Below are positions 1-64,000 of a stretch of DNA of 64,000 nucleotides, piece by piece. Under the pieces are notes generated by a model. That model was not told the origin of the DNA and ran no database searches. It saw only the letters and a list, made by a program, of their open reading frames with translations. The stretch is from assembly GCF_030684185.1 (NCBI RefSeq), contig NZ_JAUXOY010000030.1, positions 62,001 to 126,000 on the forward strand. The letters are read 5' to 3'. The stretch's first letter is position 1. Every line of letters starts with the position of its first letter. A program made the translations under genes and the position numbers. Source of the stretch: Methylotenera sp. (GTDB lineage: Bacteria; Pseudomonadota; Gammaproteobacteria; Burkholderiales; Methylophilaceae).

Positions 1-1
1 A

Positions 2-409
2 CCATCACTCGCCTTTACGCGTATTGCAAGCATTGCTGAACTAGAGAAAAAATTAGCCGAAACTAATGGCCAGCCTGTAATGCTGGACTTTTACGCAGAC
101 TGGTGTGTAGCATGCAAGGAACTTGAAGACTTGACGTTTAGCGACCCGAAAGTTCAGCAGCAACTGCGAAACACAATGCTGCTACAAGTAGATGTCACTG
201 CCAATACTGATGAAGACAAAGCCCTGTTAAAACGCTTTGGCTTATACGGCCCTCCAGGCATTGCTTTTTTTAATGGTCATGGTCAGGAAATGACGACATT
301 AAAAACCGTAGGTTTTCAAAATGCAGACCGCTTTAGCGCTACGCTATCTAAGCGCGATAGCTGCATCGTCGCACCAAAATCAAGCGAAGATTCGACCGTA
401 CAATGTTAA
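2..409 (+). CDS. dsbD: Thiol:disulfide interchange protein DsbD, C-terminal part (cut by window edge)
   Basis: Only the C-terminal, periplasmic thioredoxin-like domain is in the window; the reading frame is open from base 2 with no stop before it, so the gene starts to the left. The redox motif WCVAC is visible after the typical DFYADW strand, and a GPPG cis-proline loop follows, as in the gamma domain of DsbD. In the family this domain takes electrons from the membrane domain and passes them to periplasmic partners that reduce disulfides, including in cytochrome c maturation. It overlaps the next gene by 7 bases (ATG inside its end), so the two thioredoxin-fold proteins are probably translated together. 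Confidence 0.88.
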   Translation, partial: PSLAFTRIASIAELEKKLAETNGQPVMLDFYADWCVACKELEDLTFSDPKVQQQLRNTMLLQVDVTANTDEDKALLKRFGLYGPPGIAFFNGHGQEMTTLKTVGFQNADRFSATLSKRDSCIVAPKSSEDSTVQC

Positions 410-957
410 AAAAAATCCTTTTGAACATTGGCTATCTCGCCATCATGTTAAGCCTTGGTTTTGCCATTTACTATTATTTTTTAAGCCCGAATGCTGCACT
501 TAAGAACCTGAAAACTGATTACAGCACACTTTCTACCCAAGAATTTTTTGCCGCAAAACTGCCCAATGAGCATGGTGTGAGCCAAAGTTTAAGTCAATAT
601 AAGGGTAAAATTATTGTGCTTAATTTTTGGGCTACCTGGTGTCCTCCTTGCCGCGAGGAAATGCCCGAACTTTCTGAGTTACATACAGAATATAAAAATA
701 AAAATGTCGTGGTATTGGGTATGGCGATTGATGAGTTAAGTCTGGTCAAAGAGTTTTCAGATGCCACTCCCGTAAGCTACCCATTACTTGCAGATGAAAA
801 CGAAGGGATGGCGCTTGCCAGCCATCTAGGTAATGATAAAGGTGTGCTGCCATACACTGTTATCATCAATATAGATGGCACTGTGGCTAATGCTTATTTT
901 GGCCGCATCAATAAACCGCTCTTAGCGTCCAGTCTAGATAAATTATTAGCGCATTAA
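403..957 (+). CDS. TlpA/ResA-type membrane-anchored thioredoxin
   Basis: 184 residues. A hydrophobic segment at about residues 5-27 anchors it in the inner membrane with the rest in the periplasm. The thioredoxin fold follows, with WCPPC (Cys80 and Cys83) after a NFWATW strand and a cis-proline region near LPYTVII. This is the AhpC/TSA-Redoxin type seen in TlpA and ResA, which reduce haem-binding cysteines or other periplasmic disulfides. It overlaps the end of dsbD and probably receives electrons from it. Cytochrome c maturation is the likely purpose in an organism with many c-type cytochromes, but the substrate is inferred. Confidence 0.85.
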   Translation: MLKKILLNIGYLAIMLSLGFAIYYYFLSPNAALKNLKTDYSTLSTQEFFAAKLPNEHGVSQSLSQYKGKIIVLNFWATWCPPCREEMPELSELHTEYKNKNVVVLGMAIDELSLVKEFSDATPVSYPLLADENEGMALASHLGNDKGVLPYTVIINIDGTVANAYFGRINKPLLASSLDKLLAH

Positions 958-1004
958 TTATGCATCATTTATAAAGATTCACTTAAGGCAACAATCAAAC
1001 ACTT

Positions 1005-1042
1005 AAATTAGCTAGTCTAAATTAGTTAAACTAAGCTAATTT
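1005..1042. repeat. AT-rich inverted repeat upstream of aroQ
   Basis: AAATTAGCT at 1005-1013 is repeated inverted as AGCTAATTT at 1034-1042, with TAGT/ACTA pairing inside it. It lies between the TlpA-like gene and aroQ. There is no GC-rich stem or T-run, so it is not a clear intrinsic terminator; a weak structure or operator is possible. Confidence 0.3.
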
Positions 1043-1149
1043 CGTTCAAATATACTAATGTCGCTGGACAAATCCTGCTAACTTCGGCAAACTTGCGCTT
1101 ATGAGTTACAGTAATTTACATTCTAAATCGTTCAAAAAATTGGTTGAAC

Positions 1150-1599
1150 ATGGCTGCTAAATCCATTTTAGTACTACATGGCCCCAACCTGAATTTATTG
1201 GGCTTACGTGAACCAGAGCATTATGGTAATGCCACGCTAGCTTCCATCAATCAAACGCTGTCAGATAATGCAAAACTGGCGGGCGTAGAATTAGAAGCTT
1301 TTCAAAGTAACGCCGAAGCTGATCTTGTCACTAAAATTCAAGCTATTGCAACAAAAAAAGTAGATTTTGTCATCATCAACCCCGCAGCTTATACGCATAC
1401 ATCGGTTGCCATGCGCGATGCTTTATCTGCCGTTAAAGTACCATTTATTGAAGTGCATTTATCTAATGTTTATGCACGTGAAGCGTTTAGACATCATTCT
1501 TATTTTTCTGATATTGCTGTTGGTGTAATTAGCGGGCTAGGTGCACATGGCTATTCGCTGGCGCTTGATTACGCAATTCGGCATATCAATCATTCTTAG
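1150..1599 (+). CDS. aroQ: 3-dehydroquinate dehydratase, type II
   Basis: About 149 residues, the usual size for the type II enzyme, which removes water from 3-dehydroquinate in the shikimate pathway in the cytoplasm. The signature HGPNLNLLG near the N-terminus, the catalytic tyrosine in REPEHYG and the histidine in [11 protein letters not shown] are all present. The ATG at 1150 is preferred; a TTG six bases upstream would add two residues, and neither has a strong ribosome-binding site. The gene precedes accB and accC, an arrangement common in proteobacteria. Confidence 0.95.
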
Positions 1600-1649
1600 C
1601 AATTAATATCGTTATTAACTAAAATTTTCCTAGAATTTCAGAGGGTATT

Positions 1650-2114
1650 ATGGACTTACGCAAACTTAAAAAACTAATCGATCTTGTTGAAGAATCAGGT
1701 ATCGCTGAACTTGAACTGACAGAAGAAGGTGAAACGGTACGTATTAGCCGCAACTTTACTTCTAGCACACCTGCTCAGCAGCATTATGCTAATTATGCGC
1801 CTGCTCAATATGCAGCTGCACCTCAATCACAAGCACCGCAGGCACCAACAGCGATAGCAGAAGCGCCTGTGGTTGAAGAAGGCCATGCCGTTAAATCCCC
1901 GATGGTAGGTACGTTTTATCGTTCGTCTTCTCCTGATTCAAAAGCATTTGTTGAAGTAGGCGACACCGTTGCAGTAGGCGACACACTTTGTATTATTGAA
2001 GCGATGAAATTATTAAATGAGATTGAATCAGACAAAGCTGGTGTCGTTAAGAAAATCTTAGTCGATAATGGCCTAGCGGTTGAATACGGCGAACCTCTCT
2101 TTATTATTGCCTAA
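1650..2114 (+). CDS. accB: Biotin carboxyl carrier protein of acetyl-CoA carboxylase
   Basis: 154 residues. It has an N-terminal oligomerisation helix region, a flexible Ala/Pro/Gln-rich linker at about residues 40-75 and a C-terminal biotinyl domain. The biotin attachment motif [10 protein letters not shown] places the modified lysine at residue 120; EAMKMMN is the commoner form. It carries the carboxyl group from AccC to the carboxyltransferase in the first step of fatty acid synthesis. The ATG follows a GAGGG site 5 bases upstream. accC follows after 27 bases, in the usual accBC operon. Confidence 0.96.
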
Positions 2115-2141
2115 TAATTTATAAAAACAGGATTTATTAAC

Positions 2142-3497
2142 ATGGCTATGTTCGACAAAATCTTAATCGCTAACCGAGGCGAAATCGCTCTGCGCGTACA
2201 GCGTGCATGTCGCGAACTTGGTATCAGAACGGTTGCTGTACACTCTGAAGCTGACCGTGAAGCCAAATATGTAAAATTAGCAGATGAGTCTGTGTGTATC
2301 GGCCCTGCGCCTTCAGGCCAAAGCTACCTGAATATTCCTGCTGTCATCAGCGCTGCTGAAGTCACAGACGCGCAAGCGATACACCCAGGTTATGGCTTTT
2401 TATCAGAAAACGCAGATTTTGCGGAACGCGTAGAACAAAGCGGCTTTGTATTTATTGGCCCACGCGCTGAAACGATTCGCTTGATGGGTGACAAAGTGTC
2501 TGCCAAAGATGCAATGAAAAAAGCGGGAGTACCTTGTGTGCCAGGTTCAGAAGGCGCGCTTTCTGACGACCCAGCTGAAATCATTAAAACTGCTAAACAA
2601 GTAGGTTATCCGGTCATTATCAAAGCAGCTGGCGGCGGCGGCGGCCGAGGTATGCGCGTGGTGCACACTGAAGCCGCGTTAATCGCATCGGTGAATATGA
2701 CCAAAGCTGAAGCACAAGCCGCATTTGGTAACCCAGTGGTTTACATGGAAAAATATCTGGAAAAACCACGCCATATTGAAATTCAAGTATTAGCTGATCA
2801 ACATGGCAATGCAGTGTTTTTAGGCGAGCGTGATTGCTCTATGCAACGACGTCATCAAAAAATCATTGAGGAAGCGCCGGCACCACTGTTAAACACCAGA
2901 TTACGCGACAAAATTGGTGAACGTTGTGCTGAAGCTTGCCGTAAAATTAAATATCGTGGTGCAGGTACGTTTGAATTTTTATATGAAAATAATGAATTTT
3001 ATTTCATTGAAATGAATACCCGCTTGCAAGTCGAACATACGGTAACAGAAATGATTACCGGTATCGATTTAGTGCAACAGCAAATTTTTGTGGCGGCTGG
3101 TGAGAAACTTAAATTCCGCCAAAAAGACGTTGTGCTTAAAGGACATGCCATTGAATGCCGCCTAAATGCAGAAGACCCCTACAGCTTTGTACCATCCCCG
3201 GGGAAAATTACCACGTTCCATATGCCAGGTGGCCCAGGGGTTCGCATTGATACACATGCTTATGCAGGATACACGGTTCCACCGCACTATGATTCCATGA
3301 TAGGTAAACTTATCACCTATGGAGATACGCGTGACCAGGCAATTGCACGTATGCGTATTGCATTATCTGAAATGATGATAGGTGGCATCAGTACTAATGT
3401 GGCACTGCATGCAGATTTAATGGCAGACGCCGCTTTTCATTTAGGTGGTACTAGTATTCACTACCTAGAACAGAAACTTGGCATCTACAATAAATAA
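2142..3497 (+). CDS. accC: Biotin carboxylase subunit of acetyl-CoA carboxylase
   Basis: 451 residues, matching the family length. The order is the N-terminal pre-ATP-grasp domain ([14 protein letters not shown]), the glycine-rich ATP loop [12 protein letters not shown] near residue 165, the central ATP-grasp domain with the [10 protein letters not shown] signature, and the C-terminal domain. The enzyme carboxylates the biotin on AccB using ATP and bicarbonate in the cytoplasm. It lies directly after accB and is expected to be co-transcribed and stoichiometrically coupled with it. Confidence 0.97.
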
Positions 3498-3535
3498 TTG
3501 TTTAAAATTATCATCATAAGTAAGTTAGGTTTTGC

Positions 3536-4423
3536 ATGGCTTGGGTATCGTTAAAAATTGAAGCACAAGACAACACTGCTGATTTAATTAGCGATACGCT
3601 CATGACGCAAGGTGCACTGTCTGCAATTATTGAAGATGCCAACGCAGACACGCTTGATGAGCAGCCGATTTTTGGCGAGCCTGGCGACCCGCCACCGGGT
3701 ATTTGGCAACAAAACTTAGTCAGCGCCCTGTTTGATGAAGGCATAGATGTTGTAAAAGTAATGGCGGATTTGCAACAACAAACCAAATTACACAACCTGC
3801 AATACACCACTGAAATTATCCAGGAGCAAGATTGGGTGCGCGCAACACAGTCGCAATTTGAACCCATTAAAATTAACGATCATTTATGGATAGTGCCTAC
3901 ATGGCACAGCGCACCGAATGCAGACGCGATTAATATTGTACTTGACCCAGGCCTAGCCTTTGGTACTGGGAGCCACCCTACCACCCATCTATGCCTGGCT
4001 TGGCTCACACAAACAGTCTCTGCGCAAGACACCGTATTAGATTACGGTTGCGGTTCGGGTATTTTAGCGATTGCAGCAAAAAAACTAGGCGCTTCAAGCG
4101 TTGTGGGTACTGATATTGACGCACAAGCGATTCAATCCAGCGTTTACAACGCCGAGCAAAACAGCGTAATAGCTGAGTTTTATCATGCAAGTAAATATCA
4201 AACACGTGAATTTGATATTGTTGTCGCAAATATTCTATCTAGCGCACTCAGTGTATTGGCGCCAGCACTGGCAAAATCATGCAAATCGGGTGGTAAAATT
4301 GCGCTTTCCGGCATATTAAAAGAGCAAGCTTCTGACGTTTCTGCAATTTATGCAGAATGGTTTAATATGCAAGCGCCACAAATAATGGATTCATGGGTGT
4401 TGCTCACCGGCACTAAAAAATGA
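3536..4423 (+). CDS. prmA: Ribosomal protein L11 methyltransferase
   Basis: 295 residues. An N-terminal L11-recognition domain precedes a class I SAM-dependent methyltransferase domain; the SAM-binding motif DYGCGSGILAIAAKKLGA is near residue 170, and DPGLAFGTGSHPTT is the PrmA-typical segment just before it. The product trimethylates residues of ribosomal protein L11. accBC-prmA is a frequent gene order in proteobacteria. The stop codon overlaps the ATG of the next gene (ATGA), implying translational coupling. Confidence 0.95.
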   Translation: MAWVSLKIEAQDNTADLISDTLMTQGALSAIIEDANADTLDEQPIFGEPGDPPPGIWQQNLVSALFDEGIDVVKVMADLQQQTKLHNLQYTTEIIQEQDWVRATQSQFEPIKINDHLWIVPTWHSAPNADAINIVLDPGLAFGTGSHPTTHLCLAWLTQTVSAQDTVLDYGCGSGILAIAAKKLGASSVVGTDIDAQAIQSSVYNAEQNSVIAEFYHASKYQTREFDIVVANILSSALSVLAPALAKSCKSGGKIALSGILKEQASDVSAIYAEWFNMQAPQIMDSWVLLTGTKK

Positions 4424-5247
4424 CCCACATTACCAACTGCCCTTCTTGCAACACGCAATTTATTGTTACGGATGAACAGCTTAGCCAACATAATGGCAAA
4501 GTGCGTTGTGGCCAGTGCTTTAATGTATTTGATGCAACCAAAGAGCTGGTTGATTTAGAAGATTATACCAAGACTGATTTAAATGCTGTAAATGATGATG
4601 AAACAGAAATTCAAACTGCAGCTTCTGAATATGAATTAAGCAAGGCCGCTACTGAACCACCAAGCAAATCCCTAGCCAGTGAAGCTGACGACATTGTAAA
4701 TAAAGCCTTGCTTCAGGATAGCCAATCTACATATTTTAACGTTGACGATAAAAAAAATGAATCGAAAAACACCCTTCTCAGCTGGCTAAAAAGCCTGTTT
4801 GCATTGGTTTTATTGCTTGCAGCGATTGCGCAGAGTATTTATTTTTTTCGCACAGAAATTGCGCTTTATTACCCAAATCTCAAACCGTATCTTGCGCTTG
4901 CGTGTCAAAAAATTGCTTGCAGTGTTGATTTACCTAAAGAAATTGAATTTATCATCATTGATGATTCGGATATGCAAGAAGATGCAGATTACGCTGGCTT
5001 GATTCATTTATCCAGCACCTTAATCAATCAAGCCAACTTCAGCCAAGCTTATCCCAATATTGAGCTGACACTTACGGATATTAATGATAAACCTAAATTA
5101 AGACGCACATTCAAACCTAAAGAATATCTGCCCGAACATACTGATATTGCAAATGGCTTAGCCGGCGGCGCTGAAGTTAAAGTGAAGCTCGCAATTACGG
5201 CCACAGGTGAATCCGTTGCCGGCTATCGCATAGCGGTCCACTACTAA
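4420..5247 (+). CDS. Zinc-ribbon (MJ0042 type) and DUF3426 membrane protein
   Basis: 275 residues. The N-terminus carries a CPSC...CGQC zinc ribbon of the MJ0042 type (residues about 7-32), then an acidic low-complexity linker, one membrane segment at about residues 122-145, and a C-terminal domain of the DUF3426 kind. Such proteins are common next to prmA in betaproteobacteria, but their biochemical role is not established. The ribbon is predicted to face the cytoplasm and the DUF3426 part the periplasm. It overlaps prmA by 4 bases and ends the operon. Confidence 0.8.
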   Translation: MTHITNCPSCNTQFIVTDEQLSQHNGKVRCGQCFNVFDATKELVDLEDYTKTDLNAVNDDETEIQTAASEYELSKAATEPPSKSLASEADDIVNKALLQDSQSTYFNVDDKKNESKNTLLSWLKSLFALVLLLAAIAQSIYFFRTEIALYYPNLKPYLALACQKIACSVDLPKEIEFIIIDDSDMQEDADYAGLIHLSSTLINQANFSQAYPNIELTLTDINDKPKLRRTFKPKEYLPEHTDIANGLAGGAEVKVKLAITATGESVAGYRIAVHY

Positions 5248-5416
5248 AAACCTTTGCTAATGGTCTTAAGCGCTTTTCTGTTAGCAGGCGTGATAATCTA
5301 ATGAAAATCATTAGCCTTCTTTAATTGGTTTACATAGCTTGCTTTTGCAACGGCTCTGTATTATCTAAGTCATAGATTGTGTATGACTTAATTAATCAAC
5401 TTACAGGAGATTTATC

Positions 5417-5488
5417 ATGTGGACAACACCAGCAGCTACTGAAATGCGTTTTGGTTTCGAAGTTACAATGTACGTTTGCAATCGCTAA
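5417..5488 (+). CDS. pqqA: PQQ precursor peptide PqqA (orphan copy)
   Basis: A 23-residue ORF starting MWTTPAATE, with Glu15 and Tyr19 in the invariant E-x3-Y spacing (EVTMY). These two residues are the ones cross-linked to build pyrroloquinoline quinone. AGGAG lies 8 bases before the ATG. Family knowledge: PqqA peptides are 22-30 residues and are normally followed by pqqBCDE; here a terminator follows at once and no other pqq gene is in the window. PQQ is the cofactor of the methanol dehydrogenase encoded at 61.6 kb. A stand-alone pqqA could set precursor dosage independently of the biosynthetic enzymes. Confidence 0.93.
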
Positions 5489-5510
5489 TATTTAGCTGAT
5501 AGCAAGTAAA

Positions 5511-5533
5511 AAGGCGCTTAATGCGCCTTTTTT
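5511..5533. terminator. Intrinsic terminator after pqqA, probably bidirectional
   Basis: AAGGCGC at 5511-5517 pairs with GCGCCTT at 5523-5529 across a 5-base loop, with T-runs on both strands (a run of A before it, a run of T after it). It separates pqqA from the convergent oxyR. Confidence 0.85.
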
Positions 5534-5587
5534 AGTTTTTACTGCCAATATTACAGCGTCCTTTTGATTTTTACTGCCATCTACGTA

Positions 5588-6490
5588 CTAATGAATCAAA
5601 TGCATAAAATCCGAATTAATCGCTTTAATCGCCTCAGCAATTTTTTCTACCGCTTCTAACCTCACAAAGCTTTTACGCCATGCAATCGCGATGCGCCTAG
5701 TGGGTGCTGGACTTATGAACGGGATTACTTTAATGAGCGGATTGTTATACCGCTCTGCTGTAGCCGAACAAGGCAGTACAGTAATACCCAAATTTGATGC
5801 CACCATATTGCGTATAGTTTCTAACGAATTGCCCTGCAATACCTCACCTTTACGAGATAACTCCGGGCAGGCTTGCGTCACTTGGTTACTAAAGCAATGA
5901 CCGCTATTAAGTAACAACACTTTTTCTTCTGATAACTCTTCTGGCCTGATGGATTTTCGTTGCGCCCAGTGATGCTGGCAAGGTACCACTACATCAAACT
6001 CCTCGTCATACAAGGCTCGATATTGTAGGCCTGGCACTTCAAATGGCAGCGCAATAATTGCAACATCTATCACGCCGTTTCGTAGCTGCGCTTCCAAATT
6101 AGCCGTCAGGTTCTCTTCCACCTCTAGGGGCATATCAGGCGCTATTTTTCGCAAAATTGGAATAATCTCTGGCAATAGGTATGGGCCGACAGAATGAATC
6201 ATGCCAAGTTTCAATGTGCCTTTAAGCTGGTTTTTACCAAGCTCTGCTATTTGCTTAATGAGCGAAGTTTCTTCCAACACTTTTGAGGCTTGTTCTACTA
6301 TTTTTGCGCCAATTTCTGTCATGCTGACATCGGTGCGGCTACGTTCAAAAATGATGACTTTCAACTCTTCTTCCAGCTTTTTGATTGCCAAACTTAGTGC
6401 AGGCTGAGAAACAAAACATTTTTCAGCCGCTCGTCTAAAGTTACGCTCTTGCGCTACCGCTACTATAAATTTTAATTCTGTGAGGCTCAT
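5588..6490 (-). CDS. oxyR: Hydrogen peroxide sensor and LysR-type regulator OxyR
   Basis: 300 residues: an N-terminal LysR winged helix-turn-helix (about residues 1-60) and a periplasmic-binding-protein-like regulatory domain. The two peroxide-sensing cysteines fall exactly at Cys199 (NSGHCF) and Cys208 (TQACPE), the E. coli OxyR numbers; they form a disulfide on oxidation in that protein. It is divergent from katG, and the intergenic region holds a candidate OxyR site. It most likely activates katG under peroxide stress and may repress itself. Confidence 0.94.
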   Translation of the reverse strand: MSLTELKFIVAVAQERNFRRAAEKCFVSQPALSLAIKKLEEELKVIIFERSRTDVSMTEIGAKIVEQASKVLEETSLIKQIAELGKNQLKGTLKLGMIHSVGPYLLPEIIPILRKIAPDMPLEVEENLTANLEAQLRNGVIDVAIIALPFEVPGLQYRALYDEEFDVVVPCQHHWAQRKSIRPEELSEEKVLLLNSGHCFSNQVTQACPELSRKGEVLQGNSLETIRNMVASNLGITVLPCSATAERYNNPLIKVIPFISPAPTRRIAIAWRKSFVRLEAVEKIAEAIKAINSDFMHLIH

Positions 6491-6525
6491 ATAAATTAAC
6501 GTTAAATGATTTGCTTAATCATACA

Positions 6526-6546
6526 TTGATAAATTTAATTTATCAA
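6526..6546. promoter_or_regulatory. Candidate OxyR operator between oxyR and katG
   Basis: A perfect 21-bp palindrome with one central base. Its inner 17 bases, GATAAATTTAATTTATC (6528-6544), keep the GATA-x-TT-n-AA-x-TATC framework of the 17-bp OxyR motif known from E. coli. A second half-like TTGATTTATC follows about 27 bases later. The palindrome sits 36 bases upstream of the oxyR start and before the katG leader. Confidence 0.6.
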
Positions 6547-6637
6547 CTACATCAAAACATACAATTATACAAATTGATTTATCCGCTCTAAAATGATCCT
6601 CTGGCATCGAAAATGATGAATACTCAAGGAGTACAAC

Positions 6638-6712
6638 ATGATTAACAAAATGATTGCAACTACCTGCCAAGAGCTGATTGAACTACTGGCTAACTATGCT
6701 GCAAATAACTAA
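6638..6712 (+). CDS. Putative 24-residue micro-ORF upstream of katG
   Basis: ATG at 6638 has an excellent ribosome-binding site (AAGGAG at 6626-6631). The peptide begins MINKMIATT and has one cysteine followed by an amphipathic LIELLANYA stretch. It lies in the katG leader on the same strand. I do not recognise the family; it may be a small stress peptide, a leader peptide, or a chance ORF. The strong site and the position downstream of the candidate OxyR operator favour translation. Confidence 0.45.
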   Translation: MINKMIATTCQELIELLANYAANN

Positions 6713-6830
6713 TGAATCATTAATTAACAAATTTTTATCCACTTTTTAATATTAAAATTTTCTTGATTGAACGATGTGCAATAGACAACAAGTATTGGCC
6801 CTTAACTTCATACTGCAAAAGGAAATAATT

Positions 6831-9069
<2,239 letters not shown>

Positions 9070-9151
9070 TCACTGAAAATTGCAAGGACGCTTTGTGGGA
9101 CACAGGCGTTAGGCATAACTGGCTAAGTTATTATTTGCTAAGTCATTACTG

Positions 9152-9189
9152 AGTCTGCCCCGAAGTGATAAATTGGGGCAGACTTTTTT
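9152..9189 (+). terminator. Intrinsic terminator downstream of katG
   Basis: A perfect 10-bp stem, AGTCTGCCCC (9152-9161) with GGGGCAGACT (9175-9184), is followed by a run of T. Confidence 0.88.
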
Positions 9190-9289
9190 ATTTATTCTAT
9201 TCAAGGTAAGCTTTCAACCTAACTAAAATAAACAATTAACACCAATTCTAAAATAACCAAATTAACACTTAAATTATCGAACTGGAAAA

Positions 9290-9457
9290 ATGATGAAAAT
9301 GTGGCAATGCGCGGTATGTGGTTTTGTATATGAAGAAGAAAAAGGCTGGCCTGAAGATGGCATTATGCCTGGGACAAGCTGGGAAGATGTGCCTGCAGAT
9401 TGGGCATGTCCTGAATGTGGCGTAACTAAAGCTGAATTTGATATGGTTGAATTTTAA
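9290..9457 (+). CDS. Rubredoxin
   Basis: 55 residues. The two iron-binding knuckles are CAVC (Cys7, Cys10) and CPEC (Cys40, Cys43), with the family-typical [16 protein letters not shown] stretch between them. Rubredoxins are one-electron carriers in the cytoplasm with a single Fe(Cys)4 centre. Alternative starts exist at 9293 and 9299; the last, giving MWQCAVCG, would be the commonest N-terminus. It stands alone after katG, so a role in peroxide or oxygen defence is possible, but the context does not prove it. Confidence 0.95.
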
Positions 9458-9644
9458 TTACAAAATTTGGCTAAACGGGTGCTTTCTTCATCTGTAGAAA
9501 ATTAAAAACCGCACTCATTATATTTATTAAAAGTGAGTGCAAAGATTTAATTTTTAAACTGCTATATTAAGCGGTCTCTAATCTTAAGATATCCTTAAGC
9601 TAAGCCGGCTATCCTGCATACCTATTGTTAATAGAGAGTTTTTC

Positions 9645-10898
9645 ATGCGCAATAAATTAAATGTCGCCCTGATTGTTCTGTTGTTATCTCCTATGCTGGT
9701 ATTTGGCGAGGAACTTACGCAACCAGACAATAATCATCTTGATGAATTAAAAGTAAACTCAAATTTGCAATTGCGTGATGTCTTAGAAAAGACCATCGCC
9801 CGTAATCCTATGCAGTCCACGTTGCAGTCGCGAGAATCCGTACTCAATGCTAAAAAAATAATTGCAAATTCTATGTTGCCTGCTGCGCCAGCAATTAGCT
9901 TGGGGCATCAAAATGATGTGCTGGGCAGCGGCCGAGGAGAACGCGAATGGCAAGCAGATTTGGAAGTGCCGGTATGGCTGCCGAATCAGCGTAACAACCG
10001 TTTAAAAGTGGCGGATGCAACGCAATCTAGCGTGAGCGCGAATCGTGAAAGTTTGAAACTACATGTAGCGGGCTTATTACGCGACGCCGTTTGGGATATT
10101 GCCATTAATAACAATAATGTTGCGCTGACTTCAAATAAATTAGCTGTCGCAAGCAAATTACAGCAAGACGTTGAAAAACGCTACCAAGCGGGAGAATCTG
10201 CCAAAACAGATGCCATGCTCGCGCAACAGGAAACATTACGCGCCAAGAAAGAACAACTTCGCGCAGAAGCTGAGTTAATGCATGCACGCCATCGCTATTA
10301 TCTACTCACTGGGTTGCGCGAAATCCCTGCTAACTTTGAAGAGAAGCAATCGGCTTTAGAAGATTACAGTCAGTCGTCTATTTGGGCTGAAGCACAATCT
10401 AAAGTGGGGTTGGCGGAAACCGAGCGTGATTTGGCACAAGTGGAAAGCCATGAAAATTTACAAGTGCTATTCAATATGCGCAGTACAAAAGGCGCTTTCG
10501 ATAATATGTCAAATGAGAGCGTTGGCGTAAAAGTACGTATTCCGTTTGGGGGTGACTCACGTGCAGCGCCTATTAAAGCTGCTGCGGAGCTGGGGGTTGG
10601 TAACGCACTGACCGAGCGGGAAACACTGAGAAATGCTCTGGAAACAATGATGCATGAAGCAGAGCATAATTTAAGTGTGAGCCGAGCAGAGCTTGCTATA
10701 GCGAGTAAACAATATGAAATTGCTAAAGAAAGCGTTACTTTAGCGGAAAAGTCTTTTCAATTAGGCGAATCTGATCTGGTAAGTTTAATGCGTGTGCAAG
10801 CACTAACTTACGAGGCGGAACGTGCCTTTACTACTCGAGAAATTCAATTGCAGTGGGATATCGCCCGCTATAACCAAGCTGTAGGAGCACTTCCATGA
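9645..10898 (+). CDS. Outer-membrane efflux channel (TolC family, CzcC/CusC-like)
   Basis: 417 residues with a Sec signal peptide (cleavage probably after VFGEE or just before) and two long helical repeat regions rich in Ala, Glu and Lys with coiled-coil character, as in TolC-family exit ducts. It is the first gene of a three-component heavy-metal efflux operon; its stop overlaps the ATG of the adaptor gene (ATGA). The metal cannot be told from this protein. Confidence 0.88.
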   Translation: MRNKLNVALIVLLLSPMLVFGEELTQPDNNHLDELKVNSNLQLRDVLEKTIARNPMQSTLQSRESVLNAKKIIANSMLPAAPAISLGHQNDVLGSGRGEREWQADLEVPVWLPNQRNNRLKVADATQSSVSANRESLKLHVAGLLRDAVWDIAINNNNVALTSNKLAVASKLQQDVEKRYQAGESAKTDAMLAQQETLRAKKEQLRAEAELMHARHRYYLLTGLREIPANFEEKQSALEDYSQSSIWAEAQSKVGLAETERDLAQVESHENLQVLFNMRSTKGAFDNMSNESVGVKVRIPFGGDSRAAPIKAAAELGVGNALTERETLRNALETMMHEAEHNLSVSRAELAIASKQYEIAKESVTLAEKSFQLGESDLVSLMRVQALTYEAERAFTTREIQLQWDIARYNQAVGALP

Positions 10899-12010
10899 TT
10901 TATGTTTCATTTAAAGTCGTTTTACCAATCGTCGCCCTTTTTGCTTTCATAGGCAATGCGCGGGCTGCAGATGTGCTGATGACCGATGTAGTAATCACTA
11001 AGGCCCAACAACAAAGTTTAGGCGTTAGCGTAACCACAGTAGGTAAAAATACAGTGCTGAGTAGCCGCCGCTTTCCTGCAGAAATCGTGGTGCCTGTCGG
11101 GCAAGAGCGTGTAGTGAGCGCACCACAGTCTGGCCTGTTAGACCAGCTCTACGTGGCTGCGGGGCAAAGTGTTAAAAAAGGACAATTGATTGCCCATTTA
11201 ATTAGCCCGGATTTATTGAACTTGCAGCGAGATTACCTGCAAGCGCAGACACAAAAAAAACTGGCGGCAAAAAGTTTATCTCGAGATGCCTCGCTATTAA
11301 AAGATGGCATTATTCCGCAGCGCCGTTATTTAGAAACAGAAAGTACGCATGAGGAAACCAGCGCTTCATTAGCTCAGCGTAGGCAAGCTTTGCGCTTGGC
11401 GGGCATGAGTGATGCCGCTATCAGTAAGTTAAGCCCAAGTTCTGGCATGAGCAGTAGCATTAACATCACAGCCCCCATGGATGGTCAAATATTAGAGCAA
11501 ATGGTGACAAGTGGTCAGCGTATTGAAGTGGCGATGCCGCTGTATAGAATAGCCAAATTAAACCCGCTTTGGCTTGAAATTCATGCTCCACTTGAAGGTT
11601 TGCCGTTTGTAAAAGAAGGCATGCCTGTGCAAGTACCTAAATTACAGGCAAGCGGTAAATTGATCGCAGTGATACGTAGTGTGAATAAAGCTGATCAAAC
11701 CTTGCATTTACGTGCAGAAATCACCAACGGTGCTGAAAAACTATCACCAGGGCAGATTGTAGAGGCTGAAATTAGCCTTGGTGGGCAAGTGCAACACTTT
11801 AGCGTACCAAAATCAGCTCTTGCAAGGCAGGGCGCGGAGGCCGTCGTGTTTGTACAAACAAAGGCTGGGTTTAGTCCGCTAAAAGTAAAAGTCATTTCAG
11901 AGCAGGGTGATGAGGCAATAGTGGATGCTAAATTTAATGGCAATGAAAAAATTGCTGTCACAGGCATTGCTGCGATTAAAGGGGCTTGGTTAGGCCTTGG
12001 TTCGGAATAA
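10895..12010 (+). CDS. Periplasmic adaptor (membrane fusion protein) of RND metal efflux
   Basis: 371 residues. An N-terminal signal peptide ends near NARA, then come a barrel-sandwich (lipoyl-like) half motif (SAPQSGLLDQLYVAAGQSVKKGQLIAHL), a helical hairpin, a second half (INITAPMDGQILEQMV) and beta-barrel domains, the CusB/CzcB order. It links the inner-membrane RND pump to the outer-membrane channel. I see no methionine-rich or His-rich metal-binding N-terminal extension, so selectivity is open. It is translationally coupled to the gene before it and 12 bases from the pump gene. Confidence 0.9.
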   Translation: MIYVSFKVVLPIVALFAFIGNARAADVLMTDVVITKAQQQSLGVSVTTVGKNTVLSSRRFPAEIVVPVGQERVVSAPQSGLLDQLYVAAGQSVKKGQLIAHLISPDLLNLQRDYLQAQTQKKLAAKSLSRDASLLKDGIIPQRRYLETESTHEETSASLAQRRQALRLAGMSDAAISKLSPSSGMSSSINITAPMDGQILEQMVTSGQRIEVAMPLYRIAKLNPLWLEIHAPLEGLPFVKEGMPVQVPKLQASGKLIAVIRSVNKADQTLHLRAEITNGAEKLSPGQIVEAEISLGGQVQHFSVPKSALARQGAEAVVFVQTKAGFSPLKVKVISEQGDEAIVDAKFNGNEKIAVTGIAAIKGAWLGLGSE

Positions 12011-12022
12011 GGGTGGCAAATA

Positions 12023-15000
12023 ATGTTAGCTAAACTCATACAATTTGCGCTGACGCAGCGCTTGCTCATGCTGATTCTCACGCTTGGATTGGCAGCGGCT
12101 GGCACTCTGGCTTACCAATCATTACCAATTGACGCCTTCCCTGATGTGTCTTCTACTCAAGTAAAAATCATCATCAAAGCACCTGGCATGACACCAGAGG
12201 AAGTTGAAGCGCGCATTACTGCACCCATTGAAGTTGAAATGCTAGGCATACCTCATCAGGCTGGCCTGCGTGCTGTGGCTAAATATGCGCTGACAGATAT
12301 CACCGTGGATTTTGAAGATGGCACCGATATTTACTGGGCGCGTCAGCAGGTAGCCGAACGCTTGAATGCAGTATGGGGGAACTTGCCCGCTGATATTTCA
12401 GGCGGCATGGCGCCATTAACCACGCCTTTGGGCGAAATGTTCATGTTCACGGTGGAAAACGATACGCTTAGTTTGCAAGAAAAACGTAGCTTACTTGACT
12501 GGGTGATTCGACCACAGTTGCGCACTGTACCAGGCGTTGCCGATGTGAATGCTTTAGGTGGCTTAGTACGCAGTTTTGAAATTGTGCCAGACAATTCACG
12601 CATGTATGCACGAGGCGTGGCGATTGATACATTGCAAAACGTGCTGGAAAATAATAATCGTAACGGTGGCGCTGGCCGGCTAAATGATGGTGAAGGTTCA
12701 TTGTTAGTGCGTGCTGAAGGTGGTTTTAAAACCATAGAAGACGTGCAAAATACCATAGTGCGCAGCGAGCAAGGCATGTCAGTCAAAATTGCTGATATTG
12801 CTGATGTGCGCGTAGGCTCACTTACGCGCTACGGCGCTGTGACCAGTAATGGCAAAGGTGAAGTGGTAGAAGGTTTGGTGCTAGGTTTACGTGGTGCCAA
12901 TGCGCAGAAGTTGGTGGAAGGGGTAAAAGCCAAGCTCGCTGAAATTGCACCCAGCTTGCCAAAAGGTACCAATATTCATGTTTTTTATGACCGAGGTAAT
13001 TTAGTAGAGCGTGCGGTTCATACCGTCACTAAAGCATTATTGGAGGCCGTAGTATTAGTGCTGATATTGCTCGTATTATTTTTGGGTAACTTTAGGGCTG
13101 CGCTGACCATTGCCTTCATACTACCGTTGTCCGCCTTGTTTACCTTTTTACTCATGCGTTATTTTGGCATGTCAGCCAATTTAATGAGTTTGGGAGGCTT
13201 AACTATTGCCATTGGTATGCTGGTTGATGCAGCCGTGGTTGTGGTTGAGAACATAGTTTCGCACCTTGCAGATACGAAAAAAGCAGGCTCTCTGCCCAGA
13301 ATGCATATTATCTACCGTGCCGTGCGCGAAGTCAGCGTTCCCGTTACTGCTGGGGTGTTAATCATTATTACGGTATTTTTACCGCTACTCACCTTGCAGG
13401 GTCTTGAAGGCAAACTGTTCACACCAGTTGCACTCACCATCATGTTCGCACTGGCAGGTTCGCTATTTTTATCACTGACTGTCATCCCTGTGCTGGCTTC
13501 ATTTTTGCTCAAAGAAGTGAGCCATAAAGAACCTTGGTTAGTTAGAAAAGCATTAAGCGTTTACGAACCTATACTCAAATGGTCTTTAGATCATGCCAAA
13601 ATTATCGTGATTGGTGCGTTTGTTCTGCTGGCAATTACCGGCGTTGCTTACACGCAAATTGGTAAAACCTTTATGCCTACCATGGATGAAGGCGACATTA
13701 TTATTGGAGTCGAAAAGCTGCCATCAATCAATCTGCAGCAAAGTTTGCTCACTGATATGAATGTGCAGCGCGCTATTTTAAGCCAGGTGCCTGAAGTGAA
13801 AGGTGTTTTTTCCAGAGTTGGCTCAGATGAACTTGGCTTAGACCCTATGGGTTTAAATCAGACTGATAACTTTTTGATTTTGAAGCCATCAAGTGAATGG
13901 CGCATGAAAACCAAAGAGGAGTTAATCGACGAGCTACGCAAAGTCATGGCGCAAATGCCTGGCTTAGACTACAGCTTCACACAACCAATTGACATGCGTG
14001 TGAACGAAATGATTTTAGGCGTACGCGGTGATTTAGCCATTAAAATATTTGGCCCTGATTTAACCGCACTTGATGCCAAAGCGCAGCAAATCATCCATAT
14101 TTTAGAGTCTATTAAAGGCAGTCAAGACGTTTATACGCCGCAAAATAGCGGTGTTCAATATCTACAAATTAAAATAGACCGTGTCGCGGCTGGCAGACTT
14201 GGGTTAAGCATTGCCGAGATTGAAAACATCTTGCTTGCCCAGCTTGAAGGTAAGCAAATGGGTATTGTACAGGAAGGTCAAAAACGTACACCCGTACTAC
14301 TTCGAGGCAGTGAAGACTTGCGCTCGTCCCCTTCAGACTTTGGTAATTTAATGCTAACGTTAGCTAATGGTACTAACGTTCCACTTTCAGCTGTGGCTAA
14401 AATAGTGCGTGAAGAAGGTCCGGTAAAAGTAGATAGAGAGCGTGGTGTGCGCATGGTTGTAGTTACGGCCAATATCCGTGACCGTGATTTAGTAAGTTTT
14501 GTGGACGAGGTCAAGCAACGCATCAACACCGAGGTAAAACTGGGTGAAGGCTATTCAATTAAATTAGGCGGTCAGTTTGAAAATCAACAACGCGCAGCGG
14601 CACGTTTAGCCATTGTGGTACCTGTGGCTATTGGCTTGATTTTCTTACTGCTATTCGCTACTTTTGGCTCCATTAAACAATCCCTGCTTATTCTTTCCAA
14701 CATCCCGTTCGCTATGATAGGTGGTGTATTTGGTCTATGGATTTCAGGTGAATACCTCTCCGTGCCTGCCTCAGTCGGCTTTATTGCACTGCTGGGTATC
14801 GCTGTACTTAATGGTGTAGTCATGGTCAGCTACTTTAACCTGCTGGAAGCGCAGGGCATGGATAAACTAAGTATCGTGGTTGAAGGCGCAAAACGCCGAT
14901 TAAGACCTGTATTAATGACTGCAAGCATTGCCGCCTTTGGCCTAATTCCACTTTTATTTGCTACGGGACCCGGCTCTGAAATTCAAAAGCCACTGGCGAT

Positions 15001-15082
15001 TGTTGTGATTGGTGGCCTGGTTTCCTCCACCGCGTTAACGCTTGTGTTGCTACCCATATTTTATAGAAGATTTTTTAAGTAG
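12023..15082 (+). CDS. Heavy-metal RND efflux pump, CzcA/CusA family
   Basis: 1019 residues, typical of the HME-RND family: two repeats, each with one plus five membrane helices and a large periplasmic loop. The opening segment SLPIDAFPDVS and DGTDIYWARQQVAERL are hallmark sequences. The fourth-helix motif is SLGGLTIAIGMLVDAAVVVVEN, with charged residues Asp402 and Glu409; it lacks the DFG-type aspartate of CzcA and resembles the CusA pattern more. The pump exports metal cations by proton antiport. The exact metal is unresolved: monovalent copper or silver is suggested by the motif, but the overall sequence also resembles Czc/Cnr pumps. Confidence 0.93.
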   Translation: MLAKLIQFALTQRLLMLILTLGLAAAGTLAYQSLPIDAFPDVSSTQVKIIIKAPGMTPEEVEARITAPIEVEMLGIPHQAGLRAVAKYALTDITVDFEDGTDIYWARQQVAERLNAVWGNLPADISGGMAPLTTPLGEMFMFTVENDTLSLQEKRSLLDWVIRPQLRTVPGVADVNALGGLVRSFEIVPDNSRMYARGVAIDTLQNVLENNNRNGGAGRLNDGEGSLLVRAEGGFKTIEDVQNTIVRSEQGMSVKIADIADVRVGSLTRYGAVTSNGKGEVVEGLVLGLRGANAQKLVEGVKAKLAEIAPSLPKGTNIHVFYDRGNLVERAVHTVTKALLEAVVLVLILLVLFLGNFRAALTIAFILPLSALFTFLLMRYFGMSANLMSLGGLTIAIGMLVDAAVVVVENIVSHLADTKKAGSLPRMHIIYRAVREVSVPVTAGVLIIITVFLPLLTLQGLEGKLFTPVALTIMFALAGSLFLSLTVIPVLASFLLKEVSHKEPWLVRKALSVYEPILKWSLDHAKIIVIGAFVLLAITGVAYTQIGKTFMPTMDEGDIIIGVEKLPSINLQQSLLTDMNVQRAILSQVPEVKGVFSRVGSDELGLDPMGLNQTDNFLILKPSSEWRMKTKEELIDELRKVMAQMPGLDYSFTQPIDMRVNEMILGVRGDLAIKIFGPDLTALDAKAQQIIHILESIKGSQDVYTPQNSGVQYLQIKIDRVAAGRLGLSIAEIENILLAQLEGKQMGIVQEGQKRTPVLLRGSEDLRSSPSDFGNLMLTLANGTNVPLSAVAKIVREEGPVKVDRERGVRMVVVTANIRDRDLVSFVDEVKQRINTEVKLGEGYSIKLGGQFENQQRAAARLAIVVPVAIGLIFLLLFATFGSIKQSLLILSNIPFAMIGGVFGLWISGEYLSVPASVGFIALLGIAVLNGVVMVSYFNLLEAQGMDKLSIVVEGAKRRLRPVLMTASIAAFGLIPLLFATGPGSEIQKPLAIVVIGGLVSSTALTLVLLPIFYRRFFK

Positions 15083-15092
15083 GAGCGACATA

Positions 15093-15407
15093 ATGACGCA
15101 AAATATAGAAGCGCAAGGTCTTTTGATTTTAATTGTGCCGCCAAGCCTAGAAGAAAGCTTGGTAGATGCATTACTGCAACAAGCAGAAATTTCAGGCTTT
15201 ACCAGCAGCAAAGTGAATGGCCACGGCACGGTTCGTGGTGATGCCGCAACACTCAGCATTGTTGAACAAGTGACTGGTAGACAACAACGCGTTCAGTTCA
15301 TGATGCATGCCAATATTGTAGATTTAAAAAATTTAGTAAGTAGCCTTAAATCTACGTTTAGAAGCACTGATATTCATTACATTTTAATGCCAATTTTAGA
15401 GTGTTAA
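15093..15407 (+). CDS. DUF3240 family protein of the metal efflux operon
   Basis: 104 residues from the ATG at 15093, which follows AGGAG; an in-frame extension into the pump gene is possible but has no such site. The sequence resembles DUF3240, a small cytoplasmic family with a PII-like or ferredoxin-like fold found at the 3' end of czc/cus-type operons. The function is unknown; a regulatory or metal-sensing role for the pump is a guess from context. It is the last gene of the operon. Confidence 0.75.
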   Translation: MTQNIEAQGLLILIVPPSLEESLVDALLQQAEISGFTSSKVNGHGTVRGDAATLSIVEQVTGRQQRVQFMMHANIVDLKNLVSSLKSTFRSTDIHYILMPILEC

Positions 15408-15495
15408 TTAATCTAACAAAACTTCTGTGACACCCTGATTGATTAGACTTCAAGGTAATCAGCATATTAATGAATACTTTTAAACAATGCTAATT

Positions 15496-15638
15496 GAGAC
15501 CTTTGCAAAAGTGTTTATTGCGGCAAATTACTGCGTTGCGCGGTACTCGCAACCTCGCTGTACACCGCGTACTATCTCGGTTTCTGTGTTCCGTGCGCCT
15601 TGTACTTTATCCACACTAAACACTTTTGCAAAGGTCTC
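15496..15638. mobile_element. 143-bp MITE-like element with 22-bp terminal inverted repeats
   Basis: The left end (15496-15517) starts GAGACCTTTGCAAAAGTG and the right end (15617-15638) is its perfect inverted copy over 22 bases. It is flanked on both sides by the 5-base direct repeat TAATT (15491-15495 and 15639-15643), the mark of a target-site duplication. It is too short for a transposase. The ends resemble, from memory, termini of some IS5-family elements (for example Neisseria IS1106); this was not searched. It lies between the convergent metal-efflux operon and the decahaem cytochrome gene. Confidence 0.8.
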
Positions 15639-15698
15639 TAATTATGATGTCTTTAAAATTATGTTGCCTTAAATCGCTTTACTGCCATATTTAAGTCG

Positions 15699-17288
15699 TC
15701 ATTTTTTAGGTAAAGCTCCATCGTGTGCCGCATGAGAGCTATGGAAGCTGTGACAAGTCATGCAACTACTAGCGATACGCTTGGGTTTAGGACTGTTACC
15801 AGAATGACAACGCAAGCAAGATTTTCGATCTGGCATAGCTACATCCTCACTACTTTCTGATGCTTCTACCTGATGACATGATTGGCATTGCTGAGTACGA
15901 TGCGAGGCATGATTGAAGTGAGCTTTTCTAAACCAGTCTTGATTGATGTGCAACGGTGCGACGCGCCAAGGCAAGGCATCCTCTTTTTTAGTTTCTACTA
16001 CTTCATGACAGTACGCGCAGCCACCAACTTTCAGTGATTCGGAATAATGTAACATTTCCTTGGGCGCCTGAACCTTAAGTGTATTAATGACATTCTGCTC
16101 GGCACCATGCGGTACGCTTAATTTAGCTTCGGATGAGCCAACTTCAAGCTGGTTTTTGTGACAATCGAAGCAGTCGCGCTTAAAAGATACCGCTTTAAAA
16201 CGCATTTCTTTACCTTCTGAATGATGGCAATTAGCGCATGACAGCTCACGCACATCCAATATACCGTTTGGCCCTTGCACTTTACCGAAATGCTGATCAT
16301 GCGGGAATTTTAGTCCGGACTTCTCTATCAAGCGTGTTGTTTCGGTTTGTGGAATACGTTCAAAATCTTTTTCTGTGGCACCTGTTATAAATGTCAGTTT
16401 AAAGTCTGGATGGTCATGGTCGAAGTCTTGAATATTTGGTAGTGTCGTTTTAGCATCTGCCGCTTTAATGTTACCGTGACACTTCACACACATAGCATTA
16501 TCTTGACGGGCTAACGGGTACGGCGCTTTATGTTCTCGATGACATTCAGCACAGCGAATGCCATCAGAAAACAGGCTGGTCGATTTAAAAACGTTTTTAT
16601 GCAAAGCAGGATCAGCAATGTGAGGCTCTGTATTCTGATGACAATTTACGCAAGCCTGGTCAGTAACCTTTTGAGTTAACACTTCATGACAATTGAAACA
16701 TTGTGAACCAAAATGTCGATGTGAGTTGGAAATATGCCCCGGGCTCCATACTCTATCGAAGCCAGCAGGTAACTCTGCCATGGCATCATGAAGCTTTGGA
16801 ATCAAATTTTGTGCCAGTGGCAATGCTAAGAACACAAGTGCGATGAACGCGACCATCCAAAGTGATAGCCGCCGTTTAAACGCTGAAGCGCCGCGCAGTG
16901 GTTCGTGTGTTCTTGCTTTAAGATCTTGAAAGTCATCTGGTAAGCGATGCACCAATACCAGAGAAACTGTTATATTGACATCAGGCGGTGCTGGTTCTAC
17001 CTTTAACTGATAAGGCCCTATCATGACCTGCTTGCCGTTTGTTAGCGCAATGTTCTTTAAAATTGCACCTTCCACTTCCAGCTCACCATTTACCGCCATC
17101 AAATGTATCTGGCCGTCATCCAAACGCTTAATGACGGCATGATGCATGGCTAGACGCGGGTCTGGCAGATGTATCGTGCACTCCGCCCCGCGACCAATTG
17201 TAATCTCTTCTGCCGTTAGCGTACGATAACTCCGTGACAGCACACCACGGGAGTTATATGAAACCTTGATTAAAAGACAATTAATCAT
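15699..17288 (-). CDS. FHA-domain, single-span, decahaem cytochrome c
   Basis: 529 residues. An N-terminal forkhead-associated-like domain (about 25-97, with IGRG at 31-34 and HH at 49-50) is followed by one membrane helix (about 141-162) preceded by KRR, which suggests the FHA part is cytoplasmic and the rest periplasmic. Ten CxxCH haem motifs follow, the first at Cys197. The FHA serine that normally contacts phosphothreonine is replaced by Ala47, so binding may be altered. It starts 3 bases after the b-type membrane protein gene and ends the gyrB-linked cluster. It probably accepts electrons from that membrane protein. Terminal partners are unknown. Confidence 0.88.
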   Translation of the reverse strand: MINCLLIKVSYNSRGVLSRSYRTLTAEEITIGRGAECTIHLPDPRLAMHHAVIKRLDDGQIHLMAVNGELEVEGAILKNIALTNGKQVMIGPYQLKVEPAPPDVNITVSLVLVHRLPDDFQDLKARTHEPLRGASAFKRRLSLWMVAFIALVFLALPLAQNLIPKLHDAMAELPAGFDRVWSPGHISNSHRHFGSQCFNCHEVLTQKVTDQACVNCHQNTEPHIADPALHKNVFKSTSLFSDGIRCAECHREHKAPYPLARQDNAMCVKCHGNIKAADAKTTLPNIQDFDHDHPDFKLTFITGATEKDFERIPQTETTRLIEKSGLKFPHDQHFGKVQGPNGILDVRELSCANCHHSEGKEMRFKAVSFKRDCFDCHKNQLEVGSSEAKLSVPHGAEQNVINTLKVQAPKEMLHYSESLKVGGCAYCHEVVETKKEDALPWRVAPLHINQDWFRKAHFNHASHRTQQCQSCHQVEASESSEDVAMPDRKSCLRCHSGNSPKPKRIASSCMTCHSFHSSHAAHDGALPKK

Positions 17289-17291
17289 GAC

Positions 17292-18122
17292 TTACCAATA
17301 AAAAAATACAGCAAGTATGTGTGCCAGCATCGCTACTAACAGTGCGACAGTAAAGGGAACGTGAAAATACAGCCAAAATCCTAGCCTTGCGCGGTACATT
17401 AAATCTTGCCGCACCCGCTTTACTAGCGATTCACGTCGGACCATAATGGAATACAGATCGCGATATAATTTTCGCTGTTCCAGAGACAGATCATTGCCTA
17501 ATACTGTCAGTTGCTGCACTGCCTGTGCTGATGGGCAATCTGCTTGAAAGCCTCTAAGTTGCTCTAATAAACTAATGCCGATATAAGTTTCACGGCACGC
17601 GCGAGCCACTGCGTTATTGATGTCATCTGGCATCAATAACGCAATTTGACGCGCCAACTTATCCGTTTCTGCTATACGCAATAGTAGACCGTCCAAGCTA
17701 TCCTCACCCATGTTTTCGGTCATTAGGCGCGGATAAATCATATAAGCATAATTACCGAAAAAACCACTGGTTACTACAATCAACAAGAGGCCATAAGCGA
17801 GTGTATGAATGTTAATGCCGAAGTGAAATCCACTGTGCAGAGTGACGATAACAGTCATCGCGGTACCAAGGTAAATATGCGCCGATAACCAGCCCTGTGT
17901 AGCGCCACGGCTGCGGTAGCGACGTTTACGCACGCCATACCATGCCATCCATAACACCATAATGGCTGATAATGTGCCTAGGCCATAGCCTAACCAGCTG
18001 CCGCCATAATGACCAACAGCCGGCTCAAATAACAGGTAGGCTGCAAAGGCTATCAAAATGACGATGACGGCCAATTTGAAGTAGCGGTATTTTTTGTAGT
18101 CGAAAATATTGCTGTGCTGCAT
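17292..18122 (-). CDS. Di-haem b-type integral membrane protein (putative)
   Basis: 276 residues from the ATG at 18122, chosen because the longer reading would overlap the upstream gene. Five membrane helices are visible (about residues 14-33, 42-63, 78-98, 104-124 and 248-272), with a long soluble loop between the last two. His82 and His96, and His254 and His268, each lie 14 residues apart on two helices, the spacing expected for two stacked bis-His b haems. This fits a ferric-reductase or cytochrome b-like electron carrier across the membrane. It is 13 bases after the FAD/ferredoxin gene and 3 before the decahaem gene. Haem binding is inferred. Confidence 0.75.
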   Translation of the reverse strand: MQHSNIFDYKKYRYFKLAVIVILIAFAAYLLFEPAVGHYGGSWLGYGLGTLSAIMVLWMAWYGVRKRRYRSRGATQGWLSAHIYLGTAMTVIVTLHSGFHFGINIHTLAYGLLLIVVTSGFFGNYAYMIYPRLMTENMGEDSLDGLLLRIAETDKLARQIALLMPDDINNAVARACRETYIGISLLEQLRGFQADCPSAQAVQQLTVLGNDLSLEQRKLYRDLYSIMVRRESLVKRVRQDLMYRARLGFWLYFHVPFTVALLVAMLAHILAVFFYW

Positions 18123-18135
18123 CGTTTTGCTTCCG

Positions 18136-20592
18136 TTAACTCTCGCCCGAACCCAATAAAGCAGCTTCGCCTGATTTTCCACCAGCGTAACTTAAAAGCT
18201 CTTCCGGGTTCACCCGTAATGCCGCGCCCACGGGGCAGGCACGCACGCAAACCGGGCCATCAATAATATCCTTGCACATGTCACACTTAACCGCTACCTT
18301 GGCGCCATCGACTACTGGCAGTGCTTTTGGCTGAATGCCAAGTAAAATCTGCCAAAGACTACGTTCTGGCTGGTCGTGTATCACTGCCATCTGAATTACG
18401 TCATATGGACAGTTTTGCTGGCAGTTGCCACACCCAATACAACTATCATCAATGTATACTTCACCATGTGGTGCGCGATGAATAGCGTCAGGCGGACAAT
18501 CTTTCATACAGTGTGGATGTTCGCAATGTCGGCAAGAAGTCGGTACTCGAATATTTGCAAAAATGGGGCCCGCATCACGATCTAATCGTGTTGCTCCACC
18601 GTGAGTATTGGCACAGGCCTCTTCACAGTAATTACAGCGCACGCATAGTGATTCATCTATCAGCAATACATCAGTGGCTTCACCTACGCCCTGTTGAATT
18701 AGAAATGAAATCAGATTAGATGGTGTGGACGGACTTCCAGAAGCTCCGCTACTATCGAACATTACCTCCTGTTGCTGACGCTGTTCCTGATCTTGCAAGT
18801 GCTGAAGATATCTACCATCTAACTCACTGCGGATTTCAGGATTTCGCGCAATGATGTCACTCATCCGCCCTGCATCGATTAATACCGCTTCTGTTGCAAT
18901 CGCTGCACGTACCGTCGCATAGCGTGGCTCACCAGAAACTAAAGACATTTCCCCTACATAGTTACCTGCTGCCACATAAAACAGTACAACTTCCCTACCG
19001 CCTATCATGCGTGAAACTGTGACTGAACCACTTTGAATCAGGTAAAGCCCATCAGCCTGATCGCCCTCATGAAATAACTCCTCGCCTGCAACATAGCTCT
19101 TAAGCGTGGCATTATTTGCCAAATCATTTAAATCTTCCTCGCTCAATGATAAGCCGATACATATTTGCACAACCGTCTTAATTGCAACCTCATTAAGCAC
19201 ACGGCGCATAGACGGGACAGAGCCAATAAGCTTTTGCATCACGCGGCGCGGGGTTTCAATCAGAACGCATTGAGTCCTTGCGCGCACAGTTCCAGGGCGG
19301 CGACGGCCAGAAACGAGAGCCATTTCGCCAAAAAAATCCCCTGATTTTAGCGTATCGTCTGCCACATCATCATCATCAATCAGCACATCCAGCTCTCCTT
19401 CAACCACAAAAAAGAAGGTTGTGCTGTAATCGTTACGCTTAAAGATGTAATCTCCCGGCCAAGATAACAAGATATTACTTTCCAGAACCAATTCACGTAG
19501 TTGCAGGGTATTAAGCATTGCCAATAGCGGAACGCTCTTGCGGATTTTTTCTAATACGTCATCAACACCACGATCTGAACAGAAACTGGCAAACTTTTCC
19601 CTAAGCAAAGTTGTATCAGCAGGCTCAACGGGGTTACCCAAAATGTATTCAATGACCTCATAACCCTGATTAATGCCCTGCTTAATTAAGGGATAACCTG
19701 CCAATGACCCTATAATATAAAGACCAGGCACGTTCGATTCATAATGTGAAGAAAGTAGCGGAAGCGCTTCCAAATCAGTTGTTGGAAAGCTAACACCGAA
19801 ACCCTCCAATACAGGCCGTGGTGGCAGTGCACCTAACCGTGCAATCACCCGATGACAAGGAATACGTTCGATGCCGTTGGGTGTGTTGGCAAACACCGTA
19901 ATTGGATACTCTCCTTTGGCATTCGTCTCTATGGATTGCGGCCTTGTTTCTAATAACCAGTCCAGTGCGCCCTTTTTTCTGGCATCAGTCAATTGACTAA
20001 GATTACTATCCTTACAATTACTAAAGTCCTCTGCTCGGTTAAGGATGATAACCTGATTGCGTTCAGTCAGTGCCAATGCATTTTCCACGCCGCTATCTCC
20101 ACCGCCGATGACAACGATAGTTTCATCTTGATAAGCTTGTGGATCGTCTAGTTGGTATTGGATTTGAGGAAGGTCACCGCCAGGAATATCAAGCTTGCGC
20201 AAATTGCCTTGCACACCAATTGCCAAAACCACATGCTCTGCCGTTAGTTTTTCACCATCTGCCAGCGCAATTTCAAGCCATTTTTTGCCGCGCTTTAAAC
20301 TAACCACCTTGGATTCGTAACGTACATTAACATTGCTATCGGCAATGGTTTTTTCCCAGTTTTCAAGTACGGTTTCACGCAACGAAGCTGTAAAAGGTAG
20401 CGGGCTACGAATTGGCAAGCCCCTCGGCTCTGACATGACTAACTTGCCACGCTGATAATTTCGAATAGTGCTGGCTGGTGCTTGTTCTGCTTCTAGTAGC
20501 AGATAAGAAACATTTTGCTGCGCCGCACGTAAGGCTGCCGACAGCCCACTAGGGCCTGCACCGATAATAATAATATTGAAATGTTCAGACAA
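18136..20592 (-). CDS. FAD/NAD(P) oxidoreductase fused to two cNMP-binding domains and a 4x[4Fe-4S] ferredoxin
   Basis: 818 residues. The order is: FAD site GAGPSG (11-16); NAD(P) site GGGDSG (163-168); first cyclic-nucleotide-binding domain (about 350-460, FGEMALV at 421-427); second one (about 475-595, VGEMSLVSGEPRYATVRA at 546-563); and a ferredoxin domain with four groups of four cysteines (650-660, 687-699, 718-728, 770-786). The flavin part resembles thioredoxin reductase but has no CxxC pair. It should move electrons from NAD(P)H to Fe-S centres and on to the membrane protein. The start is TTG, the first possible start after the gyrB stop, in the same frame. Real substrates are unknown. 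Confidence 0.87.
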   Translation of the reverse strand: MSEHFNIIIIGAGPSGLSAALRAAQQNVSYLLLEAEQAPASTIRNYQRGKLVMSEPRGLPIRSPLPFTASLRETVLENWEKTIADSNVNVRYESKVVSLKRGKKWLEIALADGEKLTAEHVVLAIGVQGNLRKLDIPGGDLPQIQYQLDDPQAYQDETIVVIGGGDSGVENALALTERNQVIILNRAEDFSNCKDSNLSQLTDARKKGALDWLLETRPQSIETNAKGEYPITVFANTPNGIERIPCHRVIARLGALPPRPVLEGFGVSFPTTDLEALPLLSSHYESNVPGLYIIGSLAGYPLIKQGINQGYEVIEYILGNPVEPADTTLLREKFASFCSDRGVDDVLEKIRKSVPLLAMLNTLQLRELVLESNILLSWPGDYIFKRNDYSTTFFFVVEGELDVLIDDDDVADDTLKSGDFFGEMALVSGRRRPGTVRARTQCVLIETPRRVMQKLIGSVPSMRRVLNEVAIKTVVQICIGLSLSEEDLNDLANNATLKSYVAGEELFHEGDQADGLYLIQSGSVTVSRMIGGREVVLFYVAAGNYVGEMSLVSGEPRYATVRAAIATEAVLIDAGRMSDIIARNPEIRSELDGRYLQHLQDQEQRQQQEVMFDSSGASGSPSTPSNLISFLIQQGVGEATDVLLIDESLCVRCNYCEEACANTHGGATRLDRDAGPIFANIRVPTSCRHCEHPHCMKDCPPDAIHRAPHGEVYIDDSCIGCGNCQQNCPYDVIQMAVIHDQPERSLWQILLGIQPKALPVVDGAKVAVKCDMCKDIIDGPVCVRACPVGAALRVNPEELLSYAGGKSGEAALLGSGES

Positions 20593-20595
20593 ATA

Positions 20596-23073
<2,478 letters not shown>

Positions 23074-23092
23074 TTAAGCAATAATTATTTAA

Positions 23093-24193
23093 CTATATAC
23101 GCATTGGCATGACTACATATTTATAATCTGTATTATTAGGCACTGTAATTAAACAACTACTATTTGCATCTGCAAAAGAGAAAGTCGCTTGTTCGCTATT
23201 AGTATTATTGAGTACATCAATCAGATAAGTAACATTAAAACCAATATCCAAGTTATCGCCGCTGTAGATTACTTCTAACTCTTCCTCAGCTTCTTCCTGG
23301 TCACTATTTGTGCTGATTAATTTCAAATTATTATTACTTAATACCATGCGAATTCCACGATATTTTTCATTTGATAAAATTGACGCGCGCTGCATTGCTA
23401 GTAACACGCCTACTCTATCAGTAGTAAATGAATTTTGATGTCCTGTAGGGATTACACGATTGTAATCAGGAAATTTACCATCAATGACTTTAGATATCAG
23501 TTTAAAATTATTAAAACTAAAATTAACCTGATTACTCGCTAATTCTATTTGCACATCTTCTTCACTATCATCTAATAATTTAATTAGTTCAATCACAGTT
23601 TTACGGGGCAAGATAACATCTTGTTTTTCATAGTTTTGTTTTAATTCTGTAGAAGTAAAACTTAAACGATGTCCATCAGTACCAACAATATTTAAACGAT
23701 TGGCTGTTACTTCAAATAATAAACCGTTTAAATAATAACGAATATCCTGTTGCGCCATTGCGAATTCAACTTGCTTTAACAAGTCTTTTAATTGACGCTG
23801 ACCTATCGTAACCAAGGTGCTTTCACCTTGAGTTTTCGTCATTACAGGATAATCTGCAGCTGGTAATGTTTGTAAGTTAAATCGGCTTTTTCCGGCTTTT
23901 AAGGTAATGCGGCTATCATTGGTAGCCATATTAATTTCCGAACTATCAGGTAGCGATCTGCAGATATCCAGTAATTTTTTTGCTGAAATAGTAGTAGAGA
24001 AATCACCAGTGGCAGCGCTTTCTATTGATAACGATATTTGCATCTCTAAATCTGTTGCTGTGAGATGAATCTTATTTTGCTTCGCTTCTAATAACAAATT
24101 AGAAAGTATAGGTAATGTATGTCTTTTTTCTACAATACTTGTCACTGATGTTAATGGCTTTAACAAAGTTTCACGGTTGATTTGTATATTCAT
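23093..24193 (-). CDS. dnaN: DNA polymerase III sliding clamp, beta subunit
   Basis: 366 residues, the usual size, built of three clamp domains, with the C-terminal VMPMRI sequence typical of bacterial beta clamps. The protein encircles DNA and tethers polymerase III. It sits between dnaA and gyrB on the same strand. An AT-rich segment with DnaA-box-like sites separates it from dnaA. Confidence 0.97.
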   Translation of the reverse strand: MNIQINRETLLKPLTSVTSIVEKRHTLPILSNLLLEAKQNKIHLTATDLEMQISLSIESAATGDFSTTISAKKLLDICRSLPDSSEINMATNDSRITLKAGKSRFNLQTLPAADYPVMTKTQGESTLVTIGQRQLKDLLKQVEFAMAQQDIRYYLNGLLFEVTANRLNIVGTDGHRLSFTSTELKQNYEKQDVILPRKTVIELIKLLDDSEEDVQIELASNQVNFSFNNFKLISKVIDGKFPDYNRVIPTGHQNSFTTDRVGVLLAMQRASILSNEKYRGIRMVLSNNNLKLISTNSDQEEAEEELEVIYSGDNLDIGFNVTYLIDVLNNTNSEQATFSFADANSSCLITVPNNTDYKYVVMPMRI

Positions 24194-24453
24194 CTTTATA
24201 ACCTAAATAATATATATATAAATAATAACAATAATAATGTTGCATTTTTCTGTGTATAACTGATTATTAGTTAATATAATCAGTATGTTAATCTTACTTT
24301 TTTTGTATTGGTAAAAGTATATTCTACTGTGGATTAATTGTTGAGTAAAAATTTCATATTATAAATACACAACCTTATGCTATTTTTATCCACAACAAAT
24401 TCATAACTTTACACGGCACTTCTATACCTAATAATAATCTTTTAAATTAAAGA
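24194..24453. other. AT-rich dnaA-dnaN intergenic region with DnaA boxes (candidate oriC)
   Basis: 260 bases without a gene, very AT-rich, with a long A/T-only run near 24205-24230. It contains TTATCCACA at 24386-24394 (perfect DnaA box), TGTGTATAA at 24251-24259 (reverse of TTATACACA) and TGTGGATTA at 24328-24336 (one mismatch). The origin of many bacteria lies beside dnaA; this is one of two candidate halves. Confidence 0.55.
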
Positions 24454-25860
24454 TTAATCTCTAATAACTTGAACTAAAAAACTAATATCACGGGTAAATG
24501 TAGGATCATTCTGTCTAAGTAAATCCACTTCATCGCAAGCATGCATGACTGTTGTATGGTGTCTGCCACCAAAGGCTTCACCAATTTCAGGGAAGCTATG
24601 ATTAGTCAACTCACGAGATAAAGCCATGGCAATTTGCCTGGGACGCGCAAAATTACGCGTACGTTTTTTGCTGTACATCTCAGCCACTTTAATTTTGTAA
24701 TAATCTGCAACGGTCTTTTGGATATTCTCCATGGTGACTTGCCTGCCACGAACCGCGATTAAATCACGCAGAGCATCTTTGGCTAAATGTACATCAATGG
24801 CATGACCGGTAAATTTTGCCATTGCGATAATGCGATTTAAAGCACCTTCAAGCTCACGTACACTAGAACGAATTTGCTTGGCAATAAAAAAGGCAACATC
24901 TTCAGGTAGTTTTAAATTAACTGCTTCTGCTTTTTTTAACAAAATAGCCACGCGCATCTCTAGCTCAGGTGGCTCTACTGCAACGGTTAAACCCCAACTA
25001 AAACGTGTACGTAATCGTTCATCAACATCAATAATTTCTTTTGGGTAGGTATCACAAGTAATGACAATCTGTTTTTTTGCCTCAATCAATGAGTTAAAAG
25101 CATAAAAGAACTCTTCCTGAGTACGTGTTTTTTTTGCAAAAAATTGAATATCATCAATCAGTAATAAATCCAGCGAATGGTATTGGCGCTTAAACTCATC
25201 AAACGCTTTATGTTCATACGCTTTAACTACATCTGAAACATACCGTTCTGCGTGTAAATAACGAATTTTAGCATCAGGGTTGTGAAGCTTTAATTCGTTA
25301 CCAATCGCCTGTAATAAATGGGTTTTACCCAACCCTACACCACCATAGATAAAAAGCGGGTTATAGGCATTACCAGGATTTTCAGCGACTTGTATAGCGG
25401 CAGCACGTGCTAGCTGGTTAGCACGGCCTGTTACATAGTTATCAAAATTAAAGTCACTATTTAATCCGGAGTTATTTTTAACAGCATCATTAATTTTTTT
25501 ATGCTGCGCTTTTAAAGGAGAGCTTCTTGTAGCAACTTGTGATTCAAGCAAATTAATTTTATGAGTAAAGTCAACTTTAGCATTTGATTTAACCGTGCTT
25601 GATTTTGATTCAGCGTCTGAATCATTATTGGAAATAGTAAAATCAATTTGAATATCAGTGAGCTTTAATTCATATGCAAACTGCTCAATTTTTTTTAGAA
25701 AGCGCTCTTTTACCCATTGCATCACAAAGCGATTAGGCGCGACTAGGCGCACTGTATTACCGTCTATTTCTGCGGATAGAGGTTTAATCCAGGTATTAAA
25801 CTGTTGTGTTGAGAGCTCTTGTTCAAGACGACTGAGACAAGTAGGCCAGAAATTTTCCAT
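24454..25860 (-). CDS. dnaA: Chromosomal replication initiator DnaA
   Basis: 468 residues. Domain I (about 1-80) is followed by a variable domain II, the AAA+ ATPase domain with Walker A GGVGLGKTHL and Walker B LLLIDDIQF, and the C-terminal DnaA-box-binding domain with the signature GGRHHTTVMHACDEV. It starts replication at oriC by binding DnaA boxes, which are present on both sides of the gene. The start at 25860 gives the conserved W-ending N-terminus. Confidence 0.98.
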   Translation of the reverse strand: MENFWPTCLSRLEQELSTQQFNTWIKPLSAEIDGNTVRLVAPNRFVMQWVKERFLKKIEQFAYELKLTDIQIDFTISNNDSDAESKSSTVKSNAKVDFTHKINLLESQVATRSSPLKAQHKKINDAVKNNSGLNSDFNFDNYVTGRANQLARAAAIQVAENPGNAYNPLFIYGGVGLGKTHLLQAIGNELKLHNPDAKIRYLHAERYVSDVVKAYEHKAFDEFKRQYHSLDLLLIDDIQFFAKKTRTQEEFFYAFNSLIEAKKQIVITCDTYPKEIIDVDERLRTRFSWGLTVAVEPPELEMRVAILLKKAEAVNLKLPEDVAFFIAKQIRSSVRELEGALNRIIAMAKFTGHAIDVHLAKDALRDLIAVRGRQVTMENIQKTVADYYKIKVAEMYSKKRTRNFARPRQIAMALSRELTNHSFPEIGEAFGGRHHTTVMHACDEVDLLRQNDPTFTRDISFLVQVIRD

Positions 25861-26119
25861 CTACCGATATTAACCTTAAGTTGTAAAGCTGCAACTGTAA
25901 AAAAATTATTAAGTACTTGTTTTAATTGTTTATTAATTACAATAAGCGAGTATAATCTTCGACTTGTTATCCGCTCTATTTTAGCTGGTTTATGCAAACT
26001 TATCCACAGGCTTTTACAAAGTTTACAAAACTAAATAAACATAGAATAAACATTGACAAAATAGGCGGTTATCGTGTCTAATAGCGCCCTTTATAGCATT
26101 ATGCTTGCTGGAGAATTAC
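25861..26119. other. dnaA-rpmH intergenic region with a DnaA box (candidate oriC)
   Basis: 259 AT-rich bases between the divergent dnaA and rpmH. A perfect DnaA box TTATCCACA is at 26000-26008 and a weaker TTATCCGCT near 25966. Transcription diverges from this point. It holds the rpmH promoter and is the second oriC candidate. Confidence 0.5.
26053..26082 (+). promoter_or_regulatory. Sigma70-type promoter of rpmH
   Basis: TTGACA (26053-26058) and TCTAAT (26077-26082) are separated by 18 bases, a near-consensus pair 38 bases upstream of the rpmH start codon. Confidence 0.6.
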
Positions 26120-26254
26120 ATGAAACGTACATATCAACCTTCTAAAACACGTCGCGCTCGCACACATGGCTTTTTAGTCCGTATGGCTACTAAAGGCGGC
26201 CGTGCTGTAATTGCAGCACGTCGCGCTAAAGGTCGCAAACGCCTAGGTCTGTAA
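26120..26254 (+). CDS. rpmH: 50S ribosomal protein L34
   Basis: 44 residues, highly basic, beginning [18 protein letters not shown] and ending in the [12 protein letters not shown] tail, which is diagnostic of L34. It is the first gene of the standard rpmH-rnpA-yidD-yidC-mnmE cluster beside the origin. The ATG follows GGAG after 8 bases, and a near-consensus promoter lies upstream. Confidence 0.98.
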
Positions 26255-26280
26255 TTTTAAGGTCCGCCTGGACTTTATCA

Positions 26281-26342
26281 TTGCAGCGCTAAGTTATCGG
26301 TGTTAGTTTAAATCGCAGTAATTTTTAATTACAGCGCTGCAA
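26281..26342. repeat. 10-bp inverted repeat between rpmH and rnpA
   Basis: TTGCAGCGCT (26281-26290) is matched by AGCGCTGCAA (26333-26342) with a 42-base loop. It could fold in the rpmH-rnpA transcript and might affect processing or relative expression. It has no T-run. Confidence 0.35.
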
Positions 26343-26360
26343 ACAACGGTACAATAAGTA

Positions 26361-26759
26361 ATGGCGCAAACGTATAGGCTTGTTAAACAAGCCAAGATGA
26401 TTAAAACGGATGATTTTTCATCCGTTTTTAATTTCCGCAAACGAATTTCTACCCAGTATTTAGCGATACACTATCAACCAAATATGCACCAGCGAGCGCG
26501 TTTAGGTTTGGTGGTAGGAAAAAAAACAGCTAAATTGGCGGTAAACAGAAATTACATGCGCCGTGTTTTGCGTGAGTTTTTCAGGTTAAATCAACATCAG
26601 ATATGCCATGTTGATTTAATTATTCGCGTACAAAAAAAATTTGGCAGGGGTGATTTTATTCAAATCAAACAAGAGTTTGATTTTTTAATTTCTAAATTAA
26701 ATCAACGTGTTAACTCCAATTTATTGGTGGGTACACCAATAAATACACCAACTAATTGA
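26361..26759 (+). CDS. rnpA: Ribonuclease P protein component
   Basis: 132 residues, basic, with the RNR signature region RLGLVVGKKTAKLAVNRNYMRRVLRE. The protein supports the RNase P RNA in 5' maturation of tRNAs. It lies between rpmH and yidD as in most bacteria. Confidence 0.96.
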   Translation: MAQTYRLVKQAKMIKTDDFSSVFNFRKRISTQYLAIHYQPNMHQRARLGLVVGKKTAKLAVNRNYMRRVLREFFRLNQHQICHVDLIIRVQKKFGRGDFIQIKQEFDFLISKLNQRVNSNLLVGTPINTPTN

Positions 26760-26778
26760 TAGCTACATATAAATAGTG

Positions 26779-26997
26779 ATGAATATAATGGCGCGTATAT
26801 TGATGTTGTTGATAAAAGCATACCAGGTATTGCTGAGCCCATTTTTAGGTCAGCAATGTCGTTTTTATCCTACCTGTTCACAGTATGGTTTAGAGGCTAT
26901 CAGTAAGCATGGTGCTATAGTTGGAAGCTATTACACGATTCGCCGCTTGTTGCGTTGCCACCCTTGGCACGCAGGCGGGCATGATCCTATACCTTAA
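26779..26997 (+). CDS. yidD: Membrane protein insertion efficiency factor YidD
   Basis: About 72 residues with the family signature CRFYPTCSQYGLEAI followed by RRLLRCHPWHAGGHDPIP. The N-terminal hydrophobic helix associates with the inner membrane, and the protein is thought to help YidC-dependent insertion. A GTG at 26776 and ATGs at 26779 and 26788 are possible starts. yidC follows immediately. Confidence 0.93.
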   Translation: MNIMARILMLLIKAYQVLLSPFLGQQCRFYPTCSQYGLEAISKHGAIVGSYYTIRRLLRCHPWHAGGHDPIP

Positions 26998-27065
26998 CGT
27001 GTTAACTGAAACTCATCACTTGAAAATTATTTTGTTCTAATTTATAAAAGATTGCCAAAAAAATC

Positions 27066-28706
27066 ATGGATACAAGACGTTTAATTCTGTTTGTTATATT
27101 TTCAATGTCAATTTTGATGCTGTGGGATGCATGGCAACGTCAACATGCGCCAGCTGAAGTGGTGCAACAGGTAAGTCAAACGGTTGACAGTGTGCCAAAT
27201 CAGCCAACAAATGCGTCTGCCGGAACAATCACCAATGCTGCGGTTGACCACGATTATAAATTGCTAGCAGGCCAACGCATTAGTGTAACTACTGACTTAT
27301 ATAAAGCTGACATTGAAACCACAGGTGGTGATTTACGCAGGCTAGAGCTACTTAAGCATCGCGCATCAGATAATGATAAAACCAACTTTATTTTGTTAGA
27401 TGATGCTGGTAAACCCATGACCTATGTGGCGCAAACAGGCCTGGTAGGCGCTGATTTACCCTCACATAAAGCGCTATTCACCAGCACCGCTACCAGCTAC
27501 ACAATGCAAGAAGGCAAAGATAGCTTAGAGGTGCGTTTAAGTTGGGCCGGCAATGGTGTAACGGTAGATAAGGTGTATACGTTTCATCGTAATAAATACG
27601 CCATTGATGTGAATTATGAAATTAAAAATGGCTCGGAAATCGCCATTACACCGGTTGTTTATTACCAGATTGTGCATGATAACGAGTCTAATCAAGGCTC
27701 GGCGCTGATGCCGACTTTCACGGGTGGTTCTTACTACACAGAAAGCACTAAATTTAAAAAATTAGCTTTCTCTGACATGGCAAAAGAGCCGCTTAAATTG
27801 ACATCAAACGATGGCTGGGTTGGCTTATTACAGCATTATTTCGTAAGCGCCTGGATTCCTAAAGAGGGTCAGGCGCGCGAGTTTTATACTGAAAAGCTCA
27901 ACGATCGTATCTATAGAATAGGTTCAAAAAGTACATTAAGCACCATTGCACCAGGGGCTAGTTTAACCATTCCGGCGCGCTTATTTTCAGGCCCACAAAC
28001 CAAACATGATTTACAAGAAACCGCGCCAGGTTTAGAGTATACGGTTGATTACGGTTGGTTAACGGTATTTGCTGCGCCTTTGTTTTGGGTGCTTTCAAAA
28101 ATCCACGGCTTGGTGAATAACTGGGGTGTAGCGATTATTTTACTTACCTTGTTAATTAAAGCGGCGTTTTACCCGTTATCAGCCAAAAGCTATCGCTCAA
28201 TGGCACAAATGCGTGAGTTAGCGCCACGTTTAGAATCAATGAAACAAAAGTTTGGTGATGACCGCCAAAAAATGCAACAGGCCATGATGGAACTTTATCG
28301 TACTGAAAAAATCAATCCGATGAGTGGCTGCCTGCCTATTTTGTTACAAATCCCGGTGTTTATCGCACTTTACTGGATGTTATTGGGCTCAGTAGAGTTA
28401 CGTCACGCACCATTCTTCGGCTGGATTCAAGATCTTTCAGCGGTTGACCCTTACTACATTTTGCCGTTAATCATGGGTGCTTCCATGATTATTCAAACTA
28501 AGCTTAATCCTAAGCCTACAGACCCTATACAGGCAAAAGTAATGACATGGATGCCGGTGATATTCAGTATATTCTTCTTCTTCTTCCCTGCTGGTTTGGT
28601 GTTGTATTGGGTTGTGAATAACATTATTTCAATCTGGCAACAGTGGTATATCAATAAATCTATCCACGCTGAAGCCTTACTCAAAAAATCAGGTGGCAAG
28701 CACTAA
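27066..28706 (+). CDS. yidC: Membrane protein insertase YidC
   Basis: 546 residues: an N-terminal membrane anchor, a large periplasmic beta-domain (about 60-330), then the conserved five-helix core with [22 protein letters not shown] and [21 protein letters not shown], including the helical cytoplasmic hairpin. It inserts inner-membrane proteins alone or with SecYEG; the ATP synthase c subunit, encoded at 40.5 kb, is a classic client. mnmE overlaps its end by 14 bases. Confidence 0.97.
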
Positions 28707-30054
28707 GCTACTAGACACTATAGCCGCCATCGCCACAGCCAGTGGTGCTGGCGGCATAGGTATTGTGCGGGTTTCAGGCCCTGCCGCTACCAGCATCGCA
28801 GCAGGTGTTCTAAGCCATTGCAACGCTTCCAAACTTGGCTCACGCCATGCTGCCTATCTGGATTTTAAACAGGCTAACGGTGATCTTATTGATCGCGGTA
28901 TTGCCATTTTCTACCCTAATCCTCATTCCTACACTGGTGAAGACGTACTTGAACTTCAGGCACACGGCGGCACCGCGCTTATGCAGATTTTGCTGGCGCG
29001 TTGTATTGAATTAGGCGCACGCCAGGCAGAGCCGGGCGAGTTTACCCGCCGTGCTTATTTAAATGAAAAAATAGATTTAGCCCAAGCCGAGGCCGTAGCC
29101 GATGTGATTAATGCAGCCACTGCAGAAGCCGCTAAAAGTGCGGTACGATCGTTATCGGGTGAATTTTCACAGCGCATTAACGCCTTACTTTTAAAGCTGA
29201 TTGAATTGCGTATGTATGTTGAAGCATGCCTGGATTTTCCTGAAGAAGAAATCGACTTTATTACGCAAGGCCGCGTGGCAGAAAAATTAGAGGCGATTAC
29301 GGCCGAATTAAAAGCGGTCTTTGCAAAAGCCAAACAAGGCAGTTTATTGCGTGAAGGCATCAGCGTCGTTTTAGTCGGCCAGCCCAATGTTGGAAAATCC
29401 AGTTTGATGAACCAGCTTGCTGGCGAAGAAATTGCTATCGTGACTTCAATCGCAGGCACTACACGCGACACCATTAAAAATGCCATACAAATAAACGGTG
29501 TGCCTTTGCATGTAATTGATACAGCAGGTTTGCGTGAAACTGACGATGAAGTAGAAAAATACGGCATTGCGCGAACTTGGCGAGCTGCAGAAAGCGCCAA
29601 TATCGCATTATTATTGGTAGATGCAGCTCATGGTATTACTGAAACTGAAAAATCGATTCTAGCCCGCTTGCCGCAAGAAATACGCAAAATTTGGGTACAT
29701 AATAAAATTGATGTTGCCAATGATCCGGCATTGGTTAAAGAAAAAGACGGCGCAAGCCATATTTATCTTTCAGCCAAAACGGGTGCAGGAATTGATTTGC
29801 TGAAAAGCCATTTATTAAAACTTGCCGGATATGAAAATAATTCAGAAGGTATTTTTATGGCGCGTGCCAGACATCTGGAAGCGTTAACGCAAGTGCAAGC
29901 ACATTTATATAATGCTGGCGCACAAATCAATTCGGCTGAGTTGGTGGCTGAAGAGTTACGACTAGCGCAAGAGCGTTTAAGTAGTATTACTGGTGAGTTT
30001 ACGCCAGATGATTTGCTGGGCGAGATATTTAGTAAATTTTGTATCGGAAAATAA
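28693..30054 (+). CDS. mnmE: tRNA modification GTPase MnmE
   Basis: 453 residues. An N-terminal tetrahydrofolate-binding domain, a helical domain and an inserted G domain with [16 protein letters not shown] and NKID are all visible, ending with the catalytic C-terminal FCIGK. With MnmG (encoded at 34.7 kb) it modifies the wobble uridine of several tRNAs. The start is GTG at 28693, overlapping yidC. Confidence 0.97.
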
Positions 30055-30070
30055 TTTTTTGTAAAATGAT

Positions 30071-30140
30071 CGCTCCCCGAGCCTGTCGAAGGGGTTAGTG
30101 ATTACCCAGCTTAGCACGCCTTCGACAGGCTCAGGGAGCG
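30071..30140. repeat. REP-like palindromic repeat after mnmE
   Basis: Left arm 30071-30094 contains GAGCCTGTCGAAGG and the right arm ending at 30140 contains CCTTCGACAGGCTC. It is the same family as the perfect 25-bp inverted repeats at 32301-32381 and 33666-33739, here imperfect. It lies between the convergent mnmE and the YegP-like gene and may also serve as a terminator. Confidence 0.8.
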
Positions 30141-30154
30141 GTGTTGTTATTCAG

Positions 30155-30490
30155 TTAAGCAGTTAAGTCTACCACTTCAGCTTCAGGAGCATTTTTCTTC
30201 ACAGATTCAATGCCGTTGTCGCGCCCTGCTTCACTTTCGTACATTTGGCTTTGGCCAATCACTTGGTGATTACCGGCTTTAAGCACAAAATATGGTTTTT
30301 CAGATTTTGAAACCAGCCGTTCATAGCGAGCATCATCTGCCGCATTTTTTTGAATAGAAGCAATGCCGTTTAATGCGCTTGCTTTGCTTTCATACATTTC
30401 GCTTTGCATGATAATTTGACCATTACCTGCCAATAGATTGAAATGGAATTGTCCGCTTTTAGCCACTTTTAATTCAAATTTACCTGCCAT
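30155..30490 (-). CDS. YegP-like protein with two DUF1508 repeats
   Basis: 111 residues from the ATG at 30490, which has a GAGGAG site; a longer frame to 30568 lacks one. It consists of two tandem repeats of about 50 residues, each with G(K/N)xQVIGQSxMYES or GxQIIMQSEMYES and GIxS(I/V)xKNA, the YegP/DUF1508 pattern. Homologues are small cytoplasmic proteins often linked with stress, with no proven biochemical role. It stands alone between repeats and a parS-like site. Confidence 0.88.
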   Translation of the reverse strand: MAGKFELKVAKSGQFHFNLLAGNGQIIMQSEMYESKASALNGIASIQKNAADDARYERLVSKSEKPYFVLKAGNHQVIGQSQMYESEAGRDNGIESVKKNAPEAEVVDLTA

Positions 30491-30635
30491 ACAGTTCTCC
30501 TCAATTTTTGTTCGGTGAAAGCGCTGTGGTAATTGCACAAATACGCTTGCCATACTATAGGCGCGCAATCACGCGCTCGTCAAGAGCCAATACTTATAAT
30601 TTGTTAAGCGTTGTAAATTTCCATGAAATTTATTA

Positions 30636-30651
30636 CGTTTCACGTGAAACA
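30636..30651. promoter_or_regulatory. parS: parS-like site upstream of the restriction-modification gene
   Basis: CGTTTCACGTGAAACA matches 15 of 16 bases of the parS consensus. It lies 80 bases before the start of the gene at 30731, so ParB spreading could also influence that promoter. Confidence 0.83.
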
Positions 30652-30730
30652 ATTAGTGAAAGCCGCGCATTGCGCACAACAGTGGCGGTGTATACTTTCA
30701 TACAATTATAAAAATCAATAAGCACACAAC

Positions 30731-33643
30731 ATGGCACTTTCTTGGAACGAAATCAAAACCCGCGCAAATACATTTTCAAAAGAGTGGGAGTCTGAATCGC
30801 GAGAAGATGCGGAAGCCAAATCATTTTGGGATGCTTTCTTTAATGTATTTGGCATCACGCGCCGCCGTATTGCCAGCTTTGAAGAACCCGTTAAAAAGTC
30901 TGACGGCAAAGGCGGCTACATTGATATGCTCTGGCGCGGACAGTTATTGGTAGAGCATAAATCACGCGGTAAGAGCCTAGACCGAGCATTTGATCAGGCA
31001 TTAGACTATTTTCCTGGTATTAAAGAACGCGATTTACCCAAATACATACTGGTTTCAGACTTTTCTAAATTCAGGCTTTATAACCTTGAAACTAACGAGC
31101 AAGTTGAATTCGGCCTAAAAGACCTGTATCAAAACGTAAAGTTATTCGGCTTTATTGCTGGTTACCAAACGCAAATCATCAAACCGCAAGACCCTATTAA
31201 CATTAAAGCTGCCGAGCGCATGGGCAAGTTGCACGATGCGCTTAAGTCGGTTGGTTATACCGGGCATGAATTAGAAGTCTATTTGGTGCGCTTGCTATTT
31301 TGCCTGTTTGCAGAAGACACCACTATTTTTGAGAAACGCCTGTTTCAGGATTACATTGAAACTAAAACCAGTACTGATGGCAGTGATTTAGCGTTGCATC
31401 TCAATAGCCTGTTTTATGCACTTAACCAGCCAGCTGAAAAGCGTTTGACTAATCTGGATGAAAGCATTGCCGCGTTTCCGTATGTGAACGGCAAGCTATT
31501 TGCAGAGCCGCTGCCGCCGGCACAGTTTGATAGCAAAATGCGCGAGGCATTGCTGGATTTATGCGCGCTGGACTGGAGCATTATCTCCCCTGCTATCTTC
31601 GGCAGCTTGTTTCAAAGCATTATGGATGCCGATGCGCGACGCAACCTCGGCGCGCACTACACCAGTGAAGAAAATATTTTAAAGCTGATTAAACCGTTAT
31701 TTTTAGATGCGCTGTGGGCTGAGTTTGAAAAGATTAAAAATAACAAAAACCGCCTGTTTGATTTTCACACAAAGCTGCGCGATTTAACCTTTTTAGACCC
31801 CGCTTGCGGATGCGGAAACTTTTTGGTGATTACCTACAGAGAACTGCGCCTGCTTGAATTAGCCGTGTTGCGCGCCAGCATTACCAGCGGCCAGCAAGTG
31901 CTGGACGTACAAACGCTGATTAACGTAGACGTAGACCAATTTTACGGTATCGAGATTGAAGAATTTCCGGCGCAAATCGCCCAGGTTGCACTATGGCTGA
32001 CTGACCATCAAATGAACATGAAAATTTCAGAAGAGTTTGGTGCGTACTTTGCGCGCATTCCGCTTAAAGCCACGCCGCATATTATTTGCGGTAATGCACT
32101 GCAAACCGATTGGGCGAGCGTGTTACCGCCAGAGCGTTGCAGTTATGTGTTAGGAAACCCGCCGTTTTTAGGTAAAAGTAACCAGTCGGCCGCGCAAAAA
32201 GCGGATATGCAATTAGTCTGCGGAGCTATTAAAAATGCAGGCTTGCTGGATTTTGTGGCGGCTTGGTATATTAAGGCGGCATGGTATATGCATAAAACCT
32301 CGTTCCCTGAGCCTGTCGAAGGGATGGGCAATTCGAAAAATATAAATCATGTTGCAATCCCTTCGACAGGCTCAGGGAACGGAATGTCAACAATCCGTTG
32401 CGCATTTGTTTCCACCAACAGTATTACGCAAGGCGAGCAAGTCGGCGTGCTGTGGGCTTGGATGCTGGCGCAAGGCATCAAGATTCATTTTGCGCACCGC
32501 ACGTTTAGCTGGAGTAATGAAGCGCGCGGCAAAGCCGCTGTGCATTGCGTGATTATCGGCTTTGGTTTGCAAGATGTAGCAGATAAAACCATTTATGAAT
32601 ACGATGATATTAAGGGCGAGCCGCATGCGGTGAAGGCGGTGAATATTAACCCATATTTGGTAGATGCGCCTGATGTGATTATTGAAAAATCACGCCGCCC
32701 GATTTGCGCCGTGCCAGAGATGACTTACGGTAGCAAGCCTGCTGATGGTGGTAATTTAATACTCACAGAAATTGAACGCACTGAGCTGCTAACTCAAGAA
32801 CCTGCGTCTGAGCAGTACATACGCCCATACATAGGTTCAGAAGAATTGATTAACGGCAACAGGCGCTATTGCTTATGGTTGAAAGATGCAAACCCGCAGC
32901 ACTTGCGGCAAATGCCGCTGGTTATGGCGCGTATAGAGGCGGTGCGTAAGATGCGGCTGGCGAGCACAAAAGTACCGACGCAAGAGCAAGCGGCAACGCC
33001 TACTTTGTTTGGTGAAATACGGCAGCCTAAAATAGATTATTTGGCGGTGCCAGAGGTGTCGTCAGAACGGAGAAAATATATACCAATTGCTTACTTGTCA
33101 GTAGATATTGTTGCAAGTAACCTGCTTTATACAATTGAAGGCGCAGGAGTTTATGATTTTGGTATATTAAATTCAAGTATGCACATGGCTTGGACGGGTG
33201 CAATATGCGGACGTTTAGGAAGTGGGTATCGCTATTCGGCAGGTCTAGTTTACAACAACTTCCCGTGGCCAGATTGTAGGAGCGGTGTTTCACCGCGAAC
33301 CAGCAATGATGAAAATTGCACAGATGCTTTCGCGGCTACAAGCCGCTCCTACAAGAACATAGATGCTGCCGCACAAGCGGTTTTGGATGCGCGTGCGGTA
33401 CATATCAGCGCATCACTCGCTGATTTATACGACCCGCTGACCATGCCTGCCAATCTGCTAAAAGCGCATCAGGCTTTGGATAAAGCTGTGGACGCGGCTT
33501 ATGGTTACAAACCCGGCCTGAACAAAGCCGAAGGCGGCGCGAATACCGATGCGGCGCGTGTGGCATTTTTGTTTGAGCGTTATCAGGCGCTAACAAGCTT
33601 GTTGCCTAGCCTTACAAAACAGAAAAAGATTAAAAAACAATAG
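30731..33643 (+). CDS. Single-chain type IIG/IIL (MmeI-like) restriction-modification enzyme
   Basis: 970 residues. The N-terminus has a PD-(D/E)xK-like nuclease segment (IDMLWRGQLLVEHKSRG, about residues 60-78). A gamma-class N6-adenine methyltransferase core follows, with SAM motif DPACGCGNF near 355 and catalytic NPPF near 475. A target-recognition region and C-terminal helices come last. It should cut and methylate DNA as one polypeptide. Two palindromic repeats are inserted in frame at residues about 524-551 and 848-875, each adding 27 codons without breaking the frame. Whether the enzyme still works is unknown. It has no partner methylase or specificity gene and is flanked by repeats, so it looks acquired. 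Confidence 0.85.
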   Translation: MALSWNEIKTRANTFSKEWESESREDAEAKSFWDAFFNVFGITRRRIASFEEPVKKSDGKGGYIDMLWRGQLLVEHKSRGKSLDRAFDQALDYFPGIKERDLPKYILVSDFSKFRLYNLETNEQVEFGLKDLYQNVKLFGFIAGYQTQIIKPQDPINIKAAERMGKLHDALKSVGYTGHELEVYLVRLLFCLFAEDTTIFEKRLFQDYIETKTSTDGSDLALHLNSLFYALNQPAEKRLTNLDESIAAFPYVNGKLFAEPLPPAQFDSKMREALLDLCALDWSIISPAIFGSLFQSIMDADARRNLGAHYTSEENILKLIKPLFLDALWAEFEKIKNNKNRLFDFHTKLRDLTFLDPACGCGNFLVITYRELRLLELAVLRASITSGQQVLDVQTLINVDVDQFYGIEIEEFPAQIAQVALWLTDHQMNMKISEEFGAYFARIPLKATPHIICGNALQTDWASVLPPERCSYVLGNPPFLGKSNQSAAQKADMQLVCGAIKNAGLLDFVAAWYIKAAWYMHKTSFPEPVEGMGNSKNINHVAIPSTGSGNGMSTIRCAFVSTNSITQGEQVGVLWAWMLAQGIKIHFAHRTFSWSNEARGKAAVHCVIIGFGLQDVADKTIYEYDDIKGEPHAVKAVNINPYLVDAPDVIIEKSRRPICAVPEMTYGSKPADGGNLILTEIERTELLTQEPASEQYIRPYIGSEELINGNRRYCLWLKDANPQHLRQMPLVMARIEAVRKMRLASTKVPTQEQAATPTLFGEIRQPKIDYLAVPEVSSERRKYIPIAYLSVDIVASNLLYTIEGAGVYDFGILNSSMHMAWTGAICGRLGSGYRYSAGLVYNNFPWPDCRSGVSPRTSNDENCTDAFAATSRSYKNIDAAAQAVLDARAVHISASLADLYDPLTMPANLLKAHQALDKAVDAAYGYKPGLNKAEGGANTDAARVAFLFERYQALTSLLPSLTKQKKIKKQ
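32301..32381. repeat. REP-like 25-bp inverted repeat inside the R-M gene
   Basis: The arms at 32301-32325 and 32357-32381 are perfect inverse complements and contain CCTGAGCCTGTCGAAGGG. The 81-base unit is a multiple of three and adds residues reading SFPEPVEG...IPSTGSG in the methyltransferase. The same family occurs at 30071 and 33666. Confidence 0.92.
33274..33354. repeat. Second type of REP-like repeat inside the R-M gene
   Basis: The arms at 33274-33299 and 33329-33354 start TTGTAGGAGCGG and end CCGCTCCTACAA; each arm is itself partly palindromic, as in paired REP units. The length of 81 bases keeps the reading frame. It is unrelated to the CCTGAGCCTGTCGAAGG family. Confidence 0.88.
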
Positions 33644-33665
33644 CGCTGCTGCTTCGTTACTATTT

Positions 33666-33739
33666 CGTTCCCTGAGCCTGTCGAAGGGATGGCGTGCCAA
33701 TGTATAGTTTTGCTATCCCTTCGACAGGCTCAGGGAACG
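33666..33739. repeat. REP-like 25-bp inverted repeat after the R-M gene
   Basis: The arms at 33666-33690 and 33715-33739 are identical to those of the copy at 32301-32381, with a different 24-base centre. It starts 22 bases after the stop codon of the R-M gene. Confidence 0.92.
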
Positions 33740-33794
33740 GGACCGCGTTGTTTGGCTGGTGAGTTTAATCGTCATGCAAACTGTATAGGCATAA

Positions 33795-33828
33795 AAAAAG
33801 CAGTGTTTCACGTGAAACACTGCTTTTT
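33795..33828. terminator. Bidirectional terminator, a perfect 34-bp palindrome containing parS
   Basis: The two 17-base halves are exact inverse complements, beginning AAAAAGCAGTG and ending CACTGCTTTTT. A-run and T-run ends make it a terminator on both strands for the convergent R-M gene and cytochrome c'' gene. The centre is a complete parS site. Confidence 0.85.
33804..33819. promoter_or_regulatory. parS: Perfect parS site
   Basis: TGTTTCACGTGAAACA is identical to the canonical parS consensus. It lies 3.5 kb from parA, inside a terminator palindrome. Confidence 0.92.
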
Positions 33829-33866
33829 AATTTGCAACTTAAATTAGCTGCGTTTTCTACTTACAA

Positions 33867-34328
33867 CTATTTTTTAGGTGTAGGTGTTTTTTCAGTTAAT
33901 AAGTAAGTGATGTAGTTAGCTTTTTCTGCGGCTGAACAATCGCTGCCTAGCACTTCGGTACAATGTTTTGTAAACTTTTCTTCAACGTGGTCAAGATTAG
34001 TAAAGCGTTTAGTGTTTACAACTGGTGATAATGGCTTGATTGATTTGCCAGTAATAATGTGGCGGCCTTTATCTGCAGGGTTGGCCGTGTGGCAAGATGC
34101 ACAAGCAATAGATTTGCCTTCTGTGCTTGCGTTACCTTTAAATTGTTTAATTTCACGGTTGTAAAATTCTTTACCTGCTTCAGCAGATCCGCCTTCAAAT
34201 GCTGGGTTTACTGTTTTAGCAATATTAGTGTATTTTTTTGCTAATTTTTCAGCATTGGTGACATCTGCCTGTGCAGAAAGTGCGGCAAAGCCTAATAATG
34301 CAGCAAGAACGATATTTAGATGTTTCAT
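33867..34328 (-). CDS. Cytochrome c'' (redox-linked haem ligand type)
   Basis: 153 residues with a signal peptide ending AQA. The mature part starts DVTNAEKL and closely matches my memory of Methylophilus methylotrophus cytochrome c''. The haem motif is CASCH (76-80), the second ligand aligns with His122, and Cys123 and Cys131 correspond to its disulfide. In that protein the distal histidine detaches on reduction and takes up a proton, coupling electron and proton transfer in the periplasm. The physiological partner is unknown. It is monocistronic, with a strong terminator. Confidence 0.9.
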   Translation of the reverse strand: MKHLNIVLAALLGFAALSAQADVTNAEKLAKKYTNIAKTVNPAFEGGSAEAGKEFYNREIKQFKGNASTEGKSIACASCHTANPADKGRHIITGKSIKPLSPVVNTKRFTNLDHVEEKFTKHCTEVLGSDCSAAEKANYITYLLTEKTPTPKK

Positions 34329-34652
34329 TGATGACTCCAGTTAAGTAATAAAAAATAGTGTGACTTAAGGTTGCAATAGCTTATTTTTATGTTGCTACCA
34401 GTCGATTTTAGTTAAGCGGTGCTTAATTAAGCAATACTGTGATGTTATCGCAAATACGCAAACATTATATAAAATATTAAGCTAGTTTTGTGCCAATTTT
34501 GTTATGTAAATGTGACTATACTGTAAAAAAAGTTGTTTTGACTTGATTTCAGTCAATTATATGGTGTCGCATGGCGACTTTTTCAAGCTTTAACACGACA
34601 AAAAAGGCGCTTTGCGGTAAAATTTAACCCTTTGAATACTAAGCCCTATTCC
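34329..34652. other. Divergent promoter region between cytochrome c'' and mnmG
   Basis: 324 bases, AT-rich, with no ORF showing both a ribosome-binding site and a recognisable product. It must contain the promoters of the two divergent genes; I see no clear operator or RNA gene. Confidence 0.5.
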
Positions 34653-36581
34653 ATGTCAGAGGTTCGCTTTAATTATCCAGATATATTTGATGTCATTGTG
34701 GTGGGTGGCGGCCATGCGGGCACCGAAGCGGCGCTTGCAAGCGCCAGAATGGGGCAAAAAACCCTGTTACTCACACACAACATCGAAACTTTAGGTCAAA
34801 TGTCTTGCAACCCCAGTATTGGCGGTATCGGCAAAGGGCATTTGGTTAAAGAGATTGACGCGCTGGGCGGCGCAATGGCGGCCGCGACGGATGAAGGCGG
34901 TATTCAGTTTCGTATTTTAAACTCCAGTAAAGGGCCTGCGGTTCGCGCTACGCGTGCGCAGGCAGACCGCGTGTTGTATAAAGCGGCTATTCGCCACAGG
35001 TTAGAAAATCAGCCTAACCTTTGGTTGTTTCAGCAGGCGGTGGATGACATTATTTTAGAGGGTGAGCGCGCCGCTGGTGTAGTGACGCAAATCGGTTTAC
35101 GTTTTGCTTCTAAATCTGTGGTGCTTACTGCAGGTACGTTTTTAGGCGGCTTGGTGCATGTGGGCATGCAAAATTACAGCGCAGGCCGCGCGGGCGACCC
35201 GCCTTCTATTTCGCTGGCTGCCCGTTTGCGTGAAATCGGCTTGCCAGCAGGCAGGTTAAAAACAGGCACGCCACCGCGTATTGATGGTCGCACCATTGAT
35301 TATTCTGTGATGACCATTCAGCCAGGCGACAACCCGGTGCCGGTGTTCTCTTTTTTGGGCAACGCCGCACAGCACCCCGCCCAACTGCCCTGCTGGATTA
35401 CACACACCAATGAGCGTACGCACGATATTATTCGCAGCGGTTTAGATCGTTCACCCATGTATACAGGCGTGATTGAGGGCGTTGGCCCGCGCTATTGCCC
35501 AAGTGTGGAAGATAAAATCCACAGGTTTGCAGATAAGGAAAGCCATCAGATATTTTTAGAGCCTGAAGGCTTAACCACTAATGAAATCTATCCAAACGGA
35601 ATTTCAACCAGTTTGCCGTTTGATATTCAGCTGGCATTGGTGCGCTCGGTTAAAGGGCTTGAGAAAGCTCATATTCTGCGCCCGGGTTATGCCATCGAGT
35701 ATGACTACTATGATCCGCGCGGTTTAAAAAGCTCGTTAGAAACCAAAACTGTGCAAGGTTTGTTTTTTGCAGGGCAAATCAACGGCACGACTGGCTATGA
35801 AGAAGCCGCCGCGCAAGGTTTGCTGGCAGGCGCTAACGCCGCCTTGTATTCTCAAGGCAAAGAATCCTGGTGCCCGGCGCGTGATGAAGCGTATTTGGGC
35901 GTATTGGTGGATGACTTAATTACGCGCGGCGTTACTGAGCCGTATCGCATGTTTACCAGCCGTGCAGAATACCGGCTGCAATTGCGTGAAGATAATGCCG
36001 ATATGCGCCTCACAGAGATGGGTCGCAAATTAGGCTTGGTAGATAATGTGCGCTGGGAAGCATTTAGCCGTAAGCAGGAAGCAGTAAGCCGCGAACAAGA
36101 GCGCCTTAAAAAGACTTTTGTGCAACCCGCTAATTTGCCCGTAGAGAAAATGGTGGAAATGTTCGGCAAGCCGCTTGAGCATGAATATAGCCTGTTTGAA
36201 TTATTGCGTCGCCCTGAAGTGAGTTACGAGGCTTTATTGTCATTGGGTGAAGACGGCCTTGGCGAAGTTGAACCCGCTGTGCGTGAGCAGGTAGAAATCG
36301 CGGCGAAATATCAAGGCTATATCGACCGCCAAACTGATGAAGTCGCGCGTAGTCGCGGCCAGGAGAATGCTAAGCTACCTGGTGATTTAGATTACCGTGA
36401 GATTCATGGCTTACCGATTGAAGCGCAACAAAAACTCAATGCGCAAAAACCGGAAACCATCGGTCAAGCCAGCCGTATTTCAGGTATTACGCCTGCGGCA
36501 ATTTCATTGTTATTGGTTTACTTAAAACGCAAGTCACGCAGCAAACCAATAGATGCTAACTCTGCAGATTTGGCCGCATGA
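34653..36581 (+). CDS. mnmG: tRNA uridine 5-carboxymethylaminomethyl modification enzyme MnmG (GidA)
   Basis: 642 residues from the ATG at 34653; a TTG seven codons upstream is less likely. The FAD-binding site [19 protein letters not shown], the GidA signatures [12 protein letters not shown] and [17 protein letters not shown], and the C-terminal helical domain are present. With MnmE it adds the carboxymethylaminomethyl group to wobble uridine. It leads the mnmG-rsmG-parAB cluster near the origin and overlaps rsmG by 4 bases. Confidence 0.97.
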
Positions 36582-37264
36582 CTTTACAAAGTACGTTGCA
36601 AGCCAAGCTTGAAGCAGGCTTGCTGGAAATGGGCTTGTTGGTTAGCCCTGAAAAGCAGGCTAAGTTGATTGCTTATGTGTTGTTGATTGATAAGTGGAAC
36701 AAGGTGCATAATCTCACGGCGATTCGCGATCCGTTAGAGATGGTGACTTTGCATTTGCTGGATAGCTTGAGTGTATTGCCGCATGTACAGGCTCTGGCAC
36801 CTAAGTTTTTGTTGGATGTAGGTGCAGGTGCCGGATTGCCGAGTATTCCGCTGGCGATTTGTTTGCCGGACTTGCAAGTGACGGCAATAGATTCAGTGAC
36901 TAAAAAAACCAGTTTTATGCGGCAGGTTAAAGGCGAGCTTGGCTTGAGTAATTTCCATGTGGAAGCCGGTCGTGTAGAAGCGCTAAAAAAGGAACGTTTT
37001 AATCCGGGTCTGGAAAATCAGGGCGCGGGTTTTAACGTGATTATTTCGCGTGCGTTTTCTGAGATTGCTTTGTTTATAAACCTTACCAAGCATTTATTGG
37101 CGGAAAATGGGCTGTGGTTAGCAATGAAAGGTGTAGTGCCTGACCATGAGTTTGAAAATCAGGAATTTAAAAATACAGGCATACAGCCGAGTAAAATTGA
37201 AGTGCTGAAAGTCGCGGGTTTGGATGCAGAACGGCATCTTGTTTTTTTAAGCATGAATAAATGA
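36578..37264 (+). CDS. rsmG: 16S rRNA (guanine-527-N7) methyltransferase RsmG (GidB)
   Basis: 228 residues with the SAM-binding segment [17 protein letters not shown] and the [20 protein letters not shown] region of the family. It methylates G527 of 16S rRNA, and its loss gives low-level streptomycin resistance in other bacteria. Its ATG overlaps the stop of mnmG. parA follows 38 bases later. Confidence 0.96.
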
Positions 37265-37302
37265 ATCTGGTCAATTTCCCAGTTAATTTTTTAAGATAAA
37301 TA

Positions 37303-38088
37303 ATGAAAATATTAGCAATCACCAATCAAAAAGGCGGCGTAGGTAAAACCACTACTTGTGTGAATCTGGCTGCTAGTCTGGCGCATTTTCATAAACGCGT
37401 TTTATTGATAGATTTAGACCCGCAAGGCAATGCCAGCACAGGTAGCGGCATAGATAAAGCACATCTCAAACATAGCATTTACCATGTGCTGATTGGCGAA
37501 AAGTCACTTAAAGAAGTAATACAGCATAGCGAAAAAGGCGGATTTGATATTGCGCCTGCTAATCGCGATTTGGCTGGCGCAGAAGTAGAGCTAGTGAACG
37601 AGCTTGCACGTGAAAACCGCCTTAAGGTTGCTATTGCCAAATTGGCAAATGCTGATGGCCAGATACCTTATGATTTTGTTTTGCTGGATTGTCCCCCTGC
37701 CCTAAACCTGGTTACCGTAAATGCGCTTACCGCATCCAGCGCGGTGATGATACCCATGCAGTGCGAGTATTATGCGCTGGAGGGTTTGTCTGATTTGGTG
37801 AATACGATTAAAAAAGTACGTGCACGTTTAAACCCAACGCTTGAGATTGAGGGGTTGTTGCGTACCTTGTTCGATAATCGCAATATGCTCGCGCAACAGG
37901 TGTCGGCACAACTGATTAGCCATTTTGGCGATAAAGTCTATAAAACGATTATTCCGCGCAATGTACGCCTGGCTGAGGCGCCAAGTTATGGTGTTTCCGT
38001 GCTCAGTTACGATAAAAGTTCAAAAGGCGCGGTTGCTTATTTAGAGTTAGCGAAAGAAGTAATGCGAAGTGGAAAAAAACATGACTAA
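37303..38088 (+). CDS. parA: Chromosome partitioning ATPase ParA (Soj)
   Basis: 261 residues. The deviant Walker A motif KGGVGKTTT near the N-terminus, the Walker A' region LLIDLDPQGN and LLDCPPALN are typical of ParA. It forms ATP-dependent gradients on the nucleoid that move ParB-parS complexes. It overlaps parB by 8 bases. Three parS-like sites lie within 15 kb on the origin side. Confidence 0.97.
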   Translation: MKILAITNQKGGVGKTTTCVNLAASLAHFHKRVLLIDLDPQGNASTGSGIDKAHLKHSIYHVLIGEKSLKEVIQHSEKGGFDIAPANRDLAGAEVELVNELARENRLKVAIAKLANADGQIPYDFVLLDCPPALNLVTVNALTASSAVMIPMQCEYYALEGLSDLVNTIKKVRARLNPTLEIEGLLRTLFDNRNMLAQQVSAQLISHFGDKVYKTIIPRNVRLAEAPSYGVSVLSYDKSSKGAVAYLELAKEVMRSGKKHD

Positions 38089-38971
38089 ATTAAAAGGTTT
38101 GAATAGAGGGTTGGGTCGTGGGCTGGATTCACTGCTGGCAGGCGATATGGGCAGCGTGGGCGAAGCCGATTCGCTGTTGATGCTTAAAGTCGCGCAATTG
38201 CGCCCTGGTAAATACCAGCCGCGCAGTTATATGGATGATGCGGCCTTACAGACGCTGGCGGCATCAATTAAATCACAAGGCATTATGCAGCCAATACTGG
38301 TGCGCCACATTAGTATTGAGCAATCAGACGCCGAGCAGTATGAAATCATCGCCGGTGAACGCCGCTGGCGTGCGAGCCAGATAGCGGGTTTAGAAGAAGT
38401 GCCTGTGTTGGTGCGTGAAATTGCTGATGAAGCTGCACTGGCAATGGCGCTGATAGAAAATATCCAGCGTGAAAATCTTAATCCTTTAGAAGAAGCGCAA
38501 GGCATTAAGCGTTTGATAGACGAATTTGCCATGACGCATGAAAAAGCGGCAGCAGCGGTCGGTCGTTCACGCGTTGCAGTTTCCAACTTACTGCGATTAC
38601 TGACTTTATGCGCGCCAGTGCAAGAAATACTAATGGTAGGAAAGTTGGATATGGGGCATGCCCGTGCTTTGGTCGGTTTGAGTGGCGCTCAACAAATTAT
38701 GCTTGCTGAACAAATCGTGCAAAATAATTTATCAGTGCGGGATGTGGAAAGTGCTGTAAAAAAACTGAATGTGGAAACTGAAAAGCCGCCACAAAAACAT
38801 ACGCAAAATATTAGTAGCAATCCTGATGTTTTAAGGCTGCAAGAGTCATTAAGTGATCAATTGGGTGCAGTAGTCAGCATAAAAGCAGGTGCAAATGGTT
38901 CAGGGTCATTGAAAATCAACTATGCAAATTTAGATCAGCTCGACGAGATTGTTGCTAAAATTTCACGCTAG
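38081..38971 (+). CDS. parB: Chromosome partitioning protein ParB (Spo0J)
   Basis: 296 residues from the ATG at 38081. The CTP-binding ParB/Srx segment includes PGKYQPRSYMDD and the arginine-rich ENIQRENLNPLEEAQG, followed by the helix-turn-helix that recognises parS (MTHEKAAAAVGRSRVAVSNLLRLL) and a C-terminal dimerisation domain. It loads at parS and spreads. The expected targets are the sites at 23056, 30636 and 33804. Confidence 0.97.
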   Translation: MTKLKGLNRGLGRGLDSLLAGDMGSVGEADSLLMLKVAQLRPGKYQPRSYMDDAALQTLAASIKSQGIMQPILVRHISIEQSDAEQYEIIAGERRWRASQIAGLEEVPVLVREIADEAALAMALIENIQRENLNPLEEAQGIKRLIDEFAMTHEKAAAAVGRSRVAVSNLLRLLTLCAPVQEILMVGKLDMGHARALVGLSGAQQIMLAEQIVQNNLSVRDVESAVKKLNVETEKPPQKHTQNISSNPDVLRLQESLSDQLGAVVSIKAGANGSGSLKINYANLDQLDEIVAKISR

Positions 38972-39162
38972 CGTGAAATTTATCAAGCAAGTTCTCACGC
39001 TAAGTGTTTCATTTTGCTTAAACAAGCTATAAATCCTTGTCACTTAAGTCTTGACTAAAAAGCGGTAATAATTCAAAATCGCGGTCTTTACTGCATTAAA
39101 CATATAAAAAAATCGTAAAAGCAGTAACAATTTAAGCAATAAAATTAACTGGGTTTAAGTAA

Positions 39163-39537
39163 TTGTCAACATCCAACACATCAGATGTTTTTAGTAAAAT
39201 GCTTAAAATTCAGCTAGTTGCTACGTTTGCGGTTGCAATCGTAGCGCTACTTATTTCAGGTTTAAATGCAGGTATCTCAGCGGTGCTTGGTGGATTAAGT
39301 GTTGTGCTTGGTGCCTGTGCGGCAGTACTAATAGCAAAACGTGGTGAAAAGAATACAGATGCTTCAGCAATATTAATCAATTTATTAAAAGCTGAAGCAG
39401 TAAAAATATTAGTAATTATTGTTTTATTGGTAATTATATTTAATTTATATAAGCAGTTGGTGCCATTTGCGCTGATTGCAGGTTTAGCGGCGGCAGCATT
39501 ATTTTCTGGCGCCGCGCTGAGTAAGTTAAAAGTTTAA
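39163..39537 (+). CDS. atpI: ATP synthase accessory protein AtpI
   Basis: 124 residues from a TTG at 39163, or 112 from the ATG at 39199; neither start has a clear ribosome-binding site. Four membrane helices are visible. AtpI-like proteins assist assembly of the c ring. It is the first gene of the atp operon, 34 bases before atpB. Confidence 0.85.
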   Translation: MSTSNTSDVFSKMLKIQLVATFAVAIVALLISGLNAGISAVLGGLSVVLGACAAVLIAKRGEKNTDASAILINLLKAEAVKILVIIVLLVIIFNLYKQLVPFALIAGLAAAALFSGAALSKLKV

Positions 39538-39570
39538 TTTAAACGAATTTTATTAAAGTAAATATTGATT

Positions 39571-40452
39571 ATGGCTACAGAACACGCAGGCAACGCACAA
39601 CAAGTACTCACCCCTTCTGGTTATATTGATCATCATCTGGCATTTAATGCCAAGTCTTTTGGTGAAAGTAGCTTTTGGACATTGCATGTGGATACATTTG
39701 CAATGTCGGTAGCGCTGGGTATTATTGTAATGGGCTTAATTTGGCTGGTAGCAAGAAAAGCAACCTCTGGTGTTCCTGGCAAAGGGCAGGCGTTTGTAGA
39801 GCTGGTGTTTGGTTTTATTGATGATCAGGTTAAAAATATTTTTCACGGCAACCGCCATGCCTTTATTGCACCAACTGCTTTAACAGTCTTTTTGTGGGTG
39901 CTGGTGCTTAACTCTATGGACTTCCTGCCTGTGGACTGGGTTGCGGGCATTGTTTCATTCTTCGGCGGAGAGCACGCTACATGGCGCGCGGTACCTACTT
40001 CTGACATAAACACCACATTTGCATTGGCATTAGCTGTGTGGATTTTGATGATATTCTTTTCTATTAAGGTTAAGGGCTTGGGCGGTTGGGTGCATGAATT
40101 GTTCTATGCACCATTCGGCGGCGCAAAATTTTTCAAGCCAAAAACTGCAATGGGTATTGTTGGTTTGCTCTTAAGCCCATTATTATTTGTGGCTAACTTT
40201 GCATTTAATCTGATTGAATACATTTCTAAGCCCCTATCTCACGCATTACGGCTGTTCGGTAACATGTATGCAGGTGAAGTGATTTTCTTGTTGCTGGGTA
40301 TGTGGGCGGCCACTGGGGCTGGCTGGATTATCCCAAGCGCAATACTGGGTGCTGGCTGGTCTATCTTCCATATTTTAATCGTGGCATTGCAAGCGTTTAT
40401 TTTCATGATGCTGACCGTTGTATATTTGGCTATGGCACATGAGTCACATTAG
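39571..40452 (+). CDS. atpB: ATP synthase F0 subunit a
   Basis: 293 residues from the ATG at 39571; a TTG two codons earlier is possible. It is a multi-span inner-membrane protein with the essential arginine in the segment [15 protein letters not shown] and a conserved C-terminal helix pair ([23 protein letters not shown]). It forms the proton half-channels against the c ring. Confidence 0.97.
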
Positions 40453-40468
40453 TTTTTTTGTAATTTAG

Positions 40469-40813
<345 letters not shown>

Positions 40814-40890
40814 TTAGCGAATTAAGTCATCTAGTCATTTTGCAAAAGCATAATGACTAGTGCTTTTATGATTAAAGACATGGATCAAAA

Positions 40891-41361
40891 ATGAACATTA
40901 ACTTTACACTTATCGCACAAGCCATCGCATTTGCTGTGTTGATTTGGTTCACAGTGAAATTCGTTTGGCCACCGCTGTTATCAGCGATTGAAACACGCCA
41001 AAAGGAAATCGCTGATGGCTTAGCAGCAGCACAAGAAGGTAAAAGTGCTTTGGAAGTTGCAGCTAAGAAATCAGAAGTCACTTTGAACGAAGCCAAGCAA
41101 AAAGCGAGCGAAATTATTGGCCAAGCTGAAAAACGCGGTTCACAAATCGTAGAAGAAGCTAAGGGTAATGCTAAAGCTGAAGGCGAGCGTATTATAGCGA
41201 GCGCTAAAGCTGAAATCGACCAAGAAGTAAACCGTGCAAAAGAGGGTCTACGTTCGCAGGTGTCGGCGTTAGCCATCGCAGGTGCTGAAAAAATCTTGCG
41301 TAAAGAGATTGATGCAAAGGCGCACAGCGAAATGTTATCTAAACTAGCAGCAGAACTTTAA
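40891..41361 (+). CDS. atpF: ATP synthase F0 subunit b
   Basis: 156 residues: one N-terminal membrane helix and a long Ala/Glu/Lys-rich amphipathic helix that forms the dimeric peripheral stalk. The start [21 protein letters not shown] is typical of proteobacterial b subunits. It lies 9 bases before atpH. Confidence 0.97.
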
Positions 41362-41370
41362 GGACAGGAT

Positions 41371-41907
41371 ATGGCTGAAATATCAACCATCGCAAGGCCT
41401 TATGCAGTAGCTGCCTATAAATTAGGTAGCGAGCAAAAAGCTTTGGCTAAGTGGTCTGAAATGTTGGGTTTTGCATCGAGTGTCGCTAGCGACGCGCAAA
41501 TGCAGGCTTACATTCAGGATCCAAAAGTAGTCAGTAGCGAATTGCAAGCCGCTTTTTTAAAAGTGTGTGGCGATAAACTTAACGAACATGGCCAGAACTT
41601 GATAAAAGTGTTGGTCGAATATGGTCGTATGTCTATTTTACCGGCCATTTCTAGTGCGTTTGAAGAGCTTAAAGCGCTGGATGAAGGTACGCTTGATGCG
41701 CAAATTATTGCGGCTGCGAAGCCTAGTGCTGCTGAGGTCAAAGATTTAGTAAAGCGCTTGGAAGCCAAGTTTGGTAAAAAGATTGAAGCCAATGTTTCTG
41801 TAGATTCAGAACTTATTGGCGGTATAAAAATTATTGTTGGCGATACCGTGATAGACGCATCTGTCAAAGGTCAGTTACAAAATTTAGCTTACACGCTTTC
41901 AGCTTAG
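41371..41907 (+). CDS. atpH: ATP synthase F1 subunit delta
   Basis: 178 residues, beginning with the family-typical TIARPYAVAAYKLG and ending with IGGIKIIVGDTVIDASVKGQLQNL. It joins the b stalk to the top of F1. It lies within the continuous atp operon. Confidence 0.97.
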   Translation: MAEISTIARPYAVAAYKLGSEQKALAKWSEMLGFASSVASDAQMQAYIQDPKVVSSELQAAFLKVCGDKLNEHGQNLIKVLVEYGRMSILPAISSAFEELKALDEGTLDAQIIAAAKPSAAEVKDLVKRLEAKFGKKIEANVSVDSELIGGIKIIVGDTVIDASVKGQLQNLAYTLSA

Positions 41908-41952
41908 GCCTACAAAGAATAATTTAGGCAAAGAAAACTATTAGGAGTCAAC

Positions 41953-43494
41953 ATGCAGTTATCTACATCAGAAATCAGTGAACTGATTAAAAGCAGATTA
42001 GAAAATTTTTCTACCTCGGCTGAAGCGCGTACTCAAGGTACAGTAATTTCAGTAACAGACGGTATTGTTCGTATTCACGGTCTTTCAAACGTAATGGCCG
42101 GTGAAATGATCGAGTTCCCAGGCAATACATTCGGTTTGGCGCTTAACTTAGAGCGTGATTCAGTGGGTGCGGTGGTTTTAGGTGACTACGAGCACATTAC
42201 TGAAGGTGACATCTGTAAATGTACAGGTCGTATTTTGGAAGTGCCGGTAGGCCCGGAGTTGATTGGTCGCGTCGTTAACGCGCTAGGTCAGCCTATCGAT
42301 GGTAAAGGCCCTGTCAACGCTAAGATGACAGATAAAATTGAAAAAGTTGCGCCAGGTGTTATTGCACGTAAATCAGTTTCACAGCCAGTGCAAACTGGTT
42401 TGAAATCTGTTGACTCAATGGTGCCGGTTGGCCGTGGTCAACGTGAGCTGATCATTGGCGACCGTCAAACAGGTAAAACTGCAGTTGCGATTGATGCCAT
42501 CATTAATCAAAAAGGTCAAAACATGACCTGTATCTACGTTGCGATTGGCCAAAAGGCTTCTACGGTGGCTAACGTGGTACGCAAACTTGAAGAAAACGGC
42601 GCGATGGCTTACACCATTGTAGTTGCTGCTACTGCTTCTGATTCTGCTGCATTGCAATTCTTAGCACCATATGCCGGTTGTACTATGGGCGAATACTTCC
42701 GTGATCGCGGTGAAGATGCATTGATCGTTTATGATGATTTGACCAAACAAGCGATTGCTTATCGTCAAATTTCATTGCTATTACGTCGTCCACCAGGCCG
42801 TGAAGCGTATCCAGGTGATGTGTTCTACATTCACTCACGTTTGTTAGAGCGTGCAGCTCGTGTTAACGAAGAGTATGTAGAAAAATTCACTAACGGTGCA
42901 GTTAAAGGTAAAACAGGTTCATTAACAGCATTGCCGGTGATTGAAACAGCTGCCGGTGACGTTTCTGCATTCGTTCCAACTAACGTTATTTCTATTACTG
43001 ATGGTCAGATCTTCCTGGAAACTGACTTGTTCAACGCTGGTATTCGTCCTGCGATTAACGCTGGTATTTCAGTGTCTCGCGTGGGTGGTGCTGCTCAAAC
43101 TAAAGTCATCAAGAAATTAGGCGGCGGTGTACGTTTAGCGCTTGCTCAATACCGTGAATTGGCGGCGTTTGCGCAGTTTGCTTCTGATCTGGATGAAGCT
43201 ACACGTAAACAATTGGATCGCGGTCGTATGTTTACTGAGTTGATGAAGCAAGCACAGTATGCACCTTTAAACGTTTCTAATATGGCAATTACATTGTTTG
43301 CAGCTAACAAAGGTTACTTTGATGATGTTCCAACCAACAAGGTATTAGCTTTTGAAAATAAATTGCATAGTTTCATCGCTTCAAAATATAAATCTATTGC
43401 TGATGCGATTGAATCAAGTAAAGATTTAAGCGGCGACAATGAAAAAGCACTTGATGCAGCAATTCAAGACTTTAAAGCTACAAACGCATACTAA
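41953..43494 (+). CDS. atpA: ATP synthase F1 subunit alpha
   Basis: 513 residues with the P-loop [15 protein letters not shown] and the alpha-subunit signature [17 protein letters not shown]. It carries the non-catalytic nucleotide sites. A ribosome-binding site (AGGAGT) precedes the ATG. Confidence 0.99.
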
Positions 43495-43517
43495 TCTTTA
43501 ACTATTAGGACACTAAA

Positions 43518-44456
43518 ATGGCTGGTAGTAAAGAGATTAGAACCAAGATTAAGAGTGTAGAGAACACACGCAAGATCACTAAAGCAATGGAAATGGTGGC
43601 CGCTTCTAAAATGCGTAAAGCGCAGGATAGAATGCGTGCTTCACGCCCATACGCTGATAAAATTCGTAATGTAGCAGCCCATCTTTCTTTAGCGCATTCG
43701 GAATACAAACACCCTTTTCTTTTAAAGCGTGAGAATGTAAAAAATATTGGTATTATCGTAGTCAGCTCTGATAAAGGGCTTTGCGGTGGTTTGAATACCA
43801 ATGTACTGCGACTTTCAATTAACCAGATGAAAAACTGGGAGTCTGAAGGCAAGGCAATTACCGTTAGTGCAATTGGCAACAAGGGTTATACATTTATGAA
43901 CCGCGTTGGAGCCAATGTAAAGTCACATATTACTGGTTTAGGCGACGTTCCGCATTTGGAAACCTTGATTGGTACGATTAAAGTGATGTTAGATGCTTAT
44001 ACCGCTGGTGAAATCGATCAGTTATATATCTGCTATACACGCTTCATTAACACGATGAAACAAGAGCCAGTGCTGGAGCAATTGCTACCCTTAACAGCTG
44101 AGCGTTTAGGTACACATGCTGAGCACGAAAAAGTAGAGGCACTTACAACTAGTGGCGTCATTAAAAGCGCACTACAGATTGGCGCTGCCAAAGGGCACTG
44201 GGATTACATCTATGAACCTGAATCAAAGCCTGTCATTGATCAATTGATGGTGCGTTATATTGAGTCGTTGGTTTATAACGCGGTATCAGAGAACATGGCT
44301 TCTGAGCAATCGTCACGTATGGTCGCTATGAAGTCCGCATCTGACAATGCAAAAGAAGTAATCGGTGATTTGAAATTGGTTTACAACAAAGCACGTCAAG
44401 CAGCCATTACCAAAGAGATTTCAGAGATTGTCGGCGGCGCAGCAGCGGTTGCCTAA
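43518..44456 (+). CDS. atpG: ATP synthase F1 subunit gamma
   Basis: 312 residues, slightly longer than the E. coli protein. The N-terminal coiled-coil segment [26 protein letters not shown] and the C-terminal helix [15 protein letters not shown] are conserved. It is the central rotor shaft. Confidence 0.97.
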
Positions 44457-44505
44457 GGTAAGAAACAGAACATTAAATTAGAATTCAACAGATTAGTTTG
44501 AATAG

Positions 44506-45954
<1,449 letters not shown>

Positions 45955-45995
45955 GGGTTGCTTAGTTAATTAGTTAAACGCTTTAAGGAAAAAAA

Positions 45996-46421
45996 ATGGC
46001 AAATACTGTTCATATTGATGTGGTTAGTGCAGAAGCAAGTATTTTCTCAGGTGAAGCTGAGTTTGTCGTTGCGCCTGCAAGTGCTGGTGAAGTGGGTATT
46101 TATCCAAATCACGCACCAATGATTTCGACCATCAAACCTGGTTCACTTCGTATCAAGCAAGTTAACGAGGCGCAAGAGGTGTTAATCTATATCTCTGGCG
46201 GATTGCTAGAAATACAACCAGGTGTAATTACTGTGTTAGCTGATACCGCAGTACGCGGTCATGATTTAGATGAAGCAAAAGCAATTGCGGCAAAAGAGGC
46301 TGCTGAAGAAGCGTTGAAAAACAGAACTTCAGATGTAAATTACGCTGCAGCGCAGGCTGAATTGTCGGAGGCGTTAGCGCAGATTCAAGCAATTGAGCGT
46401 TTGCGTAAATCAGCACACTAA
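45996..46421 (+). CDS. atpC: ATP synthase F1 subunit epsilon
   Basis: 141 residues: an N-terminal beta-sandwich (VDVVSAEASIFSGEAEFVVAP...GEVGIYPNHAPMI) and a C-terminal helical hairpin that can inhibit the enzyme. It is the last gene of the operon and is followed by a strong terminator. Confidence 0.97.
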   Translation: MANTVHIDVVSAEASIFSGEAEFVVAPASAGEVGIYPNHAPMISTIKPGSLRIKQVNEAQEVLIYISGGLLEIQPGVITVLADTAVRGHDLDEAKAIAAKEAAEEALKNRTSDVNYAAAQAELSEALAQIQAIERLRKSAH

Positions 46422-46450
46422 TCTAAATTTAGCTTCATGTAAGATTAGCA

Positions 46451-46476
46451 AAAAGGCAGCCTCGGCTGCCTTTTTT
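46451..46476 (+). terminator. Intrinsic terminator of the atp operon
   Basis: GGCAGCC (46455-46461) pairs with GGCTGCC (46464-46470), preceded by A4 and followed by T6. Confidence 0.92.
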
Positions 46477-46528
46477 GTTATACTTTGTATATATAAATAA
46501 ACAGTTTTAAGAGATTCCAAATTTAAAA

Positions 46529-47899
46529 ATGAACAAACTTAACATTGTCATACTGGCAGCGGGTAAAGGTACCCGCATGTATTCAACCTTGCCAAAAGTG
46601 CTGCATGTTGTTGGTGCAAAAACTATTTTGGCGCATGTAATAGATTGTGCGAAAACTCTTAATCCTAACAAAATAATCGTAGTGTACGGCTTTGGCGGTG
46701 AAATGGTAAAAGAGGCGTTTGCTAACGAAAACATTACATGGGTTAAACAGGAAGAACAACTGGGAACTGGCCATGCGGTTCAGCAAGCAGTGCCGTTTTT
46801 AGAAGATGATGCAGATACGCTCATTTTATTAGGTGATGTACCGCTAGTTGATTCTTCAGCCTGCCGTAAATTATTAGAGCAAGCGAACAATAAGCTTGCA
46901 ATATTATCTTTTAATAAAGATGATCCAACAGGTTATGGTCGTATAGTGCGCGAGCTCACAGGTAATGTAGCTGCAATTGTTGAACACAAGGATGCCACAG
47001 TAGTACAGCGCCAAATTAATGAAGTGAACACTGGCATTATGGCGATGCCAAATAAGTATTTGGTAACATGGTTGTCTGCACTTACCAACCACAATGCCCA
47101 GGGAGAATATTATTTAACCGACATTGTTGAATTAGCGGTAAATGATAAAGTCAATGTAGTTGCGGAAATTACAGCAGATGAATGGTCGGTCACTGGTATC
47201 AATTCAAAAACAGATTTAGCGCAGATTGAACGTGTTTATCAATTACGTAATGCACAAAAGTTACTTCAGCAAGGCGTAACAATTAAAGACCCAGCCCGCC
47301 TAGATGTGCGTGGTTTGCTTAATTGTGGACGCGATGTTGAGATTGATGTGAATTGTGTGTTTGAAGGAAACGTTAGTTTAGGCGATAACGTTAAAATCTC
47401 GGCAAACTGTATTATTAAAAATGCCATCATAGAAGCGGGCGTTCAAATTGCACCATTTACCCACATTGATGACACAAAGATTGGCGAAAATAGTCGTATA
47501 GGGCCATTTGCCCGATTACGTCCAGGTACCACGCTGGCAGCAGATACGCATATAGGAAATTTCGTTGAACTTAAAAACTCGCAGGTTGATGTTGGTAGCA
47601 AAATTAACCATTTGAGTTATGTAGGCGATACAACCGTAGGAAAAAACGTTAATATCGGCGCAGGCACAATTACTTGTAATTATGATGGTGCCAATAAATT
47701 CAGAACGATAATTGAAGATAACGCTTTTATTGGCTCGGATTCGCAATTAGTCGCACCTGTGACGATTGGACGAGGGGCAACCATTGCCGCAGGTTCCACA
47801 ATCACAAGAGATGCACCAGCAGATGCTTTAACTTTCTGTCGCGCCAAAGATCAAAAAACGATTGTGGGCTGGAAACGCCCGCAAAAAATTAAAAAGTAG
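46529..47899 (+). CDS. glmU: Bifunctional GlmU (glucosamine-1-phosphate acetyltransferase / UDP-GlcNAc pyrophosphorylase)
   Basis: 456 residues. The N-terminal uridylyltransferase has LAAGKGTRMYSTLPK; the C-terminal left-handed beta-helix contains many hexapeptide repeats and the acetyltransferase region NFVELKNSQVDVGSKINHLSYVGD. It makes UDP-GlcNAc for peptidoglycan and lipopolysaccharide. glmS follows after 49 bases. Confidence 0.97.
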   Translation: MNKLNIVILAAGKGTRMYSTLPKVLHVVGAKTILAHVIDCAKTLNPNKIIVVYGFGGEMVKEAFANENITWVKQEEQLGTGHAVQQAVPFLEDDADTLILLGDVPLVDSSACRKLLEQANNKLAILSFNKDDPTGYGRIVRELTGNVAAIVEHKDATVVQRQINEVNTGIMAMPNKYLVTWLSALTNHNAQGEYYLTDIVELAVNDKVNVVAEITADEWSVTGINSKTDLAQIERVYQLRNAQKLLQQGVTIKDPARLDVRGLLNCGRDVEIDVNCVFEGNVSLGDNVKISANCIIKNAIIEAGVQIAPFTHIDDTKIGENSRIGPFARLRPGTTLAADTHIGNFVELKNSQVDVGSKINHLSYVGDTTVGKNVNIGAGTITCNYDGANKFRTIIEDNAFIGSDSQLVAPVTIGRGATIAAGSTITRDAPADALTFCRAKDQKTIVGWKRPQKIKK

Positions 47900-47948
47900 A
47901 TTACAGATAATAATTCCAACAAGCACTAAAGACATAGGAAAATAGTTT

Positions 47949-49778
47949 ATGTGTGGCATTGTAGGCGCAGTTGCAAATAGAAATGTTGTTTCAACCTTAA
48001 TAGAAGGACTCAGCCGCTTGGAATATCGTGGCTATGACTCTGCTGGTGTTGCTGTTTTAAGTGGCAGTGGCATAGAGCGTGTACGCGCTGTTGGCCGCGT
48101 TGCAGCCATGACTGAAAAAGCATTGGAATCCAATTTAAGCGGAGAGGTTGGCATCGGCCATACACGCTGGGCTACACATGGCGGTGTCACAGAGAGTAAC
48201 GCCCATCCCCATGTTTCTAAAGGTGAAATTGCTGTAGTACATAACGGCATTATCGAAAATCATGATGAACAACGTAACCGTTTAAAAGCCCTGGGTTATG
48301 AATTCACCTCACAAACTGATACTGAAGTTATTGCGCACTTGATTCACTTTTACCACAAAGATTTAGCACTGTTAGCTGCCACACAAAAGGCCGTGGCTGA
48401 ACTTACGGGCGCGTTTGCCATTAGTGTAATTTCAGTTAAAGAGCCTGAGCATATGATTACCGCGCGCTTGGGCTGCCCGTTACTGATTGGCTTAGGGGAT
48501 GGTGAAAACTTCATCGCGTCAGACGTTTCTGCCGTATTGTCTGTGACACGAAAAGTAATTTATTTAGAAGATGGTGATGTTGCTGATATTCGCCGCGATG
48601 GTGTAACGATTTTTGGGCGTGATGGCAACACTGTTGAGCGTAAAATCCATATGAGCGATGTATCGCTTGCCAGTATGGAGCTAGGACCTTATGCTCACTT
48701 CATGCAAAAGGAAATACACGAACAACCTAAAGCGCTAACAGATACCATTGAAGCGTTGATAGATGATAACAAATTTTCGCCAGCTCTATTTGGTATAAAC
48801 GCCAGTGAAGTATTTGAGCAAGTCGATAGCATCTTGATTCTGGCTGCAGGAACGAGCTATTACGCTGCACTCACGGCTAAATACTGGCTAGAGAGTATTG
48901 CCAAAATACCGACTAACGTCGAAATCGCCAGTGAATATCGCTATCGCCAATCTGTAGCTAATCCTAAGCAGCTTATCGTGACAATCTCGCAATCAGGAGA
49001 AACGCTAGATACGATGGAGGCGCTAAAGCACGCTAAATCGCTGGGTCAGAATTTAACTTTGGCAATTTGTAACGTGCAAGAGAGTGCCATTCCAAGAGCT
49101 TCACGGCTTGTTTTTTACACCCGTGCAGGCGCGGAAATCGGCGTGGCCTCTACTAAAGCCTTCACCACGCAATTAGTAGCCTTGTTTACCTTGGCCGCTA
49201 CACTTGCTAAACAACGTGGTTTATTAGATAGCGAAGCTGAGCAGTCGCATCTAAGCGCGTTAAGACAATTAGCAGGAAGCGTGCAGCATGCCCTTAATTT
49301 AGAGCCGCAAATTCGTGAATGGGCAAAGGCCTTTGCTAATAAACAGCACGCCTTGTTTTTAGGGCGTGGTATACATTATCCAATCGCGTTAGAAGGCGCG
49401 CTCAAGCTTAAAGAGATCTCATATATCCATGCCGAGGCTTATCCCGCAGGCGAACTTAAACATGGCCCATTGGCGTTGGTAGATAGTGATATGCCTGTAG
49501 TAGTCATCGCGCCAAACGATGCTTTGTTAGAAAAAGTTAAATCTAATATGCAAGAAGTCAGGGCGCGCGGGGGTGAACTATTTGTATTTGCGGATTCTGA
49601 TAGTCATTTTAGTGCGTCTGAAGGTGTGCATGTCATCCGCACACCGCGCCACGTGGGCGTACTCTCCCCTATTTTGCATACAATCCCAGTGCAATTGCTG
49701 GCGTACCATGTAGCGTTATTGAAAGGGACCGATGTTGATAAGCCCAGGAATTTGGCAAAGAGCGTGACGGTTGAATAA
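47949..49778 (+). CDS. glmS: Glutamine--fructose-6-phosphate aminotransferase (isomerising)
   Basis: 609 residues. Cys2 (MCGIVGAV) is the glutaminase nucleophile; the two SIS domains follow ([17 protein letters not shown] and [38 protein letters not shown]), ending LAKSVTVE. It makes glucosamine-6-phosphate, the first step of amino-sugar synthesis. No obvious glmS-ribozyme-like element is visible in the 49-base leader. Confidence 0.98.
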
Positions 49779-49812
49779 ATTAGCTTAACTGTTTACTAAT
49801 TGTGAACACATA

Positions 49813-49872
49813 AAATAAAGTTCTTTCCCAGCAAATAAAGTCCTTTCCTGAAAAATAAAGTTCTTTACTGGA
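49813..49872. repeat. Three tandem 20-bp repeats after glmS
   Basis: AAATAAAG starts at 49813, 49833 and 49853, exactly 20 bases apart, and each is followed by TTCTTTCC, TCCTTTCC or TTCTTTAC. Each unit contains a short imperfect dyad (AAAG-TTC/TCC-TTT). The array lies between glmS and the convergent YggL-like gene. Confidence 0.8.
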
Positions 49873-49910
49873 TTTTGTCTCAATATATTAAAAGTTGTAT
49901 GCAGATCACA

Positions 49911-50264
49911 TTAGCAATGCCAAGCATCCTGTAAATCATGAAGAGTGAACTCAATTATCCAGCTTTGCACTTCAAGCCAGCACTTCATTTTCAGCCAGTC
50001 ATCCTGAGTTAATGTGCCAGTATTAAATTTACATATAAATCCTGAAATATTATTTGAGTTCTGATCGCCGCCACCGCCAAAAATACAGTGGTTAATTTCC
50101 ACAAACTCTATCAAGCTATCAACAGCATCGTTAAATCGAACGGTGTTTTTATTGAAGGTTATGTCAACACTAAAACCATACTCTTTGAATTCACCTACAC
50201 GTAATTTCTTACGGAGTCTGCGACAGCGAGGCTTTAATCTTTCTGATGGGCTAAGTAATTTCAT
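49911..50264 (-). CDS. YggL-like 50S ribosome-binding protein (DUF469)
   Basis: 117 residues. The basic N-terminus RCRRLRKKLRVGEFKEYGFSV closely matches the SRRLRKKMHIDEFQELGFSV region of E. coli YggL, and the body keeps a VDSLIEFVE segment and a glycine-rich loop (FGGGGD). YggL proteins bind the large ribosomal subunit. It is monocistronic and convergent with glmS, with no clear ribosome-binding site. Confidence 0.82.
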   Translation of the reverse strand: MKLLSPSERLKPRCRRLRKKLRVGEFKEYGFSVDITFNKNTVRFNDAVDSLIEFVEINHCIFGGGGDQNSNNISGFICKFNTGTLTQDDWLKMKCWLEVQSWIIEFTLHDLQDAWHC

Positions 50265-50394
50265 TTGGTTAGGTGATTTCCAATAATGTCTACATGGTAA
50301 TAAATTAACATTTAAAAACCAAGTGCCACATGATATTCTTAACTCTCAGCTGATTTTTTTTACGCCATGAAAAACCCCTGTAAGAAGTTGTCTT

Positions 50395-50520
50395 ATGCAA
50401 TATGTGATTCAGGATATAAGGGTGGCTGTTAATTTAGAGATTGAAGTTCCTCCTGACTATCAGCTGGCTGCGCTTAACGCGGACGAGATTAAACAATTTT
50501 TCTCAATTAATAGTAACTGA
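50395..50520 (+). CDS. Small ORF, 41 residues, unknown
   Basis: It lies in a 457-base gap between the YggL-like gene and a histidine kinase gene. The sequence (MQYVIQDIRV... IEVPPDYQLAALNADEIKQFF) has a protein-like composition with a helix-forming C-terminus, but the ribosome-binding site is weak (AAGAAG). It could be a small cytoplasmic protein or a relic of a longer gene. I recognise no family. Confidence 0.3.
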   Translation: MQYVIQDIRVAVNLEIEVPPDYQLAALNADEIKQFFSINSN

Positions 50521-50570
50521 CGGCTTAATAAGGCTATCAACCAACTAACTCAAAGAAATGACTTCTGGAT

Positions 50571-50589
50571 AAAGTCCAGACTGGACTTT
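50571..50589. promoter_or_regulatory. Perfect 19-bp palindrome upstream of a sensor kinase
   Basis: AAAGTCCAGACTGGACTTT is a perfect dyad with one central base, 132 bases before the kinase start. The one-base centre cannot form a hairpin loop, so a protein-binding operator is more likely than a terminator. Confidence 0.45.
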
Positions 50590-50721
50590 TGGATTTTGTA
50601 TTCGTAATTTAAAACTACTCTCTAATTGTATTCAGAATATATAAGATCCAATCGGGAATTTCTCCCATGATGAAAGTCATCGAAATCTATACTATACGTA
50701 AGTCTTAGAAAATACGCTTAT

Positions 50722-52128
50722 ATGAGTCTTCAGCTTAAACTAAATTTGATGATTACCTGCTTGCTGCTTGTGCTATTAAGTGTAAGCGCATTTTTTGTCG
50801 TGAAAAACGCCAGTGAAGACGTACGGGCTGAGGTCACATCTACGGCAAATTTGGCATTACATTTATTGGATGCTGAAATTCTGCATTATTCTTCTGATTT
50901 TGGTTGGATTAACAATGGCGATGGTGCTTCAATTTTTAGGTTGAAAGAATTAGGTAACATCAGGCACTTAAAAATAGAGTTTTATGATATTAACGGTAAA
51001 TTGCGTGAGACTAATCGCAATAAGAAGCAAGCCCTAGAGGATAATGCGCCGCCAAAATGGTTTGTAAATGCGATGAGTCTGACTGGTGCAGAAATGCAAA
51101 AACAAACCAGAAACATTATTTTAAGTGGGCGCTATGTAGGTGAGCTGGTGGTGACGCCTGACCCAAGCTATGAGATAGCTGAGGTTTGGAACGACACCGT
51201 AGGCTTGCTCGGTTTGGCTGCACTATTTTTTGTGTTGATCAATGTGCTGGTGTATTTCGCGGTGAAACACACATTTAAACCAGTGGATAGAATTTTAGAT
51301 GCTTTGACGCAAATGGAGCAAGGGCGGTTTAGCAGTAGGTTGCCCGATTTTAAACAAGTTGAGCTGGATGCAATTGGCAAAAAATTTAATTCGATGGCGG
51401 ATACTTTGCAAAGTAGCACGCAAAATAATCACCGTTTAACGCAGCAAATAATCCGATTGCAAGAAGATGAACGTAAAAGCCTGGCGCGAGATATTCATGA
51501 TGAAATTGGCCAGTATTTAACGGCGATTCATGTGGATGCTAGCGCCATTTTAAATGGTAAAAAATTATCCGTAGCAAAAGAAAGCGCACAGGCCATAAGC
51601 AGCGTAACGCGTCAAATGATGGACATGGTGCATGAAATTCTACAGCGCTTGCGGCCTCGCGCTTTGGATGAATTGGGGCTTAGCCTGGCTTTAGGCGAAC
51701 TCATACATCATTGGCGGCAACGTTGCAGAAACGTCAACATTATTCAGAATATCGTGAGCAATATTGGTCCCATTGATGAAGCTGTATCTATTACTGCCTA
51801 CCGCGTGGTGCAGGAATGTTTAACCAATATTGCCAAACATGCCAATGCTCACCGTGTGACCATTAACGTAAGGCAGGATGCGCAGTATTTATATTTGCAT
51901 ATTGAAGATGATGGCGTGGGTTTCGACCCCACCATTACAGCGCAAGGTTTTGGATTAGCAGGCATGAATGAGCGCATACAAGGTTTGATGGGTGAGATGA
52001 AAATTGAATCATCCAAAAAATCTGATACTGGAAATCCTGACCTTGTAAGTCAAGTAGCCATAAGCCAAGGAACCCGAATTATGATTAAACTGCCCAAACA
52101 AGCGCGTATGACTGAAAGCGTCGCTTGA
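50722..52128 (+). CDS. NarX/DegS-type sensor histidine kinase
   Basis: 468 residues: two membrane helices (about 8-28 and 160-181) bracketing a periplasmic sensing region, a HAMP linker, a HisKA_3 phosphoacceptor domain with His259 (SLARDIHDEIGQYL), and an HATPase domain with QECLTNIAKHANAHRV and DDGVGFDP. The next gene overlaps by 4 bases and encodes its NarL-type partner. The signal is unknown. It resembles, in its catalytic part, the second kinase at 60.4-61.4 kb, and both flank the cluster next to mxaF, which suggests related control of C1 metabolism. Confidence 0.92.
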   Translation: MSLQLKLNLMITCLLLVLLSVSAFFVVKNASEDVRAEVTSTANLALHLLDAEILHYSSDFGWINNGDGASIFRLKELGNIRHLKIEFYDINGKLRETNRNKKQALEDNAPPKWFVNAMSLTGAEMQKQTRNIILSGRYVGELVVTPDPSYEIAEVWNDTVGLLGLAALFFVLINVLVYFAVKHTFKPVDRILDALTQMEQGRFSSRLPDFKQVELDAIGKKFNSMADTLQSSTQNNHRLTQQIIRLQEDERKSLARDIHDEIGQYLTAIHVDASAILNGKKLSVAKESAQAISSVTRQMMDMVHEILQRLRPRALDELGLSLALGELIHHWRQRCRNVNIIQNIVSNIGPIDEAVSITAYRVVQECLTNIAKHANAHRVTINVRQDAQYLYLHIEDDGVGFDPTITAQGFGLAGMNERIQGLMGEMKIESSKKSDTGNPDLVSQVAISQGTRIMIKLPKQARMTESVA

Positions 52129-52766
52129 TGATGACCATTAAGCTGATTTTGGTAGATGACCACGCCGTAGTCAGATCAGGTTTACGCCGATTATTGGAGC
52201 TTAATAAGCGGCTAGAAGTGATTGCTGAAGCGGATTCTGGCGAGCAAGCTTATCAGTGCTATGGGGAGCTGAAGCCAGATATTGTGGTGATGGATATTTC
52301 TATGCCTGGCATGGGCGGCTTAGAATCCGCTAGGCGCATCATTAAGCGCTATCCGGCGGCTAAAATCATCATTTTTTCGATGCATGAAACCGCATCATTT
52401 GCCTCTCAAGCCATCAAGTCTGGGGTAAAGGGCTATGTCACCAAAACGGGTGCAGCGGAAGACTTAACGCGCGCAGTGTTAGAAGTTGCCAATGGAAAAA
52501 CCTTTTTAAGTGCAGAAATTGCACAAAAAATAGCACTGGAAACACTTTCAGGACAGAGTGATCCTATTCACCTGTTATCAGGGAGGGAGTTTGAAGTATT
52601 TAGATTATTGGCCGAAGGTAAAAAGGTGGAAGAAGTGGCTGAAATGCTTAAAATCAGCCAAAAAACAGTGGCAAATTATTACACCATGATTAAACAGAAA
52701 TTAGGCGTAACGAGCCCTATAGACATGGTGCGTTTTGCCATACGTCATGGTTTAGTTGAAGGGTAA
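52125..52766 (+). CDS. NarL/FixJ-family response regulator
   Basis: 213 residues: a receiver domain with DDH at 11-13 and phosphoacceptor Asp57 (VVMDISMPGMGG), then a LuxR-type helix-turn-helix at about 146-210 (LSGREFEVFRLLAEGKKVEEVAEMLKISQKTVANY). It is translated with the kinase before it (ATG overlap). It is similar to the regulator at 59.7-60.3 kb. Targets are unknown; the Sel1-repeat gene 23 bases downstream may be in the same operon. Confidence 0.94.
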   Translation: MMMTIKLILVDDHAVVRSGLRRLLELNKRLEVIAEADSGEQAYQCYGELKPDIVVMDISMPGMGGLESARRIIKRYPAAKIIIFSMHETASFASQAIKSGVKGYVTKTGAAEDLTRAVLEVANGKTFLSAEIAQKIALETLSGQSDPIHLLSGREFEVFRLLAEGKKVEEVAEMLKISQKTVANYYTMIKQKLGVTSPIDMVRFAIRHGLVEG

Positions 52767-52789
52767 GAAAATTTTAACAAAGGGAAATT

Positions 52790-53629
52790 ATGAAAAAACA
52801 ACTACTTAACAGCATGCTGGTGGCATTTATGGCATTTGCTTCATGTGAAAGCTTTGCAGGCTTTGATGAAGGCAAAGCCGCTTTTATGGCGCGTGACTTT
52901 GCCACTGCGCTTAAAGAATTCAAACCTTTGGCAGATAAAGGCGATAAGCAATCGCAACACATTATGGGCATGATGTATGACGAAGGGCAAGGTGTTAAAC
53001 AAGACTACGCGCAGGCTGCAGAGTGGTACAAAAAAGCAGGTGCACAAGGGCATCAGGATGCGCAATACAACTTAGGCGTGATGTACGCACAAGCGCAAGG
53101 CGTAAAGCTAAACGATGTGGAATCGTTCAAATGGTTTGAAAAAGCAGCCAAGCAAGGCCATATTTTGTCGCAATTTGCACTAGGCAGGCTTTATACCGTA
53201 GGGCGTGGCGTTAAGGCGGATGGCAAGCTGGCTTGTGATTGGTATCGTAAAGCTGCCGAACAAAATCACTATAAAGCGCAGCTAGCATTGGGTAAAAATT
53301 ATTTGGATGGTAACGGCATTAAAAAAGATGTGAAATTGGCGGAAAGCTGGATACGCAAATCTGCCGAGCAAGGTCACCATAAAGCGGAATACGAAATGGG
53401 CTTGTTATATCGCGATGGCATCGCCGTGAAAAAAGATGCGAAAGAAGCCTATATGTGGTTTGAGCTTGCAGGCAAGCAAGACCACGTGTTCGCGCAACAA
53501 GCAAGAGATGCGCTGGCTAAAACCATGAAGGCAGAAGATATTGCCGCCGCTAAACTAGCCGCCAGCAACTGGCGTGCGAAGTTGCCTGCTGATGCTAAAC
53601 CCCCTATGGCTAATACACTGGCACACTAA
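52790..53629 (+). CDS. Secreted Sel1-repeat protein
   Basis: 279 residues with a signal peptide (cleavage near SFAG) and five to six Sel1-like repeats of about 36 residues, each with A...Y/F-LG.MY..G.GV..D...A..W..KAA.QG. These alpha/alpha repeats mediate protein contacts. It directly follows a kinase/regulator pair with AAGGGAAATT as ribosome-binding site, so it may modulate signalling or the periplasmic enzymes it controls. The function is not known. Confidence 0.9.
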   Translation: MKKQLLNSMLVAFMAFASCESFAGFDEGKAAFMARDFATALKEFKPLADKGDKQSQHIMGMMYDEGQGVKQDYAQAAEWYKKAGAQGHQDAQYNLGVMYAQAQGVKLNDVESFKWFEKAAKQGHILSQFALGRLYTVGRGVKADGKLACDWYRKAAEQNHYKAQLALGKNYLDGNGIKKDVKLAESWIRKSAEQGHHKAEYEMGLLYRDGIAVKKDAKEAYMWFELAGKQDHVFAQQARDALAKTMKAEDIAAAKLAASNWRAKLPADAKPPMANTLAH

Positions 53630-53647
53630 CTAATTTATAGTGCAAAA

Positions 53648-53677
53648 AAAGCCACGCAAAGGGATTTGCGTGGCTTT
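53648..53677. terminator. Bidirectional terminator between convergent operons
   Basis: A perfect 13-bp stem, AAAGCCACGCAAA (53648-53660) with TTTGCGTGGCTTT (53665-53677), and GGGA loop. Seven A before it give a T-run on the minus strand, so it ends the minus-strand cluster as well. The bases from 53678 to 53824 hold only a weak hairpin near 53746-53768. Confidence 0.9.
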
Positions 53678-53824
53678 AAACTTATTACAAGTACTAGTTA
53701 ACTTTGGAGATTAACTGGTTGTAATTTTAACTACTGGCTAAAGCCTTGGTAAGGGAAGCCCTCACCAAATTGCTAGGAGTTTATCCCAAGATAATGAGTG
53801 GTTTAATTCATCTAGCATTTTTAG

Positions 53825-54166
53825 CTAGTCTATTACTTTAACGCTATAAATAGTCCAATGTTGTTTACCGCCACCTCGTGCCATTGAGCAGCCTAGAGGT
53901 GTAGCAGCAGTATTCGGTAGTAAAATCTGTTTGGTATGGTCGGGGGTTTGCACATCCATAAACCATCTATCCACCCATACTTGATAGCCTGTTGTCGGAT
54001 TTGTGTTTTGAATTGTTATTAGCTTGCCATCGGCAATTGAACAATCTGCGGAATCTTCTTCCACAAATTTTATGCTTGTATTTTCGGGTGTTGTAGATTC
54101 TTCAGCATGTGCTATTGGAAAGGCAATTAGACTAGCGATGATAATGCACATTACACTGGCTTGCAT
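53825..54166 (-). CDS. Secreted protein of unknown function, last gene of the mxaF-linked cluster
   Basis: 113 residues with a signal peptide (MQASVMCIIIASLIAFPIAHA). The mature part has two cysteines (Cys42 in EEDSADCSIAD and Cys93 in TPLGCSM) that could form a disulfide, and a TTGYQVWVDRW stretch. I do not recognise the family. It lies 26 bases after the 222-residue secreted protein and is the end of the minus-strand cluster, so it probably acts in the periplasm with the SoxYZ/ABC components. Confidence 0.7.
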   Translation of the reverse strand: MQASVMCIIIASLIAFPIAHAEESTTPENTSIKFVEEDSADCSIADGKLITIQNTNPTTGYQVWVDRWFMDVQTPDHTKQILLPNTAATPLGCSMARGGGKQHWTIYSVKVID

Positions 54167-54192
54167 ATTAGGCTCCTAAAAATTGAAGTAGT

Positions 54193-54861
54193 TTATAACG
54201 GAATAAACTCAAGTGTATTCGCATCCATTTGAAATGGATTTAAGCGGTTGCCAGTAGGCGTATATGAGCTTATTCCGCGGGCATCTGCCTCAGTGCGCTG
54301 GGCTATTCGATTCAGTATTTGTTTAATATTTGTGCGGCAATTTTCGTTGACCTCTGCCGCACTTTTTTCTTGTTCGGCACTCAGTAATTTAGCCGCGCTA
54401 ATATCAGCATTTTGTGCGGCAATCGTCAATTTTTGTGGGTTGGCGGCTTCAAAAGTATATTCGTTTTTGCCGCCATAAGCTTGCAATAGCATGGTGTATA
54501 AGCCCGTAATAAGCGGTAGCACGCGGTCGCCTTGATATTCTTGGCTAAAGCTTAGTTTTAGGGCTTCAATAGATTGGGTATTTTTAATGGCATCGAATCG
54601 CCAGCCAAATGGGCCTTCAAATACCCATTGCACAAATTCTTCCTTACTGACTTTTGTGCTTTTTTGTAAGGCTTGCGGCCGGCATTCATAGAGAGCTAAC
54701 ATCAAAGTGCGTAGATCTGAACTATGCAAACTAAATGCTTCTTTGGCGTTAAATTCTTTAGTCAAAATTTTTGTTTTATTTGCATTAGCGGCAAATGTTA
54801 GATGTGGCGTAAACATACATACGCTAGCAATAACGACAAGAAAAAACAAATTTTTCAGCAT
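54193..54861 (-). CDS. Secreted protein of unknown function in the mxaF-linked cluster
   Basis: About 222 residues from the ATG at 54861 (a GTG at 54873 is also possible). A signal peptide ends near LTFA. The rest is mostly helical with a GPFGWRFDAI segment, an LLSAEQEKSAAEVNENCRTNIKQILNRIAQRTEADARG stretch and a proline-poor C-terminus. No family is recognised. It starts just after the thioredoxin gene, so it is probably a periplasmic component of the same system. Confidence 0.7.
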   Translation of the reverse strand: MLKNLFFLVVIASVCMFTPHLTFAANANKTKILTKEFNAKEAFSLHSSDLRTLMLALYECRPQALQKSTKVSKEEFVQWVFEGPFGWRFDAIKNTQSIEALKLSFSQEYQGDRVLPLITGLYTMLLQAYGGKNEYTFEAANPQKLTIAAQNADISAAKLLSAEQEKSAAEVNENCRTNIKQILNRIAQRTEADARGISSYTPTGNRLNPFQMDANTLEFIPL

Positions 54862-54879
54862 AGAAATGTGCACTTACTT

Positions 54880-55245
54880 TTATACAAATGCTTTTTCTGC
54901 AAAATGGCGGTTGATTTCCGCGTTATCAAAATCACGCCACTGAATGATGCTTTCTGTAAATTTTTCAGGCGGCATTACGCCAACCACGCCATCAATCACC
55001 ACTTGGTCTTTTACGGCAAGTACGCATGGGATTTGCTCAATATTAAAAAATTTAGCAATATCCGCATCGGCGTCACTATTGAGCATACCAAAAACGATGT
55101 CTGGATTTTGTTTGGCGGTTTCTTGAAAAGTAGGGCTAAAGCTCAGGCATGGCTCACACCACTCTGCCCAAAAATCAATAATCACGAAATGATTGCTTTC
55201 TATGACTTCTTTAAAGTTAGCTTTGGTAAGGGTAATCACGGACAT
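54880..55245 (-). CDS. Thioredoxin-family protein (cytoplasmic)
   Basis: 121 residues with the redox motif WCEPC (Cys30, Cys33) and a cis-proline in IEQIPCVLAV; a cysteine follows that proline. There is no signal peptide, so it is predicted to be cytoplasmic, in contrast to its secreted neighbours. It lies between the GldG-like gene and two unknown secreted proteins. A role in keeping a cysteine of a partner reduced is plausible; the SoxYZ-like carrier has an essential cysteine but is periplasmic. Confidence 0.85.
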   Translation of the reverse strand: MSVITLTKANFKEVIESNHFVIIDFWAEWCEPCLSFSPTFQETAKQNPDIVFGMLNSDADADIAKFFNIEQIPCVLAVKDQVVIDGVVGVMPPEKFTESIIQWRDFDNAEINRHFAEKAFV

Positions 55246-55279
55246 TGTTTTTCCTTAAAATACAGTTTTGATCTATTGG

Positions 55280-56650
55280 TTAAGCTTTTCTGCGTGTCCA
55301 CCAACTAAAAACGCCAAAAATAAGCAAGCCTAATGGTAGTAGTATTTGAAAACCAATAAAAACAGGTTTGTAATTGCTCTCAGCGGTAAGGTTTAAATTA
55401 CCATCCTTCAATATCGTCGGTGGTATCGCAATTATATTATCGTCACCCGCTAGCCAATTCACCATGTTTAGACCTAAATCAAGGTTGCCGCCGTTAATGA
55501 TAAAAGTATTAGATAAAAAGTTTGCGTTGCCTACCACCACCACACGCTGACCTTTTTTGCCATATTTACGTTCAATCGCTAGGGCGATGTTAATCGGACC
55601 AGGCACATCTCTTTTATCATCAAAAGTGATTTTTTTAAGATCGCTTTCAGGCGAAAAAGGCGTGGTTTCTAGCCAGCCATTGGCGGACACATGCACTAAA
55701 TCTTGCACTTTCCAGCCATTTTCGTAAGTGCCATGCGCTGTGATTTTTCTAGCTTCGGCAAATGAAGTGCGTATTCTAAAATTTTCTGTCACTGGGTGGT
55801 CGCCGTATTGCACGCCAAATGCGGTTTTAATATCGCCGCCAAATTCTGCGGCAGATTTGTCCACTACTAAGCCTTGCGCTACTTCTAGGCCGATATACTG
55901 GGCTATTTCATCTAAGCCATGCAAGTTTTCGTCATCTAAAAGCCACAATATATTGCCACCGCCATCCAAATAATTTTTAATTTTAGCGACTTCAATCGGC
56001 GATACATTGGTTTTAGGGCTAGCAATCACGAGCATTGCCCAATTTTTGTGTAGATTTGTTTCTGTGGTGATATTGGGCGTTGATAAACTAAAACCTTTAT
56101 CCATGAGCTGTTTGCCAAATGCGCCAAAGTCATGCATATTATTTGTGGTAAAACTACGTTCACCGTGACCATTCAATAGCATCACCGCTTGGCTGTGCGT
56201 GCGTGACAGGCGCATCAGCACGTTGGTGAGTTCTTGCTCCGTATAAGGCGGAATAAGATGTTCACTACGTTTTTGATAGGTGATAACCAGCTCACCCCCT
56301 TTGGCTTTAATACCCGCGGCTTGGGCAAGTTTTGGGTCTTTAGCTGCATTGATAAAGCTTAGCTGAATGTCTGATTTAGTGCGTTGGTAGCGGGCAATAA
56401 AACTTTTAATGTTCTGACGAAGCACTTCATCTTCAGGGGCAAAGGCCGTGATAGAAACCGCACCTTTCATTTGCTTTAAAACCGTTAAACTAGCTTCAGA
56501 AACCGTGTTGCGTTTGTCTTGCGTTACATCACGAAAAACATGATATTGCGTTGATAGATACCCAAGTAGCGCGACGATGACTAGTGAAAATAATACAAAG
56601 GTATGATCCTGAATCAACAGTTGTAGCTGATGTTTTTTGCTTTTATTCAT
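55280..56650 (-). CDS. GldG-like ABC transporter auxiliary protein
   Basis: 456 residues with one membrane helix near each end (about 15-31 and 433-451) and a large middle domain of the GldG/DUF4350 type, exposed to the periplasm. The pattern NGHGERS and LLDDENLHGLDEIAQYIGL is typical of these ABC-associated proteins. Together with the ATPase and permease it forms a GldA-GldF-GldG-like exporter. The exported substrate is unknown. Confidence 0.8.
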   Translation of the reverse strand: MNKSKKHQLQLLIQDHTFVLFSLVIVALLGYLSTQYHVFRDVTQDKRNTVSEASLTVLKQMKGAVSITAFAPEDEVLRQNIKSFIARYQRTKSDIQLSFINAAKDPKLAQAAGIKAKGGELVITYQKRSEHLIPPYTEQELTNVLMRLSRTHSQAVMLLNGHGERSFTTNNMHDFGAFGKQLMDKGFSLSTPNITTETNLHKNWAMLVIASPKTNVSPIEVAKIKNYLDGGGNILWLLDDENLHGLDEIAQYIGLEVAQGLVVDKSAAEFGGDIKTAFGVQYGDHPVTENFRIRTSFAEARKITAHGTYENGWKVQDLVHVSANGWLETTPFSPESDLKKITFDDKRDVPGPINIALAIERKYGKKGQRVVVVGNANFLSNTFIINGGNLDLGLNMVNWLAGDDNIIAIPPTILKDGNLNLTAESNYKPVFIGFQILLPLGLLIFGVFSWWTRRKA

Positions 56651-56675
56651 GTGTTTTTATGTGGAATTTGTTGAT

Positions 56676-57434
56676 TTAAGCACGTAAGCGTTCCGCATTT
56701 AAGCGGCGCAAGGTAAATATTAAGAATATGCCAGTAAATAATAGAAAAAAGATAATGTCTTTTGAATCTATGATGCCTTGCGATAACGGCTCAAAATGTC
56801 GCATCAGCGATAGGTTTTGAAGCATTTGACTGAGCGGATTACTAGAGTCAGCCGCTAAAAACTGGTCTAAACCGAGCAAGGCAAATAAAGCAATAAAAGT
56901 CAGCAAGCCAGCAATCACGGGCTGCGCGGTGATACTGGAAAAATAAAGCCCAAGAGCCGAAAAGCTAGCCACGAGTAAAAAAAGCCCGAGTACGTTAGAA
57001 AAAATATAGCCGAAGTCTAATTCTGTCCAATGGTTGAGCGTCAATAGCATGGCGGTAATCACCGTGATAATGATCATCAAAAATGCCATTAAGCCTAAAA
57101 ACTTACCCAGCACAATTTCCGTCAATGAAATGGGTGCACTCAATAAAAAGGTTAAGGTTTGTGTACGGCGTTCTTCTGCAATTAAACGCATAGAAAGTAG
57201 CGGTACGACAAATAGCATGACAAATGATGCCAAACCAAACAAGCTTTGACCAACAAACAAGGTCACACCGATACGACCGTTTGATTGAATGCTACCATCC
57301 ATCATTGAAAAATACTGCGTCACAGCATTGATGAAGTAAGTCGCAAATGCGAATATCAGCACCGATAAAATCACCCAAGCCATCGGCGAGGCAAACATGC
57401 TTTTGAGCTCTTTTCTGGCAAGATTCAGTATCAT
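56676..57434 (-). CDS. ABC-2 type permease (GldF/NosY-like)
   Basis: 252 residues with six predicted membrane helices and a signature RLIAEERRTQTLTFLLSAPISLTEIVLGKF, as in NosY/GldF-type permeases. It lies between the SoxYZ-like carrier and the GldG-like gene, 1 base after the carrier gene's stop. It is the membrane domain partner of the ATPase at 58.3-59.2 kb. Confidence 0.88.
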   Translation of the reverse strand: MILNLARKELKSMFASPMAWVILSVLIFAFATYFINAVTQYFSMMDGSIQSNGRIGVTLFVGQSLFGLASFVMLFVVPLLSMRLIAEERRTQTLTFLLSAPISLTEIVLGKFLGLMAFLMIIITVITAMLLTLNHWTELDFGYIFSNVLGLFLLVASFSALGLYFSSITAQPVIAGLLTFIALFALLGLDQFLAADSSNPLSQMLQNLSLMRHFEPLSQGIIDSKDIIFFLLFTGIFLIFTLRRLNAERLRA

Positions 57435-57435
57435 A

Positions 57436-58263
57436 CTAATTAGCTTTTACTTCTATTTCAGACACAAAAGCCTTGCCTTCATTATCTGTGGCGGTCACCG
57501 CTAATTTACCTACAGCTTCAGGGACAAAATTGAATTTAAAATAGGGGTCTTCAGAAGTGCCCACACCAACATCAACATTAAGCAACGGTTGACTGTTAAA
57601 GGTGAAAGCGATTTTTTTAATATAAAACGCAGGATAGTAACCTTGCGTAGCAGCATCGCGTTGCAAGCCAGTGCGCATGATGTGCTTGATGTTAAAGGCG
57701 GTTGTAGCAGGGCTGCCCAGTTTTACTGGCTCGTCCACTTTGAATTTAATTTTACCTACCGCCGCGCGAATTGCAGCTTCATCACTATTATCAGTACTGC
57801 CGCAGCCGCCAGAAGCGCGAATTTCGCGAGAAGCTAGATACAACTGACCCTCTTCAGTCTCAGCCACCAGGTGTACATAAGCATCTGTTTCAAAGCGAAT
57901 TCGCGTAGATAACTCAAAGTCGCCTGATTTAGCAAGACCAAGTGCTTGAGTAAGATGAAAAGTAGCCGTTAAGGGAATTGGATTGCCATCCACAAAAGTA
58001 TAGAGTTTTTTAACAACCACGCCATTTGCCGCTGTGCTGTTAATCTTGTAAGTAATCGGCACTTGCGCACCGCTTTCTGCACGGGCTGGCGCATCAATTT
58101 TAATAAAATCAACTTCTTGCATTTCACGTTTTGCAAAATAGGCTTCTTTCAGCACAGGCCATAATTTTGGGTCGGCTTCTGCAAAAGCACTGCTTGAAAA
58201 AACAAGCGATAAGCTTGCAGTAAAGAGCAATCGAATGCGCCAAGCTAAAGATTTTTTGTGCAT
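57436..58263 (-). CDS. Fused SoxYZ-like carrier protein, quinoprotein-dehydrogenase-associated
   Basis: 275 residues. A signal peptide (AFA cut near residue 28) is followed by a SoxY-like domain ending in the swinging-arm motif SGGCGS with Cys154, then a SoxZ-like domain (about 165-275). In Sox systems SoxY carries sulfur intermediates on that cysteine. I recall a described family (TIGR04557, fused SoxYZ-related) found next to PQQ dehydrogenase genes, which fits mxaF 3.4 kb away. The cargo here is unknown. The gene sits between the ATPase and permease genes. Confidence 0.85.
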   Translation of the reverse strand: MHKKSLAWRIRLLFTASLSLVFSSSAFAEADPKLWPVLKEAYFAKREMQEVDFIKIDAPARAESGAQVPITYKINSTAANGVVVKKLYTFVDGNPIPLTATFHLTQALGLAKSGDFELSTRIRFETDAYVHLVAETEEGQLYLASREIRASGGCGSTDNSDEAAIRAAVGKIKFKVDEPVKLGSPATTAFNIKHIMRTGLQRDAATQGYYPAFYIKKIAFTFNSQPLLNVDVGVGTSEDPYFKFNFVPEAVGKLAVTATDNEGKAFVSEIEVKAN

Positions 58264-58277
58264 TTTATTTTCCTTAT

Positions 58278-59231
58278 TTAGACCGCAGCTAATGCAGCAT
58301 CTTGGTAGGTGAGCTGCACAAACACATCTTCCAAACTGGTTTGGTCTGGGGCAATTTGATACAAGCCCCAGCCATTGCTCACCGCAGCTTGCACGATGGC
58401 TTCGGCGGGTGTTTCAGTCGTTGCGGCATCTTCAGCAAAGCGAATACGCATCATGCCATTTGGCAAGCTTTCAGCTTCTACCACACCTGCAATTTTCAGC
58501 ATCGCATCTACGCTTGGCGCATGACGAAAGCCGATAAGCAACTTATGGCCAATACGTTGTTTTTTCAATACGTCAATGCCGCCGTTAAACACTAGTTTGC
58601 CTTTATCAATAATCTGCACGTGGTCGCAGACCATTTCAACCTCAGGCAAAATGTGGGTGGAGATAATCACGCTATGCTCACTGCCCACTTCACGAATCAA
58701 GGCGCGAATATCGCGAATTTGAATCGGGTCTAGCCCAACCGTGGGTTCATCTAAAATCACTACCATCGGGCTGTGAATAATCGCTTGGGCAATGCCCACA
58801 CGCTGTTGATAGCCGTTAGATAAGTTTTCAATCAAGCGTTTACTCATGTGACCTAAACCGCAGCGTTCTTTAGCATTTTCCACCGCTTTTCTGATATTGC
58901 CACTGGCCACGCGATGCAGACGTGCGGCGATGGTTAAATATTCATCTACCGTCAGCTCTTTATATAAAGGGCGCATTTCAGGCAAGTAGCCAATCAAGGC
59001 TTTGGCTTCTTTAGGATTATCCATCATATCGATACCGCAGATTTTCACGCTACCGTTACTTGGCGCAAGGTTGCCCGTGAGCATTTTCATGGTGGTGGAT
59101 TTACCTGCACCATTGGGGCCTAAAAAGCCCAGTACTTGGCCTTTGCTTAAGGTAAAGCTGACGTTGCTAACGGCTTCGCGTCCACCGTATAGACGTGTGA
59201 GTTCGGTTGCTTCTACTGTGAAACTGGTCAT
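58278..59231 (-). CDS. ABC transporter ATP-binding protein (GldA/NosF-like)
   Basis: 317 residues with Walker A GPNGAGKST, signature LSNGYQQRVG, and Walker B MVVILDEPTVGLDP, plus a C-terminal extension after residue 220 typical of this exporter class. It powers the permease and GldG-like protein. It lies 14 bases before the SoxYZ-like carrier gene. Confidence 0.94.
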   Translation of the reverse strand: MTSFTVEATELTRLYGGREAVSNVSFTLSKGQVLGFLGPNGAGKSTTMKMLTGNLAPSNGSVKICGIDMMDNPKEAKALIGYLPEMRPLYKELTVDEYLTIAARLHRVASGNIRKAVENAKERCGLGHMSKRLIENLSNGYQQRVGIAQAIIHSPMVVILDEPTVGLDPIQIRDIRALIREVGSEHSVIISTHILPEVEMVCDHVQIIDKGKLVFNGGIDVLKKQRIGHKLLIGFRHAPSVDAMLKIAGVVEAESLPNGMMRIRFAEDAATTETPAEAIVQAAVSNGWGLYQIAPDQTSLEDVFVQLTYQDAALAAV

Positions 59232-59244
59232 ATAAAACTGAAAC

Positions 59245-59628
59245 TTAGTTTACAAACGTTAAGTTGGTGCATCTATCGTTAATAAAGGTCAGCTCAGTTT
59301 TTTTGAAGGTATCTTTTGAGTTATATAACACTAGATTCGGGTAATACCACATTTCAATGACATCTTGCTTTTCACCGCCTTGCTTCTCACTACCAGGCAC
59401 AGCTTTACCTACATAACTATCTGCGCCTGTTGGTTTAGTAGGGGTTTGTTTTTTCATGGGCTTGCCTAATGTATCTAAAACAAATTGCTTATTTTTACCC
59501 TTAAACGTTTGGATAAACTCCATTTCTTTATAGATTTTTTTGCCTTTGGCGGGGCCCTCTGCTAAAGCAACCGTTACAGAAAAAAACAATACGGTTACGA
59601 GGGTGAATAGTGTGCCTAGTTTTTTCAA
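59245..59628 (-). CDS. BamE/SmpA-like small periplasmic protein
   Basis: 127 residues with a signal peptide (MKKLGTLFTLVTVLFFSVTVALA). The mature sequence has the two helices then strands pattern FVLDTLGKP...IEMWYYPNLV...LTFINDRCTNLTF of the BamE-like fold. No lipobox is present. It begins the ABC/SoxYZ part of the cluster after the response regulator gene, so it may chaperone or measure a periplasmic component. Confidence 0.7.
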   Translation of the reverse strand: MKKLGTLFTLVTVLFFSVTVALAEGPAKGKKIYKEMEFIQTFKGKNKQFVLDTLGKPMKKQTPTKPTGADSYVGKAVPGSEKQGGEKQDVIEMWYYPNLVLYNSKDTFKKTELTFINDRCTNLTFVN

Positions 59629-59696
59629 AATAAATCCTTATGTGTGCTTACGTGTGCTTATGAGTGAAAGTGATAAAAGAGGGTAATGAGGGTTTG

Positions 59697-60347
59697 TTAC
59701 TTAGTTACAGAAGCTTTACTTCGCGTAACACCTAGTTGAATGGCTAAATGCACTAGATTGGCGGTTGTTTGCACATCTAACTTTCGCCTGATAGTCGTTT
59801 GAATATTGGCTACCGTTTTGTAGCTGATATTCAAGCTCTCAGCAATCACATCTAAAGAGTTGCCAACGGCTAATTGCCTGAATACTTCAAACTCACGTGG
59901 GGCAAGCTTTTCTAGCGGCTTATTATTTTCATTCATTAAATCAATAGCCAGATGCTCTGCGATTTTGCGACCAATAAATCGTTCGCCTTGAAAAACTTTC
60001 TCAACTGCATCAATCAGTACATTGATGTCATCAGACTTCACCACATAACCTTTGGCACCCGCTTGCATGGCGCGTAAAGCGTAAATGTTGTCGTCGTGCA
60101 TACTGTAAACAATAATCTTGATATTTTTCTGGCGCAGAATGATTCTTTGTAGCGCTTCCAAGCCGCCCATGCCTGGCATATCCAAATCCATGATAATCAA
60201 GCCTGGTTTATGTTCTTGATTTTGTAATATGGCGGCTTCGCCGCTGTCCGCTTCTGCTATCACGCGGTAGCCCCACTGGTTCAGCAGGCTTTTTAAGCCT
60301 TGTCTAACCACTGCGTGGTCATCTACCAGTAATATGGTTTTTTCCAT
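59697..60347 (-). CDS. mxaX: NarL-type response regulator, probable MxaX
   Basis: 216 residues. The receiver domain has Asp54 (LIIMDLDMPGMGG) and the C-terminal LuxR helix-turn-helix covers about 145-205 (LAPREFEVFRQLAVGNSLDVIAESLNISYKTVANIQTTI). It is encoded next to a histidine kinase and divergent from mxaF, the position of mxaYX in other methylotrophs, whose products control mxaF. The assignment is by position and domain only. It is expected to bind the inverted repeat at 61426-61525. Confidence 0.85.
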   Translation of the reverse strand: MEKTILLVDDHAVVRQGLKSLLNQWGYRVIAEADSGEAAILQNQEHKPGLIIMDLDMPGMGGLEALQRIILRQKNIKIIVYSMHDDNIYALRAMQAGAKGYVVKSDDINVLIDAVEKVFQGERFIGRKIAEHLAIDLMNENNKPLEKLAPREFEVFRQLAVGNSLDVIAESLNISYKTVANIQTTIRRKLDVQTTANLVHLAIQLGVTRSKASVTK

Positions 60348-60398
60348 GATATTTGCCTAAAAGTTTAATTGAATGCCAGGTTAGGTTTAACGATAGTG

Positions 60399-61385
60399 CT
60401 ATACGTCTTTACGCGTCATATTGATAGGAATTTTCGCACATACGATCAAGCCATGCGGGCGGTTACTGCGGACTAAAAACTCACCATTGACCGCACTAAT
60501 GCGTTCGCGCATTCCTATTATGCCCATACCACTCGATACCGCTTGAACATCTAGGGCTATGCCATCGTCTTTAATTTCAAGGCATAAGTGTTGCGCATTG
60601 CCATTGAACGCAACGTTGACTAAGTCCAATGAAATATCAATATGCTTGGCTTGCGCATGCTTAGCAATGTTGGTGAGTGCTTCTTGTACAAAACGATATA
60701 GCGTCACACTAATCTGCGCTGAAATAGCGCGGTCTTGCGCATCAGTTTGACCTGAAAAAAGCTGCGTGCATTCATCAATATGTAACTCAATATGCACATT
60801 CGGTTGCAGTTCACGCCACTCTTGCACCATTAAATGAATACCATCCACACAGTTTTTACTGTTAGTCGGTGCTGGGCGCAAGCGACGCATGAGTGACTTT
60901 GCCATGTTCTGAATATGCCCCGCGTTTGACAGTATGCGCCGTGCAGGGTTGTCATCATCACCTTTCACGGTTAATGCGGAAGCATCCAGCCGAATGGCTA
61001 ACAAGTATTGCCCAATATCATCATGTAAGTCACGCGCCAGCTCTAAACGTTCAAACTCTTGTACTTTAAGGATGTGTTGCGTGAGCGATTTGTTTTCAGC
61101 CAGCAATTGTAAGTTTCTTTCTTCTGCAACAACTCTTAAAGCAATTTCCATTTTTTGTTCAACCATGCGATGCCATGCAAACCAAGCTAAGGCAATGGCA
61201 ATAAACAGTAGCAAGAAAGGTATTTCATCTAACTGAAATGCCTCATATTGCGCTAAGCGTTCGGCAAGCGTTTCCGCTAAATTGATTTTTAAAGCCACTA
61301 CAAACGCCAATAACACTGATGCAGAAGCCTTAAGCGCATCTTTCTTTGTAGTGTTTAGCTGTTGCCAAAAATCGTATATCTTCAT
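60399..61385 (-). CDS. mxaY: Sensor histidine kinase, probable MxaY
   Basis: 328 residues from the ATG at 61385; an upstream TTG at 61445 would overlap a conserved-looking inverted repeat and is less likely. Two N-terminal membrane helices (about 16-33 and 54-71) are followed by the phosphoacceptor His121 (ELARDLHDDIGQYL) and an HATPase with QEALTNIAKHAQAKHI. It pairs with the regulator downstream. The function is inferred from the mxaF neighbourhood. Confidence 0.85.
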   Translation of the reverse strand: MKIYDFWQQLNTTKKDALKASASVLLAFVVALKINLAETLAERLAQYEAFQLDEIPFLLLFIAIALAWFAWHRMVEQKMEIALRVVAEERNLQLLAENKSLTQHILKVQEFERLELARDLHDDIGQYLLAIRLDASALTVKGDDDNPARRILSNAGHIQNMAKSLMRRLRPAPTNSKNCVDGIHLMVQEWRELQPNVHIELHIDECTQLFSGQTDAQDRAISAQISVTLYRFVQEALTNIAKHAQAKHIDISLDLVNVAFNGNAQHLCLEIKDDGIALDVQAVSSGMGIIGMRERISAVNGEFLVRSNRPHGLIVCAKIPINMTRKDV

Positions 61386-61425
61386 AGAGCGATGATTATT
61401 GTGCAAAACGCCATGCTTGAGTAGG

Positions 61426-61525
61426 TGAAAGTTTCCCGATAACAAGAAAATAGCTGAGATTTAGTAGGAATATAACTGAGATGTAACCAGCGGGAGTAAC
61501 TTCACTGCACGTCGGGAAACTTTCA
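61426..61525. promoter_or_regulatory. 14-bp inverted repeat in the mxaY-mxaF promoter region
   Basis: TGAAAGTTTCCCGA (61426-61439) and its exact inverse TCGGGAAACTTTCA (61512-61525) lie 72 bases apart, near the start of mxaY and 97 bases before mxaF. They may be paired binding sites for the neighbouring regulator on a divergent promoter. Confidence 0.7.
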
Positions 61526-61622
61526 TCTTAATAAGATTGTTGCAAAAGTACATAGTTCGTAACGCCAAATTTTTGAGTAGAAATGGCTATAGTGAAGTTT
61601 AACCAATCAACGGGAGACGAAT

Positions 61623-63422
61623 ATGAAACGCAATGTATCTAATGTAAAAGTTAGTGCTGCAATCGGCGGTTTGTTCATGCTTGCGGCAGCAGGAGCTGCT
61701 TTTGCAGATGCAGACTTAGATAAACGTGTGAAAGATCCAAATCAGTGGGCTACACAAACTGGTGGCTACGACAGCCAGCATAATAGCCAATTATCACAAA
61801 TTAACAAAGGCAATGTAAAAAATCTAAAAGCAGCCTGGTCATTCTCTACAGGTGTATTGCACGGTCATGAAGGCGCACCATTGGTGATTGGCGACATGAT
61901 GTACATTCACTCTGCATTTCCTAACAATACTTATGCGGTGAACTTGAATGACCCTAACAAAATTGTTTGGTCGCATAAACCTAAACAAGATGCTTCAACC
62001 AAAGCGGTGATGTGTTGCGATATTGTTGACCGCGGTGTGGCTTATGGTGCTGGTCAAATTATCAAAAAACAAGCCGATGGTCATTTGCTTGCGTTAGATG
62101 CTAAGTCAGGAAAAGTAAACTGGAAAGTGGAAATGTGCGATCCAAAGGTTGGCTCGACACTCACACAAGCCCCTTATGTGGTTAAAGATACGGTGCTTAT
62201 TGGTTGTTCTGGTGCTGAGCTAGGTGTTCGTGGTGCAGTCAATGCCGTTGATTTAAAAACAGGTGCGTTGAAATGGCGTGCTTATGCCACAGGTCCTGAC
62301 GAAGATATTCGTTTGAAAAAAGACTTTAACTCTGCAAACCCACATTATGGTCAATTTGGTTTAGGTACTAAAACTTGGGAAGGCGACGCTTGGAAAATCG
62401 GCGGCGGCACTAACTGGGGTTGGTATGCTTATGATCCAAAATTAAACTTGTTCTACTACGGTTCTGGCAACCCAGCACCATGGAACGAAACCATGCGCCC
62501 AGGCGACAACAAATGGACTATGACTATTTGGGGTCGTGATGTTGATACAGGCGAAGCTAAATGGGGTTACCAAAAAACACCACATGACGAGTGGGATTTT
62601 GCTGGTGTAAACCAAATGATGCTGACTGACCAACCAGTCAACGGCAAAATGACACCATTGCTGACTCACCTTGACCGTAACGGCATTATGTACACACTTA
62701 ATCGTGACACAGGTGCATTAATATTAGCGGATAAAGTGGACCCAGCAGTCAACGTGTTCAAAAAAGTGGATTTAAAAACGGGCTTGCCAGTACGTGATCC
62801 AGAATTTAACACACGTATGGACCACAAAGGTACTAACATTTGTCCATCAGCGATGGGCTTCCATAACCAAGGGGTTGACTCTTATGACCCTGAATCTCGT
62901 ACATTGTATGCTGGCTTAAACCACATCTGTATGGATTGGGAGCCGTTCATGTTGCCATACAAAGCAGGTCAATTCTTCGTAGGTGCAACACTTGCGATGT
63001 ATCCTGGCCCAAGTGGACCAACCAAAACTGAAATGGGTACAATTCGGGCATTTGACGTTGTAACAGGTAAAGTTAAATGGTCTAAATGGGAGAAATTTGC
63101 TGCTTGGGGTGGTACTTTATACACCAAAGGTGGTTTAGTTTGGTATGCAACATTGGATGGTCAACTAAAAGCATTAGATAACGCCAACGGTAAAGAGTTG
63201 TGGAAATTCAAAATGCCTTCAGGCGGTATCGGGTCTCCAATGACATACGCTTTCAAAGGCAAACAATACGTTGGTAGCATGTTTGGCGTAGGTGGCTGGC
63301 CTGGTGTTGGTCTAGTGTTCGACTTGACTGACCCAAGTGCTGGTTTGGGTGCGGTAGGTGCATTTAAAGAACTTCAACACTACACCAATATGGGTGGCGG
63401 TTTGATGGTATTTAGCCTGTAA
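61623..63422 (+). CDS. mxaF: Methanol dehydrogenase large subunit MxaF (calcium type, PQQ enzyme)
   Basis: 599 residues, strongly similar from memory to MxaF of Methylophilus methylotrophus. A signal peptide ends near AFA (residue 28); the mature enzyme is an eight-bladed propeller. Vicinal Cys131-Cys132 (VMCCD), Glu199, Asn283 and catalytic Asp325 are visible. Residue 327 is Ala (DFA), not the Asp that marks lanthanide-dependent XoxF, so this is the calcium form. It oxidises methanol to formaldehyde in the periplasm. GGGAG precedes the ATG. mxaJ follows after 216 bases, and the kinase pair is divergent. Confidence 0.96.
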
Positions 63423-63477
63423 TTTACAGTTAGAAACTAGCAGTAAATAACTAAAAGTAGAACGCGTCAACTAGGTT

Positions 63478-63499
63478 GCTGGGGGAGAAATTCCCCAGC
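63478..63499 (+). terminator. Hairpin between mxaF and mxaJ
   Basis: GCTGGGG (63478-63484) pairs with CCCCAGC (63493-63499) with an 8-base loop. There is no strong T-run after it, so it may act as a partial attenuator or transcript-stability element that keeps mxaF mRNA above mxaJ. The rest of the gap (63423-63638) holds no gene. Confidence 0.55.
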
Positions 63500-63638
63500 C
63501 ATTTAGTGAATTTTCTGTATATTCAAATGGGTGATGATGAGGTGTAATCCTCTATTTTCTTATTTGCCATTTATCTATTTGAATGTGCAGCAAAAAGCAC
63601 AATAAGGGAAGTAACCGTTTATAGGAGTGTTTTATAGC

Positions 63639-64000
63639 ATGAAGAAAAGTACCTTTTTACAGTCAGTTTTAAAATCGCTAGTGATAGGCGCAGTTAGTTT
63701 AAGCGCGTTGCAAGCACGTGCGGCAGATTTAAATATTTGTGCAGGTGAAAACGAAATGCCATATTCAAACCTTAAAAAAGAAGGGTTTGAGAACAATATT
63801 GCAGAAATAATTGGCAAAGCACTGAATAGAAAAGTGAATTTTGTATTTTGGAAAGATGCGCGCTTGGTAGAACGAGATTATCTCAATAAAGGTAAATGTG
63901 ATGTGATGATGGGCGTGGATAAATTTGTGCATACCGACCCGCGTATGAGAATGAGCGAAATGCTTAAAACCGATGCATATTACAAATCTGCTTACGTATT
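63639..64000 (+). CDS. mxaJ: MxaJ, methanol dehydrogenase-associated periplasmic protein (cut by window edge)
   Basis: The frame is open to the last base of the window (120 codons seen). A signal peptide of about 30 residues ends near ARA. The mature part starts ADLNICAGENEMPYSNLKKEGFEN, with the solute-binding-protein fold and KCDVMMGVD motif of MxaJ. It is needed with MxaF for methanol oxidation in other methylotrophs, probably for assembly. A GGAG site lies 12 bases before the ATG at 63639. The mxaG and mxaI genes are expected to follow. Confidence 0.9.
   Translation, partial: MKKSTFLQSVLKSLVIGAVSLSALQARAADLNICAGENEMPYSNLKKEGFENNIAEIIGKALNRKVNFVFWKDARLVERDYLNKGKCDVMMGVDKFVHTDPRMRMSEMLKTDAYYKSAYV

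Follow-up and report, generated by a model that had tools for sequence, protein, structure and literature searches.

Gene layout at the locus

We analyzed a window of 64,000 nucleotides from Methylotenera sp. (Methylophilaceae), namely forward-strand positions 62,001 to 126,000 of contig NZ_JAUXOY010000030.1 (assembly GCF_030684185.1). It holds three consecutive genes, here called RdxA, MemB, and CytC (Table 1). A preliminary description of this DNA had placed a three-gene cluster here, and correctly so: the ORF coordinates give exactly 13 bases between RdxA and MemB and 3 bases between MemB and CytC. The four [4Fe-4S] cysteine sets, the MemB histidine pairs 14 residues apart, and the 10 CXXCH motifs that it had listed were likewise confirmed, but it had missed the cyclic-nucleotide-binding (CNB) and FHA domains. 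These regulatory domains are the more novel and the most informative parts of the system. The element found 3' of CytC looks, by its sequence, like the remnant of a small mobile element.

Table 1. Features of the RdxA-MemB-CytC locus (window coordinates for genes, residue numbers for protein parts)
Feature	Position	Strand	Remarks
RdxA	18136-20592	-	TTG start
RdxA FAD/NAD(P) flavoprotein domain	residues ~1-330		TrxR/YpdA-like (Pfam/NCBIfam, PDB relatives)
RdxA tandem cyclic-nucleotide-binding domains, two	residues ~345-600		PF00027, 1.5e-38
RdxA four [4Fe-4S] cysteine sets	residues 650-786		
MemB	17292-18122	-	ATG start; 276 aa; longest ORF opens at 18182
CytC	15699-17288	-	decahaem cytochrome c with FHA domain
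CytC cytoplasmic FHA domain	residues ~29-91		PF00498, 3.1e-6
CytC transmembrane helix, one	residues ~140-162		
CytC periplasmic decahaem cytochrome c domain			10 CXXCH and 10 further invariant or near-invariant His
gyrB	20596-23013	-	directly upstream of RdxA; neighbor in this genome, outside the system
143-bp element	15496-15638	.	ends form 28-nt inverted repeats (93% complementary); close to the 3' end of CytC

RdxA starts 3 bases past the gyrB stop (20596), a spacing that would fit a functional coupling in which the redox genes belong with the replication operon dnaA-dnaN-gyrB, a link that the preliminary description had found striking. However, gyrB was upstream of RdxA in none of the 72 related loci with 600 bp of upstream sequence, and in all 27 other genomes with both genes listed, the two were on different contigs or far apart (4 of the 27 being single contigs). 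In the closest relative, RdxA starts ~80 bp past a tRNA-Arg gene. A conserved gyrB-RdxA link is refuted by these loci and genomes, and we give a coupling to replication almost no credence. In this genome alone, the adjacency could locally affect transcription.

Domains and conserved residues of the three proteins

The N-terminal domain of RdxA belongs to the fold family of ferredoxin-NADP reductase (TrxR fold) and bacillithiol reductase YpdA/Bdr, and its PDB relatives include the ferredoxin-NADP reductase 3ab1. Unlike these enzymes, RdxA has fused CNB and [4Fe-4S] domains, and its score with the YpdA model (114.2 bits) lies under the cut-off of 339.9. No CxxC was found within residues 1 to 340 of the window protein; the redox motif of an ordinary thioredoxin reductase is therefore missing, and we rejected this assignment. 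All 16 cysteines of the [4Fe-4S] sets were kept in 76 of 76 aligned rows, and PF13247 matched RdxA at 38.1 bits (cut-off 26.2). The tandem CNB resembles the tandem domain of protein kinase regulatory subunits. The Glu and Arg of the GE-X8-R motif are cyclic-nucleotide pocket residues of CNB domains, and in RdxA both copies of the motif (Glu423/Arg432 and Glu548/Arg557) were invariant in 76/76 rows.

MemB is, from its sequence, a candidate dihaem cytochrome b. It harbors the motifs W78-X3-H82-X13-H96, S119-G-X-X-G123, and W250-X3-H254-X13-H268. Conservation of the two histidine pairs (H82/H96 and H254/H268), a point on which the preliminary description had let a joint pathway depend, was complete: all four haem-type histidines were invariant in 77 of 77 rows, as were G120, G123, and W250, while W78 and S119 were each kept in 76. 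The relatives compared were 33 to 89% identical to MemB, and conservation across such a range speaks against a chance occurrence of these features; the same histidines and SGXXG were also present in four relatives at 18 to 24% identity. The AF2 model of MemB reached a pLDDT of 87.7. Searches of the PDB with Foldseek and VIA-align gave helical-bundle matches only and no clear cytochrome b fold, a result that we counted against the conduit model developed below.

In CytC, the ten histidines outside the CXXCH motifs (H190, H223, H253, H293, H330, H333, H394, H460, H463, and H516) were invariant in 27 rows, and in a larger set they were kept in 63 of 69 rows (H516) up to 69 of 69. The 10 CXXCH are likewise kept in relatives, except that some Gallionella have CX4CH in place of one of them; together with the ten further histidines, they fit a multihaem cytochrome c with bis-His haems. 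The GR motif of the FHA domain (G32 and R33) was present in 69/69 rows. A conserved serine of FHA domains belongs to the phosphothreonine site; because a serine occupies this position in only 15 of 69 rows (alanine in 29), canonical phosphothreonine reading by this domain appears doubtful.

Co-occurrence, gene order, and neighboring genes

The joint occurrence of the three genes, the other point on which the preliminary description had let the pathway depend, was borne out. Among 397 sampled genomes, own genome included, 17 carried RdxA, and a strong MemB was present in all 17. Besides our genome, the three genes were adjacent at one locus in 16/16 RdxA genomes. Of the 77 related loci with 1 kb or more of downstream sequence, 74 had MemB directly after RdxA; of the 71 with 2.6 kb or more, 68 had MemB plus CytC there. 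An automatic rule counted 71 and 65 such loci, but among the six that it missed, three (L044, L069, and L072) do have the ORF adjoining RdxA. As for the exceptions, in L041 and L050 MemB lies on the same contig, ~6 kb away from the 10-haem gene of the locus, and in L071 it lies elsewhere in the genome. Two observations were counted against the conduit model, namely that 1 of the 18 strong-MemB genomes (G039) has MemB-CytC without RdxA at E≤1e-100 and that a second RdxA copy (L183) is devoid of its partners.

The order RdxA-MemB-CytC is preserved across proteobacteria, with Gallionella, SAR116, Colwellia, and Lysobacter among the hosts. In two distant loci (L226 and L234), a core of a CNB-4x[4Fe-4S] protein, a MemB-like protein, and a protein with 10 CXXCH is accompanied by an unrelated NAD(P)-binding/2Fe-2S reductase, which takes the place of a fused TrxR-like domain; L234 encodes three proteins with 5, 3, and 10 CXXCH. 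Cytochrome c maturation genes lie close to some loci (L007, L225, and L250).

In 9 of 10 sphingomonad-type loci, a cyclic-nucleotide-phosphodiesterase-like gene lies 66 to 295 bp after CytC. All nine belong to one family (f70), and such a gene adjoins CytC in Sphingobium herbicidovorans. Their scores are below the NCBIfam equivalog cut-offs, and at E≤1e-5 no such gene was found in 80 related loci and 7 other sampled loci; both results were counted against the conduit model.

Of the 40 loci outside Methylotenera with enough flanking sequence, 29 have HbpS-like, barrel-like, or 10-haem genes next to the operon; the Methylotenera/Gallionella clade shows the inner half only. Within the window, there was no match to 94 reference outer-half proteins from relatives, barrel-like ones included. 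Our genome contains 393 CXXCH sites, compared to 115 for the reversed pattern, but the 10-haem cytochrome of the relatives was not found in it, and this search, which covered that one cytochrome, identified no acceptor there, which again counts against the conduit model. The extracellular transfer suggested in the preliminary description is plausible for relatives with adjoining barrel-like and multihaem genes; it is more conjectural for this genome, where the outer half was not found in the window.

Rather than serving as a bulk conduit, RdxA-MemB-CytC could be a sensor that reports the NAD(P)H/periplasm redox balance to a signaling network through its FHA and CNB domains. The presence of two kinds of regulatory domains fits this idea, as do one cyclase of family PF00211 and two places matching a kinase family in our genome. 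However, ten conserved c haems and the outer-half neighbors of so many loci suit flux better than sensing, and no output domain was seen. We therefore regard a sensor as distinctly improbable.

A putative path from NAD(P)H to the periplasm

The joint NAD(P)H-Fe/S-b haem-c haem path of the preliminary description fits the co-occurrence of the genes, the conservation of their ligands, and the order maintained across proteobacteria, whereas we infer the direction of flow, the physical complex, the haem pairing, the gating, the ligand, and the acceptor. On sequence grounds, the locus most likely encodes a cyclic-nucleotide-regulated electron conduit from NAD(P)H to the periplasm. We consider it probable that RdxA, MemB, and CytC form one inner-membrane complex with CNB gating and FHA-mediated docking or sensing. 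RdxA, at the cytoplasmic face, would use its FAD to oxidize NAD(P)H, and the electrons would move singly through its four [4Fe-4S] clusters to MemB. Two bis-His b haems stacked within MemB would carry them across the membrane, with H82-H254 holding the haem nearer the cytoplasm and H96-H268 the one nearer the periplasm. The electrons would then be taken up by the decahaem domain of CytC, which would spread them in the periplasm and, in relatives, may hand them to an outer-membrane barrel-cytochrome partner. The CNB pair, located between the flavin and Fe/S parts, would most likely gate transfer upon binding of cAMP or a similar nucleotide, and the FHA domain may dock the complex to a cytoplasmic partner or sense one. 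Signaling of this kind is favored by the invariant pocket residues of the CNB domains, the phosphodiesterase-like gene of the sphingomonad-type loci, and the PF00211 cyclase of our genome; the conduit itself is further favored by the missing CxxC of RdxA, the core kept in L226 and L234, and the cytochrome c maturation genes close to some loci.

Parts of this scheme are found in known systems. In NOX chemistry, cytosolic NAD(P)H and FAD feed stacked b haems, and the FRD/NOX proteins share with our system such a source and two HX13H pairs for the haems; here, in contrast, an Fe-S relay and a c-haem chain are added and the flavoprotein is of TrxR type. Pfam Ferric_reduct (PF01794) did not match the MemB of the window at E≤1 and matched 6 of 35 MemB family members weakly (best E, 0.0029). 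CbcL/CymA-type inner-membrane cytochromes of metal reducers also deliver electrons to periplasmic multihaem cytochromes, but they take them from menaquinol, whereas the module encoded here is cytoplasmic and draws on NAD(P)H.

The closest likeness is to PCC3 and PCC4, putative porin-cytochrome systems in which electrons, as proposed by He et al. (2017; PMC5566968), would run from an extracellular donor into the quinone pool. Both have multihaem cytochromes and a five-helix inner-membrane protein, in which two WX3HX13H motifs and SGXXG suggest a kinship to MemB, and PCC4 subgroup II has a PF13247-type Fe-S gene upstream of that protein, in the same position as RdxA. Here, the Fe-S protein is extended by an NAD(P)/FAD domain and the cytochrome by an FHA domain, and Methylotenera is without a linked porin. 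PCC4 comprises a porin gene and, in the periplasm, three cytochromes of 4, 5, and 10 haems, compared to one 10-haem cytochrome in our cluster and a window without a match to the 94 outer-half proteins of relatives. He et al. also describe clusters, mostly porin-less, of a multihaem cytochrome and a five-helix protein with two HX13H, often with another redox gene; according to the authors, most of these proteins are shorter than those of PCC3/PCC4 and have no clear homology to them. The word "cyclic" does not occur in the main text of that paper. Judging from sequence, the system appears to be a variant of the PCC3/PCC4 kind, itself putative, that differs by the NAD(P)H/CNB module and the FHA cytochrome.

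The flow proposed by He et al. (PMC5566968) would run inward, and Gallionella relatives do have the operon; a periplasmic or extracellular donor (e.g., Fe(II) or a reduced cytochrome) would then reduce CytC, and MemB would pass the electrons to the quinone pool or NAD(P)+. Transfer to NAD(P)H would, however, be uphill for three genes without an energy-coupling site, and the flavoprotein/CNB/Fe-S module beside MemB leaves a purely quinone-linked role incomplete. Moreover, many of the hosts (SAR116, Colwellia, and Lysobacter) are not known to be iron oxidizers. We thus find inward flow unlikely.

For most bacteria, the route by which electrons leave the cytoplasm for acceptors in the periplasm or outside the cell, and the control of this route, are open questions. 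Extending the outward conduit, we tentatively propose a second-messenger-gated wire, in which a cyclic nucleotide bound to the tandem CNB of RdxA would switch the export of electrons, which would lead into the periplasm and, in relatives, on toward the cell exterior. The FHA domain of CytC would serve as a docking arm, and some operons include a phosphodiesterase-like gene; the Methylotenera/Gallionella clade would have retained the gated inner half while lacking a linked outer one. The system is present in cultured strains, among them Sphingobium herbicidovorans MH (B6S01_RS18455 to RS18440) and Methylotenera oryzisoli La3113, which makes the idea testable both genetically and biochemically. 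The PCC3/PCC4 inner-membrane protein has so far been assumed to be quinone linked. Overall, the sequences suggest that one PCC3/PCC4-like branch is regularly accompanied by a module for NAD(P)H and by a switch operated by a second messenger.

Gene order, co-occurrence and the gyrB junction

The preliminary description proposed that three genes directly behind gyrB carry electrons from NAD(P)H through the membrane to a periplasmic multihaem chain, and the gaps of 13 and 3 bases that it gave between them are exact. We named the three genes RdxA, MemB and CytC. RdxA starts at a TTG codon three bases past the gyrB stop codon; this start lines up with the ATG of three related loci (L007, L014 and L023), and the whole RdxA protein is therefore kept. 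The host genome comprises 2.72 Mb in 30 contigs, and its closest named relatives are Methylotenera metagenome genomes, with 92% identity to the RdxA of L007 (among the best 80 of 116 related loci).

Positions of the operon and of the replication genes preceding it
Gene	Position in window	Strand	Remark
dnaA	24454-25860	-	
dnaN	23093-24193	-	
gyrB	20596-23013	-	
RdxA	18136-20592	-	directly after gyrB, tightly packed with MemB and CytC
MemB	17292-18122	-	
CytC	15699-17288	-	

Among the best 80 of the 116 related loci, MemB was found directly 3' of RdxA in 74 of the 77 with at least 1 kb beyond RdxA, and MemB plus CytC in 68 of the 71 with at least 2.6 kb. The automatic adjacency rule (E ≤ 1e-20, 400 bp) gave 71 and 65; L044, L069 and L072, where an ORF adjoins RdxA, were added back. 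In two of the exceptions, L041 and L050, MemB is on the same contig at a distance of about 6 kb from the 10-haem gene; in the third, L071, it lies elsewhere in the genome. We also analyzed a less biased sample of 397 genomes drawn from the phylum, our own included. RdxA was present in 17 of them (E ≤ 1e-100) and a strong MemB (E ≤ 5.5e-74) in 18, namely all 17 RdxA genomes and G039, so that the joint pathway withstood the co-occurrence test. All three genes were adjacent at one locus in each of the 16 RdxA genomes besides our own, one sampled genome harboring a second RdxA copy (L183) without either partner. G039 is a real counterexample to strict co-occurrence: its locus L225 carries MemB, CytC and HbpS-like genes, with RdxA absent nearby and no match at 1e-100 in the genome. 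Within the genus, 30 of 37 genomes, our own included, harbored RdxA, two of these 30 (G007 and G028) with only a partial match; several of the seven others are incomplete.

The link to the gyrB operon, which had been considered striking, was not recovered: gyrB was found at none of the 72 loci with 600 bp upstream (among the best 80 of 116). Furthermore, 27 of 31 other RdxA genomes also match gyrB, and in every one of these the two genes are either on separate contigs or at a great distance from each other; four of the 27 are single-contig genomes, three belonging to the genus and one to the order. The RdxA of L007 lies about 80 bp past a tRNA-Arg gene. The adjacency is a local rearrangement, which in our genome may place the operon under gyrB transcription.

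Between CytC and the next gene, window 15496-15638 holds an element of 143 bp whose 28-nt ends are inverted copies of each other (GAGACCTTTGCAAAAGTG...), which we take to resemble a miniature transposable element. Beside the operon, we read from the sequence a three-gene RND-type heavy-metal efflux set with a DUF3240/P-II-like gene after it (9645-15407 in all; the latter gene at 15042-15407, domain search). A KatG-like catalase-peroxidase and an OxyR-like regulator are encoded a few kb away (5588-9069, likewise read from the sequence). A PQQ-type methanol dehydrogenase-like gene read at 61623-63422 fits a methylotroph.

Conserved redox residues and predicted topology

Domain searches recovered redox domains in RdxA and CytC, and in addition two kinds of domain that had been overlooked. 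RdxA harbors an FAD/NAD(P) domain (Pyr_redox_3, 1.1e-28), Fer4 domains and two cNMP-binding (CNB) domains (PF00027, two stretches, 1.5e-38), while CytC combines c3/c7-type haem domains with an N-terminal FHA domain. The sole match of MemB was a sub-threshold b561. Alignments comprised, window included, 76 RdxA, 77 MemB and 69 CytC rows, shorter ones being excluded by length. The 16 cysteines of the four [4Fe-4S] sets are kept in 76/76 RdxA rows and H82, H96, H254 and H268 in 77/77 MemB rows, and loss of these His pairs had been named as evidence against the pathway. CytC retains its ten haem motifs and ten further histidines (63 to 69 of 69 rows), the number that ten bis-His haems would require; some Gallionella proteins have nine CXXCH, with CX4CH replacing one.

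Charge counts suggest how MemB would be oriented. Loop 64-77 contains six K/R and loop 128-247 contains 17 K/R but also 16 D/E, while the TM1-TM2 and TM3-TM4 loops contain none; the former two would lie inside and the latter two outside. Because of these loop sides, H82/H254 are predicted to face the cytoplasm and H96/H268 the periplasm, as two stacked haems. In CytC, a K/R-rich stretch before the helix (about 140-162) would place the FHA domain on the cytoplasmic side and the haems outside. MemB gave a good AF2 model (pLDDT 87.7), and PDB searches returned helical-bundle matches only, which does not confirm a cytochrome b fold. The RdxA model was moderate (75.0), its Fe-S part being too weak for distances.

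Putative outer-membrane partners in relatives and published systems

We clustered neighboring genes across the best 80 of the 116 loci. Outside the Methylotenera group (49 of these 80, L038-L086), we found a secreted HbpS-like protein in 26 loci, a putative outer-membrane barrel of about 600 residues in 25, a 10-CXXCH protein with LVIVD repeats in 21 and a 4-haem c554-like protein in 13. The barrel-like protein, which could be a porin, has no Pfam family, and a single NCBIfam porin family matched it weakly, far under its cut-off; the LVIVD protein (about 1250 residues when complete) partially resembles ExtM. At least one of the HbpS-like, barrel-like and 10-haem genes occurred in 29/49 loci, with none in more than 6.5 kb in 11 and too little sequence to judge in 9. 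These genes were found at 0/31 Methylotenera-group loci of the same 80, more than 6.5 kb being available in 22. The recurrent set, seen at L069:13029-18364 and similar loci, looks like an outer-membrane cytochrome system. Its usual place is occupied in L078 (10397-18355), L081 and L082 by other genes, encoding a protein of up to 839 residues and a 5-CXXCH protein on the opposite strand; L078 is labelled Mesoflavibacter, yet groups with Legionellales rows in the RdxA tree, and its label or bin may be wrong.

Outer-half genes were present at 8 of the 16 three-gene loci of the phylum sample. Of 22 genomes tested for the 10-haem protein, 11 have it, none of them being one of the seven Methylophilaceae or Gallionella genomes, and it was not found in our own genome; the window matched none of 94 outer-half reference proteins. 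A midpoint-rooted tree was built from 55 RdxA rows. It contains a group of 16 rows, mainly Gallionellales and Methylophilaceae, with support of 100/99; 13 of these show none of the outer-half genes and 3 are too short to judge, while L041 and L050, which have them, branch just outside. The pattern is consistent with a single loss of the linked outer-half genes; gain elsewhere is a possible alternative.

According to the main text of He et al. 2017 (PMC5566968), the inner-membrane proteins of PCC3/PCC4 have five helices, two WX3HX13H motifs and SGXXG, and the electron path proposed there leads to quinone, starting at an extracellular donor. MemB shares the two WX3HX13H motifs and SGXXG. The same text describes porin-less clusters, judged less likely in extracellular transfer, with which the Methylotenera case fits. 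'Cyclic', 'forkhead' and 'thioredoxin' do not occur in that main text; its supplements may name these domains. For some Methylotenera, Cyc2 and putative PCC genes are reported in an opinion paper of 2019 (PMC6344600).

Putative NAD(P)-linked input and second-messenger domains

Weak MemB matches (1e-12 to 1e-8) pointed to the distant loci L226 and L234. Both encode a CNB-4x[4Fe-4S] protein that has the four Cys sets of RdxA and a single GE-X8-R. In the same neighborhood, both also encode a 10-CXXCH protein and a MemB-like protein, in which the four His and SGXXG of MemB recur. Near the L226 core lies a separate reductase (NAD_binding_1 and Fer2), whose L234 homologue is 39% identical. In RdxA the TrxR-like reductase is fused, with no CxxC found within residues 1-340; the input module is therefore NAD(P)-linked in both branches, with unrelated folds. 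Among the comparisons, this swap, seen in two of twelve loci (G039 among the twelve), speaks most strongly for NAD(P)H as the cytoplasmic partner. L234 additionally encodes proteins with five and three CXXCH, recalling PCC4. At several of the other loci among the twelve, the MemB-like gene has cytochromes with 7 to 24 CXXCH as neighbors; the remainder have other surroundings.

A calcineurin-like phosphoesterase gene accompanies the operon in ten sampled loci (L184-L193). Nine of them belong to family f70 and have it 66-295 bp past the CytC match, on the same strand; in the tenth, from f69, the distance is 4.9 kb. We call this group sphingomonad-type because identity between its phosphoesterase and that of Sphingobium herbicidovorans reaches 65%. 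Plasmid pMSHV of this species consecutively encodes a cyclic-nucleotide-binding protein, MemB and CytC relatives and the phosphoesterase; multihaem and barrel-size genes lie nearby, as do heme-binding and cytochrome c family genes. The phosphoesterase resembles the cyclic-nucleotide phosphodiesterases SpdA (132.6 bits, cut-off 400) and CpdA (78 bits, cut-off 225). The gene was not found (E ≤ 1e-5) in the best 80 of 116 related loci or in the 7 other sampled loci; the association is therefore family-level, not universal.

The pocket Glu and Arg of CNB domains contact the nucleotide. In RdxA, both pairs (E423/R432 and E548/R557) are kept in 76/76 rows, the following A/G and T are mostly kept in both domains, and the best solved relatives include protein kinase A and G regulatory domains. 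The Pfam FHA family was matched by 22 of 27 CytC members (E ≤ 0.01); Gly-Arg is present in 69/69 rows and Ser in only 15/69, which makes classic phosphothreonine binding appear doubtful. In our own genome, the cyclase family PF00211 is matched once and the protein-kinase family twice. Overall, the three-gene set stands as first observed, the joint pathway passes its sequence tests, and the proposed gyrB link does not hold; most interesting is that a putative transmembrane electron conduit regularly carries second-messenger domains at its cytoplasmic end.
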